A stretch of DNA of 64,000 bases from Scilla litardierei (Eukaryota > Streptophyta > Magnoliopsida > Asparagales > Asparagaceae): NCBI GenBank assembly GCA_030789695.1, contig CM061142.1, positions 149,565,266-149,629,265 on the forward strand, given 5' to 3'. Shown piece by piece: positions 1 to 64,000 of the stretch. The notes below the pieces were generated by a model. The model worked only from the letters and a program-made list of their open reading frames with translations. It ran no database searches and was not told the origin of the DNA. The translations under genes and the position numbers were made by a program. Position 1 is the stretch's first letter. Each line of letters opens with the position of its first letter.

Positions 1-377
1 ACATCAGAGGCAAACATATAATGTGCACAAGAGAATGAAATGTCAACATCGATGTATATATATATGTGAAACATGGATACATCAAAAATATACATCGCCA
101 ACATACCTAAAAGCGATCCTCAGATCGACGCACAAAATATATCATCATATCACAAAAGATATCGGGGTATCACGGCATACAAAAAATATCAAAACACCAT
201 CAGAGATACATTAAAATACATCCAAAATGACATCAAAATAACCAGAACCACCCAAACTATCCTGACCCACACTCTCACTACACGATCTATTATCCAATGT
301 GCACAGGAGAGTCCTCAAAGAAGCTCAGGAGGCAGCGGGAGGCTCTGCAGCAGCAGCAGGCTCTGCAGGAGGAGTGG
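1..377 (-). other. Sequence downstream of the extra ORF of element H
   Basis: AT-rich sequence after the stop of the extra ORF. No LTR start, polypurine tract or second gene could be recognised, so the 3' LTR of H must lie further left. Open frames here on the plus strand are antisense shadows. Confidence 0.4.
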
Positions 378-1874
378 TCACTGGATCAACAGGAGTGTCC
401 ACAGTGTCAACGGGAGTGCCCTCGGGAGCACCAGACGAAGTACCCACCGCAGGTATGGTGGCACCAGGTGTGCTCTCGGGTCACCGGCAGACGAAGCAGC
501 AGCACCAGAAGTACCCTCAGGGGCACGAGCAGCAGCAGCACGAGCAAGCTCCTCGATCTCATCCTCATCCAACTCATCCTCGTCAGAAACTGACGGTGGG
601 ATATCAATCCCCAAGTGAGATGCTATGCGAGCGAGAATCTCCTCAGATCGAGCGCAACGAGACTCTACACGTTTCAACGAACGTGCAAGCTCAGCAAGAG
701 TGGGAGAGGGAGCAGGAGCAGCTGAGGCAGAGGCTGAAGCTGAAGGGGTCGTCCTCTGAACGTGACGAAGCGCCGCAAGAGACTTCTTGACGGCCGTCAC
801 ATTCAGAGGGGGACCGAGAGGATGCTCATCGTCAGGAGGAAGAGGGACACGAAAGTGACGGGAGACGAGAGTCAATAGGCACGGGTACAGAATGTGGGCC
901 GACTTGGTGGACTTTCGAATACATTCGAAAGAGTCCATCTTGTCGAGAATGATCCGTGCCCAATTGATCTCGCTCCCCATGAAAAGAGCGTATATGAGTT
1001 TGAGGAATGGATGTGAAGGCAAGGAAGATGAGCCATACTTCGGAAGGAGGCACAACTTCAAGATCAGATTCAAGACCCAAGCGTTGGGCTTGAAGGATTT
1101 GGATGGGATGCCAATCATGGCGGGAGGGATGACGTGGAAAATCTCAGCGAGCATCACCTGATCTAGCTCAGAAATATCATCGACGGAGATATCGGAAGGG
1201 AGGAGGCCAGACGAGGAGACACCAATCAACTCCCCTAAGATTTCTGCCGTGAGGACAATCGGTGTCCCCAAGACAGTCATCTCAATGGAGTGGGTCTCGT
1301 CGTACTGACCCCAGACACGGTTCGCATAAAATAGCTTGACAAGGCGAGGATATGGATGTGGATTCGCCTTAGGGTCAAAGAGAAGATAATCGAGAAGTCC
1401 ACCATAGGATAGGAGATCGGCAAGGCCTGGGAAGTCGGAGAACTGAACGAAGTGCTCCAACAGCAGCGAGCAGTGTTCGATACGGTTGTATGTCACGAGA
1501 CACAAAGCGTCATCGCGACATAGCGAGATATCGACACCGCCAGCTGGCATCAGAGCCTTCCCCTTAGGCTGACGGGTGCTAGATCGGGGTGGAGGAGTAG
1601 GATCCATATGGCTAGGCTCGGTCTCAGTGATATATTCCGTGTCAGAATCATCAGGAGGAGTGGGTGCACGAAACGAAGCTGGAGAGACGGGCTGCTTCCT
1701 AGGCTGAGATCTAGGCTTGGCGGTCATCGTCCTCTTCTTCTTAAGAGGAGGCGAAGACGACGAAGGATGGGTGGATTTCGATCGGCGTTTGGGTTGCGGG
1801 GGGTCTATAGAGGGTGACTCTATGGTCATAGGCGACGGACGCGAGGGATCGATCGGGATTCTATTCTTCGCCAT
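378..1874 (-). CDS. Extra ORF of copia element H, putative plant transposon protein domain
   Basis: An uninterrupted frame of 498 codons from the ATG at 1874 (MAKNRIPID); a further in-frame ATG seven codons upstream is possible. Residues about 1-110 are rich in Pro, Ser and basic residues and include PLKKKRT, which resembles a nuclear localisation signal. The middle, about residues 110-350, has the pattern LVKLFYANRVWGQ followed by VLGTPIVL and ILGELIGV. I recognise this as the family called putative plant transposon protein (Transposase_32-like), whose function is unknown. The C-terminus has an acidic stretch DEDELDEDEIEEL and Ala-rich segments. It lies downstream of pol in the same orientation, where SIRE-type elements carry an envelope-like ORF, but no signal peptide or membrane anchor is obvious. 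It is open while gag and pol next to it are broken, which is notable. Confidence 0.7.
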   Translation of the reverse strand: MAKNRIPIDPSRPSPMTIESPSIDPPQPKRRSKSTHPSSSSPPLKKKRTMTAKPRSQPRKQPVSPASFRAPTPPDDSDTEYITETEPSHMDPTPPPRSSTRQPKGKALMPAGGVDISLCRDDALCLVTYNRIEHCSLLLEHFVQFSDFPGLADLLSYGGLLDYLLFDPKANPHPYPRLVKLFYANRVWGQYDETHSIEMTVLGTPIVLTAEILGELIGVSSSGLLPSDISVDDISELDQVMLAEIFHVIPPAMIGIPSKSFKPNAWVLNLILKLCLLPKYGSSSLPSHPFLKLIYALFMGSEINWARIILDKMDSFECIRKSTKSAHILYPCLLTLVSRHFRVPLPPDDEHPLGPPLNVTAVKKSLAALRHVQRTTPSASASASAAPAPSPTLAELARSLKRVESRCARSEEILARIASHLGIDIPPSVSDEDELDEDEIEELARAAAARAPEGTSGAAASSAGDPRAHLVPPYLRWVLRLVLPRALPLTLWTLLLIQ

Positions 1875-2142
1875 AAGCGTGACGAGACAACACAATCAAA
1901 CGAGATCGACACAAATCAAAACCCTAAAAACAATCCCTAACCGAACTGAAATCACTAGAAACCCTAACCCGAGATGCTGAAATCTAGCCCTAGAATAGAG
2001 AGAGATACCTAGGAGGAGGAGAGGGGTCGACGGCACAGGCAGAGATGGCCGGAGATGGTCGGAGAGCGACGGTCAACGGCGGAGGGAGAGGAGGAATACG
2101 AAGGGACACGGGGGGATTTTGAGCTGGAGAAGAAAATCGCAT
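1875..2142 (-). promoter_or_regulatory. Pyrimidine-rich leader in front of the extra ORF
   Basis: On the minus strand this stretch is CT-rich (repeated CTCCTCCTC, CTCTCTCTATTC) and ends at the ORF start. It looks like a plant 5' untranslated leader. It contains a possible splice donor CCTAG/GTATCT. Together with the palindrome array just upstream it may be an internal promoter and leader; this is inference. Confidence 0.35.
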
Positions 2143-2410
2143 CGACTAATGAGAGAAATAGTCGGTTAGATGTGTTTTAAGTCGATCGGAATGTGAAAAG
2201 ACGCAGCAGTCCCCGTTGCATTTAGTCGGTCACAGTTCAAGCGCTGACCGACTAGATGACGATCTAGTCGGTCGGCCAATGAGCTTGAACCGACTAAGTG
2301 CAAACAGTAACTGAAGCCAAATTTAGGGCTTGAGTTAGTCGGTCTGAGTTCATTCACTGACCGACTAGATGATGATCTAATCGGTCGGTCAATGAACATG
2401 AACCGACTAA
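2143..2410. repeat. TAGTCGGTC palindrome array between pol and the extra ORF of H
   Basis: Alternating TAGTCGGTC and GACCGACTA boxes, the same type as in the LTR arrays, with the linker CAAACAGTAACTGA also present near 2305-2320. Here the array is inside the element, between the end of pol and the extra ORF, not in an LTR. Confidence 0.85.
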
Positions 2411-2661
2411 CATAGTTCAAAAATTTTAGAATTTGAAATTTTGAGTTTTCTCCTAATCGCACTTGGACGAAACATCGTAAAACTCTCATTAATCATTATA
2501 CTACCCCATTAAACATCAAAAATCTTAAATTTGACGTTCATGAATAAATCGAGCATAAATTCCGAAAATTCAACGAAAAATCCAGAAAATTCCAATACAT
2601 CAAGCATGAGCAAATATAATGAAATTGAATAGCATGCAAGATTATTGAACAAAATATGAAT

Positions 2662-3744
2662 CCTAAATCTCGGATTCACCCATAATCCCCAATTCTCGAC
2701 GTAACCGCATAAAGGAGTCTTCCTTTAGGGGTTTCGTGAAAATATCGGCGATTTGCTTCTGGGTTTCAACGTACACTAATATGATGTCCTTTTATCAACA
2801 TGATCATCTAAGAAATGGTGACGGACATCTATGTGTCTAGAACGAGAATGGTGTACCAGATTCTTAGAGAGACATATTGCACTTTGGTTGTCCACCATGA
2901 TAGGGCAAGTATCACAGTTTATACCAAAGTCTTTAAGAGTGTGTCTCATCCAAAGAACCTGAGCACACGCGGCACCAGCAGCAATATATTCCGCCTCGGT
3001 GGTTGAAAGTGATACGAAATTCTGTTTCTTGGAAAACCAAGAGACAATAGAATTTCCTATAAAATGGCAAGTGCCACTAGTACTTTTCCTGTCGGATTTG
3101 CATCCCGCATAATCTGCGTCACTATATGAGATTAACTCATATGTGCTAGATTTTGGATAAAGTAATCCAAAATCAAGTGTGTAACTTAGATAACGGAAAA
3201 TACGTTTTACCGCTACTAAGTGAGATTCCTTAGGTTGAGACTGATAACGAGCACATACACATACGGCAAACATAATATCGGGCCTACTTGCGGTAAGATA
3301 TAGTAAACTACCTATCATACCTCGATATAGACAAATGTCTACATCTTTACCACCCGTATCCTTATCAAGATGTGTAGTCGTGCTCATTGGAGTCTTCTTC
3401 CCGGAGGCATTCTCCATTCCAAATCGCTTTTGCAACTCCACCGTGTACTTGGTTTGGTGGATGAAGATTGCATCGTTCATTTGGCGAATTTGGAGACCTA
3501 AGAAATATTTGAGCTCACCCATGTGGCTCATCTCAAATTGATCCTTCATCACATTAGAAAACTCTTCGCAAAGAGTGAAGTTAGTAGCACCGAAAATGAT
3601 ATCATCAACATATATTTGAACTAAAATTATATCATTATTCGAATACTTAACAAATAATGTGGAATCAACTTCTCCCATTTTAAAACCTAAATCCAAAAGA
3701 AAATTCTTTAAACGGTCATACCAAGCTCGAGGAGCTTGTCTCAA
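2662..3744 (-). pseudogene. Copia reverse transcriptase (C-terminal part) and RNase H, element H
   Basis: The frame 3744-2776 begins at LRQAPRAWYDRL and carries the reverse transcriptase catalytic YVDD in LVQIYVDDIIFG. It then carries RNase H with DADYAGCKSDRKSTSG and STTEAEYIAAGAACAQ, the copia-type active-site region. After HHFLDDHVDK an extra base shifts the frame. The expected end of pol, YVETQKQIADIFTKPL, is readable in another frame down to a stop near 2662. The part is otherwise full length, so only the frameshift and the loss of connection to the upstream piece disable it. Confidence 0.9.
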
Positions 3745-3845
3745 ACCGTAAAGTGCTTTCTTAAGTTTGAAAACATGATTTGGAAATTTTTCATTTATAA
3801 AACCCGGAGGTTGAGAAACATAAACTTCCTTAACAACATCTCCAT

Positions 3846-4592
3846 TTAAAACGCACTTTTAACATCCATTTGAAAGAGTTTAAAATCGTTATGGCATGCA
3901 AAAGATAACAATAATCTAATAGATTCTAATCTAGCTACCGGAGCAAAGGATTCTTCGAAATCAATACCTTTCTCTTGCCGATAGCCTTGAGCTACTAACC
4001 GAGCTTTGTTCCAGACGACGATTTGGTTTTTGTCGGTCTTGTTCTTGAAAATCCACTTCGTCCCTATGACGGTGTGGTTCTTCGATGGCATTGGAACAAG
4101 CTCCCAAACCTCATTCCTCTCGAATTGAATGAGTTCCTCTTCCATGGCAAGGATCCAAGCACCATCTTCGCACGCTTCATTAATATTCTTTGGCTCTATC
4201 GAGGAGGCAAAGGCACAATGTGCGAAGTAGTTGACTTGAGATCTCGTCTTGACACTATCAAGGATATTGCCAATGACTTGCTCATGAGGATGGTCACGAA
4301 CGGTATGAAGCCGTTTGGGAATTCCTTGATCACTAGGAACATTCTCAAAAGATTCATTAGTCGAGTTAGTATCATTAGAATCAATAGAATTTGAATTACC
4401 AATAGAATCACATAAAACATCCATGGAGTCATCATCATTGGTAATTCTAGCCGGGACAAAACCTTCATTAAATGAGACATGAAGATATTCCTCGATCGTT
4501 GAGGTTCGTTTGTTGTATATCCGGTAGGCTTTGCTACGTGAGGAATATCCAACAAATATCCCCTCATCGGATCTTGGATCAAATTTGTCCAA
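3846..4592 (-). pseudogene. Copia integrase C-terminus and reverse transcriptase N-terminal part, element H
   Basis: The frame reads the conserved copia segment [17 protein letters not shown] followed by the first half of reverse transcriptase: [47 protein letters not shown] and FQMDVKSAF. It stops directly after MDVKSAF because one T is missing from a T run near 3860. The downstream continuation (LNGDVV..VYVSQPPGF) is readable in the next frame. A further in-frame TAG at 4599-4601 separates it from the integrase core. Confidence 0.88.
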
Positions 4593-4598
4593 ACTACC

Positions 4599-5264
4599 CT
4601 ACGTGTTTTTAATAAAACATTTTGCACCGAAAACACGAAAATGTTTAACTTGAGGCAATCTACCAAACAACAATTCATAACAAGTTTGTTTGGTGCCGGG
4701 CCTCAAAAGTATCCTATTAAACACATAGCAAGCGGTATGTACCGCTTCCGCCCAAAATTGATGGCCAAGTTGGCTATCATCAAGCATAGTGTGATCACAT
4801 TTCACTAGCGTCCTATTCTTTCTCTCAACAACACCATTTTGAGGAGGTGCGCGAGGGAATGAAAAGGTGTGTGTAATACCAACTTCATCATAAAAGTTTG
4901 AGAAAGACTCATTCTCAAATTCACCTCCATGATCACTACGAACAGTGACAATGGTGGTTCCAATGAGATTTTGTACTTTCTTAACAAATATTGTGAAGTT
5001 TTCAAAAGCATCATTTTTATTACTTAAGGAAAATACCCAAGTAAATCTAGAAAAGCCATCAACGATGACAAGTCCGTATCGTGCATTTCCTAATGAAGCA
5101 ACTCTAGTTGGTCCAAATAAATCTAGATGTAATAGCTCTAGAGGCCGCTTAGAAGAAATGCTTTTCTTAGGTTTAAAAGACGATTTTGGAAGCTTGCCTC
5201 GTTGACACGAGTCACAAAAGCTTTTCTTTTGAAAGACAAGCTTAGAGAAGCCTCTAATAGAATT
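4599..5264 (-). pseudogene. Copia integrase core, element H
   Basis: On the minus strand the frame reads FCDSCQRGK (second half of the zinc-binding motif), LLHLDLFGPT (first catalytic Asp), VRSDHGGEFEN (second Asp) and PPQNGVVERKNRT (catalytic Glu), then LGHQFWAEAVHTACYVFNR. The catalytic triad is therefore intact. The frame ends at a TAG after FIKNT, and an in-frame TGA at 5265-5267 cuts it from the HHCC first half. The absence of an ATG inside it explains why only fragments look like ORFs. Confidence 0.85.
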
Positions 5265-5718
5265 TCACGTGGAAAGCTTAAATAGTGTTCCAAAGTTCAC
5301 ATGACCAAAACGTCGATGCCATAAGTGTTGTTCACTTGTGTTGGCAATTAGACATTGTTCATGTGATCTTGGAAGATCTAGGATATATATATCCTTATGG
5401 CGTGTGCCGGAAAACAATAATTCATTATTATCTTTTCTTAAAATATGGCACATTCCTTTCGCAAAGCTAACTTTGTAACCTTTGTCACAAAGTTGGCTTA
5501 TTGAAATAAGATTGCGGTTTAATCCTTTAACAAGGTAAACATCACTTATAAGTGGTTTAGAAGGATTACCCACTTTACCAACACCTATGATGGTTCCGCT
5601 CTCGTTGCCTCCAAAGACGACGCGGTTTCCATTTACAATGGGCACCACTCCGGAGAGCAATTGAGCGTCACCCGTCATGTGTTTTGAACACCCGCTATCG
5701 AGTATCCAATTATTCTTG
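5265..5718 (-). pseudogene. Copia protease and pre-integrase region, element H
   Basis: The minus strand reads NWILDSGCSKHMTGD, the copia protease active site (Asp-Ser-Gly). This is followed by VYLVKGLNRNLISISQLCDKG and then HLWHRRFGHVNFGTL, the pre-integrase segment with the His pair of the zinc motif. A TGA after KLST closes the frame; the change fits CGA to TGA. The piece joins the integrase core downstream and the gag C-terminus upstream after about 100 bases. Confidence 0.85.
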
Positions 5719-5815
5719 GAGCCAAATTTGGATTTGTTTCTCCTTTTCTTTTTCTTGAGTACCTAAAGATAGAAAATATCGTATCATGGTACCCAAGGTC
5801 ATTGGGTCCTATAGA

Positions 5816-7114
5816 TTAGACCTTTGGAAGCCAAGTCCAATTGGACTTAGACTTCCCCACATAATTATCACTATACACGACATTCATGAAATAAGAGTTC
5901 ATGTAAACTTGTTTTTCATCCATATTTGTGTCCTTTGGACTCCAAATAGTGAAGATTTTGGGAGCCCTAATCCTATTGGGAGCATGCATGCGTTGTTGAT
6001 TTCTACGTGATGCATGTCGTGGATAGGCATAAGGCACATGATGAAATGGTGCATGATGATACTTGTTCATATGATGATGTGGGTGAACATATGCATGTGG
6101 AGGAACACGTGCGTGAGGGTGTCTAACATGGTGTGCACGTGCCCGTGGATGTGTAGCATAAAAATCATCATATGTGTGAGCATGTGGAGTAGGATGTGTT
6201 TTCCTATGTGGCATGGTATTGGTGTACATGTAAGCATGACCCTTCTTTGGAGGTCCACCCAAAGTGGGTTTCTTTCCAAACGAGGGTGTGTACGAGGTGG
6301 AAGCACCATTGGTAGATGAACTACCAATAGAGTGGTTGCTACCACTCGTAGAGTCACCGAAAGTTGGCCTAACAAAGGTAGTGGCCGATTTGGATGAACT
6401 TCCCATCTTATACCCCAAGCCAATGTGGTGATTGGCTGGAAGTAAGTCATTGATGATGTTATCCAAATGGTCCATACCCTTATTGAATTTATTAATTCGG
6501 CCTAATGTGCACTCATATTTCTCGGTGAGAGAACGCATTGAAGCATCCAAAGTGGATACTTGCGATGTGAGCACATAAACACGAGATTTGAGATTCTCAT
6601 TCTCAATACTCAAAGTTGAGTTTTGAGAAGTCAAATCCGCAATCTTGTGTTCCTCTGAATCCTCAATATGAACAAGTTCAAGTTGAGATTTGAGATTTAC
6701 AATCTCATTTCTCAACTCTTCAACAACGGTGTCGTTGTTGGTGATGATAGGTTTAGGCGAGGTTTGGATGCTAGCTAAATCATCTTTTACTTTAGTATAC
6801 CTATTTACTAATTTAGTGTATTTAGACCATATTTGCTCATTGGCATTTCTAAGGTCATCCATGGTTACCTCATCGTCGCCTTCATTTTCGCTATCATCAG
6901 AGGAGGAATCTTTATCTTGCTCCTCTCTAGCCATGAAGCACATGTGTGCTTGCTCCACTTGCTCATCGTCCGACTCTCCACTTGACGAATCCTCGGAGTC
7001 GGTGAATGTCCCGACAAGCCCCTTTTCGTACCCTTTCTTGTATTTCTTGGACTTGTCGAACTTTGGCGCCTTCCACTTCTCATTGTGTTTGTTTTGAGGA
7101 CAATCCGCTTTCAT
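5816..7114 (-). pseudogene. Copia Gag C-terminal region with coiled coil and His-rich segment, element H
   Basis: A 432-codon frame. It opens with MKADCPQNK, the last part of a zinc knuckle whose first half is missing. Acidic Ser-rich stretches follow (DSEDSSSGESDDE, SSSDDSENEGDDE). Residues about 95-215 form a long heptad-like segment (LRNEIVNLKSQLELV, LSIENENLKSRVYVL) likely to be a coiled coil. Residues about 295-365 are strikingly His-rich (HPHARVPPHAYVHPHHHM), where related elements have a second Cys-His knuckle. It ends WTWLPKV. Gag assembles the cytoplasmic particle; this half would mediate contacts between molecules. Confidence 0.8.
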
Positions 7115-7524
7115 ATGTCGACGAAGAGAGCATAGTACTCCTTCATCTTCTCACCATGTAGCATATGAAATAATTCGTAATCTTTATTCACAACGAGTTT
7201 AGAGTCTCTTACCCTACTCGTTCCTTCATGCAAGATGAGGAGGGAGTTCCATATTTGATATGCACTCTTACATGTGCATATCTTATTGAAATCCTCGGGC
7301 TCCAAGGCACATTGCAAGGCGTTCATTGCCTTGGCATTGCATACCTCCGCGGCGACCTTCGCGGTAGTCCACTTCTCGAAATCTTCTTCGGCAGGCTCGA
7401 CATACTCCTTCATCGTGGCCCTTCATAGTGAAGCACTCCGGAGGAAAGTTTCCATCCGGCATTTCCAGTACCCGTAGTTGGTACCGTTGAAGAAAGGAGG
7501 CCTCATCGAGGAGTGTCCTTCCAT
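7111..7524 (-). pseudogene. Copia Gag N-terminal region, element H
   Basis: From the ATG at 7524 the frame reads MEGHSSMRPPFFNGTNYGYWKCRM, the typical start of copia Gag. After SASL a TGA at 7423-7425 replaces what looks like TGG, and the frame resumes with RATMKEYVEPAEEDFEKW and ends with SAYQIWNSLLILHEGT. At about 7115-7130 it joins abruptly to the zinc-knuckle remnant, so roughly the central third of Gag is deleted and the frame is lost. An upstream ATG at about 7604 (MSANET) in another frame could be the ancestral start before a frameshift. Confidence 0.85.
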
Positions 7525-7615
7525 CACCGAAGACGCTCCTTCACGGTTCCTGAAGGTGCTGTAATCTGAAGGTGGACGAACGGTCTTGTTTCGTTGGCAG
7601 ACATAGCTATAGGCT

Positions 7616-7629
7616 TGGCTCTGATACCA
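7616..7629 (-). promoter_or_regulatory. Primer binding site of H, initiator Met tRNA type
   Basis: The minus strand reads TGGTATCAGAGCCA, the usual plant primer site complementary to the 3' end of initiator methionine tRNA. It sits two bases inside the LTR end at 7632, which fixes this LTR as the 5' LTR. Confidence 0.93.
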
Positions 7630-8362
7630 AATGTAATGCCCTACCAAGCTACTGCACAAGTACTAGAGGGAGGGTGAATAGTACTTTAAAATAATTAAGA
7701 GGATAATTCCTAATTATCTTGCAAACTCTACCAATCAATGCGGAAATGCGAAAATGTAAATATAGACAACAAAGAAAACAATCGCAAACAAGCAATTTAA
7801 CGGGTTCGGATCCACCCAAGTCTTCCCGACTTGTTCCCGGTGATCCTACGTCCCAACCACCCGGATCCCCTCCGGATACTTGAGTTAGAAACCCTAACTC
7901 AAGATTTGCACTATGAAATACTTGTAGAAACCTCTACAAGATCAAATCATACACAAATCGAATTGTGACTCCCACAAACCGTGATCACAAACAAACTCTC
8001 ACAACCGAGAGTGAATCACTTGCAATATCAATGTAAATTGAAATAGAAATTCTTACCGACAAAATCCTATGCGTTGAGTATACTTACGAATTAGGGCAAA
8101 TGAGGATTTTGGGGAAGATAATGGCACCAAACCCTAGCTCCAAGTAGATGACCAGCAATGGAGTCCTAGGTGGATGTTGGTGACCTTGGATCAAGCTCTT
8201 GGCTTGGAAGGCTCACAATCAATGAATCTCTCTTTTGAAATAAGAGTGAGGGAGAGATTCAAGATGAGAAATGAATGAGCTTTGAATGAGATTGAATGCT
8301 TCTCTTTTGATCTCTTAACTTCTCTTAATATCAGCCTTGAGTGCAATGAATGCAGCACTCCA

Positions 8363-8376
8363 AGTATATATAGGAT
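8363..8376 (-). promoter_or_regulatory. TATA box of element H
   Basis: Minus strand CCTATATATACTTG. It lies about 65 bases downstream of the palindrome array and upstream of the presumed R region, the position expected for the LTR promoter. Confidence 0.65.
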
Positions 8377-8437
8377 AGAGGAAAGAGAGAGCAAAAATCG
8401 TGGCATTTAATGCTCCAACGGCTCTATTCTGAAGCAA

Positions 8438-8967
8438 ACTAGTCGGTCAAAGAAGGATCACTGACCGACTAGTTCATCAACTAGTCGGTCGGTGATTCAA
8501 CATGAACCGACTAAGAGGTGAACAGTGAATAGATGAAGTTCAGACTTAAAGAACTAGTCGGTCCAAGAAGACTTGCCAACCGACTAGTTTCACAACTAGT
8601 CGGTCGGTGAGTGTTCATAGATAGACTAACAGAAGAAATATACTAGTCTGAATAGAAGTTGAATTAGTCGGTCCAAGAACAAATGTTGACCGACTAGTTC
8701 ATCCACTAGTTGGTCGCCAAATGTACATAGACCGACTAACGATAAACAGTAGCTTAGGCTCAAAAATGGAAGTTCAACTAGTCGGTCTAAGAAGGCTTCT
8801 TAACCGACTAGTTTCACAACTAGTCGGTCGGTGAACCTTTTTTGACCGACTAACTGTAAACAGTAACTGAGCTAGAAATTGAGAAGGCAAACTAGTCGAT
8901 TCAAGAAGCTTTGACGACCGACTAGATCACCCTCTAGTCGGTTGGTTCTTCTTCTTGAACCAACTAA
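8438..8967. repeat. TAGTCGGTC palindrome array in the H LTR
   Basis: About ten inverted pairs built from ACTAGTCGGTC and GACCGACTAG. Arms are separated by loops of about 12-16 bases, and pairs are joined by linkers containing AACAGTAACT-like sequence. The organisation into two hairpins plus linker, roughly 120-135 bases per unit, is the same as in the gypsy LTRs of A, B and C. Later units are degenerate (GGTTGGTTCTT..GAACCAACTAA). Confidence 0.9.
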
Positions 8968-9359
8968 CATGCACAAGAAATCGCGAATCGAAGCGCGAAG
9001 CTTCGGGAAAGTTCGTATGGACTTCTACTAAGATCCTAGCTCTAAGATATGAGTGTTATGAAGATTAAAACGTAAGACCTACTCAAGGCCTAACATTCTA
9101 CGGAACGAAGCTAAAAGACTATAAATAAAACTTGACGAACCGTCTTCAAAAGCTTCGATCCTAATCTTCATGACTTCAATAATGGTCCTTGAGCTTCAAC
9201 GAAGCTTTAGGCACACGATCACGCGTATTGAGAAGTCTTGAGACGTCGCTTTGGATGTTCATAGAAGTTTGGCGACGATCTCCATAACTGCGCTCACAAA
9301 GAGTTAGTTCGTGATATATTTATGTTTGTTCATCATCCAAAATCAAATCCGGGGAATCA

Positions 9360-11741
9360 ATACTCAACAGAGTCATCCTCGGTGCGGATGATGATGTGAA
9401 TACTAACTCGATTCCACAAATTGTGCCAGATGATTCTGAGTGTTTTCTCACCACTGAAGTTGTTGGAAGATGAGTCGGTTGCAACAGCTAACGCGGGATG
9501 ACGTGGGTAGCTGATTGGGTACTGGGCAAGATGACCATGAGTTGAGTAGGCTATAATTCGAGCTAAGTGAGCCGGGTTCAAGCTATATCTAGGCTGCCTG
9601 CAACATATAACTTGTCAGGGGGTCGAATCTGGGGTCTGACCTAATTACCTCCGATGCTTATGTCAGTTAGTGACTCAAGAAGGGCTCGGAGTATTATCTT
9701 CGACCCGTTGGGAGGTTGTCTACTAGTTCTCAAGCCGAACTATGGAGGAAATGTATAAGGTGGAGCAGATACGAAGGTTAGAGTACATGACTTTGGTGAT
9801 TTTCAAAGAATTAGAATGTGGAATTGGCCAAAAGTCTTTTCTCGTTGTCTAAGTGGCTACTTATAGGCAGCAGATGTCAGGTGGTAATGTCTGAGCCTTT
9901 ATGGAGCTTTATTATTTGTAGATCTGAGTTGTTGCCATTGATGATGAGCTGAATGATCAGTCATTGAATGACAGTATTAATGTCGAGCATAACTATCGGT
10001 ATTGATGAGGGAGCCCCACGGTTAGCTTGGCTGTCACCTTTAATGGGGGGAGAGAGGGAAAGGAAGTGAGATTCGATTAGCATCCCCTATGGGCCTCCTG
10101 GCTATTGGGTTGGAGTTGTTTACTTCACTGGGCTTCTGGGCTCATCCAGTTCAAATAAATGATTAAGCGTCTAGTGGGCCAGCCCAATGTTGTGATATAT
10201 TTGGTAATTTTGGGTGAGGTGGGAGGAGGATGAGGAGGCGGGGGAAGAGAGGATACGGTGGCAGCGGGAGGATGAAAGGAGGACGTAATAAATGTGTTGG
10301 GGAAGAAGGAAGAGGCATTGGAGGATGAGAGAAAAAACTACAGTGTAGTGAGGAAAGTGTAGACTAAGTATGAAAAATAATAGAAAACTTGTGATTAAAA
10401 GTGTTGTGTGCTTACAAAAGTGTAGTGAAAATAACAACACTTCATTGCTCAGGCATAATTAAGACCCCACCACTGAATTAATTGTTATCATTTTGCGGCC
10501 AAGAAGACTTTATAAGTGTATATGCACATTTGGATGATAGAACAATCTATAAGTTATTAGGACACCTTGATCATGATCAAGGCAATCAAAATGGTATGCC
10601 AACATCTAAAATAGTACTAAATTATCTTGCTTGGATGGACAATCCGACTTGTAGGCAAGGCAGGCATATAGCCAAACTGAAAAGGGGCGAACAAACCAGC
10701 ACAAGCACTCTAATATGGAACACTCTTTACTAAAGCGTCACAGTTATAGCTTGGCTTCTCAACGGAGCAGGTCTTATTTTTTTTCAAACAAACAAAAATG
10801 AATAATTAAAAAACTTGAAAAGAATAAAATTGAAGCTTTGTTTTGATTGATGCATGTGTTTGATCGCTTTAATCCTTTGAATATGAAGGCTTGTTTTCTG
10901 GTTGTAAATGATTAGCCAACACCGAGCCACTTTCTCCATTTGCGTACTTGACTTTGTCTGATTCCTTTGACCCACTTCATCAATAACTTTCACTGCCCAC
11001 ATATGTGAACGAAGTGAAACTCTCATGGGCACATCATTGCAATATGTACAACTCTCAGGGGCATAGGGTTAACTGTAGTCTTGGTTGGTTAAATTATGAT
11101 GAGGTATGTGATAGATGATGAGCCTAGCCGTTTGGTAGGCTTTATGACTTTAATGGCTTATTAGGGGTACGTCGATTGAGCAAGCCAGCATAACAACGGC
11201 CTAGATTGGCAAAAGACTATGTCCAAGACATTGACTCAAAATCTTGTATAACATAGAAACCAGTCCTCTAACACTCAAGTTAGTGTTGAGATAACTTGAG
11301 GCAAGAAATAGGGATACTGAAAAGAGAATAATCAAACCTTCCATTGTAGGTAATGTGCACTTTATCAAATCTTATATCAATCGAATTCAGTGATCAAGAA
11401 AGAATGCATGATAGAGAGTTGTCCTGAACCCTTTGTGGTCCTCCAACCTCCAACCTCCCTAACCCAGACATAAGGGTGGCAAACAAATTAATTATTGCTG
11501 CCTTAGATCAGATTTGACCCATCTGCATGACTTGAATAGTGATTCACCTAAACTCAACTAGAATTAATCTGGGTTAAAGATCTTGTACCCTACCTGACTT
11601 GGAGAAAATTTGGGCAGTGGGTTAGGTTTGGGCCAAATATGTGCATGGTTTGTGCTGGGTTGTACCCTAAACTAAAATTATTTAAATATCTTTTGATTAC
11701 ATAAAACTTTGGATTAACCTGAAAATTGAAAATGGGATTAA
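9360..11741. other. Unassigned intergenic or decayed repeat sequence
   Basis: No ORF above 90 codons looks real and no transposase, RNA gene or LTR boundary was recognised. The part around 9480-9720 resembles old plant repeat DNA but I cannot name a family. 10140-10440 is purine-rich on the plus strand. This is probably the older host into which H inserted. Confidence 0.4.
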
Positions 11742-11891
11742 TGTAGAGCATGTGGCACCTGATCCATTGGATCAGGTGCAAGACACAAAAAGATGGGGCC
11801 CCACGAGTACAAGCCCATGTGGGGGCTTGTATTCCCACCTTTTTTGTGTCTAAACACTTGATCCAATGGAGCAAGTGCCATCTTTTCTACA
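11742..11891. mobile_element. Foldback MITE flanked by TTAA
   Basis: A 150-base sequence whose two halves are imperfect inverted copies of about 70 bases. The left half runs TGTAGAGCATGTGGCAC.. and the right half ends ..GTGCCATCTTTTCTACA. Both sides are flanked by TTAA, or TTA if a 3-base duplication is assumed. The small size, lack of coding and hairpin form fit a MITE; a TTA duplication would suit the PIF/Harbinger group. Family assignment is inference. Confidence 0.65.
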
Positions 11892-11967
11892 TTAAATCCA
11901 TTTAAAATAGTCATGTTCAATATATCCATAAGGTACAAAAGATAAAGATAAAATACTAAGAAAATTC

Positions 11968-12787
11968 TGCTGGATCCTGTAGATGACAAGGAAACACTAT
12001 ATGGGGAATAGTGTTTTTAAAAGTTCTACTTAAGATCTGTAAATGAGTTACCACTTAGAATCTTAATCAACAAATAATACTTGTAAATAATGAATTTAGT
12101 AGTGAAAAATAACACAATCAATAATAATAAGTAAATGAAGACAGAACAATCAAACCAAATAGTAAGTGCAAATACCAAGTTTTAGCATGGTTCGGTCTCC
12201 CTGACCTACTCTAGTTCCTAAGCTCTCTGCTTGAGATTTTTCAGTATACATCTTGCTAACCCACGAGAAAATTACAAGTCTTAACACAACAAACCTGTGT
12301 TAAGAAATAACCTCTCTGAAATAACCTTGAGAGAAACCTGTGTTAATGGTACCATATAATTAGTTTAGAACATATCCCATTTGGTTCCTAACTAGCACAA
12401 AAAAAATTTTATAGTGTCTTTGGACCAGATCAGACATCTGGTATATGGTCACCAAACGTCTAGCCTGTCTGATTTTATGGTGCAGACACATCCAGTTATC
12501 AGTTGTCCGAAGCTCATTGGCCAGACATCTGAACAGTGTATCAGCCGTCTGACTAGTGAACTCCAGACTTCTGCTCAGTGAGGATTTTATTTGGATTATT
12601 TTCTGAGAGATGCCTCTCTCATCACCCACATTTTGTCAGCAGTCAGATGTAAGATGATCAGATGTTTGAACAGTTTTCTAACCGTCTGATAATACTTCAT
12701 CAGATGTCTGGTTGCTAGGAGATTGGACACCATTTTCCTTCAGTCGAACTCCACTGCCAGCTGTCTGATGATATGTTCCAAGACGTC
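11968..12787 (-). repeat. Copia-type LTR fragment F, left part
   Basis: In minus reading the stretch ends with CTATTCCCCATATAG and GGATCCAGCA. About 200 bases before that is GGGAGACCGAACCATGC, the style of a copia LTR 3' end. No primer site follows at 11967, so it is a solo or 3' LTR piece. It carries the AGACGTCT-type array at 12423-12787 and is cut by element A at 12787. Confidence 0.5.
12423..12787. repeat. AGACGTCT-type palindrome array, left part
   Basis: Repeated, degenerate 8-12 base palindromes of the form CCAGACATCTGG, CAGACGTCTG and TCAGATGTCTGG, spaced about 20-40 bases. The array is cut at 12787 by element A and resumes at 22335. The core GACGTC is an ACGT-core sequence of the kind bound by plant bZIP factors; that link is inference. 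Confidence 0.75.
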
Positions 12788-13440
12788 TGTCACGACCCGC
12801 TTCCCTAAAATGGAGGCGAGACGTGAAAAAGGTCCGCACGGGAGTGGAGCGGTGAAGCCCCAAACCCGATAAGCGTCAATTTAGTATAGCAGGTCCCTGT
12901 AATTGCAATCGAAACAACAACAATAATAATATAAGACGGATAAGAAACACCAATCCCAAGGGTTGTCCACAAATATTCAACATCACAGAAAAGCCACCAG
13001 GCTAAAAAGAAAGAGTCTAAGGCCCAGAACAAGGCCAAACAAAAGCAACGACATAAATAAGTATAGGTGCCACGCACCAATAACAAAACAACTGTCTAAC
13101 AAAATAAAGCACAACGGAGACACTAGGACTGGTCCCCAGTGTCCGCGTACTCCCCGTCCAACACGGGCTCAAGCTCGGCGTCCGCAAACACCTCACCCTC
13201 AGCAGGCAACTCAGGCTCAAGGTCTAACATGCGTCACCCAAAAGAGAAAGGGGCACATGTCAGCAAGTCTAAAAAGACTTGGGCAAGGAAACTGAAAGTA
13301 ACTAGCAACCTAGCACTTGTAATATTAAGCAATGACATGGCAGTTAAGTATGATGCAACAGTTTAAAAGAGGCAAGCATGCACAATGTAGCAAAAGCTAC
13401 CAAAACACTAATCACTTATCATTTAACACTTATCACTTAG

Positions 13441-13765
13441 TGCATAGAGAGTCCACCTGCTGGCCAGCTCGTGGCTCAGGCCGCTTATCTCTATCACTAA
13501 TAATCATTTGTGCACTAGAGAGTCCACCTGCTGGCCGGAGTGGCGGATCAGGCCAACTCGGGCTCAGGCCGCTTATCTCTTACCCCACCCATATGTGTCG
13601 AGCGTTGGGGTTTCCAACTCACTGAGCTCGCTTCTGGATCACGAGCCAGGAAGTGTAATTGGCATAGGGTTGTGCCCGCAACGCAGGTGCCTAGCTGGTA
13701 ACCGAGCGTTGGGATTTCCAACTACAGGGCTCGCTTCTGGAACACGAGCCAGGAAGTATAATATC
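13441..13765. repeat. Tandem duplications inside the R/U5 part of the A LTR
   Basis: Two segments are each present twice. One begins AGAGAGTCCACCTGCTGGCC and runs to the GCCGCTTATCTCT end. The other begins GAGCGTTGGG and ends GAGCCAGGAAGT. The second contains a small hairpin, CTCGCTTCTGG..CACGAG. Both are repeated in the 5' LTR (about 20589-20913), and related forms occur in B and C. Confidence 0.7.
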
Positions 13766-14497
13766 GTAGCGTGTGCTACACAATCACAATAATTAATCAC
13801 TATGCAACGACATGAACAAATGATTGCGTACCGTTAATTGAATTTAAACGTGACATACAAGCATGATGAGGGTGACGGACCAAGCTTCGTTGTCAAGCTA
13901 GGTCAATGGCGTATAAACGGCTATCCTTTCACCGTTTAGTCTCTTTTACGCTAAAACAAGGTAATGGCCTAAGACATGGCCCAAATCAAGAGATGCAAGT
14001 TTCACTTGCCTATCACCGAGGATGACGGTTACGAAAGTTCGTTTCCGCGAATGCTAGGCTACGGGGAATCGCTGTTATGGGGAACAATCATCAAAACACA
14101 AGTATTTTATTAGGGTTTCATAAAAATTACAATAGGATATGAAAACAACGGTAGATCGATTTCTTACCGAGAGGAGGCGGAAGGAATACTCCGGGGAACC
14201 CTAGGACCAGATCTGGAGAAGATTGGAGAAGTTTGGGGAAACTAGGGTTTAGGGGGATTTTGGGGATTTGATGGGTTTTGGTGATATTTTGGGGAAGATT
14301 AGAAGTAGATAGGGTGAATGGGTGGATTGGATGATGGATTTAGGGTTTGGAATGAGGGATTGAAGCTTGGAGGAAGATGGGGGCTCAATGGAGGAGAAAC
14401 TAGGGCTTAGGGTCGTGTTGGAGAAGATGAAAACGTTTGGGTTGGGTATTTATAGGTTGGGCTGGCGGCTGCCCAGAAATTAGGGTTTTAACACTGG

Positions 14498-14915
14498 TTA
14501 GTCGGTCAAAGAACAACCACTGACCGACTAGTTTGGCAACTAGTCGGTCGGTCGACCAACGCAGACCGACTAAGTGTAAACAGTAACTCCTGAACGAAAA
14601 TAGGATTCTAGAGTTAGTCGGTCCATGAACAAGTACTGACCAACTAGTTTGGAAACTAGTCGGTCGATGAACGTTCTTAGACCGACTAAGAGTAAACAGT
14701 AACTGATACAAAAATAATATGATGAGTTAGTCGGTTCAAGAAGCATTGATGACCGACTAGTTTGCAACCTAGTCGGTCAACCAACGTTCTTAGACCGACT
14801 AACGATAAACAGTAACTCCTGAGAAAATTTAGAAAGCTCACTAGTCGGTCCAAGAAGGATTGCCGACCGACTGGATCGTCATCTAGTCGGTCGGTGGCCC
14901 TTCTTACACCGGCTA
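14498..14915. repeat. TAGTCGGTC palindrome array in the 3' LTR of A
   Basis: Eight arm pairs arranged as four composite units. Each unit has hairpin one (TTAGTCGGTC..GACCGACTAG), a short spacer of seven to nine bases, hairpin two (CTAGTCGGTC..GACCGACTAA) and a linker with TAAACAGTAACT. It ends about 40 bases from the TATA-like box. It differs from the 5' copy by one visible base change (GACCAACTAG for GACCGACTAG). Confidence 0.93.
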
Positions 14916-15186
14916 ATGAGCACAGAAAAGTACCGATACGGAGCGCGAGGCCCCGGCATCGATTCCTAAGACTCCTAGGCTTGATCTAACAGTTAGATAT
15001 GACCGTTATGAAGTCCGTCACGAGTGACATACTTCGAAATCGACAATCCTAAGGAAGGAGCGAGAAAATACGACGAATCGATCGAAAATGAAAACTACGG
15101 AGACGAAAACCACACAAGAGGAGAAAATCCACCAAAACATATATTATTTTATAATAAATTCAGATACACGAAAAGCAGTCGTTACA

Positions 15187-15200
15187 TCATCCCCAACTTA
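15187..15200 (-). promoter_or_regulatory. Polypurine tract of element A
   Basis: Minus strand AAGTTGGGGATGA lies directly before the 3' LTR, where the primer for plus-strand DNA synthesis is expected. B, C and E have the matching tract at the same place. Confidence 0.85.
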
Positions 15201-15231
15201 AGAAAATTCCGTCCTCGGAATTTCCGAATAC

Positions 15232-18200
15232 TCACGAGTCCGGAAACAGAAGTGGGTAGCGCTCTCGCATCTCATCTTCTCTCTCCCAAGTAGACTCTCC
15301 CGGCGAACCGTGCCGCCACATCACTCTAACAAGATCGACGACCTTGTTTCGAAGTGACTTCTGACGCCTGTCCAGAATCTGCACCGGATACTGGTCATAC
15401 GTCAAATCTGAGCGAACGGCGATCTCCGAGAAATCCACGGCATGAGATGGATCGCTAATGTATCGACGAAGCTGCGACACATGGAAAACATTGTGAACTC
15501 CTTCCAAAGATGGCGGCAAAGCCAAGCGATACGCTACCTCGCCAACCCTCCCCAAAACATCAAATGGTCCAATGTATCGCGGGCTCAACTTCCCACGCTT
15601 CCCAAAACGAATCACACCACGATTCGGGGAAATCTTCAAGAACACATGGTCACCCGGCTGAAATTCCAAAGGACGACGTTTAGCATCAGCCCAATGCTTA
15701 AAACGGTCCTGAGCAATCCTCAACCTCTCCCGAATATTCCTGACGATCTCCACGGCCTCCACAATCATCTCAGGTCCCAACAACTCCCGATCACCAACGT
15801 CATCCCAACTCAATGGCGATCGACATTTCCTCCCATAAAGAGCGGCGAAAGGCGCCATGTCAATACTCGCCTGGAAGCTGTTGTTGTAGGAAAACTCCAC
15901 CAAATGCAGGTGGTCCTCCCACAAACCCTTGAAATCCAACATGCACGCCCTCAGCATGTCATCCAAAATCTGAATCGTCCTCTCGGACTGGCCATCCGTC
16001 TGCGGATGGTACGCCGTGCTGAAACTCAGACGCGTACCCAAGCTCTTCTGCAAACTCTGCCAAAACTGAGATGTGAACCTCGTGTCTCTGTCAGACACGA
16101 TACTCACGGGGTCTCCATGAAGTCGCACGACCTCCTCCATATACCTCCTCGCCAGCGCCTCAGTGGACTGTCCCACTCGGAACGGAATAAAGTGCGCAGA
16201 TTTGGTCAATCGATCTACGATCACCCAAATCGCGTCATTCTGCTTCAGACTCCGAGGTAGCCCAGTCACGAAATCCATAGTGATGTGCTGCCACTTCCAC
16301 TCCGGAATCGGAAGCGGTTGTAGCAACCCGACCGAACGCTGATGCTCCGCCTTCACTTGCTGGCAAACCAAGCACTTGGCTACACTCCGAGCCACGCTCC
16401 TCTTCATACCATGTCACCAATAATTTAGACGAAGATCCTGGTACATCTTGGTGCCACCAGGATGCACAGAATACGGCGAACTGTGTGCCTCCACCATCAA
16501 CTCCTCTCTGATATCCCCAGCCGGCACACACAACCTGGCTCCAAACCTCAGCGAGCCATCCTCATGAATCAAAAAGTCAGTCCGCAGACCGGCTTCCACC
16601 ATCTCCCGAATCCTTACCAACTTCGGATCTCCGGCCTGGCCAGCCTTAATCCGATCCACGATCGCCGACTGTACCTGCATGTACATCAACGAAGAAGCCT
16701 CCCCAGGAAGGACAATTTCCACTCCAGACTCGCAAAAATCCTGCTGCAATCTCCACTGCGAGGTCAAAATCATCACCGCTGGAAGCCTACTCAAAGCATC
16801 TGGAACCACATTCACCTTGCCAGGGTGATACTATAAATCAATCTCATAATCCGCCATAAGCTCCAACCATCGACGCTGTCGCATGTTGAGCTCCTTCTGC
16901 GTGAAAATATACTTCAAGCTTTTGTGATCGGTGAAGATTTTCACTTTCTCACTCAGCAAGAAGTGTCTCCAAATCTTAAGAGCAAACACAACGGCAGCCA
17001 ACTCCAAATCATGCGTCGGATAATTCTTCTCATGAACCTTAAGCTGACGAGACGCATACGCCACAACATGTCCGTGCTGATGCAACACACAACCGAGACC
17101 CTTGCCAGAAGCATCGCAAAAGACCTCAAATCCACCACTGCGATCAGGCACAACAAGAATAGGGGCACTCGTCAACCTCTCCTTCAGAATACCAAAAGCA
17201 CTCTCACAATCACCCGACCAAACATAAACAACATCCTTCCGCGTCAACCTGGTCATCGGCTCAGCAATACGGGAAAAGTCCTTAATGAATCGCCGATAAT
17301 AACCAGCAAGTCCAAGGAAACTCCGAATCTCAGACGCAGACGACGGAACGGGCCACTCCCTGATGGCCCTAATCTTCTCGGGATCCACTGAAATACCATC
17401 TCCAGTCACCACATGCCCAAGAAAAGCAACTCGATCCAGCCAAAATTCGCACTTCGAAAACTTAGCATACAAACGATGCTTCCTCAAGATCTCCAATACC
17501 GTCCTCAAGTGCGATGCATGCTCTTCCTCCGACTTCGAATAGATCAGAATGTCGTCGATAAAGATAACGACAAACTTATCCAAAAGGTCGTAGAAAATCA
17601 GGTTCATCAGATTCATGAAAACTGCGGGCGCGTTAGTTACGCCGAAAGGCATAACCACAAACTCATAGTGTCCATACTTCGTCCTGAACGCTGTCTTCGG
17701 AACATCATCCCTCTTCACCTTCAACTGATGGTAACCACTCCTCAAATCCAACTTAGAAAACACCCTCGAACCTCCAAGCTGATCAAAAATATCATCGATG
17801 CGAGGCAACGGGTATTTATTCTTAATGGTCACCGCATTCAATCCCCGATAGTCCACGCACATGCGACGCGAACCATCCTTCTTCTTAACCAGCAACACCG
17901 GTGCTCCCCATGGAGACACACTAGGATTAATATAACCCTTCAGCAACAGCTCATCCAACTGCTTCCGCAACTCTTCCAATTCAGCAGGTGCCATACGATA
18001 CGGCGCCTTCGAAATCGGCTGCGCACCTGGAACAAGATCGATAGAAAATTCCAGAGCTCGATCAGGCGGCAAACCAGACATCTCCTCGGGGAAGACGTCG
18101 CCAAAATCTCGCACCACAGTTGGCCAATCCAGCTCCATCTGCATAGCTACAGCCTCCACCGGCCTGGCCCGAAATCTGACAGGACCAAGCGAACTGCTAC

Positions 18201-18554
18201 CACGACTGAACTCAAATACTGGATGTCCGGGAATCTCGAACACCACCTTCTTCCTCCTGCAGTCGATCGTAGCATAGAAGCTCGCAAGCCAATCCATCCC
18301 AAAGACCGCATCGTAGTTGGTGATATTGTGGACAATAAAATCAGCATAAAGCTCATGTCCACAAACCACCACAGAGCAAGGACTGCACCCACGATGCACC
18401 GTGACTACTCCATTCCCTGTGACGATATTCCAACTCTGAGAGAGAGGGGACGTCGACAAGGAATGCTTCTCCACGAAGCTCTGGGCCAAAATGCACATCG
18501 ATGCACCAGAGTCAAAGAGGACTCGGGCAGGGAACGTGCAAACCAAAACCACAC
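15232..18554 (-). pseudogene. Ty3/gypsy Pol of element A (protease, RT, RNase H, integrase, chromodomain-like)
   Basis: Begins at the predicted acceptor 18555/18554. Protease shows LFDSGAS near residue 14. Reverse transcriptase spans about residues 205-380 with FIDD at 331-334. RNase H follows with FCDASG, HDLELAA and FTDHKS. The integrase zinc motif runs from [12 protein letters not shown] to KCLVCQQ, and its core has MDF, VSDRDT and GQSERT, which gives DD35E spacing. GPFDVLGRVGEVAYRLALP is the GPY/F-like module, and WRHGSPGESTWERED is the chromodomain-like end. Two in-frame stops interrupt it: TAG at 16831-16833 (CAG in relatives) and TGA at 16414-16416 (TGG in relatives). The integrase reads RYMEEVVRL without the intron found in B, C and E. 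Confidence 0.93.
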
Positions 18555-18665
18555 CTAATAAACAGTCTAATCAATCAAATCTTACTCTAGCAACATCATA
18601 CACAAGCATTCACATAATTTAACAATCAATTAATTAGGGAAGGAACAATCTAGATCGAAAGTTAC
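18555..18665 (-). other. Predicted 111-nt intron joining gag to pol in element A
   Basis: Donor TTACAG/GTAACT and acceptor TTTATTAG/GTGTGG. Joining them gives ATT ACA GGT GTG GTT, that is ITG-VV, in frame, and removes the gag stop. The same junction with canonical GT..AG occurs in B, C and E. Unspliced RNA would make Gag alone; spliced RNA would make Gag-Pol. Inferred from sequence only. Confidence 0.65.
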
Positions 18666-19794
18666 CTGTAATGACCTCATCCACGGCCAAAACCTCCTCC
18701 TCAGTCATCAGAAATGCCTGCCTCCTCGGCGGAGCAGCCCGCTGAAAAGCCTGCTTCTGCGGAACGAGGGGCACCCCGCGACCAGCGGGCACCGGGGCTC
18801 TCTGCTGCAACGGCGGGGCAGCAATAGGTGTCCCCCAAGGCTGCCTCAACCTCGGGCACTCCCTGAGAGCATGGGCGGGATCTCCACAGGCAATACATTG
18901 CCCCAAGAACCTCCTACATGATTCCTTGATATGGCCCTCCTTGCCACAAAAATGGCAAGTCCTCCGAACAGGCCCTCCTGGCCTCTTAAACTGAACAGGC
19001 GGGTTCGGCCTGAATCCAGGTCGAACCACAGCTCTCGCCTGCTCCACAGGCCTCTTCCCAGCACCAACAATAGACCCCTTCCGCTGGTTCACAAGCAGCT
19101 CCTGTCTCTTGGCAGCGACCAAAACCTTCTGATAAGATTCCCGGTCAGAAGAGGTCACAAAGCTCTGGAGCTCTGAAGCAAGCCCCTGCAGAAACCTCTG
19201 AGCTCGCTCCTCAGCGTCCTGCACCATCTTTGGTGCAAACCGACTCAGCCTCATGAACTCCTGGTGGTACATGTCCACCGACGAGTTCCCCTGCTTCAGG
19301 TCGATAAAACGCTGCAGCATCTCTTCCCTGGCAGCCTTTGGGAAGAACTCACCATCAAATCTGGCCTTGAAGGTAGCCCAGACGATCGGCTCAACCAACA
19401 TCTTTTCCTCAGCATCCCACCAATTCCTGGCGTTATCCTTCAGCTGGCGCTTCGCCAAGTCAACCCAACTCACTTCGTTGACCTTGGACATCTTCAGATT
19501 GTCCTCGATATTCCTCATCCATTCATCAGCAGCTAGTGGACCTTCGGTTCCATCAAAATACGCAGGACCCAGCTCTCTGAACTGCTTCGCCCCGGGCTCA
19601 GGGCGAGGGGTTTCCACCGCCTGAGCAGCTCGAGCCACCGGAGCATTCTGCACCTGCAGAAGCACACCCTGCTGGACCTGCATCATCTGCAACATCATCC
19701 TCATCATCTCCCCATTAGTGGGCTCCCGCTCAGGCTCCTCGTCGTGAGGGGGTGCACCACTACCACCACCTCGGGTGATCCGTCTTCCTGCCAT
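18666..19794 (-). CDS. Gag of element A
   Basis: Intact frame from MAGRRITRGG at 19794. Residues 1-60 are Gly-, Glu- and Met-rich. The retrotransposon gag domain covers about residues 85-210 (KRQLKDNARNWWDAEE, FPKAAREEMLQRFIDLKQG, FAPKMVQDAEERAQRFLQG). Two CCHC zinc knuckles follow: CHFCGKEGHIKESC (280-293) and CIACGDPAHALREC (300-313), which would bind the element's RNA. If translation continues through the intron the protein ends at 386 residues (stop at 18634); if the intron is spliced it fuses to Pol at residue 377. The ATG sits directly behind a splice-acceptor-like TCATTAG. Gag is intact while Pol has two stops, so the copy could still supply particles. Confidence 0.93.
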
Positions 19795-21315
19795 CTAATG
19801 ACGCAGAAAACGAAACAATTAGACTCATAGCTTAGGGCTCAGATGTCGAAATTATTTGTTGGACAATCTTGCATTATTATCGTTATCCCGATATTTACAG
19901 TTACAGAGGGACCTGCATGGGCCACCACTAAAACCTGTCACGACCCGCTTCCCTAAAATGGAGGCGAGACGTGAAAAAGGTCCGCACTGGAGTGGAGCGG
20001 TGAAGCCCCAAACCCGATAAGCGTCAATTTAGTATAGCAGGTCCCTGTAATTGCAATCGAAACAACAACAATAATAATATAAGACGGATAAGAAACACCA
20101 ATCCCAAGGGTTGTCCACAAATATTCAACATCACAGAAAAGCCACCAGGCTAAAAAGAAAGAGTCTAAGGCCCAGAACAAGGCCAAACAAAAGCAACGAC
20201 ATAAATAAGTATAGGTGCCACGCACCAATAACAAAACAACTGTCTAACAAAATAAAGCACAACGGAGACACTAGGACTGGTCCCCAGTGTCCGCGTACTC
20301 CCCGTCCAACACGGGCTCAAGCTCGGCGTCCGCAAACACCTCACCCTCAGCGGGCAACTCAGGCTCAAGGTCTAACATGCGTCACCCAAAAGAGAAAGGG
20401 GCACATGTCAGCAAGTCTAAAAAGACTTGGGCAAGGAAACTGAAAGTAACTAGCAACCTAGCACTTGTAATATTAAGCAATGACATGGCAGTTAAGTATG
20501 ATGCAACAGTTTAAAAGAGGCAAGCATGCACAATGTAGCAAAAGCTACCAAAACACTAATCACTTATCATTTAACACTTATCACTTAGTGCATAGAGAGT
20601 CCACCTGCTGGGCAGCTCGTGGCTCAGGCCGCTTATCTCTATCACTAATAATCATTTGTGCACTAGAGAGTCCACCTGCTGGCCGGAGTGGCGGATCAGG
20701 CCAACTCGGGCTCAGGCCGCTTATCTCTTACCCCACCCATATGTGTCGAGCGTTGGGGTTTTCAACTCACTGAGCTCGCTTCTGGATCACGAGCCAGGAA
20801 GTGTAATTGGCATAGGGTTGTGCCCGCAACGCAGGTGCCTAGCCGGTAACCGAGCGTTGGGATTTCCAACTACAGGGCTCGCTTCTGGAACACGAGCCAG
20901 GAAGTATAATATCGTAGCGTGTGCTACACAATCACAATAATTAATCACTATGCAACGACATGAACAAATGATTGCGTACCGTTAATTGAATTTAAACGTG
21001 ACATACAAGCATGATGAGGGTGACGGACCAAGCTTCGTTGTCAAGCTAGGTCAATGGCGTATAAACGGCTATCCTTTCACCGTTTAGTCTCTTTTACGCT
21101 AAAACAAGGTAATGGCCTAAGACATGGCCCAAATCAAGAGATGCAAGTTTCACTTGCCTATCACCGAGGATGACGGTTACGAAAGTTCGTTTCCGCGAAT
21201 GCTAGGCTACGGGGAATCGCTGTTATGGGGAACAATCATCAAAACACAAGTATTTTATTAGGGTTTCATAAAAATTACAATAGGATATGAAAACAACGGT
21301 AGATCGATTTCTTAC
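19795..21315 (-). other. Predicted 1521-nt leader intron of element A
   Basis: Donor CTCTCG/GTAAGAAAT inside the 5' LTR and acceptor TTTTCTGCGTCATTAG directly before the gag ATG, with a branch-point-like TCTAAT about 30 bases upstream. Splicing would remove most of R/U5, the primer region and the leader, leaving a short messenger that starts at gag. Positionally equivalent signals exist in B, C and E. Confidence 0.55.
19901..20050 (-). promoter_or_regulatory. U5-leader stem and primer region of element A
   Basis: The arm GCAGGTCCCTGTAA (plus, 20037-20050, inside the LTR) is complementary to TTACAGAGGGACCTGC (19901-19916, leader) with a two-base bulge. The LTR end and the putative primer site GTGGTGGCCCATGCAGG lie between and beside them. 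The usual initiator Met primer sequence is absent. The stem resembles the U5-leader stems of retroviral RNA; the role is inferred. Confidence 0.6.
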
Positions 21316-21592
21316 CGAGAGGAGGCGGAAGGAATACTCCGGGGAACCCTAGGACCAGATCTGGAGAAGATTGGAGAAGTTTGGGGAAACTAGGGTTTAG
21401 GGGGATTTTGGGGATTTGATGGGTTTTGGTGATATTTTGGGGAAGATTAGAAGTAGATAGGGTGAATGGGTGGATTGGATGATGGATTTAGGGTTTGGAA
21501 TGAGGGATTGAAGCTTGGAGGAAGATGGGGGCTCAATGGAGGAGAAACTAGGGCTTAGGGTCGTGTTGGAGAAGATGAAAACGTTTGGGTTG

Positions 21593-21604
21593 GGTATTTA
21601 TAGG
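21593..21604 (-). promoter_or_regulatory. TATA box of element A, 5' LTR
   Basis: Minus strand CCTATAAATACCC, about 45 bases downstream of the palindrome array. The 3' LTR copy lies at 14445-14456. First-exon length from here to the donor is about 250 bases. Confidence 0.75.
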
Positions 21605-21645
21605 TTGGGCTGGCGGCTGCCCAGAAATTAGGGTTTTAACACTGG

Positions 21646-22063
21646 TTAGTCGGTCAAAGAACAACCACTGACCGACTAGTTTGGCAACTAGTCGGTCGGT
21701 CGACCAACGCAGACCGACTAAGTGTAAACAGTAACTCCTGAACGAAAATAGGATTCTAGAGTTAGTCGGTCCATGAACAAGTACTGACCGACTAGTTTGG
21801 AAACTAGTCGGTCGATGAACGTTCTTAGACCGACTAAGAGTAAACAGTAACTGATACAAAAATAATATGATGAGTTAGTCGGTTCAAGAAGCATTGATGA
21901 CCGACTAGTTTGCAACCTAGTCGGTCAACCAACGTTCTTAGACCGACTAACGATAAACAGTAACTCCTGAGAAAATTTAGAAAGCTCACTAGTCGGTCCA
22001 AGAAGGATTGCCGACCGACTGGATCGTCATCTAGTCGGTCGGTGGCCCTTCTTACACCGGCTA
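21646..22063. repeat. TAGTCGGTC palindrome array in the 5' LTR of A
   Basis: Copy of the 3' array with the same four composite units. Hairpin one loops are CA-rich (CATGAACAAGTACT). Hairpin two loops keep AACGTTCTTA, which is shared with C and with part of B. Confidence 0.93.
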
Positions 22064-22334
22064 ATGAGCACAGAAAAGTACCGATACGGAGCGCGAGGCC
22101 CCGGCATCGATTCCTAAGACTCCTAGGCTTGATCTAACAGTTAGATATGACCGTTATGAAGTCCGTCACGAGTGACATACTTCGAAATCGACAATCCTAA
22201 GGAAGGAGCGAGAAAATACGACGAATCGATCGAAAATGAAAACTACGGAGACGAAAACCACACAAGAGGAGAAAATCCACCAAAACATATATTATTTTAT
22301 AATAAATTCAGATACACGAAAAGCAGTCGTTACA

Positions 22335-23064
22335 ACGTCTGACCAGTTGACCAACCATCTTCGAACACTTCACCAGACGTCTAATGACTATGATTTTCTG
22401 CCTGTTTATAGCCGTTAGATTGCGATTTGTGGGGTTTTCTTCTTGGTTTCTGTGCAATTTTGGGTGCTTATTTAAGACATGATTGTGGTACATTTTGGCA
22501 CCAATGCTATTGATATAAAACTAATTTTAGAGCCAAATCCAAGAGCAATTTCTTTCTCTCATTTATTTCGTTCACGTAGAAAAGTGTTATACATTGACCC
22601 TTGCATCAAGAGAGAAAGTTTTCCAAGTGCAACCAAGCTCAATTTCAACACTTTGGCTTTTCACACGTTATGCCTTAATTCTTCACATAGGTAAATCTAT
22701 TCAAGGCATATGTAAGTGTGTTATTGTATTTACAATTTTGTTTTAACCTAGGTCTCGGGGTGTGAGATTATTTTGTAGGGTTAATCCAATTGGAGGGTTA
22801 CTCCATTTTTTGGTGGGCTACTTCTTTGTATCCTTAGAGGGTTACTCCTTGGATTGTCCTGGTTAGGGATTTTACTCTTGTAAGAGTCTTGGTGCCTCGG
22901 TTATTTATCATTATGGGAAATCCACAGCTCAGGTTATGAGGGTGGGACTGGAGTAGGCATTGTCGAACCAGGATATTTTGTGTGTTTGTGTTTGCCATTA
23001 TCTTTGTGACTGTGTTACAATTAATATTCTGCATTTGCTTAATTGTTTTATGATCGCTTCGGGA
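22335..23064 (+). repeat. Copia-type LTR fragment F, right part
   Basis: Resumes the AGACGTCT-type array (to about 22384). It then shows a TATA-like GCTTATTTAAG at 22466-22476 and, further on, GGAGTAGGCATTGTCGAACC, the style of a copia LTR 3' part in plus orientation. It therefore points away from the left part, which looks minus-oriented. It ends where element G begins, with no recognisable LTR end. Confidence 0.5.
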
Positions 23065-24785
23065 TGTACTCCCAAAACAATATAGTTTTACCGCAATCGT
23101 ACGGTTAAGTGGTGAGCGGGTATCGAATCACGGGAAGGAACTATTGGTTTTATAGTGATTACTCGGCGGAGGTGAAACGATGATCAAGAAATAGGGGTGC
23201 CACAGTTATGCAAAGTATTATTTATAAATTCAATTAATAAAAATGCATAGGGATTGGGAATCCTCACTATAGATCTCAAGCATCAATGTGAAATATGAAT
23301 CTCAATATCACTACTCTTGGGTTAAGGTGAACTTGTTGCAACTAGGTTGTGAACCAACGCACACTCTCGCGCTACGCGAGTCTATAGCAACCTAAACTAG
23401 AGCCTCGCTCTTGCACAAGCCTAGTTCAAACTCTAGCATTAAGATCTACAATATTGTTCAATTCCAACTCAAGCTCTCTCTCACGCAACATGAGTTCGAA
23501 TCTAAATCGTGATAGTTCGTATTCGTTTCACCGTCGTACAAACGAATATAATTGTAGAAATATAATAAATATGGTAGCTTTGGTCGCTCTCGCACACCAA
23601 TTCTAGGGAATCTAGATTATAGATTTAAATCGAATATGTAGGGCTTCCCATAGATCAAGATCCTCTCTCGAGCTCTCATGATCCAATGGAAATCCCTATC
23701 TATCCGTAGTAAATCGATCACAATCTAAACTTTTTACAAGTTTAGCAACATGGGTTTTCATTAGATTTCATATATCAAACCCTAGATCCATAGGGTTCAT
23801 CGCTTTGTCCTAGAGCAAGGAGATTACTCACGATTCATCATAGAAAAAGTAATAGAGTGGAGAAGTGCAGGGAATTCATCGTAGAAATCAGACCCAAATA
23901 GAAATTTAGCATAAAAACAAGAACTTGCAAAAGTTTAGACAAACCAATGATGTTCAAGCTCCAAACAATACGAAAATTCAAATATTGCACTTCAATCCTC
24001 TCGCGAAAATAAGATAGAACAAAGGTATTTTTCCTAAGAACTATAGCTATGTCGTCTCTCCTCTGACGGCTCTCAAAAATAGCTATTTATACTAACTTAA
24101 AACATCCAAAAATCCTGAAAAAATACCCCCAGACGGCTGGAAAAACCCTATGTCGAAACTGGGCCGGCAGCGCACTCGGCTGAGTGGAAATGTCACTCGG
24201 CCGAGTGGCTCTTCTGTGGAAAATCGGGGAAAATCTGCCTTCTGTACTGTTCAGGCCACTCAGTCGAGTGAGCTTCTCACTTGGTTGAGTGGGGTCTTCT
24301 GCAGAACTCTCCAAAATCGCTGTTCTATTCGATAAATTTCTGTCTCCACTCGATCGAGTAGGCTTCTCACTCGGTCGAGTGGGAATTCCACGCGGTCGAG
24401 TAAATTGTCTCTTCTTCTTTCAGCTGGAGATGGATGTGTCAGCGCCACTCGGTCGAGTGAGCTGTCTCACTTGGCCGAGTAGGTTGCTGCTTCTTCATAA
24501 TCTCCTCCTTCTCGCTCTTTTCTCCATTCTCTTGCCTTTCTTCCTCTTCTTCTCGTCATCAAGCGCCATTAGCTTCTAGATATCATCGTGATTGACGCTC
24601 CGACACGCGTGTATGTGCTCATAGCTTCAAATTTCTCCCAATTGCTCCATATTTCCTGAAATCCAACGAAACATGACAATAGTGAAATTCATCGTAAAAT
24701 CGTCGTTTAAACGTTAAATTTGGGATACGAGCAATCATTATGTCATAAAAAATGCAGAAATAAAGTGTAAAATATGAGCATATCA
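23065..24785 (-). repeat. LTR of Tat/Ogre-like element G (probable 3' LTR)
   Basis: In minus reading it starts TGATATGCTCATATTTTAC directly after a purine-rich tract, and ends with GATTCGATACCCGCTCACC and the GTACGATTGCGG region, a style common in Tat-type plant LTRs. It holds a CACTCGGTCGAGTG array at 24173-24481 and a TATA-like AGTATAAATAGCT at 24081-24094 just downstream of it. The left boundary at 23065 is approximate. No coding sequence is present. Confidence 0.5.
24173..24481. repeat. CACTCGGTCGAGTG palindrome array in G
   Basis: About ten palindromes of the type CACTCGGCCGAGTG, CACTCGATCGAGTA and CACTTGGTTGAGTG, spaced 8-45 bases. The array is placed upstream of the G TATA-like box in minus reading. 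Confidence 0.85.
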
Positions 24786-25803
24786 AAATCCCCCAAGCTT
24801 ACCTCTTACTCGTCCTCGAGGAAGATAAGTAAAAAGTTAACTTGGTGAATGAAATGAAAAATCAAATAAATAGAGAAGAAGGCGAAGAGTGGAAATGCTA
24901 GGATCATTCTCTTGGAACTCGAATTCGCTTACTCAAATGCACCAATAAGGAATATAAACATCACTAAAGCTCTTATTTCGATATCATTTCATATGGGGTA
25001 CACTTAATAAAAAAACTGAGAACAACGCGAATCTTATGAAATATGAAATTATTTTAAAGTTAAGCATCGTCCAAGGTAGGGAAAATAATATACATAATCA
25101 TAGACAACACACTTTTCAATTGACTGCTTCTATTTGGAGTATGAGAGATATCACACAATTCAAAGCAATAAGAATAGAAAGATATGGTTTCATGAATTTC
25201 ATGTCAAATTTTCAATTCATAGATGTCGTTATACCTGAAGTCATGTCCCTAAGTATTAGAGATTACCGAGCTTAGGTCGTCATGCACATATAAGTAATCA
25301 TTGTCTCTCACATCATTGGATTTCATTCCCCCACAAGCTTATCTATAAGCATGGTAGCATCGAGTATGGAACATAAAGTCTCTTCCCAACTTTTGTAGCT
25401 CTATATAAAGAAAGCAAAACGAACGAAAAGAAAGCAAGGGATTGTGTACATACAATGAAGTTCTCATTTTCTCTCTTTTTTCTTTTTTCTTTTTTCTTTT
25501 TTCTTTTTTTTTATTTTTCTTTTTCTTTTATACACAAGTAAATCCCATAGAAATATGCATACATATACATTATTTTTATTTTGAGCTTTTGGGAACATGG
25601 AGCTTATTTATTTTGCAAGGGAAAGATGCACGAATAAGAAATCACTTTAGGGAAAGATCACCAATGATAATATGTATAGAAATGTAGTTCAAGATATGTG
25701 GAGAAAGAATATATCATATCACCCAGCAGGGTAATGTCATCTACTCAGTTTGATTTCTAAAAGTAGATTAGCAATCGGTCCCAGAATTAGATCCCCGGGT
25801 GGA
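24786..25803 (-). other. Internal or flanking sequence of G, with polypurine tract
   Basis: Next to the LTR the minus strand reads GTAAGCTTGGGGGATTT, a polypurine tract preceded by CTCGAGGACGAGTAAGAGG, a sequence style I associate with the 3' end of Tat/Athila/Ogre elements. The remainder is AT-rich without a credible ORF and contains a T/C-rich microsatellite. No 5' LTR matching G was found, so G is truncated. Confidence 0.45.
25471..25540. repeat. T/C-rich microsatellite
   Basis: Repeats of TTTTTTC followed by a pure T run and TTTTTC units. Low complexity; no function implied. Confidence 0.9.
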
Positions 25804-26428
25804 TGTCGTTTTACTGCTAGTGCACGGTATAAACAGCAGCGAGCGGGGTATCGTATCCATAGGAGGCGGTGTCATACTACTTCTCTACTCCTAGGCTGGC
25901 CTAGGCTTCGGGTTTTATTAGTGGAGATGGGTTATGGAGTGTCGTAATGGTGATGGATGTGGGATGCGAGGGTGTCACTTGGCAATACACGTCAAAACAC
26001 AAGAGAAAACAAATAAAACAAAGATAAACGAATGAGGGGACATATCACTAGGATATCGGAAATCCCCACTAGGGCTTTCGAGTATGGATAACAGATTAAT
26101 GATCCTTTCGTCGAACGACGAATGCGGGTAGGAGTGTCATATCCAGAGATGGGAACGAGTACTTGACTTTCGTCGTCCTACTCATCTAATGCACCCCTAA
26201 GCAGAGCCGTGCTTTCATAATCGGCTTTGCACGGGAATGCGTGCATTACGCTAGACACTTGGTTCACGTATCATAAATCCTTAACCACTCTCTTGATTTA
26301 CGGACTGGGATACCATGCTACGATTGGTTCGAGCAGTCGGGCTACTCTCGTAGTCCCGACTAGCGGATCGGGGGTTAGGAATCAACCCTAGTGCACTAGT
26401 CACTCTCGAAATCACGAACCCTAGGAGA
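25804..26428 (-). repeat. LTR fragment K, left part (R/U5 side)
   Basis: Starts TGTCGTTTTACTGC and contains GGGGTATCGTATCCATAGG, similar in style to the end of the G LTR but not the same family. It is cut at 26428 by element E and continues at 62907. The flanking GGAGA on both sides is the E target duplication. Confidence 0.5.
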
Positions 26429-28463
26429 TGTCACACCCCGCTCTCCTAAGTACGGGAGGCGTAGCTGACGAGGCCGTCGTAGTATTCAGACTCAGGCTTC
26501 GAGCCCTCTTATCTAAATACTACTAGGCATTTTGTGTGTGTGGTTAAATCAAATAATTGAACAGGCCACTGCAACAACACTGGAATAGTACAACAGAAAG
26601 TAAAGTACTCCAACAGATATTAAAATTCGCAGTACTGAAAGAAAGTACAACAACATAGAATAAAAGTACTGGAATAAATAGAAGTAAACAGAACTGAAGT
26701 AAAATTACTGATTAAATTAATTAAAGTTAAACACTGTTTCTGATTTGGAACCCGGATAAACCGTAGGACGCTAAGGAAGCAGACTTCACCCAGGGTGGGT
26801 GAAAAAGTAGTACCACTCTAGCGACATGTGCACTGGAGGGGCCTCTCGTAACTCTGTACCCGAACGGACAAGGTATAAGAGCGAGACTCATCTCGGTTTT
26901 TCTTGGGACAAACACAGAAAACCATCATTTACCGACATGGTGCGACACGAGCACACCAGCGGCCTCTCTAGCCCTCTCAAACTCCCCTTTCGGGGGGCGA
27001 CACATCGGGCGAGATATGCTACTACTGTTCACTCCTTAACACCTAAAATTTACCCTTGTTCCCCCAAACAAACATCCGGAGTCTCGCCCATTTTAGAATG
27101 GATTGAGCGCTCCCGATGTCAAACTCTCTGCTCACTCTCAGTTTTTAGAATGTTTCATCATTGTATCTCATCGTTGTTTTCGACAACGATTCGTTAGCGA
27201 TCTCAACTACCGCTTTTACTTCATCATTACACTTATCTCTTATCCTCATCATCACATAGAGCACGCCATATCATAGCATGATAACTGAAATTGAACAAAA
27301 ACATAAAATAGCAAATTATGGCATGATAGTAATGTAAAACTTGAATCTGTCTAAACAGTTACATTAGAAAGAATAGCCAGGTTGACCTAACTACCGTCAG
27401 TTTTAGCCTATGTTCTCTTCACGAAAGTTGTAGATCTATGGTTTCTACTCAATCAAACCAAATTTCAGAGAAAAATTCCAAGTATATGAATTATAGTGAT
27501 TTTTCTCATAACAGGCATAATTTCAGTCTCTAGAATCAGAAACTGAGGCATTTTCAAGTCCAAATTACTACTAATTAAAGGCCAAGTAGAATTTTGAAAA
27601 AATAATAATTTGAAGAGCTTGAAGCCAGCTTTCCAACGGCACCAAGATTACAATATTTTATTAAGTGTACATGGATTTCTGCTCATTTTACTGAAAGGTG
27701 TCCAGACTGTCTAAAAACAGACCAGTTTCAGAAACTGAATTTTTACCCTACTTTTCAGTTCGAATTTGCAAAACTTGTAAACGTGAAAGTTGTTAAGGGC
27801 TTCAATATGTACAACATATATGTTTTTCATGCATTTTCATGTAGCTAATTAGGTGCAGCAAGCTACCAAAGTCTCAACCAGTTCTGAGCAAATTTCAGCA
27901 TGTTATTCATCTAGCTAATTACATGTTTAACATCTAATTTACAGAAATAAGGCTAACCATTACAACATGAGATTGAGATACAATTCAACATGATGTCCAC
28001 CACTTAAACAAAAACTATTTTCCAAATCCAAATTGAGTTCCTACACAAAATTTTATAGCATGCTAACTTAAATTAAAACCCTAATTCTAAAACTAAATAC
28101 TACTAAGAATGATAGGAGCTCTACCTTAAAAGTCCTCCAAAAATTTCTCTTGCCCTTCTTAGTCCTTGATAAACTTGGGCTCCTAGTCTCCTTCAATCAC
28201 CTAGCTTTGGCCTTCAAAAATTGGATTTTTGGAGAGTATTTGGTGAGAATTTGATGTTGGAATGATGGGGAAAATTTTGCGGCTCTTAGTAGTTGAAAAG
28301 GGGAATATTTGGAAGGGTGTTTGGTGGAGGAACAATGAAGCAAAGAGATGAAAGAGGGAGAGCAAATTCGGCTAAATTGGGGAACGAGAGGGAGAGTGAG
28401 AGAGTGTGTGATTTTTACGCATTTACGCATCGATACGCGTACATTGAAATTGGGGTCATTACA
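26429..28463 (-). repeat. 3' LTR of element E
   Basis: 2035 bases. Compared with the 5' LTR it lacks about 350 bases near the right end (the counterpart of about 62515-62870) and keeps about 72 bases (27711-27782) that the 5' LTR lacks. No palindrome array of the kind seen in other elements was recognised. Confidence 0.9.
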
Positions 28464-28477
28464 TCCTGCCCCCTTTA
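28464..28477 (-). promoter_or_regulatory. Polypurine tract of element E
   Basis: Minus strand AAAGGGGGCAGGA adjoins the 3' LTR and corresponds in place to the tracts of A, B and C. Confidence 0.75.
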
Positions 28478-28571
28478 AAATAAATTCCGTCCTCGGAATT
28501 TCAAAATAAGGGAGAAAAACTCTCTATACAATACATCATCTAGCAACAACAAAATTACATCAAACAAACTA

Positions 28572-31287
28572 GTGAGGGTACTTCTCTCTCATCTCATCCT
28601 TGAGTTCCCAGGTAGACTCTCCTGGTGACTCTCGGTGCCACATAACCCTCACCAGATTGATTGATTTCTTCCTCAGCATCTTCTACCTTCGGTCTAGAAT
28701 GGACACAGGCTACTGGTCATAGGACAAGTCTGGTCGCACTTCAATCTCTGAGAAGTCGACGACATGATCAGGATTACACATTTCCTGAGTTGCGATATGT
28801 GAAACACATTATGTACTCCTTCAAGAGATGCTGGCAAGGCAATTCTATAATCTACCTCTCCAACATGAGCTAAGACTTTGAAAGGTCCAATATATCTTGG
28901 GCTCAGCTTTCCTCGTCTTCCAAAACGGATTAGCCCTCGTGTTGGTGAAATCTTCAAAAATACTAGCTCGCGTGGCTGAAACTCTAAGTGTCGCCTCTTC
29001 GTATTTGCCCAATGCTTATAATGGTCTTGGGCTATGCGAAGATTATCCCTGACAACTCTCACAACTTCCATTGTTTCAGCGATCATATCCGGACCGAACA
29101 ATTCACGATCTCCAACATCATCCCAACTAAGAGGAGATCGGCACTTCCTCCCATACAGAGCTGCAAATGGTGCCATGCCTACACTAGCTTGATAACTATT
29201 ATTGTAAGCAAACTCTACCAGATGTAGATGTTCATCCCAAGAGCCCTTGAAATCCAGCATGCACGCCCTCAATATATCTTCTAGGATCTGAATTGTCCTC
29301 TCCGACTGATTACTGATTGTGGATGGTATGCAGTGCTGAAACTCAGTTGCTTTCCCAAGCTAGCCTACAGACTTCTCCAAAAGTGAGATGTGAATTAAGT
29401 GTCACGGTCGGAGACTATGCATTCAGGTAGTCCGTGAAGCCTCATGATTTCCTGCATACACGACTTATTCAGAATCTAGACCAACAATAAAACAAATAGA
29501 GATATAAAACAAGAAACCTCACCTCCATATATCTCTTAGCAAGATGGTCTGTCGACTGGCCCACTCGAAAAGGTATGAAGTGAGCGGATTTGGTCAATCG
29601 ATCAACGATTATCCAAATAACATCATATCCTCGAGGAGTACGAGGTAAGCCAGTTACGAAATCCCTCGTCACATACTGCCACTTCCACTCTGGAATCGAA
29701 AGAGGCTGCAAAAGACCTGCCGTTCTTTGGTGCTCGGCCTTGAGTTGCTGACAAGTCAACCATGAAGCTACACTACTAGCCACACTACGCTTCATGCCAT
29801 GCCACCAAATATGCTACCGCAAATCACGATACATTTTGGTGCCTCCAGGATGGATAGAATAGGGTGAGATATGAGCTTCTTTCAACGGTTCATCCCGAAT
29901 GTCACTTGATGGCACACAAATTCTGCTCCCAAAACGCAGAGACCCATCTTCATAAATACAGAAATCATTACGAAGTCCGGCCTCTGTCTGCTCTCGAATT
30001 TTCTTCAGCTTCTCATCTCCAAACTGAGCTACCTTAATTCTCTCAACTAAACCAGATTGAACCTGCAAATTCATCATCACTACTGTTGAACCAGGTAAGA
30101 CAACTCCAATCTCCATCTGTCGAATATTACCCCAAAGTTCTCTCTGTGTCGTCAACGTCATCACTGTCGGCATGTGACTAAGAGCATCAGGCACTACATT
30201 GACTTTTTCAGGTTGATACTGAAGATCTATATCATAATCAGCCATCAACTCGAGCCATCTGCGCTGCCTCATATTCAGCTCTTTCTGAGTGAAGCCTACT
30301 TCAAACTCTTGTGATCAGTGTATATCTTTACACGTTCACCCGAAGAAAATGCCTCCACAACTTCAATGCAAATACCACTGCTGCTAACTTCAAGTCATGC
30401 GTAGGATAGTTCCTCTCATGCGTCTTCAACAACCTAGAAGCATAGGCTACTACCCTACCATACTGATGGAGTACACATCCTAATCCTCTGCTTGACGCGT
30501 CATAGAAAATCTCATATCCACCTGAATGGTCTGGAATCATCAGGACATGTGTAATGATCAATCTATGCTTTAATTCATCAAATGCTCACTGACATTCCTC
30601 TGACCAATTGTAAACAATATTCTTCTTGGTTATATGAGTCATCAGTGCAACGATCTTAGAGAAATCCTTGATGAACTTCCTGTAGTACCCAGCCAATCCC
30701 AAGAAACTTCTAATCTCTGTAACTGACTTAGGAACTGGCCACTTCTCAACTGTAACAACCTTCTCTGGATCTACAGCTATCCCATCTCCAGATACAACAT
30801 GTCCAAGAAAGGAAACTTTGGTCAGCCAGAACTAACACTTGCTATAATTAGCATATAACTGGTGCTGCCTCAGAGTTTCCAAGACTATCTTCAGATACTC
30901 CGCATGATCTTTATTTGACCTTGAGTACACCAAAATATCGTCAATGAAGACGACCACAAACTTATCCAAGTACTCATAGAAGACTTGGTTCATCAATCTC
31001 ATGAATGTGGCTGGTGCATTAGTAACGCCAAAAGGCATCACTAAAAACTCATAATAACCATAACAGGTTCGAAATGAAGTCTTCGGAAAATCTGATCCTC
31101 TGACCTTCACCTGGTGATACCCACTTCTCAAATCCAGCTTCGAATATACACGCGATCCACCCAGCTGATCGAAGATGTCATCAATCCTAGTAAGAGGATA
31201 CTTGTTCTTCACAGTAACCATGTTCAATTCCCGGTAGTCGATGCACATCCTTCGAGATCCATCCTACTTATTCACCAAAAGCACTGG
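28572..31287 (-). pseudogene. Ty3/gypsy Pol of element E, RT to integrase part
   Basis: Starts at the B insertion. The minus strand reads the RT segments [14 protein letters not shown]-type SGYHQV and [13 protein letters not shown] (FIDD intact). RNase H follows as [15 protein letters not shown], then the integrase zinc region EAHISPYSIHPGG and SWLTCQQ, where the first Cys is replaced. The core has RDFVTGLPR, and the C-terminal module is GPFKVLAHVGEVDYRIALP. A TAG replaces Lys just before DGSRRM, and several frameshifts and stops break it (near 30830, 30570, 30290, 29813, 29300 and 28790). A chromodomain-like end is readable to about 28572. Confidence 0.85.
29452..29522 (-). other. Predicted 71-nt integrase intron in element E
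   Basis: Donor ATGGAG/GTGAGG and acceptor TATGCAG/GAAATC. Joining gives RYME-EIMRLHG in frame. It is at the same codon junction as in B and C. Confidence 0.65.
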
Positions 31288-33714
31288 TGTCACGCCCCGC
31301 TTCCCAAAAACATGGAGGCGAAGCGTGAGAAGGTCCGCACGGACTTGAAGCTGCAAAGCCGCAAGTCCGATAAGCGTCAAATAAAACGAAGTAGCAGGTC
31401 CCTGTAATGTGACTCAGAACAACAATAATAATAATAGCAAAAGAGACGAATAATATAGCATTTATTCAACTCATAGTCCAACAAAAATCCACAACCAGAA
31501 ATGCCACCAGGCAACAAAAGAGTCAAAAGTACCAGGCCTAGCATGGCCAAAAGAATCTAACAAAACGGTGCTACTCACCGACAACCACAGCTAATAAAAG
31601 AAAAGTACGGAAGATCTCTAAGATTGATCACCGGTGTCCTTGTATCCCACGTCACCAACAGGTTCGGGCACGAACTCCACGTACTCGTCGCCCTCCGTAA
31701 CTGTCTCTGGCTCAGCAACTAACATGCGTCACCCAAAGAGAAGGGGCACATGTCAGCAAGTCTAAAAATACTTGTGCAAGGAAACTATAAAAGGAAACAA
31801 CCTAGCAGTTCTAAAGTAAAGTATGACAACTATGAAAGTAAAGCAACCTAGCAGTTCTAAAGTAAAGTATGTCATGATATAGCATGGCAAATGACATGGC
31901 AAGGCAAGTAAACAAGTAAAAGACAAGTACTGGAATTGTAATCACGTCGTGCACAGAGATTCCGCCCTTTGGCTAGAGTGTCTTTACGGGCCAACTCTTA
32001 CGCTCAAGTGATCGTTTATCTCTACCCCTCCACGTGTGTCGAGCCATGGCATTACCCCCGAACACGGAATGCTCGCTTCTGGATCACGAGCCAAGAAGTG
32101 TTTTTAACACGGATGGCATAGGGTTATGCCTGTATAACGGGTGCCTAGCCGGTAACATGGAAACGCGGATTTGGTACATGTAGTGTAGCGTGTGCTACGA
32201 TGCAAGTTTAACTAGGATGACATGTAAGATGCAATGCATGGCAGTTTACAATTCAAATGCGTACAGTTAAGGAATTTAAACATGGCAGATATCTATGCAT
32301 GAATGATATGGCAAGGTGTCAGATCTAGCTTCGTTGTCAAGCTAGATCTCAAAGTTGCGCCTAGATCGCTATCATTTCACGATCTAGTCTCTTTCACGCT
32401 AGTACAAGAATTGGCCTAAAAACATGGCCTAAAGAAGGGTTGGCAAGTTTAACTTGCCTAGTACCGAATTGTTGATCGACGTGAGTAACGAGAACGATGT
32501 CCTACGGTAGATGAATTCGCTGTTTATGGCAAAATAAAGATTAGACAGAAGTTCTAAATCGTTTTGCATTGAAATCCTATGTCTAATAATCCATTTTTAA
32601 TTTAGGGTTTCTAATTTACGGTGTGGGTTAAAAGCGATTAAGTGATTAAAGTTACTAACCGTAGAGTAGCGAAAGGAAGACACCAAAACAGATCGTGTTT
32701 TGGCGACGAAGAACAATCCCGGGAAGCTACGGCCGAAAAACGAGATCTCGGCGACCTAGATCGGTAATCGGCGCAAGATACGGCGAGCAAGAACCTCCGA
32801 GGATGAAGGAAATGATTTGGGAAGGTTGGGGATGATTTGTGAATGATCTTGGCTCAGAAAGAATGAATGAAGAATGAAGGAATAGACGGATAAAATGGCG
32901 GCTGGAAAATAGATCTAGGGTTTCGGGGTCAACTAGTCGGTCAAAGAAGAGTGGTGGACCGACTAGTTTAAGAACTAGTCGGTCGGTCGTCTAACGTAGA
33001 CCGACTAAATGGCAAACCGAGAATAGGGTTTTGGTACAGGTCGACTACATTAGTCGGTCAAAGAACAACTGGTGACCGACTAGTTTAAGAACTAGTCGGT
33101 CGGTCGACCAACATTGACCGACTAAAAGATCAACCCAAAAACTTTCGAAGAAAAACTGAACATAGAACTAGTCGGTTGAAGAGCAACTCTTAACCGACTA
33201 AAAAGAAAGATTATACAAGAATTAGTCGGTTGAAGAACAATAGCTGACCGACTAGTTTGCAACCTAGTTGGTCGGAAATCGTTCTTAGACCGACTAACGA
33301 CAAACAGTAACTCTACTGTTCAGTGAAACTCAGAATTGGTCGGTCTGAGTACAATGCTTGACCGACTAGTTTGAGAACTAGTCGGTCGAAGGTTGAACTT
33401 AGACCGACTAACGACAAACAGTAACTCAGCTATTTTTAATACATTGAACTAGTCAGTCCATGAAGGATTACCGACCGACTAGATCTCATTCTAGTCGGTT
33501 GGTTCTCCTTCGTGAACCAACTAAGATGCACCAGAAGTGCCGAAACGAAGCGCGGAGCTTCGGGAAAGATTCTATGGCTTCTAGGATCGTTCTAACTCTA
33601 GATTTACGGCGTTATTTAAGCTAAAATGTGAGGATTCAACCGATGAAAACATACAAGGAAGGGAAATTCAATATTATTCATATAAAATTTTTATTACAAA
33701 CACCGGTTGTTACA
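31288..33714 (-). repeat. 3' LTR of element B
   Basis: Adjoins the polypurine tract on its right. It contains the palindrome array at 32932-33523. No clear TATA box was seen just downstream of the array; the nearest AT-rich pieces are CTATTTTCC and CATTTTATCC. Confidence 0.95.
32932..33523. repeat. TAGTCGGTC palindrome array in the 3' LTR of B
   Basis: Longer than in A: about eleven arm pairs with the same boxes and linker (CGACAAACAGTAACTC). One pair has only a single hairpin, TAGTCGGTTGAAGAG..CTTAACCGACTA, suggesting unit loss or gain. Confidence 0.92.
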
Positions 33715-33728
33715 TCCTCCCCACCTTA
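33715..33728 (-). promoter_or_regulatory. Polypurine tract of element B
   Basis: Minus strand AAGGTGGGGAGGA directly before the 3' LTR. Confidence 0.85.
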
Positions 33729-33760
33729 AGAAAAAATCCGCCCTCGAAATTTCCTAACAC

Positions 33761-36700
33761 TCACGTGTCAGGGAACAAAAGTGGGTAGCGCTCACGTATC
33801 TCATCTTCCCTCTCACAAGTATACTCTCCTGGCGAGCCGTGTCGTCACATCACCCTCACAAGATTTACGGTCTTGTTCCGAAGTGACTTCTGACGCCTGT
33901 CCAAAATCTGAACTGGTAGCTGGTCATACGTCAGATCAGGGCGAACGGTGATCTCCGAGAAATCCACAGCGTGAGACGGATCGCTAACATAACGACGAAG
34001 CTGCGACACATGGAAGACGTCGTGAACTCCAACCAAAGATGGCGGCAAGGCTAAGCAGTAGGCTACCTCGCCAACCCTCTCCAGGACGTCAAATGGTCCA
34101 ATGTATCTCAGGCTCAGCTTCCCGCGCTTCCCAAAGCGAATCACTCCTCGATTCCGGGAAATCTTCAGAAACACGTGGTCACCAGGCTGAAACTCCAACG
34201 GACGCCGCTTCGCATCAGCCCAATGCTTAAAACGGTCATGAGCAATCCTCAGCCGCTCCCGAATGTTTTTGACAACATCCACAGCCTCCACGGTCATCTC
34301 AGGTCCCAACAGCTCCTGATCTCCAACGTCATCCCAACTCAGTGGCGATCGACATTTCCTTCCGTATAGCGCAGCGAATGGTGCCATGCCAATACTCGCC
34401 TGGAAGCTGTTATTATAAGAGAACTTCACCAGGTGTAGATGGTCCTCCCACGAACCCTTAAAATCCAACATACACGCCCTCAGCATGTCCTCCAAGATCT
34501 GAATCGTCCTCTCGGACTGGCCATCCGTCTGCGGATGGTACGCCGTGATGAAACTCAGACTCGTACCCAAACTCCTCTGCAGACTCTGCCAGAACTGAGA
34601 CGTGAATCTCGTGTCTCTGTCCGACACGATACTCACAGGGACTCCGTGCAGTCGAACGATCTCCTGCACGAACACGTTACATCACTAGCTATTCTAGGAA
34701 AGGAAATGAAAATGGAAAGTAAAAGAGTTTACCTCCATATATCTCCTCGCCAGCGCCTCAGTGGACTGTCCTACTCGGAACGGAATAAAGTGTGCGGATT
34801 TGGTCAATCGGTCTACGATCACCCAAATCGCGTCATTCTGCTTCGGACTCCGAGGTAGTCCAGTCACGAAGTCCATAGTGATGTGTTGCCACTTCCACTC
34901 CGGAATCGGAAGCGGTTGTAGCAACCCTGCCGTACGCTGATGCTCCGCTTTAACCTGCTGGCAAACCAAGCACTTGGCCACGCTCCGAGCCACGCTCCTC
35001 TTCATCCCATGCCACCAGAAATTCAAACGAAGATCCTTGTACATCTTGGTCCCACCAGGATGCACAGAATACGGCGAACTGTGTACCTCCACCAACAGCT
35101 CCTCTCTGATATCTCCTGTAGGCACACACAACCTGGCTCCAAACCTCAGCAAGCCATCCTCGTGAATCACGAAATCAGTCCGCAGACCCGCTTCCACCAT
35201 CTCTCGAATCTTTACCAACTTCGGATCACCACTCTGCCAAGCCTTGATCCGATCCACGATCGTCGACTGTATCTGCATTCACATCAACGAAGAAGTCTCT
35301 CTAGGCAGAATCACATCAACTCCAGACTCGCAAAAATCCTGTTGCATCTCCACTGCGAAGTCAACAACATCACCGCCGGAAGCCTACTCAACGCATCAGG
35401 AACCACATTCACTTTACCCGGGTGATACTGTAACTCGATCTCATAGTCCGCCATGAGCTCCAACCACCGACGTTGTCGCATGTTGAGCTCCTTCTGCGTG
35501 AAAATGTACTTCAAGCTTTTGTGATCGGTGAAAATCTTCACTTTCTCACTCAGCAAGAAGTGCCTCCAAATCTTCAGCGCAAACACAACAGCAGCCAACT
35601 CCAAATCATGCGTCGGGTAATTCTTCTCATGAGCCTTAAGCTGACGAGAAGCATACGCGACCACGTGCCCATGCTGATGCAACACACATCCAAGACCTTT
35701 GCCAGAAGCATCGCAAAAGATCTCGAATCCTCCACTCCGGTCGGGCACAGCAAGAACAGGGGCGGACATCAACCGCTCCTTCAGAACACCAAAATCTTCC
35801 TCACATCCAACGGACCAATCAAAAGATACATCCTTCCGCGTCAACCTGGTCATCGGCTCGGCAATACGGGAGAAATCCTTGATGAATCGCCGGTAATAAC
35901 CTGCAAGTCCAAGGAAACTCCGGATCTCAGACGCTGACTGCGGAACAGGCCATTCTCTGATAGCCCGAATCTTCTCGGGAACCACCGAAATCCCATCACC
36001 AGTCAACACATGCCCTAGAAAAGCCACTCTATCCAGCCAGAACTCGCACTTCGAATACTTGGCATACAACCGATGCCTCCTCAGAATTTCCAATACCGTC
36101 CTCAAGGGCAACGCATGCTCTTCCTTTGACTTAGAATAGATCAAAATGTCGTCAATGAAGATAACGACAAACTTATCTAGATAGTCATAGAAGATCAAGT
36201 TCATCAGGTTCATAAATACTGCGGGCGCGTTGGTCACACCAAAAGGCATAACCACGAACTCGTAGTGACCATACTTCGTCCTGAAAGCCGTCTTCGGAAT
36301 ATCCTCTTTCCTCACCTTCGGCTGGTGATATCCACTCCTCAGGTCCAATTTGGAGAATACCCTCGATCCTCCCAGCTGATCAAAAATATCATCAATCCGT
36401 GGCAATGGGTACTTATTCTTCACAGTCACCGCATTCAGCCCTCGATAATCCACGCACATGCGATGCGAACCGTCCTTCTTCTTCACCAGCAGGACCGGTG
36501 CTCCCCACGGAGACACACTGGGATTAATGTAACCCTTCCGCAAAAGCTCATCCAGCTGCTTCCGCAACTCCTCCAATTCCGCCGGAGCCATACGGTAAGG
36601 TGCCTTTGAAATGGGCTGCGCTCCCAAAATCAGGTCAATAGAAAATTCCAGAGCTCGATCGGGCGGCAGACCAGACATCTCCTCGGGGAAGACGTCATCA

Positions 36701-37151
36701 TAATCACGCACTACAGCAGGCCTACCCTGCTCCATCAGCATAGCCACAGCCTCCACCGGCTTGGCCCGAAACCTGACCGGACCAAGCGAACTGCTACCAC
36801 GGCTGAACTCAAACACAGGATGTCCAGGAATCTCGAACACCACCTTCTTCCTCCGACAGTTGATCGTAGCATAGAAGCTCGCAAGCCAATACATCCCAAG
36901 CACTGCATCGTAATTGATGATGTCGTGGACAATAAAGTCAGCATACAGCTCGTGTCCACAGACCACCAACGGGCAAGAATTGCACCCACGATGCACCGAA
37001 ATCACACCATTCCCTGTGACGATGTTCCAACTCTGGGGAAGAGAGGAAGTCGACAAGGAATGCCTCTCCACGAAGCTCCGAGAAATGATGCACATGGATG
37101 CACCAGAGTCAAAGAGAACTCATGCAGGAAAAGCGCAGACCAAAATCACAC
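33761..37151 (-). pseudogene. Ty3/gypsy Pol of element B
   Basis: Begins at the predicted acceptor. The protease carries TGA at 37120-37122 where relatives have CGA, just before LFDSGA. From 37095 a 594-codon frame holds reverse transcriptase ([13 protein letters not shown]), RNase H (FCDASG, FTDHKS) and the connection [12 protein letters not shown], and then loses frame near 35340 by a one-base deletion. The integrase continues at 35278 with the zinc region ([22 protein letters not shown]) and MDFVTGLPRS. After the integrase intron come VSDRDT and GQSERT, so the DDE residues are present. Near the end TGA replaces TGG in VRVMW (33845-33847); the frame is readable to 33761. Confidence 0.92.
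34664..34732 (-). other. Predicted 69-nt integrase intron in element B
   Basis: Donor ATGGAG/GTAAAC, T-rich middle, acceptor TCGTGCAG/GAGATC. Joining restores RYME-EIVRLHG. Unspliced RNA meets a stop inside the intron before the second catalytic Asp. Confidence 0.68.
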
Positions 37152-37263
37152 CTAACAGACAGTCTAACAATCAAATTCTATTCTAGCAATCAAACATATG
37201 CAAACAACTAACATATCTAACAACCAAACTAACTAAGAAAGAAACAGCTAGATAGAAATTTAC
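37152..37263 (-). other. Predicted 112-nt gag-pol intron in element B
   Basis: Donor ATCGCAG/GTAAAT and acceptor CTGTTAG/GTGTGA. Joining gives EVIAG-VILVC in frame, as in A. Confidence 0.63.
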
Positions 37264-38395
37264 CTGCGATAACCTCATCCAGCGTCTCGGTCTCAGCAGC
37301 AGTCATCAGAAACGCCTGTCGCCTCGGCTGGACAGCCTGCTGAAAAGCATGCCTCTGAGGAACTAGAGGCGCTCCACATCCAGCAGGAATAGGTGCCCTC
37401 TGTTGCAACGGCTGAGCTGCAACAGGTGCCCTCCACGGCTGCTTCGACTTCGGACAGTCCTTCATGGTATGCGCAGGATCTCCACAAACCAGACACTGCC
37501 CCAGCATCTTCCGGCACTGCTCCTTGACATGCCCAGTCTTGCCACAGAAATTGCAAGTCTTCAAAGTAGGAGGTCCCCCGGGCCTCTTGAACTGCACAGG
37601 CTGGTTGGGCCCGTGCCCCGGTCTCACCACTGCTCTGACCTGCTCCATAGGCCTCTTCCCAGTGCCAGAAAACGGTCCCCTCTTCTGATTCACAATCCTC
37701 TCCTGCCTCTTGGCCGCAATCAGAACCTTCTGGTAAGTCTCTGCATCAGAAGAAGTGACATAGCTCTACAGATCCAAAGAAAGCCCCTGCAGAAACCTCT
37801 AGGCTCTCTCCTCAGCATCCTGCACCATCTTCGGTGCAAAACGACTCAGCCTCGTAAATTCCTGATGGTACTGGTACACCGTCAAATTCCCTTGCTTCAA
37901 ATCAATGAAGCGCTGAGCCATTTCTCTCCTGGCGGCCTTAGGAAAATATTCCTCATCAAACCTGGACTTGAAGGTAGCCCAAGTAATAGGCTCCTCCAGC
38001 AACTCCTCCTCGGCATCCCACCAGTTCCTCGCGTTGTCCTTCAGCTGTCGCTTTGCGAGATCAACCCATCCTGTCGGGTCGACCTTCGACATCTTCAGAT
38101 TGTCTTCCATGTTCCTGGTCCATTCATCTGCAGCCAGGGGTCCTTCGGTCCCGTCAAAGTAAGCGAGACCCAGCTCCCGAAATTGCTTCGCTCCGGGCTC
38201 GAAGCGAGGGGCAGCCTGAACAACCGGTGCTGCACGAGCAGGCGGAACATTCCGGACAGTCTGCAGAATTCCTTGCTGCACCTGCATCATCTGATGCATC
38301 ATCCTCAGCATCTCTCCGGCAGTGGGCTCCTGGTCCGGCTCCTGGTCGCGAGGGGGCACACCACCACCACCACGGGTATTCCGTCTCCCAGCCAT
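37264..38395 (-). pseudogene. Gag of element B with two stops
   Basis: Starts MAGRRNTRGGGGVPP at 38395, with the gag domain FDGTEGPLAADEW to FAPKMVQDAEERA. TAG at 37799-37801 and TAG at 37766-37768 stand where relatives have CAG. The frame then continues through NQKRGPFSG to two zinc knuckles, CNFCGKTGHVKEQC and CLVCGDPAHTMKDC, and to ALDEVIAG-like sequence at the splice donor. Apart from the two point stops it is collinear with Gag of A. Confidence 0.92.
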
Positions 38396-39917
38396 CTATT
38401 GACACAGGAAAACGAAACAGATCAGACTCTTAGCCAAAGGCACGGTGTTGAATTTTTGTTAATTGAACTTTCTATAATTCTTATTGTTATTCTGATTAAG
38501 TCACAGTTACAGAAAATAGGACCTGCATTGGCCACCAAAGAAACATGTCACGCCCCGCTTCCCAAAAACATGGAGGCGAAGCGTGAGAAGGTCCGCACGG
38601 ACTTGAAGCTGCAAAGCCGTAAGTCCGATAAGCGTCAAATAAAACGAAGTAGCAGGTCCCTGTAATGTGACTCAGAACAACAATAATAATAATAGCAAAA
38701 GAGACGAATAATATAGCATTTATTCAACTCATAGTCCAACAAAAATCCACAACCAGAAATGCCACCAGGCAACAAAAGAGTCAAAAGTACCAGGCCTAGC
38801 ATGGCCAAAAGAATCTAACAAAACGGTGCTACTCACCGACAACCACAGCTAATAAAAGAAAAGTACGGAAGATCTCTAAGATTGATCACCGGTGTCCTCG
38901 TACCCCACATCACCAACAGGTTCGGGCACGAACTCCATGTACTCGTCGCCCTCCGCAACTGTCTCTGGCTCAGCAACTAACATGCGTCACCCAAAGAGAA
39001 GGGGCACATGTCAGCAAGTCTAAAAATACTTGTGCAAGGAAACTATAAAAGGAAACAACCTAGCAGTTCTAAAGTAAAGTATGACAACTATGAAAGTAAA
39101 GCAACCTAGCAGTTCTAAAGTAAAGTATGTCATGATATAGCATGGCAAATGACATGGCAAGGCAAGTAAACAAGTAAAAGACAAGTACTGGAATTGTAAT
39201 CACGTCGTGCACAGAGATTCCGCCCTTTGGCTAGAGTGGCTGTACGGGCCAACTCTTACGCTCAAGTGATCGTTTATCCCTACCCCTCCACGTGTGTCGA
39301 GCCATGGCATTACCCCCGAACACGGAATGCTCGCTTCTGGATCACGAGCCAGGAAGTGTTTTTAACACGGATGGCGTAGGGTTATGCCCGCATAACGGGT
39401 GCCTAGCCGGTAACACGAAAACGCGGATTTGGTACATGTAGTGTAGCGTGTGCTACGATGCAAGTTTAACTAGGATGACATGTAAGATGCAATGCATGGC
39501 AGTTAACAATTCAAATGCGTACAGTTAAGGAATTTAAACATGGCAGATATCTATGCATGAATGATATGGCAAGGTTTCGGATCTAGCTTCGTTGTCAAGC
39601 TAGATCTCAAAGTTGCGCCTAGATCGCTATCATTTCACGATCTAGTCTCTTTCACGCTAGTACAAGAATTGGCCTAAAAACATGGCCTAAAGAAGGGTTG
39701 GCAAGTTTCACTTGCCTGGTACCGAATTGTTGATCGACGTGAGTAACGAGAACGATGTCCTATGGTAGATGAATTCGCTGTTTATGGCAAAATAAAGATT
39801 AGACGGAAGTTCTAAATCGTTTTGCATTGAAATCCTATGTCTAATAATCCATTTTTAATTTAGGGTTTCTAATTTACGGTGTGGGTTAAAAGCGATTAAG
39901 GGATTAAAGTTACTAAC
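38396..39917 (-). other. Predicted 1522-nt leader intron of element B
   Basis: Donor CTCTACG/GTTAGTAAC in the 5' LTR; acceptor TTTTCCTGTGTCAATAG directly before the gag ATG; branch-like TCTGAT upstream. The length is nearly the same as in A although the LTR sequences differ strongly. Confidence 0.5.
38498..38672 (-). promoter_or_regulatory. U5-leader stem and primer region of element B
   Basis: Leader arm at 38498-38526 (AGTCACAGTTACAG..GGACCTGC) pairs with LTR arm at 38652-38672 (GCAGGTCC, CTGTAA, GTGACT) with bulges. The pairing is longer than in A. The putative primer site is TTGGTGGCCAATGCAGG, next to the LTR end at 38546. Confidence 0.6.
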
Positions 39918-40973
39918 CGTAGAGTAGCGAAAGGAAGACACCAAAACAGATCGTGTTTTGGCGACGAAGAATAATCCCGGGAAGCTATGGCCGAAAAACG
40001 AGATCTCGGCGACCTAGATCGGTATCTGGCGTAAGATACGGCGAGAAATAACCTCCGAGGATGAAAGAAATGTTTTGGGGAAGATTAGGGATGATTTGTG
40101 AATGATCTTGGCTCAGAAAGAATGAATGAAGAATGAAGGAATAGACGGATAAAATGGCGGCTGGAAAATAGATCTAGGGTTTCGGGGTCAACTAGTCGGT
40201 CAAAGAAGAGTGGTGGACCGACTAGTTTAAGAACTAGTCGGTCGGTCGTCTAACGTAGACCGACTAAATGGCAAACCGAGAATAGGGTTTTAGTACAGGT
40301 CGACTACATTAGTCGGTCAAAGAACAACTGGTGACCGACTAGTTTAAGAACTAGTCGGTCGGTCGACCAACATTGACCGACTAAAAGATCAACCCAAAAA
40401 CTTTCGAAGAAAAACTGAACATAGAACTAGTCGGTTGAAGAGCAACTCTTAACCGACTAAAAAGAAAGATTATACAAGAATTAGTCGGTTGAAGAACAAT
40501 AGCTGACCGACTAGTTTGCAACCTAGTCGGTCGGAAATCGTTCTTAGACCGACTAACGACAAACAGTAACTCTACTGTTCAGTGAAACTCAGAATTGGTC
40601 GGTCTGAGTACAATGCTTGACCAACTAGTTTGAGAACTAATCGGTCGAAGGTTGAACTTAGACCGACTAACGACAAATAGTAACTCAGCTATTTTTAATA
40701 CGTTGCACTAGTCGGTCCATGAAGGATTGCCGACCGACTAGATCTCATTCTAGTCGGTTGGTTCTCCTTCGTGAACCAACTAAGATGCATCAGAAGTGCC
40801 GAAACGAAGCGCAGAGCTTCGGGAAAGATTCTATGGCTTCTAGGATCGTTCTAACTCTAGAATTACGGCGTTATTTAAGCTAAAATGTGAGGATTCAACC
40901 GAGGAAAACATACAAGGAAGGGAAATTCAATATTATTCATATAAAATTTTTATTACAAACACCGGTTGTTACA
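38546..40973 (-). repeat. 5' LTR of element B
   Basis: 2428 bases, matching the 3' LTR. It adjoins the leader and carries the array at 40191-40782. Confidence 0.95.
40191..40782. repeat. TAGTCGGTC palindrome array in the 5' LTR of B
   Basis: Same arrangement as the 3' copy with several single-base changes inside boxes (for example GACCAACTAG, TAATCGGTC). Confidence 0.92.
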
Positions 40974-41632
40974 TCTGGCGCACCCCATGGTGAAACACTT
41001 GGCTGAATGAGACCACGCTCTGACAAATCCTTCATCTAACTACAAAGCTCTGCTAACTCTGGAGGAACCATATGGTATGAGGCCTTTGCAATCAGTTGAG
41101 TGGTTGGATTCAGATCAATGTGAACTCCAAAGATCTATCCAGAGGAAGTCCATAGATATCGTCCGGGAAGACATCAGGAAATTCCCAAAATACCCTTGGC
41201 AATACAGGTTCAGCTTCCATCTCCATCATCACTTCTACTGGGCTAGCCTTAAACTTCAACGGTCCAAGGGAACTACTACCACTAAGAAATTCAAACGCTG
41301 GATGATCAGTAATCTGAAATACTATCTTCCCGAGTCTACAATCTATGGTGGCATAGAACATCCCTAACCAATCCATTCCAAACACTGCTTCAAAATGAGG
41401 CATCTCCATCACTAAGAAATCTGCATACAATATACGTCCACAAATCTCCAAGGACATTGTTGGTATTCTGAAGAATTGCGGATCACTCCACTCCCTATAT
41501 GGATATTCCAACTAGAAGCAAAGAAATCTACTATTAAATAATTCCTAGTCACAAACTGTTGAGACAGGAAGCAATGTGATGCTCATGAATCAAAAAGTGA
41601 CAAGGCAGGAAAGGAAGTAACTCTAATAACAC
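40974..41632 (-). pseudogene. Ty3/gypsy protease and RT start of element E
   Basis: Starts at the predicted acceptor. The minus strand reads TSFPALSLFDS then TGA where Gly of the DSGA active site is expected, so the protease is dead. The frame 41511-41110 continues with [23 protein letters not shown] and LPRVFWEFPDVFPDDIYGLP, the usual segment between protease and reverse transcriptase. It stops after ALD-type sequence and the reverse transcriptase is then cut by B. Confidence 0.82.
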
Positions 41633-41746
41633 CTAAGAGAAATAATACAAACTAACATAAGAGTCTAAACATCCTAATCACAGAAACAATTATAACATAC
41701 TATAATAGAACTAAGAAAGCATTCATTACTGAAAATAAATGGGTAC
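41633..41746 (-). other. Predicted 114-nt gag-pol intron in element E
   Basis: Donor ATCACTG/GTACCC and acceptor CTCTTAG/GTGTTA. Joining gives RVITG-VIRV in frame, matching the VITG junction of A and C although the intron sequences differ. Confidence 0.6.
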
Positions 41747-41925
41747 CAGTGATAACTCGACAGGTGTCCTCTGCCTCAACAGCTGACACGGTAAAAGCCT
41801 GACGCCTCGGTGCCGCTCTCCTCAGGGTCTGCTGCTGCTGGGGAGGTCTAGGTGGTCCTCTCAGGGTCATTGTACCCGGTGCTGGTGGAGCTGGCAGTGG
41901 AAGCCTCTGTGGAGCTGGTGGAAGG
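41747..41925 (-). pseudogene. Gag of element E, C-terminal part
   Basis: Pro- and Gln-rich end of Gag (LRGPPRPPQQQQTLRRAAP, RRQAFTVSAVEAED) running to the splice donor. It joins the part at 59531 after removal of D. RRQAF is also found at this place in A, B and C. Confidence 0.8.
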
Positions 41926-42500
41926 TGAAGGGTTTTGGCGGGCCCTTAGGGCACAAATCCGTGCCCGTCCTAAGTCGGACGGATTATGGAAGCATAAATA
42001 GCAGCGGAAATTTTTTTGTTTATCTAATTAACATGCAGCCCTAAGGAACAAGACCCTTAACCAGGGTCTCTGCCAACTCGGGGTGGATCTGACCACCCCA
42101 AGAGGGATCTAAACTACTGCGAATAAATAAAACGAAAGCTTCTAAAAATATACCCGGAATCTTAACCCTGAGGCAGGCAAAATGTACCGCACCGTCTTTC
42201 GAGTCGCTCCCCGTCCCACGCCGAGCCACTCCTCGAACCGCTCCGCATCCCGAGGCGAGCAATCCTCGTGTCGCTGAGCCAACCACGCACCGAAGAAAGT
42301 TTCACGCGAGTGAAAGCCTTCGCCAAGATTTCGGATCCAAATCCGAACCCCTTCGTGGCTTCGCTAGACCCTTCAGGAGTAAGGCAGAAATTTAGGGGGA
42401 AGAGAAATTAATTTAAGCTTTGATCCTAGCGTGCTCCAACATTTTTGGGAGATGTTCAGATCTTGAGCTTGGGACGAGTTTGGAGGAAGGGGGAGGCCCC

Positions 42501-42512
42501 TATTTATATAGG
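42501..42512 (-). promoter_or_regulatory. TATA box of element D (3' LTR copy)
   Basis: Minus strand CCTATATAAATAGG. The 5' LTR copy lies at 58681-58692. About 330 bases separate it from the palindrome array, a wider gap than in A or C. Confidence 0.75.
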
Positions 42513-42840
42513 CGGTTAACTCTCTCCTTTTCTCCACAACTGATGTGGGACTAAAGTTTGGAGTTAATAAATTCAATTTAGTTTTCCTTTCACAAAGGCC
42601 AAACTTTCGTAAATTTTAACTCCCTCACCGTTGAGCTTCATGATTGATACAACCTATCAATTCGAAGGGCGTTCAACGGTGAACGCATATGAAAAAATGG
42701 CGAGTCAATCGGAGTTCGTTTGACCCTCCAATTGATCGTCCAAAGATCAGCACAACCGCACAAAACCACAAACAGCCAGCCGCCAAGAATTGCACGAAAA
42801 CCTAGAACGTGGGGCCACGCGGGCCCCACTTTTTTCTGCA

Positions 42841-42960
42841 TGCGTAGCGCACGCGCTGGGCACGTGCAAAGCACGTGGCCTATGCCTAGCACGTGCCCAG
42901 TGGGCCCGTGCACAGCACGCGCCTCGCGCGTGCTGTGCATGTGTCCCACGTGCACAGGCA
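42841..42960. repeat. GCACGTGC-type palindrome array, 3' LTR of D
   Basis: GC-rich run of short palindromes: GGGCACGTGC, GCACGTGG, AGCACGTGCCC, CGTGCACAGCACGCG, CCACGTGCAC. The core CACGTG is the plant G-box, a known bZIP and bHLH binding site. Open frames here are artefacts of the GC-rich repeat. Confidence 0.8.
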
Positions 42961-43387
42961 AGGGGGCCCCGCATCAGGATGCGGGCGGCCCCCTTTCGGT
43001 ATTTGCGGGCACTTAGAGCGCCTGTTGCTTGTTTTTGCAGGAAAAAACAAGCCCGCCCGACCCAATGGCCGGGCTTTAATGTGGGCCCCCCTTATCGCTA
43101 TTTAAATCAGCCTATTGGGCTGAAACGCAATGGTTTAGGGCCTTTGATTGTTTTGATCATATCTTGAGCGTTTAGCATCCGATTTGGATGCCGTTCGAAC
43201 CTAGGCTTAGACCGGGACATTCCCGTCTTACCCGTGAAATTTTTCTTGCGTTTATTTTATTAAATATTGTAGTAAACTATTTATGACACATTTAATCTGG
43301 TTTGCATCAAATGCAAAATAGTCCCTATCTAAGCTTAAATTTTCATTTACATCAAATACAAATGATCTGAGGGCATATCCCCCAACA

Positions 43388-43402
43388 TCTCCCACTTGCA
43401 CT
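43388..43402 (-). promoter_or_regulatory. Polypurine tract of element D
   Basis: Minus strand AGTGCAAGTGGGAGA adjoins the 3' LTR start TGTTGGGGG, a common copia 3' junction. Confidence 0.85.
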
Positions 43403-43901
43403 CAGGATCATTTATCTTGAATGCAGGAGATAATTGCAAATATCTTTTGCAATATTTTATCCCTTGCATCAAATGCATATTCTCTCTAATCGTTTCTACC
43501 TATTACTTGACGAAAGTCAAACTTTATTGAGACCCTACAGCCTGACCCTTACTACAGGTTGGGCTCGAAGCCTTATACGGCAGTGACCACGAGCACAGGC
43601 TGTCGTCCCTGCCTCAGAAGCATAATTATGTGGTTGACTCATCGACATGAGAATTGTTGGAACCACCCTGACTGTGTCTGTGATGAGTTCCGCAGTTTTA
43701 GTCTCTTTGTCTAAACTATGTCATGTAGATCAAGTCTAGGGTACGGTCAAACTGTCACCCCCAATAACTTGAATCCGATTAGTTTCTAGTGATCTTTAGT
43801 CAACTAATGTTGAACTTCTTCCAACATACTCTGATCAGAGATTTTACTAAATACCAAACTAACTTTACGACACCAACTCCCATTGACCGAGAGAGACGAA
43901 T
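43403..43901 (-). other. Internal region of D, left of C
   Basis: Noncoding sequence between the D polypurine tract and the C insertion. No ORF, no known domain. The last five bases CGAAT are the C target duplication. Confidence 0.7.
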
Positions 43902-46307
43902 TGTCACGACCCGCTTCCCTAAAATGGAGGCGAGACGTGAAAAGGTCCGCACGAGAGTGGAGCTGTGAAGCCCCAAACCCGATAAGCGTCAATAAAACGT
44001 AAGCAGGTCCCTGTAACCACAACGGAACAATAATAATAACACAAGGAGAGACTGAAATAAAATCTCACATCTCATAAATTGTCCAACATGAAAATAAGTC
44101 CAACATCCAGAAAAGCCACCAGGCTAAAAGAAAGAGTCTAAAGGCCCATAACAAGGCCAACAAAAGCAACGACATAACAAGGTATAGGTGCTACGCACCG
44201 ATAACAAAACAACTGTCTAAACAAAAGTAGAACACAACGAAGACACTAGGACTGGTCCCCAGTGTCCACGTACTCCCCGTCAAACACAAGCTCGGGCTCG
44301 GCGTCAGCAAACACCTCGTCCTCAACAAGGTACTCAGGCTCAGGATCTAACATGTGTCACCCAAAAGAGTAAAGGGGCACATGTCAGCAAGTCTAAAAGA
44401 CTTGGGCAAGGAAACAGAAAGTAAGGCAACTAGCAACCTAGCAGTTTTAGTATGCATGACATGGCAGTTATAACATGAGTGCACAAGTAAGACATAATAA
44501 ACAATAAGCACAAGAGTACAATTATCGGGACAAGACAAGAGTAGCCAAGCTACTAACAATCTCAATCATTTCACGTTGTTTTGTAGATGTTTACGCCCTT
44601 CAGCTGAATGGTACGTCATTCACACCGATCGGCACTAAACACTACCCCACCCCAGAGTTTACGCCTTACAACTGTAGTTGCTGATCAGGCAGACCCCCAG
44701 TTGACTGGCCGCTTAACCCTTACCCCATCCCACACGTAAACAAGCCAGGGTCCCTGTACATGAGCCCAGCAAGTGAGCCAGGGTTGCCCCGCACGGGAGC
44801 TTGTTTTCCTATTTCACAATTCAATATCGAGCGTTGGGGTTTCCAACTACAGGGCTCGCTTCTGGAACACGAGCCAGGAACACAAGCATTGTAGCGAAGC
44901 TACGCAATCACATCAACACTTAAAGAATGCAATGACATGACAATTAATTCGCGTACCGTCAATGGAAAGTAAACATGACATGGTAATTGTGCAACATGAT
45001 ATATGTCGGAACTAGCTTCGTTGCCAAGCTAGTTCCCCAATTTGCGCCTAGGCGAGTATCATTTCGTCGCCTAGCCTCTTTTACGCCTACAACAAGCAAA
45101 TGGCCTAAAACATGGCCTAAACCCTAGGTGGCAAGTTTCACTTGCCTAGCACCGGGAATGACGATCACGAAGGTTCGTCTCGCGGATGCTAATCTACGGG
45201 GGAAATCGCTGTTATGGGGAAACAAACATCAAACAACATGAAATTTCATTAGGGTTTCATAAAAATACAAATAGGATATAAAAACGTCAAGAGATCGATT
45301 TCTTACCGAGAGGAAGCGGAAGAAACACTCCGGAGAACCATAGGACCAGATCGGGAAACAAATGGAGAAGTTTGGAGAATTAGGGTTTTTGGGGGATTTT
45401 GGGGATTTGGTGAGATTTTGGGGAAGATGAGAGGTAGAATGAGTGGATGGAGGGTTTAGATGATGAATCTAGGGCTTGGGATGAAGGAATAGGGCTTGGA
45501 GGAAGATGGGGGCTCAATGGGGGAGAAACTAGGGTTTTGGGTCAAGTGGAGGAAGAAGAAAACGTTTGGGAGGGGTATAAATAGGATGGGCTGGCGGCTG
45601 CCCAGAAATTAGGGTTTTAACACAGATTAGTCGGTCAAAGAGCAACCACTGACCGACTAGTTTGGCAACTAGTCGGTCGGTCGACCAACGCAGACCGACT
45701 AAGTGCAAACAGTAACTTCTGAATGAAAATAGGATTTAGATTTAGTCGGTCCATGAACAAATACTGACCGACTAGTTTAGCATCTAGTCGGTCGATAAAC
45801 GTTCTTAGACCGACTAAGAGTAAACAGTAACTGATACTAAAATTAGATGATGTGTTAGTCGGTTAAAGAAGCATTGCTGACCGACTAGTTTGCAACCTAG
45901 TCGGTCAACCAACGTTCTTAGACCGACTAACGATAAACAGTAACTCCTGAATAATTTAGAAAGCCAACTAGTCGGTCCAAGAAGGATTGCCGACCGACTG
46001 GATCGTCATCTAGTCGGTCGGTGCCCCTTCTTAGGTTAATAAGCACCAAAAGTACCGATACAGAGCGCGGGGCCCGGGATCGATTCCTAAGACTCCTAGG
46101 CTTGATCTAATAGTAAGATACGACCGTTATGAAGTCCGTCACGAATGACATACTTCGAAATCGACGATCCTAAGGAAGAAACGAGAAAACATGACGAAAC
46201 GATCGGAAATGAAAGTTACGGAGACGAAAACCACACATGAGGAGAAAATCCACCAAAACATATATTATATTATAATAAATCCAGATACATGAAAAGCAGT
46301 CGTTACA
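43902..46307 (-). repeat. 3' LTR of element C
   Basis: Adjoins the polypurine tract. It differs from the 5' LTR by a small number of substitutions and a short indel near 46035, where the 5' copy has TACACCGGCTAA. Confidence 0.95.
45627..46038. repeat. TAGTCGGTC palindrome array in the 3' LTR of C
   Basis: Four composite units as in A, ending about 40 bases from a TATA-like CCTATTTATACCC (45575-45587, minus reading). Confidence 0.93.
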
Positions 46308-46321
46308 TCCTCCCCAACTTA
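46308..46321 (-). promoter_or_regulatory. Polypurine tract of element C
   Basis: Minus strand AAGTTGGGGAGGA directly before the 3' LTR. Confidence 0.85.
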
Positions 46322-46353
46322 AGAAAAATTCCGTCCTCGGAATTTCCGAATAC

Positions 46354-49300
46354 TCACGAGTCCGGAAACAAAAGTGGGAAACGCTCTCGCATCTCATCCT
46401 CATTCTCCCAAGTAGACTCTCTAGGTGAGCCGTGTCGCCACATCACCCTCACAAGATTGACAATCTTGTTCCGAAGCGATTTCTGACGCATGTCCAGAAT
46501 CTGCACTGGATGCTGGTCATACGTCATATCGGGGCGAATGGTAATCTCCGAAAAATCCACAGCATGAGATGGATCGCTAATGTATCGACGAAGCTGCGAC
46601 ACATGGAAAACATTGTGAACTCCTTCCAAAGATGGCAGCAAGGCCAAGCGATAAGCTACCTCGCCAACCCTCTCCAAAATGTCAAACGGTCCAATGTATC
46701 GCGGGCTCAACTTCCCTCGCTTCCCAAAACGAATCACACCGCGATTCGGGGAAATCTTCAAGAACACATGGTCGCCCGGCTGAAATTCCAAAGGACGACG
46801 TTTAGCATCCGCCCAATGCTTAAAACGGTCCTGAGCAATTCTCAACCTCTCCCGAATATTCCTGACGATATCCACGGCCTCCACGATCATCTCAGGTCCC
46901 AACAACTCCCGATCACCAACGTCATCCCAACTCAATGGCGATCGACATTTCCTCCCATAAAGAGCGGCGAAAGGCGCCATGCCAATACTCGCCTGGAAGC
47001 TGTTGTTGTAAGAGAACTCCACCAAATGCAGATGGTCCTCCCACGAACCCTTGAAATCCAACATGCACGCCCTCAGCATGTCCTCCAAAATCTGAATCGT
47101 CCTCTCGGACTGGCCATTCGTCTGCGGATGGTACGCCGTGCTGAAACTCAGACGTGTACCCAAGCTCTTCTGCAAACTCTGCCAGAACTGAGATGTGAAC
47201 CTCGTGTCTCTGTCCGACACGATACTCACGGGGACTCCATGAAGTCGCATAACCTCCTGCACGATTCACGTTACATCACTATCCAAACTAGGAAAAGGAA
47301 ATAAAACGGAGAGTAAAAGAATTTTACCTCCATGTATCTCCTTGCTAGCGCCTCAGTGGACTGTCCCACTCGGAACGGAATAAAGTGCGTAGATTTGGTC
47401 AATCGATCTACGATCACCCAAATCGCGTCATTCTGCTTCGGACTCCGAGGTAGTCCAGTCACGAAATCCATAGTGATGTGTTGCCACTTCCACTCCGGAA
47501 TCGAAAGCGGTTGTAGCAACCCGGCCGTACGCTGATGCTCCGCCTTCACTTACTGGCAAACCAAGCACTTGGCTACACTCCGAGCCATACTCCTCTTCAT
47601 ACCATGCCACCAATAATTCAGACGAAGATCCTGGTACATCTTGGTGCCACCAGGATGCACAGAATACGGCGAACTGTGTGCCTCCACCATCAATTCCTCT
47701 CTGATATCCCCAGCTGGCACACACAGCCTGGCTCCAAACCTCAGCGAGCCATCCTCATGAATCAAAAAGTCAGTCCGCAGACCGGCTTCCACCTGCTCCC
47801 GAATCTTCACCAGCTTCGGATCCTCAGCCTGGCCAGCCTTAATCCGATCCACGATCGTCGACTGTACCTGCATGTACATCAACGAAGAAGCCGCCCCAGG
47901 AAGAACAATCTCCACGCCAGACTCACAAAAATCCTGCTGCAACCTCCACTGCGAGGTCAAAATCATCACCGCTGGAAGCCTACTCAAAGCATCAGGGACC
48001 ACATTCACCTTGCCAGGGTGAAACTGCAAATCAATCTCATAATCTGCCATAAGCTCCAACCATCGACGCTGCCGCATGTTGAGCTCCTTCTGAGTGAAAA
48101 TGTACTTCAAGCTTTTGTGATCGGTGAAAATCTTCACTTTCTCACTCAGCATGAAGTGCCTCCAAATCTTAAGAGCAAACACAACGGCAGCCAACTCCAA
48201 ATCATGTGTCGGGTAATTCTTCTCATGAACCTTAAGCTGACGAGACGCATACGCCACAACATGCCCATGCTGATGCAACACACAACCGAGACCCTTGCCA
48301 GAAGCATCGCAAAAGATCTCAAATCCACCGCTGCGATCAGGCACAACAAGAATAGGGGCAGTCGTCAACCTCCCCTTCAGAACACCAAAAGCACTCTCGC
48401 AATCACCTGACCAAACAAAAGCAACTTCCTTCCGCGTCAACCTGGTCATTGGCTCAGTAATACGAGAAAAGTCCTTAATGAATCGCCGATAATAACCAGC
48501 AAGTCCAAGGAAACTCCGAATCTCAGACGCAGACGACGGAACAGGCCACTCCCTGATGGCCCTAATCTTCTCGGGATCCACTGAAATACCATCTCCAGTC
48601 ACCACATGCCCGAGAAAAGCAACTCTATCTAGCCAGAACTCGCACTTCGAAAACTTAGCATACAAACGATGCTTCCTCAAGATCTCCAACACCGTCCTTA
48701 AGTGCGAGGCATGCTCTTCCTCCGACTTCGAATAGATCAGAATGTCGTCAATGAAGATAACGACAAACTTATCCAAAAAGTCGTAGAAAATCAGGTTCAT
48801 CAGATTCATGAAAACTGCGGGTGCGTTAGTTACGCCAAAAGGCATAACCACAAACTCATAGTGTCCATACTTCGTCCTGAACGCTGTCTTCGGAACATCA
48901 TCCTTCTTCACCTTCAACTGATGGTAACCACTCCTCAAATCCAACTTAGAAAACACCCTCGAACCTCCAAGCTGATCAAAAATATCATCGATGCGAGGCA
49001 ACGGGTATTTATTCTTAATGGTCACCGCATTCAACTCCCGATAGTCCACGCACATGCGACGCGAACCATCCTTCTTCTTCACCAGCAACACCGGTGCTCC
49101 CTACGGAGACACGCTAGGATTAATATAACCCTTCTGCAAAAGCTCATCCAACTGCTTCTGCAACTCTTCCAATTCTGCAGGTGCCATACGATACGGCACC
49201 TTCGAAATCGGCTGCGCACCTGGAACAAGATCGATAGAAAATTCCAAAGCCTGATCAGGCGGCAAACCAGACATCTCCTCGGGGAAGACGTCGCCAAAAT

Positions 49301-49747
49301 CTCGCACCACAGCTGGCCACTCCAGCTCCATCTGCATAGCCACAACCTCCACCGGCCTGGCCCGAAATCTGACAGGACCAAGCGAACTGCTACCACGACT
49401 GAACTCAAATACTGGATGTCCGGGAATCTCGAACACCACCTTCTTCCTCTGACAGTCGATCGTAGCATAGAAGCTCGCAAGCCAGTCTATCCCAAGAACT
49501 GCATCATAGTTGATGATGTCGTGGACAATGAAATCAGCGAAAAGCTCATGTCCACAGACCACCAACAAGCAGGAATTGCAACCACGATGCACCGAGACCA
49601 CGCCATTCCCTGTAACGATATTCCAACTCTTGGGAAGAGGGGACGTCGACAAGGAATGCCTCTCCACGAAGCTCCGAGAAATAATACACATCGATGCACC
49701 AGAGTCAAAGAGGACTCGTGCAGGAAATGTGCAAACCAAAACCACAC
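46354..49747 (-). pseudogene. Ty3/gypsy Pol of element C
   Basis: From the predicted acceptor: protease [12 protein letters not shown], reverse transcriptase with [13 protein letters not shown], RNase H (FCDASG, HDLELAA, FTDHKS), and integrase zinc region ([20 protein letters not shown]). After the intron come VSDRDT and GQSERT, then [18 protein letters not shown] and a chromodomain-like end WRHGSPRESTWENEDEM. Stops: TAG at 49101-49103 replaces TGG in SPWGAP, and TAA at 47550-47552 replaces CAA in CQQVKAEHQ. Otherwise full length and collinear with A and B. Confidence 0.93.
47257..47327 (-). other. Predicted 71-nt integrase intron in element C
   Basis: Donor ATGGAG/GTAAAA, T-rich middle, acceptor TCGTGCAG/GAGGTT. 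Joining gives RYME-EVMRLHG, phase 0. Element A has exactly the joined sequence at this place. Confidence 0.7.
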
Positions 49748-49860
49748 CTAACAATCAATTAATAATCAAACCCTAGTCTAGCAAACAACCATGTTCAAGC
49801 AAACAACATAATCTAATAATCAAAACCAGCTAGGAAAGTGACAACTAGAGTGAGGATTAC
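49748..49860 (-). other. Predicted 113-nt gag-pol intron in element C
   Basis: Donor ATCACAG/GTAATC and acceptor TTGTTAG/GTGTGG. Joining gives EVITG-VVLVC in frame. Confidence 0.65.
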
Positions 49861-50991
49861 CTGTGATAACCTCATCCACAGCCTCGCTCTCCGCAGCGGT
49901 CATCAGAAAAGCCTGCCTCCTCGGCGGAACAGCCTGCCGAAAAGCCTGTCCCTGCGGAACAAGAGCTGCTCCACGTCCAGCAGGAACAGACGCTCGCTGC
50001 TGCAACGGCTGTGCTACAACAGGTGCCCTCCGCAGCGGACCCGCATGCCGACAATCCCTCACGACATGGGAAGCATCACCACACACCAAACACTGGCCCA
50101 AAAACTTTCGACACTGATCCTTGATGTGGCCAGGCTTGCCGCAGAAATGGCAAGTCTTCAGAATAGCCCTCCTGGCCTCTTAAACTGAGCAGACTGATTA
50201 GGCCTGAATCCAGGTCTAACCACAGCTCTCGCCAGTTCCACAGGCCTCTTCACAGCACCAACAATAGACCCCCTCCTCTGGTTCACGAGCAGCTCCTGCC
50301 TCTTGGCTGCTACTAGAACCTTCTGATAAGACTCCCGGTCAGAAGAGGTCACAAAACTCTGGAGCTCCGAAGCAAGTCCCTGCAGGAACCTCTGAGCTCT
50401 CTCCTCAGCGTCCTGCACCATCTTTGGTGCAAACCGACTCAGCCTCATGAACTCTTGGTGATATAGGTCCACCGATGAGCTCCCCTGCTTCAAATCGATA
50501 AAACGATGCAGCATCTCTTCCCTGGCAGCTTTCGGGAAGAACTCACCCTCAAATCTGGCCTTGAAGGTAGCCCAAGCTATCGGCTCCACCAACATCTTCT
50601 CTTCTGCATCCCACCAATTCTGAGCATTATCCTTGAGTTGTCTCTTCGCCAAATCAACCCATCCAGCCGGGGTGATCTTGGCCATCTTCAAATTGTCCTC
50701 GATGTTCCGAATCCACTCATCGGCAGCCAGAGGACCCTCAGACCCATCAAAATATGCGGGACCCAGCTCCCGAAATTGCTTCGCTCCTGGCTCAGAGCGA
50801 GGGGCATCCGGAATAGCCCGGGCAGCTCAAGCAAGTGGAGCATTCTGGACTTGCAGGAGCACGCCCTGCTGCACTTGCATCATCTGGAGCATCATCCGCA
50901 TCATCTCACCGTTGGTGGGTTCCCGCTCAGGCTCCTCCTCATGAGGGATCGCACCACTACCCCCACCACGGGTGAAACGTCTTCCTACCAT
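49861..50991 (-). pseudogene. Gag of element C with one stop and one frameshift
   Basis: Starts MVGRRFTRGGGSGAIPH at 50991. TGA at 50827-50829 replaces CGA. The gag domain (KRQLKDNAQNWWDAEE to ERAQRFLQG) is intact. A one-base deletion near 50165 in KRPGGP shifts the frame just before the first zinc knuckle. The first knuckle (TCHFCGKPGHIKDQC) and the second (CLVCGDASHVVRDC) are readable in the next frame, ending at AVDEVITG and the splice donor. Confidence 0.92.
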
Positions 50992-52540
50992 CTAGTGACA
51001 CAGAAAACGAATCAGATTAGACTCATAGCTTATGACATCGGACGTCGAACTTAGTTTATTGGACATTCTAATATTATTATCGCTCTTCCGATAATCGCAG
51101 TTACAGAAGGACCTGCATGGGCCACCAACAAAACCTGTCACGACCCGCTTCCCTAAAATGGAGGCGAGACGTGAAAAGGTCCGCACGAGAGTGGAGCTGT
51201 GAAGCCCCAAACCCGATAAGCGTCAATAAAACGTAAGCAGGTCCCTGTAACCACAACGGAACAACAATAATAACACAAGGAGAGACTGAAATAAAATCTC
51301 ACATCTCATAAATTGTCCAACATGAAAATAAGTCCAACATCCAGAAAAGCCACCAGGCTAAAAGAAAGAGTCTAAAGGCCCAGAACAAGGCCAACAAAAG
51401 CAACGACATAACAAGGTATAGGTGCTACGCACCGATAACAAAACAACTGTCTAAACAAAAGTAGAACACAACGAAGACACTAGGACTGGTCCCCAGTGTC
51501 CACGTACTCCCCGTCAAACACAAGCTCGGGCTCGGCGTCAGCAAACACCTCGTCCTCAACAAGGTACTCAGGCTCAGGATCTAACATGTGTCACCCAAAA
51601 GAGTATACGGGCACATGTCAGCAAGTCTAAAAGACTTGGGCAAGGAAACAGAAAGTAAGGCAACTAGCAACCTAGCAGTTTTAGTATGCATGACATGGCA
51701 GTTATAACATGAGTGCACAAGTAAGACATGATAAACAATAAGCACAAGAGTACAATTATCAGGACAAGACAAGAGTAGCCAAGCTACTAACAATCTCAAT
51801 CATTTCACGTTGTTTTGTAGATGTTTACGCCCTTCAGCTGAATGGTACGTCATTCACACCGATCGGCACTAAACACTATCCCACCCCAGAGTTTACGCCT
51901 TACAACTGCAGTTGCTGATCAGGCAGACCCCCAGTTGACTGGCCGCTTAACCCTTACCCCATCCCACACGTAAACAAGCCAGGGTCCCTGTACATGAGCC
52001 CAGCAAGTGAGCCAGGGTTGCCCCGCACGGGAGCTTGTTTTCCTATTTCACAATTCAATATCGAGCGTTGGGGTTTCCAACTACAGGGCTCGCTTCTGGA
52101 ACACGAGCCAGGAACACAAGCATTGTAGCGAAGCTACGCAATCACATCAACACTTAAAGAATGCAATGACATGACAATTAATTCGCGTACCGTCAATGGA
52201 AAGTAAACATGACATGGTAATTGTGCAACATGATATATGTCGGAACTAGCTTCGTTGCCAAGCTAGTTCCCCAATTTGCGCCTAGGCGAGTATCATTTCG
52301 TCGCCTAGCCTCTTTTACGCCTACAACAAGCAAATGGCCTAAAACATGGCCTAAACCCTAGGTGGCAAGTTTCACTTGCCTAGCACCGGGAATGACGATC
52401 ACGAAGGTTCGTCTCGCGGATGCTAATCTACGGGGGAAATCGCTGTTATGGGGAAACAAACATCAAACAACATGAAATTTCATTAGGGTTTCATAAAAAT
52501 ACAAATAGGATATAAAAACGTCAAGAGATCGATTTCTTAC
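50992..52540 (-). other. Predicted 1549-nt leader intron of element C
   Basis: Donor CTCTCG/GTAAGAAAT in the 5' LTR; acceptor TTTTCTGTGTCACTAG directly before the gag ATG; branch-like TCTAAT upstream. Same design as in A. Confidence 0.55.
51101..51250 (-). promoter_or_regulatory. U5-leader stem and primer region of element C
   Basis: LTR arm GCAGGTCCCTGTAA (51237-51250) is complementary to leader TTACAGAAGGACCTGC (51101-51116). Putative primer site TTGGTGGCCCATGCAGG next to the LTR end at 51136. Confidence 0.6.
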
Positions 52541-53546
52541 CGAGAGGAAGCGGAAGAAACACTCCGGAGAACCATAGGACCAGATCGGGAAACAAATGGA
52601 GAAGTTTGAAGAATTAGGGTTTTTGGGGGATTTTGGGGATTTGGTGAGATTTTGGGGAAGATGAGAGGTAGAATGAGTGGATGGAGGGTTTAGATGATGA
52701 ATCTAGGGCTTGGGATGAAGGAATAGGGCTTGGAGGAAGATGGGGGCTCAATGGGGGAGAAACTAGGGTTTTGGGTCGAGTGGAGGAAGAAGAAAACGTT
52801 TGGGAGGGGTATAAATAGGATGGGCTGGCGGCTGCCCAGAAATTAGGGTTTTAACACAGATTAGTCGGTCAAAGAGCAACCACTGACCGACTAGTTTGGC
52901 AACTAGTCGGTCGGTCGACCAACGCAGACCGACTAAGTGCAAACAGTAACTTCTGAACGAAAATAGGATTTAGATTTAGTCGGTCCATGAACAAATACTG
53001 ACCGACTAGTTTAGCATCTAGTCGGTCGATGATCGTTCTTAAACCGACTAAGAGTAAACAGTAACTGATACTAAAATTAGATGATGTGTTAGTCGGTTAA
53101 AGAAGCATTGCCGACCGACTAGTTTGCAACCTAGTCGGTCAACCAACGTTCTTAGACCGACTAACGATAAACAGTAACTCCTGAATAATTTAGAAAGCCA
53201 ACTAGTCGGTCCAAGAAGGATTGCCGACCGACTGGATCGTCATCTAGTCGGTCGGTGCCCCTTCTTACACCGGCTAATAAGCACCAAAAGTACCGATACG
53301 GAGCGCGGGGCCCCGGGATCGATTCCTAAGACTCCTAGGCTTGATCTAATAGTAAGATACGACCGTTATGAAGTCCGTCACGAATGACATACTTCGAAAT
53401 CGACGATCCTAAGGAAGAAACGAGAAAACACGACGAAACGATCGGAAATGAAAGTTACGGATACGAAAACCACACATGAGGAGAAAATCCACCAAAACAT
53501 ATATTATATTATAATAAATCCAGATACATGAAAAGCAGTCGTTACA
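51136..53546 (-). repeat. 5' LTR of element C
   Basis: 2411 bases, TGTCACGACC..CGTTACA. TATA-like CCTATTTATACCC (minus) at about 52808-52820. Confidence 0.95.
52861..53278. repeat. TAGTCGGTC palindrome array in the 5' LTR of C
   Basis: Four composite units, with linkers containing AAACAGTAACT. Loop sequences are close to those of A. Confidence 0.93.
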
Positions 53547-54136
53547 CGAATCCTCTCTTGGTCATTACTCTCCTCATACGCTTCAAGTGACACCCAATCA
53601 AAAACCTTTCGATAGGCCTAGCCTCGAAGCTAAGTCAGTGATCTAAGTGGCACTGTTCATGCACAGGTTCGTAAAATGACCTCAAGTTAAAAGACCACTT
53701 GCCTATCATCACTAAAAGTTATCATTGACAGATTGGTCAATACAACCATATGATAACTCTTGTGGATCGTTCAGTGAGCTCATTCTCTAATGAGCACCTG
53801 TGTCTCTTCTTCGACTTCGCCAAGTCAAACGATTATGAGATCATCGCCACCGCTAAACGGTGAAGACTAAGACACAGTGGTTTATCCGATGTTTCGATAT
53901 CCTTGGCTCGAAACATCTACGACCACGAACCCTTTTAGACTTATGCTACAGACGGTCAAACATTTCTTCATGATCGAGATACTCATCCCAATACATGTTT
54001 GACCTTGCATAAAGTCTCAGGATTTTACCTAAGTCAATATCTAATGTTTACTACATTATTGATTAACTTAGATAAAACTATACCAAACAGCTTACTGTTA
54101 TTTCGAACAAGATGTTTGTGCTATTCACTCAGATAT

Positions 54137-54181
54137 AGGATGCCTCGAGGGCATTATCTCTAAACATCTCCCACTTGCACT
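54137..54181 (-). repeat. Second polypurine tract and LTR-start-like junction inside D
   Basis: In minus reading GAGTGCAAGTGGGAGA is followed by TGTTTAGAGATAATGCCCTC, which mirrors the real D junction (GTGCAAGTGGGAGA then TGTTGGGGGATATGCCCTC). It looks like a remnant 3' LTR start of a related element embedded in D. Confidence 0.55.
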
Positions 54182-57100
54182 CGGGCCCATTTATCTCGAT
54201 ATCTCATACCATTTTTACACCTAGTTTTCCCGACTTCATGTGGTAGAGCCTTTATGAGTGGTTCTGCTAAAACCGTCTACAGTATAGACTGGTTTCTATG
54301 TTCATGTAAGACCAACTATTTGAATCTCATTCAAATAATTCTCTTGGTTTGTCGGAATCCATGATATTTTATTTTCCTGGATCTTATCCAGTTCATCATA
54401 CCTTACGACAATTATTTAAATTTGTTACTGGTCATTTCAAATGCCTCATATCTAATTCTGATAAAGTATCAAACTTTTTGATTACTTTGTCAAAATATAT
54501 GTTCCATCCCTTTGATGCCTCGCATGTAATTTTTTTGCTCCCACTGACCTTGAAAACTCCTTTTGTGATTCATATAAGTTGGTTCGTCTATATCATATTT
54601 ATAAAAACGAACGTATAATCAAATGTTCCAGTTTTCATGGTCATCATGAGCATTTACATCGAGTTTGGTCCGAGTAGATCTGTACACATCTGCTGGTGAA
54701 AACGGTTTCATCATAATCCATTTATAGGAATTAGGATGAAAACTGTTCTCGACCAACATGATTGTACTTCACTATTTTCTTTTTGCACCATTCTTTTAAC
54801 GTAAAGATTTACTTGCAGAAAGTGAGGAAACATTTTCCTTGGGCACGTAAACTAAATTCCAAAATTTATTTACGCACACGAACCTATTCTGATTGCATCA
54901 AGTTTTAAATCGGAGTTACTACTCCGAATTTCATCCTAGAAGTTGACTAAGTCATCATCAATTATGATGTCTAACTCGACTCTTCGTCTCACGAGATTCG
55001 AGTAATTATACAACTTCCTAATGATCGATTTAATGAATATCTTATTGATAATGTCCTCAAAGAACATTATCAAAACCTAGGCATCACTATCTGGGACTTA
55101 ACCCAGAGGGAGGACTTAACTCAGAGTCACTTGCTATGGATCGCACCAAGTCTAACTAAGTGTGATTCAAACCTTTTAACACACCGATGTGTTAACAGAC
55201 TTGACCGGAGAGAAAATCATATTTTCTTTTAATTACGCAAGATTTTATATAGCTAAGTATTTGACCATTCGATCTAATCGAATCAGTTTAAATACTTTTT
55301 TCATTTCATTCTTTATTTTATCAGACTTGTGTTTCATCAAGAACACGTGTCCTAATAAAATATAAGAATAACTTATTTTGGTTAATCTAGACTAGGGTAT
55401 TTCAGTATGTACGAGACTGAGTTCGACAACTCATTCTCCCACTGTCATACAAATGGGTTTCGGCCATTATATCTAAGAGAATAAGATTCACAAGTGTCCG
55501 TAGACTTCATAATACGAGAGGTCAGACCCCTCTTTATGTGACTTGTGAAGCTTAGTCTCTTGATATGGCCTAGTCTATTTTGCCATATAAGTTTGCTACT
55601 ATCTCGTGTATTTATATATTAACATTTAATGTATATATTTTATCGTTATACATAATACTCATTGATTCAGAAGTAATGTGATGACATTCGTCAAAATGTG
55701 TTAACTTTTTGTATAACAATAATTATGAAATCGTGACATCAAAATATGTCACATTTTCATTCCCTCCTACTTATGCCTTTACTAATGATAAATTAAACTA
55801 TTTAACTCGATTGACTTTCTGGAGTGCCTTCTTCTTTTTCTAAATCACATTTAGATATTAAATAGCCCAACATAAATGAATAGCTATGCAAGCATCTCAT
55901 GTATCCAAACGCCTGAGCTCTGCAACCTTGAGTGTAGCTTAACAAGTTGCTTGTCTCAAGGTCCGGTTGGGATACATAGCCTTGCACTGTTCATGCACTC
56001 GTATTCGACTCAAACAGTTTGATCGAATTCTCGAAATTTGCGGATCGAAATTGTTTTTCCATACAACCTTGAGTGTAGCTCAACAAGTTGTAGGGAGAAC
56101 ATACTTTGAATATCCTATATGTTCAAGCTGCCCCACATAGAGGCGAGTGACATGTAGCGTGAATTTATTTGTTGGACCCAGAACTTAATGAAATCATATC
56201 TCTTAAGTCTGTTCTTTAGAAGGTCATTTTAATGTCAATGAGAATATAGTTTAGTTCTATCAATTAGAATTTATCTTGATATTCAATTAATCAACCTATT
56301 TGACCAGTTAACTTATTTCATTAAAATAATATATTTTGATTCCATTTGTAAACTTAGAACTTACCCTAGTTTAGCATATGTTCAATATTAAATATAGGTA
56401 GAATGGCTTTTATCTATCTATATCCTCCCACTATTTTTACGATCATTTTAAGTCTTAACAATGAACGATTTAATCAAATTAAATTAATGGATAGGAGACC
56501 CAATCACCCTGAGCCTAACAATCTCGGTGTATTCACGACAAATTGCTTGACTCTGTAATAGGAAGATGACTCTTGATCAATCATATGAGATATGACTCTC
56601 TTATCGGTTTTTACCCCTAGCCATTTGTGATTATGAGTGTGCTCATCCAAATCACAGTGACCAGTCTAGTCAGACCCTTGTTTTTGCGTCTAGCCTGACT
56701 TGCCCCGGCGTTCGATGTATTCACGACACGTCAGTTTGGGTCAGGTCTTAGACTACATCTATGGCTCAACTTACTCCGGCGCTCGGTGTATTCACGACAC
56801 GACGGTTTGGTTCAAGTCAAGATTTCATCTTATGTATTTAAGGAGTTGGTTTCTACATGGTTGCCATGTCACAGCTTGAGTGTAGCTCAACAACTGGAAC
56901 ACGGGTCCTATTACCAACCCCTATAACAAGGAGGGCTATGGCTAATCTTGAAGAAGATTATTAACGTATTTGACTTAGATATAGTCCAGGGTGTCATATA
57001 GTCATGATTTGCGTCATTACGGTCCAGCGGAACACAGCCAGGGAATTGACTAAGCCAGGATCACTTATCCCTTAGACTAGCTAGGGTGATCCAACAAACT

Positions 57101-57599
57101 TAGCCAAGCACATTGACTGGATCATGGTCCATTGAATGAAGCTTGTCATTTTTATGTGTGTGCCATAGACTAAAAGGCTTTTATTAAAAACTAATTAATC
57201 ATATCAACTAGTTGAATCTTTAAATACAAAATTTTAGGATTAGTTTAATAACTTTTATTAAATCCTTATCAACTATAAGGTTCACGTGCTATCCTAATCG
57301 TTATTAGGATTTTAATAAATTTATTAACAACGCTAAAAGCGAAGTCCTTTAATGAGAATTAATTTCATAACAATTAGAATTAACATTTTCATTAAAGGGA
57401 CCACCCTAATCAGGAATTAGGTCTTAAAGGGTTGTTAATGTTTAATTAAAACATTACATGTCATTTGCATTTATCTCATAAATTTTAACGATTTCTTAAT
57501 GGCTAACCTAAGAGGTTTGTCTTGTGTTATCAAATAAGTGACAATAGCCATTAACATAAAGTTACACTAATTTTATCGCATAAAAGAGTGTACAACTAT

Positions 57600-58060
57600 T
57601 TAACAATCAAATATAAAATTATTTATCAAATAAAAAATTTTGCATGCATTTCTTAAATTTAACATTTAAATTTAAAATAATGAATTTAAAACATTTTAAT
57701 TTTTATCTCATAAAAATATAATAGTTTTAAAAGGATCATATGATATGCATGTTACTAAAACATTTATCGTATAAAGTTTCAAAGTTTTTTTAAAATCAGT
57801 TTTTAAAATTAACACATAAATTTAAAACATCATTTAAAAAATTTCATGCTTAAAAATTTATCATATAAAATTTTTAATCATCTAAAATCATTTTAAACTT
57901 ATCGCATAAATTTTTAGGCTTTTAAAATCATCTTTAAAAAATATCACATAAATTTTAAAACATTTTAAACGGCCTCTAAAAAACATTTTAAAATTTATCG
58001 CATAACTTTAAAACATTTTTAAAAGTATTTTAAAAGTATTCAATTAATTAATCGCAGTCC
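57600..58060. repeat. AT-rich degenerate repeat near the D primer site
   Basis: Degenerate repetition of TTTAAAA blocks and ATTTATCNCATAAA-like pieces over about 460 bases, almost free of G and C. Confidence 0.6.
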
Positions 58061-58078
58061 TAGATCAGCATAGAGACA

Positions 58079-58092
58079 TGGCTCTGATACCA
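58079..58092 (-). promoter_or_regulatory. Primer binding site of D, initiator Met tRNA type
   Basis: Minus strand TGGTATCAGAGCCA, one base inside the 5' LTR end at 58094. Confidence 0.93.
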
Positions 58093-58093
58093 C

Positions 58094-59530
58094 TGAAGGG
58101 TTTTGGCGGACCCTTAAGGCACAAATCCGTGCCCGTCCTAAGTCGGACGGACCACAGAAGCATAAATAGCAGCAGAAAAAATTATGTTAATTTAATTAAC
58201 ATGCAGCCCAAAGGAACAAGACCCTTAGCCAGGATCTCTACCACCTCGGGGTGGATCTGACCACCCCAAGAGGGATCTAAACTACTGCGAATAATTAAAA
58301 CGAAAGCTTCTAAAAACATACCCGGAATCTCAACCTTGGGGCGGGCAAGATGTACCGCACCGTCTTCCGAGCCGCTCCCCGTCCCACACCGAGCTGCTCC
58401 TCGAGCCGCTCTTCGAACCGCTCTGCATCCTGAGGCGAGTAATCCTCGTGTCGCTGAAGCAACCACGCGCCGAAGAAAGTTTCACGCGAGTGAAACCCTT
58501 CGTCAAGATTTCAGATCCGAATCCGAACCCCTTTGTGGCTTCGCTAAAGCCCTTCAGGAGTAAGGCATAAATTTAAGGGGAAGAGGGATTAATTTAAGCT
58601 TTGATCCGAGCATGTTCCAACATTTTTGGGAGATGCTCAGATCTTGAGCTTGGGACGAGTTTGGAGGAAGGGGGAGGCTCCTATTTATATAGGCGGCTGA
58701 CTCTCCTCTTTTCTCCACAACCGATGTGGGACTAAAAGTTTGGAGTTAATAAATTCAATATAATTTGCCTTTCACAAAGGCCAAACTTCTGTGAATTTTA
58801 ACTCCCTCACCGTTGAGCTTCATGATTGATACAACCTATCAATTCGAAGGGCATTCAACGGTGAACGCATAGGAAAAACGGCGAGTAAATCGGAGTTCGT
58901 TTGACCCTCCAATTGATCGTCCAAAGATCAGCCCAACCCCATAAAACCACAAACAGCCAGCCGCCAAGAATTGCATGAAAACCTAGAACGTGGGGCCATG
59001 CGGGCCCCACTGTTTTCTGCGCGTGCAGTGCATGTGCTAGGTGCATGCAAGGCACATGCCTCGCGGGCACGTGCTGTGCACGCGTCCCGCGTGCACTGGC
59101 AAGGGGGCCCCGCATCAGGATGTGGGCAGGCCCCCTTTCGGTATTTGCTGGTGTTTAGGGCACCCGCTGCTGGTTTTTGCCGGAAAAAACAAACCCGCCA
59201 GGCCAAATGGGCCGTGCTTTAATGTGGGCCCTCCTTATCTCCATTTAAATCAGCCTATTGGGCTGAAATGCAATGGTTTAGGGCCTTTGATTGTTTTGAT
59301 CATATCTTGGTCGTTTAGCGTCCGATTTGGACACCGTTCGAACCTGGGTTTAGACCGAGACATTCCCGTCTTACCCGTGAACTATTCCTTACGTTTATTT
59401 CATTAAATATTGTCGTAAACTATTTACGACACATTTAATCGGGTTTGCATCAAATGCAAAATAGTCCCTATCTAAGCTTAAATTTTCATTTGCATCAAAT
59501 GCAAATAATCTGAGGGCATATCCCCCAACA
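58094..59530 (-). repeat. 5' LTR of element D
   Basis: 1437 bases, similar to 41926-43387 with scattered substitutions and small indels; next to the primer site. Confidence 0.93.
59018..59100. repeat. GCACGTGC-type palindrome array, 5' LTR of D
   Basis: Shorter than the 3' copy; units are GTGCATGTGC, GGTGCATGCAAGGCACATGCC, GGGCACGTGC and GTGCACGCG. The difference in length between the two LTRs is concentrated here. Confidence 0.75.
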
Positions 59531-60481
59531 GAAGGGTCCTTTGCTGCACAGGCCGGACTGCCACTGGTGCCACTGAACCTGAAGTTTGCCCCTGCTGAGG
59601 ACATTGCTTACTGATGTGTCCTGGCTGACCACAGGTAAAACACCGCCCATCCCTAAACTTACAATTCTACTGCTCATGCCCAGATTTCCCATAAAATTTG
59701 TATGACACTCGCCGTTGAGGTACTCGTGGAGCTCCAGGCCTCCAAAACTGAGTGGTCCGAGTAGGCCTCTGGAAACTCCTCTGCTGACCTGTAGGGTGCC
59801 TCTCTGCTGCTGCTGGACCTCTACCCACACTCTTCAGATGCGTCTCATGCATCCTGGCTGCCTCCAGCACGGCACTATATGTGAGCAGCACCTGGGTCGA
59901 CATCGCTATTCTGAACTCAGGATCCAACCCCATCATGAATCGTCTAGCTCTGGTGGCCTCTGACTGCACCAACTCCGGAGCAAACTTGTTCAATAGGGAA
60001 AATTCTGCATCATAAGCATCCACGCTCCGTCGTCCTTGTGTCAGGTGCTCGAACCTCAAACGAAGCTCATCCTTCTTCGTCTCTGGAAGGAACTGAGCCT
60101 CAAACAGCTCTCTAAACTTCTCCCACGTGATCGGCTTGGTCAAATGTAACTCCTGAGCATCGCACCAATCTCGTGCCTGATGTGTCAACTGTCTCTTCGC
60201 GGTATCCACCCATTTATCTCTCGGATATCCCACAGCCTCCAGGTCATCCTCAGAATGCCTAATCCACTCATCCACCTCCAGAGGACCCTCCTTTCCATAA
60301 AAGGACTTCAGGTGCAAGGCTCTGAATTGTCTGATACCCATAGGCTTCGATGGCACACCACTAGCCACCCTATCCTCCATCTGCTGCATTTGCTCCAGAA
60401 TCCCTATCAGAATCTTCCCCATCAGGGAGGCCTCAGATGATGCAGCATCAGAAGCAGGTGTCCCGATTCCCCAGATCCATT
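59531..60481 (-). pseudogene. Gag of element E, N-terminal and central part
   Basis: The frame from 60422 reads QFRALHLKSFYGKEGPLEVDEWIRH-type sequence, then the gag domain (KRQLTHQARDWCDAQE, FEAQFLPETKKDELRLRFEHLTQG, FAPELVQSEATRARRFMMG). The first zinc knuckle is decayed (KFYGKSGHEQ, then TAG), and the second, CFTCGQPGHISKQC, follows in frame. The true start is unclear: an ATG lies right behind the predicted acceptor at 60482 but is in another frame, so a small indel is likely. The sequence is cut at 59531 by D. Confidence 0.85.
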
Positions 60482-62224
60482 CTGTAAGAATGAATAGGGA
60501 AAATAATGTTCAGCACCAAAATTGCAGATTATAATGTTGGAGCTTTACTTGTATCGTAGTGTGAGCTGGCTTGCATGGGCCACCACAAAAACCTGTCACG
60601 CCCCGCTCTCCCAAGTACGGGAGGCGTAGATGATGAGGCCACCGTAGTATTCAGACTCAGGCTTCGAGTCCTCTTATCTAAATACTACTAGGCATTTATA
60701 GTGTGGTTAAATCAAATAATTGAGCAAGCCACTGCAACAACACTGGAATAATACAACAGAAAGTAAAGTACTCCAACAGAAATTAAAATTCGCAGTACTG
60801 AAAAAAAGTACAACAAGACAGAACATAAGTACTGGAAATAAATAGAAGTAAACAGAACTGAAGTACAATTACAGATTAAATTAATTAAAATAAAATATTG
60901 TTTCTGATTTGGAACCCGGGTAAACCGTAGGACGGTAAGGAAGCGGACTTCACCCAGTGTGGGTGAAAAAGTGGTACTACTCCAGCGACAAGTGCATTGG
61001 AGGGGCCTCTCGTAACTCACCCGAACGGGACAAGGTACAGGAGCGAGACTCATCTTGGTTTTTCTTGGGACAAATGGAGAAAACCATCATTTACCGACAT
61101 GGTGCGACACGAGCACACCAGTGGCCTCTCTAACCCTCTCAAACTCCCATTCCGGGGGCGACACATCGAGTGAGATATGCTACTACTGTCCGCTCCTTAA
61201 CACCTAAAATTTACCCGTGTTCCCCCAAACCCACATCCGAAGTCTCACCCATTTCAGAATGGATTAAGCACTCACGATGTCAAACTCTCTGCTCACTCTC
61301 AGTTTTTAGAATTTTTCATCATTGTATCTCATCGTTGTTTTCGACAACGATTCGTTAGCAATCTCAACTACCACTTTTACTTCATCATTACACTTATCTC
61401 TTATCCTCACGATCACATAGAGCATAACATATAATAGCATGATAACTGAAATTGAACAAAAACATAAAATAGCAAAGTATAGCATGATAGTAATGTAAAA
61501 CTTGAATTTGTCTAAACAGTTACAGCAGAAAGAACATCCAGTTTGACCTAACTGCAGTCAGTTTTAGCCTCTGGTCTCTTCACGAAAGTTGCAGATCTAT
61601 GGGTTCTACACAAGCACACCAAATTTCAGAGAAAAAATTCCAAGTAGATGAATTATAGTGATTTTTCTCATAACAGGCACAATTTCAGTCTGTAGAATCA
61701 GAAACTGAGGCATTTTCAAGTCCAAATTACTACTAATTAAAGGCAGAGTTAGAATTTCGAAAAAAAATTACAAATTGAAGAGCTTGAAGCCATATTTCCA
61801 ACGGCACCAAGATTACAATATTTTATTAAGTGTGCAGGGATTTCTGCTCATTTTACTGAAAGGTGTCCAGACTGTTGTAAACGTGAAAGTTGTTAAGGGC
61901 TTCAATATGTCCAACATATATGTTTTTCATGCATTTCCATGTAGTCAATTAGGTGCAGCAAGCTACCAAAGTCTCGGCCAGTTCCGAGCAAATTTCAGCA
62001 TGTTTTTCATTTAGCTAATTACATGTTTAACATCTAATTTACAGAAATAGGGCTAACCATTACAACATGAAAGTGAGATACAATTCAACATGATGTCCAC
62101 CACTTAAACAAAAACAAATTTCTAAATCCAAATTGAGTTCATACACAAAATTTTATAGCATGCTAACTTAAATTAAAACCCTAATTCTAAAACTAAATTC
62201 GACTAAGAATGATAGGAGCTCTAC
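60482..62224 (-). other. Predicted 1743-nt leader intron of element E
   Basis: Donor TTTTTAAG/GTAGAGCTCC in the 5' LTR and acceptor CCCTATTCATTCTTACAG just before the gag region. The acceptor has a strong pyrimidine tract. Confidence 0.5.
60567..60731 (-). promoter_or_regulatory. U5-leader stem and primer region of element E
   Basis: Leader TGGCTTGC (60567-60574) is complementary to GCAAGCCA in the 5' LTR (60724-60731). It holds the same place, 20 bases inside the LTR end, as GGACCTGC in A, B and C. Putative primer site GTGGTGGCCCATGCAAG. Confidence 0.55.
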
Positions 62225-62906
62225 CTTAAAAATCCTCCAAAAATTTCTTTTCCCCTTCTTACTCCTTGATGACCTTGGGCTCATAGTCTCCTTCTTTAAT
62301 CACCTAGCTTTGGCATTCAAAAATTGGATTTTTTGGAGAGTGTTTGGGGAGAATTTGATGCTGGAATGATGGGGAGAATTTTGGGGCTCTTAGTAGTTGA
62401 AAGAGGAATATTTGGAAGGGTATTTTGTGGAGGAACAATGAAGCAAAGAGATGAAAGGGGAGAGAAAATTTGGCTGAATTGGGGAAGGAGAGGGAGAGTG
62501 AGAGAGTGTGGGATTTTTTCTTGTTTTTGTTTTCTTTTGTCTTGAATTTTGGTCCCCCAATTTCCTCTCATCCACACATCTAGTCAAGATGAAACCATGT
62601 GTATTTCTCTTTAACATGCAAGATGACACCTTAACAAGTGAGTTGTCATAGCTACAAAATTTTTGAATTTGTATTTAGTGAAAAATGAAAATACATGATG
62701 AAATACTCTATACACCTTACATAAATGGTATTTCATCCAAATGCTCCTATTTACTAATATCAAATGATGAGTTAAAAATCTTTTTAAAAATAATTCCTAC
62801 ACCAAATAATTAAAAGGAAAATACTAGCATACTCCCAAAAATTATATGTGCGTATTTATGCCAAAATACGTATCAATACACGTACATTGAAATTGGGGTC
62901 ATTACA
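60594..62906 (-). repeat. 5' LTR of element E
   Basis: 2313 bases, TGTCACGCCCCGCTCTC..GGGTCATTACA. It carries about 350 bases near its right end that are missing from the 3' LTR. No promoter-side palindrome array of the type in other elements was found. Confidence 0.93.
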
Positions 62907-63311
62907 GGAGATGACCACTAAACCCCAATCAGATTCGTGAGGATTGTCCCTAGGACTTGGAGCTACTTTCGCAATCCTCCTATCCTAGGGCTAATCCTCC
63001 AAAACCCTTGTTCAAACTATCGTAGATCAACCTAGATTCGTACTAAGGCTAACCTATTATCCAACCCCTAGAATCATACGATTATTCCTTAATCCTAGTA
63101 ATATATCTACTCAATCATTGAAAAAGATATATAAACAATAGAGATCCAACATCACAAAAAAATAAGAAAAGAAATAGGATGAAGATTAATAATACTTAGC
63201 TCATACAAGATCCGATACAAAATCAGCGAGGAGGGGGCCTACGGCGTGGCCTAGCCTCCGAAAATTAGTATCCCGGCACAAAAACAAACTCCCCCAAACA
63301 ATGGCTACTCA

Positions 63312-63326
63312 ATACATATATATAGC
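63312..63326 (-). promoter_or_regulatory. TATA box of LTR K
   Basis: Minus strand GGGCTATATATATG, about 60 bases downstream of the palindrome array. Confidence 0.65.
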
Positions 63327-63386
63327 CCCAAGAAAACCCTAAAAACCAGTGAAACTCGACATGGGCCCAATCTGGATGCCCAGGTA

Positions 63387-64000
63387 GCTCGGTCGAGCAG
63401 TGCACAGGTGCTCGGCCGAGCAACGATTATAGCCTGCCCAAGAACAGTTTTCAGCACAGATTTTCCAAATTACAGAAATTTCCTAGGACTCATCCGACCT
63501 CTGTTTGGTGCATTTTTGGCAGCGTTGGAATCGTTATGAAGTTTACTATCTAAAACAAATATTAGAAAAGGTATCTAAAACAAATATTAGAAAAAGACTA
63601 TAAATTCTCGGGTGATAGAATATCTTCAAAGAGTGAAGGACTATCCAGATTTCAACAGATTTGGTCAGTTCTACTCTGCTTGGCAGAGTGGCATTAGTCG
63701 CTCGGTCGAGCGCACCCTAGTGCTCAGTCGAGCATCCATTATGCTTGGTCAAGCACTTCTTAGCTGCTTCATTCTTGGTTTAGTGGAATCGATGTCGCTC
63801 GATCGGAAGAGAGGTCGCTCGGTCAAGCGGTTGGTCGCTCAACTGAGCGAATGAATGCCAAACTTTCTAGAGAGTTTGAAGGCCAAATTAAGCTCTATGT
63901 AGATGATAGCTCGATCGAGCAAAAGAGGTCGCTTACTCGAGTATGTTTGGTCGCTCAGCCGAGCGGCCCCCTTGCTCTACGGGGCCTAAGCTCGATCGAG
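63387..64000. repeat. GCTCGGTCGAGC palindrome array in K
   Basis: At least twelve units such as AGCTCGGTCGAGCA, GCTCGGCCGAGC, CGCTCGGTCGAGCG, GCTTGGTCAAGC and AGCTCGATCGAGC with irregular spacing of 10-110 bases. The core resembles that of the G array but the outer base pair differs. Confidence 0.85.

Follow-up and report, generated by a model that had tools for sequence, protein, structure and literature searches.

In Scilla litardierei, the gag-pol region of a group of Ty3/gypsy elements, which we take to be Tekay-like following the original prediction and general knowledge rather than a tree with named references, is best explained as being split by two short spliceosomal introns, one at the gag/protease border (intron 1) and one within integrase (intron 2). 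From sequence comparison, the probability that both inserts are real, spliced introns and that intron 2 has been lost in one copy, element A, is put at roughly 85%. Introns in these elements are surprising, since copying through RNA would be expected to remove them.

The four elements concerned, A, B, C and E, lie on the minus strand of a 64,000-nt window (the whole stretch of DNA analysed; assembly GCA_030789695.1, contig CM061142.1, positions 149,565,266-149,629,265). Element A (12788..22334) has a 5-bp target duplication, ACGTC, and LTRs that differ at 6 of 2400 sites, and element C (43902..53546) has the duplication CGAAT and 19 LTR differences in 2406 sites, both duplications being read by eye. 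Element B (31288..40975) sits within the pol of E; its flanks, ACTGG and TCTGG, match at 4 of 5 positions, and its LTRs show 48 differences over 2429 sites. Element E (26429..62518) is interrupted by the nested elements B and F and has an LTR pair at about 26429-28416 and 60594-62518, with no target duplication established. The domain order gag-PR-RT-RH-IN was found with Pfam on pieces of A, the zinc-binding part of IN coming from B. The rve profile scored 30.2 bits in A, below its cut-off of 32.6, and the chromodomain profile (PF00385) matched C only, at an E-value of 1.2e-4 and 22.4 bits, below its cut-off of 25.1, with A and B unlisted. PR and RT of A form a single ORF, the Ogre-type intron between the protease and RT ORFs being absent.

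Two T-rich inserts in gag-pol

Intron 2 interrupts integrase at one codon boundary, after the first catalytic Asp and before the second and in phase 0, in B (34664..34732, minus strand; 69 nt, GTAAAC..TGCAG), C (47257..47327, minus strand; 71 nt, GTAAAA..TGCAG) and E (29452..29522, minus strand; 71 nt, GTGAGG..TGCAG). The upstream context is ATGGAG (..RYME) and the downstream codon is GAG, GAG and GAA respectively (E-I/V..RLHG). The frame is broken in all three, each insert containing an in-frame stop, and 71 is not a multiple of three. In A, ..ATGGAG is followed by GAGGTC.. with direct read-through, the junction falling between 16135 and 16134 on the minus strand, after residue 90 of an ORF in which the aligned catalytic residues are D44, D105 and E141. 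The original prediction had described these 69-71-nt GT..AG inserts after RYME, their stops and the exact joined sequence in A, and was right on each.

A second insert, which that prediction overlooked, interrupts a glycine codon where gag meets protease in all four elements, is T-rich with GT..AG ends and contains stops in all three frames. This intron 1 is retained in A (18555..18665, minus strand; 111 nt, phase 1, GTAACT..ATTAG) and is found in B (37152..37263, minus strand; 112 nt, GTAAAT..GTTAG), C (49748..49860, minus strand; 113 nt, GTAATC..GTTAG) and E (41633..41746, minus strand; 114 nt, GTACCC..CTTAG). Comparison of the gag tail with the start of the Pfam protease profile gave no protease match.

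All seven inserts (three of intron 2, four of intron 1) have GT..AG ends that exactly join conserved coding sequence. T content is 42-49% in the intron 2 inserts against 23-29% in flanking exons, and 42-51% against 23-29% across all seven (flanks of E intron 1 excluded). The coding sequence on both sides is under purifying selection: between B and C, omega is 0.088 over 298 codons in exon 2, downstream of intron 2, and a similar 0.092 over 795 codons in exon 1. Chance insertion is dismissed because three elements share one codon boundary, the inserts are T-rich and the flanking coding sequence is under selection, and a phase-0 spliceosomal intron, as originally proposed, is the best reading of the integrase insert. 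Group II introns, inteins and recoding were dropped by reasoning, the inserts being too short and frame-breaking.

The inserts might instead be unspliced, a non-coding insertion having broken one ancestral copy whose descendants spread on the proteins of intact elements. Such a history would suit the ordinary stops or frameshifts carried by A, B, C and E alike, and proteins supplied in trans can mobilise LTR elements. It is nevertheless highly improbable, as it requires two inserts, both GT..AG and both T-rich, with conserved protein restored on skipping each; it also sits poorly with a downstream omega of ~0.09 at a B-C dS of ~0.55, with inserts common to the more distant E and with the exact absence of intron 2 in A.

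Within intron 2, donor position +5 in B and C is A instead of G, and no clear branch point (CTRAY) was read by eye in either copy. Conservation of the intron beyond synonymous sites was considered and is not claimed: the comparison with all synonymous sites gave p 6.5e-4, but B-C divergence (12/69) did not differ from that at nearby four-fold sites (46/174; p 0.18).

Element A as a mosaic

A tract of about 2.8 kb in A (15435..18221, minus strand), which contains the intron 2 site and excludes intron 1, was recently in common with C: the A-C synonymous p-distance is 0.08-0.18 inside the tract and 0.29-0.58 in the coding blocks either side. Gag dS is 0.70 for A-C, 1.09 for A-B and 0.93 for B-C, against an A-C dS of 0.17-0.20 in pol, a difference that rejects A as a sister of C at uniform distance. 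Presenting A as a fourth family was thus an overstatement, since near the site A is closest to C, yet in gag it is farther away. The mosaic is impure, one gag block and a stretch past the end of integrase being likewise nearer to C. On the 5' side seven A-C gaps were found, five in intron 1 and the remaining two of 3 and 1 nt; on the 3' side there is an end gap alone.

The loss of intron 2 inside the shared tract, with intron 1 kept outside it, fits template switching onto spliced RNA. Reverse transcription would have copied, or switched onto, a C-like RNA spliced at intron 2, intron 1 coming from unspliced RNA; this origin of A is proposed tentatively, at a little under even odds. The original prediction had attributed the loss to reverse transcription of spliced genomic RNA. 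That account calls for adjustment: A retains intron 1 and so does not derive from fully spliced RNA, and the loss falls in the tract shared with C.

Alternatively, intron 2 could be real and its loss from A the result of genomic deletion or DNA gene conversion, with spliced RNA playing no part. The 3-nt microhomology AG|G at the splice sites would permit an exact deletion, and the A-C tract could also come from DNA conversion. Against deletion, a 6-bp repeat, GGAGGT, longer than this microhomology, spans both borders in C, and deletion between the repeat copies would leave one fewer Glu codon, while A would correspond to the splice product; conversion requires an intron-less donor and merely shifts the question. 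Loss at the DNA level is rated as unlikely. With one intron gone and one kept, and the loss lying within a tract common to another lineage, copy A amounts to a natural experiment.

Probable gain and loss of intron 2

Among 339 fetched proteins, 120 reached the intron 2 site, and 102 of these are continuous across it. A genome-contig scan gave 11 loci, of which 10 were legible at the site (the match in L011 spans only 29 residues) and all 10 are continuous; L001-L008 look like plant DNA inside bacterial records. Searches of plasmids, viral contigs and a first genome-contig scan returned nothing usable. At the intron 1 site, coding is unbroken in all four outside loci with coverage there; two of these, L005 and L006, look identical. 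The continuous site in 102/120 proteins and 10/10 loci suggests that intron 2 was gained within a Tekay-like subclade. Its ancestral status, as first claimed, therefore holds within this subclade, for the ancestor that B, C and E share, and no further.

A further possibility is that A keeps an old intron-less state, with two independent gains of intron 2, one in E and the other in the B/C group. The E copy of the intron is just 51-55% identical to those of B and C, a protein-tree test grouping six intron rows to the exclusion of A was not significant (p 0.246), and on the 5' DNA side the grouping {B,C} excluding A was borderline and not significant (p 0.053). This would require parallel gains at an identical codon boundary and in identical phase, whereas on the 5' DNA side a {B,C,E} group excluding A is rejected (p 1.75e-8; on the 3' side the same grouping was not significant, p 0.08) and within the tract the nearest relative of A is the intron-bearing C. 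Separate gains are given very little credence. As A falls within the intron bearers on DNA and deeper relatives are continuous, a single gain followed by a single loss accounts best for the pattern, B, C and E probably having inherited intron 2 from a shared ancestor and A having lost it exactly.

Outside the species, evidence for intron 2 comes from protein tails, not DNA: three proteins from other contigs terminate at the intron 2 boundary with a Val-first tail, one tail being a single residue. Exon 2 database matches were rejected as intron evidence, since many begin 'MQ|E' or 'ME|E', a start that either an exon end or an intron end could supply.

A possible splicing switch and known systems

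If splicing were constitutive, a single round of retrotransposition should be enough to erase an intron, and the retention of two in B, C and E suggests that unspliced RNA is packaged, which would require some way to restrain splicing. Splicing of introns 1 and 2 would occur, but incompletely. Unspliced RNA would be the packaged, reverse-transcribed genome, B, C and E being LTR-flanked insertions with both introns kept, and a message for Gag only, because translation stops within intron 1. Removal of intron 1 would open protease, RT and RNase H along with an N-terminal portion of integrase, and additional removal of intron 2 would give full integrase, with the second Asp, the Glu and the C-terminal domains. 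Such a two-step switch in a plant chromovirus subclade, with no splice giving Gag and genome, one giving protease and RT, and two giving integrase, is a possibility to which we give slightly less than an even chance on the sequences at hand. The introns would then set the Gag:Pol and perhaps the RT:integrase ratios, which suggests how an element otherwise in one long frame could yield more Gag than Pol; integrase competence would be tied to nuclear RNA processing, and the long persistence of introns in an RNA-copied element would follow because the packaged RNA is unspliced. Intron states can be counted copy by copy in genome surveys, which makes intron tolerance in retroelements measurable.

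Spliced plant LTR elements are known, and none with this two-intron arrangement was found in the literature searched. Ogre, of the Ty3/gypsy Tat lineage, has an intron, whereas the present elements have one at gag/protease and one within integrase. Penelope-like elements also keep introns despite RNA-based movement, but have no LTRs of the present kind and replicate differently. The rice centromeric retrotransposon (CRR) is a chromovirus. According to PMC3735527, CRR is a gypsy element with spliced transcripts, in which splicing excises RT and yields two ORFs. CRR splicing as described there loses RT, whereas the present inserts are non-coding and the domains are kept after their removal. In the Ty1/copia elements BARE1 and EVADE, an alternative intron near the gag-protease border, U-rich and 104 nt long in BARE1, sets Gag versus Pol, according to PMC3735527 and PMC12786077. 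Spliced RNA there encodes Gag only, whereas here Gag would be the sole product of unspliced RNA and Pol would become available on splicing. In fission yeast, the gypsy element Tf2 has a spliced intron, termed cryptic and tied to siRNA formation in PMC7175516. The likeness lies in intron splicing within a gypsy-group element, the Tf2 intron differing in being called cryptic and siRNA-linked. To our knowledge, foamy viruses have no intron within integrase. These vertebrate retroviruses make Pol from a spliced message (PMC5014426), and Pol from spliced RNA is the likeness proposed here.

Two inserts with intron features

The integrase frame of three Tekay-like Ty3/gypsy elements is interrupted on the minus strand, in B (34664–34732, 69 nt), C (47257–47327, 71 nt) and E (29452–29522, 71 nt), by an insert that follows ATGGAG (RYME), begins with GT, ends in TGCAG and is succeeded by GAG in B and C and GAA in E. 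Unspliced readthrough reaches a stop within this insert (intron 2) in all three elements, whilst the related element A carries the exact joined sequence and reads straight on across the junction between 16135 and 16134 (minus strand); the positions, GT..AG ends and in-frame stops of the inserts and the joined sequence of A are as originally predicted. The junction falls after residue 90 of the A ORF, whose putative catalytic triad is D44, D105 and E141 in an alignment with the Ty3 and PFV integrases, using what we take to be the PFV catalytic residues.

The T content of the three intron-2 inserts is 42, 44 and 49%, compared to 23–29% in the 300-nt exon flanks. Between B and C, the coding sequence downstream of the frame-breaking insert (exon 2; 298 codons, one stop codon skipped) has a dS of 0.571, a dN of 0.050 and an omega (dN/dS) of 0.088, and upstream (exon 1; 795 codons, four skipped) omega is 0.092. 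Lineages carrying the intron have thus kept reading the sequence beyond it in frame. In comparisons of E with A, B and C, dS is saturated, and since dN is 0.17–0.19 in exon 2 versus ~0.22 in exon 1, E gives no indication of relaxed selection past the insert. Within the insert itself, B and C agree at 57 of the 69 sites, and E shares 51–55% identity with either; the B–C differences (12/69) gave no significant indication of constraint relative to nearby four-fold sites (46/174, p = 0.18).

A second T-rich GT..AG insert (intron 1) separates gag from the protease on the minus strand of A (18555–18665, 111 nt), B (37152–37263, 112 nt), C (49748–49860, 113 nt) and E (41633–41746, 114 nt). It is in phase 1, has stops in all frames and divides the Gly codon of V-I-T/A-G, just ahead of the protease start (VVLV.. 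in A and C, VILV.. in B and VIRV.. in E, then ..LFDS). All four plant-like outside loci covering the site (L003, L005, L006 and L008) run through in frame at this G, although L005 and L006 look identical and the four may hold one sequence twice. Five of the seven A–C gaps over about 3.66 kb lie within intron 1, the remaining two being 3 and 1 nt, and its pairwise identity among A, B and C is 70–76%. Pfam found no protease match in the gag tail pieces, so the gag side gives no support. Judged on these features, the gag/pol interruption in A, B and C is a predicted intron, not decay.

Probable gain and loss of intron 2

Three protein searches each returned the best 120 of at least ~8000 scored candidates. 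Among the 105 newly listed proteins of the exon-1 search, P0121, P0122 and P0130 (from 15–24 kb contigs) match exactly to the boundary, continue into a V-first tail (a single V in P0122) and then end, which fits read-in to an intron because GT would give V. Of the 339 fetched proteins, 120 extend to the intron-2 site with sufficient upstream sequence; 102 of these are continuous there, 3 are tailed, 7 terminate before the state can be read and 8 are otherwise different. Amongst the closest named matches listed, Iris P0126 is continuous in annotation, possibly already spliced, and Asparagus P0133 and P0192 both stop short of the site; these names point weakly to a monocot host. The outside DNA loci read there are all continuous (10/10, L005 being the same as L006 at this position). 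L001–L008 are plant-like gypsy DNA within bacterial genome records, apparently contamination.

In a 64-protein exon-1 tree, A, B, C, E, P0121, P0122 and P0130 form a clade (support 99/84). The intron label requires two changes on this tree, with none of 500 shuffles as low; here tail-less rows were all scored as continuous, a few without verification, and verified rows only again give two changes. A clade of the six intron rows without A was not significantly disfavoured by the verified protein rows (p = 0.246). The 5' DNA tree (1764 nt, six outgroup loci, with L007 30% filled and L002 two codons short) places A and C as sisters (95/91), rejects {B,C,E} without A (p = 1.75e-8) and is borderline for {B,C} without A (p = 0.053). 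The 3' DNA tree has an identical topology (88/81; {B,C,E} without A, p = 0.08). As the outgroups are continuous, the best reading is that intron 2 was gained within this subclade and later lost in A; the original prediction of an ancestral intron would thus hold in that the intron predates the loss in A, but not beyond the subclade.

The mosaic structure of element A

The LTRs of A differ at 6/2400 sites and those of C at 19/2406, with target duplications ACGTC and CGAAT respectively, whilst those of B differ at 48/2429, with flanks ACTGG/TCTGG matching at 4/5 positions (duplications and flanks judged by eye). B and C are therefore rather recent insertions in which both introns survived, and the RNA copied into them would have been unspliced.

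The A–C synonymous p-distance is 0.08–0.18 across 18221–15435 and 0.29–0.58 in the flanking coding blocks, where it is close to the A–B distance in four of five; in the gag block 19413–19014, A is clearly nearer C (0.31) than B (0.60). Over the whole of gag, dS is 0.70 for A–C, 1.09 for A–B and 0.93 for B–C. These distances indicate that A is a mosaic, and because 15234–14936, past the integrase, is again nearer C (identity 0.90–0.96 versus 0.56–0.75 to B), its exchange history is not one clean block.

The intron-2 site lies within the main tract, 18221–15435, which the A and C lineages shared recently, and intron 1 lies outside it. The simplest account is that reverse transcriptase switched template onto a C-like RNA spliced at intron 2, the rest of A deriving from unspliced RNA. 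Loss through spliced genomic RNA, as first proposed, would then apply to the C-like RNA but not to A as a whole, which retains intron 1. Alternatively, A may have lost intron 2 by exact genomic deletion, for which a 3-nt microhomology is available; the template switch remains the simpler explanation. The pol of A has in-frame stops just before 16413 and at 16831 despite its nearly identical LTRs, so A was probably mobilised with the help of other copies, or mutated during replication.

Proposed splicing scheme and related elements

Unspliced RNA would encode Gag with a short tail and double as the genome. Splicing out intron 1 would give access to PR-RT-RH and to the part of integrase before intron 2, and excision of both introns would yield the complete integrase. 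Splicing would have to be incomplete for the introns to persist. This is hinted at by the intron-2 donors of B and C, which lack the G usual at +5 of the donor consensus, and by the length of 69–71 nt, close to the minimum for plant introns.

Known plant cases behave similarly in part: splicing of Ogre is partial (PMC6317226). BARE1 and EVADE splice near gag-protease, a similar site with the opposite logic, and CRR and Bagy2 transcripts are likewise spliced (PMC3735527, PMC12786077 for BARE1 and EVADE; PMC3735527 for CRR and Bagy2). CRR and Tf2 are earlier cases of splicing in gypsy-group elements. A 2025 review describes introns as generally absent from plant LTR elements, the exceptions including Ogre and EVADE (PMC12786077). 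A report of an 'intron in the POL' concerns an Ogre family (PMC2533021), and a beet copia-type element was reported to have 'unexpected introns' that its authors attribute perhaps to frameshifts and point mutations (PMC2669250). The original prediction knew of no Tekay-like integrase intron, and none, nor a gag-protease one, was found in the accessible text of the open PubMed Central literature, outside which most subscription papers lie; both introns are provisionally novel for a Tekay-like element.

A (12788–22334) stands apart from the nest formed by E (26429–62518), which contains B (31288–40975) and F (LTRs 41926–43387 and 58094–59530), F in turn containing C (43902–53546); A, B, C and E are on the minus strand. 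LTR divergence is higher in F (135/1421) than in E (139/1915), despite F sitting inside E. A broken copia-type element, identified by eye from ORFs, occupies 2776–7150, and an additional partial LTR-like match lies at 8440–9063.
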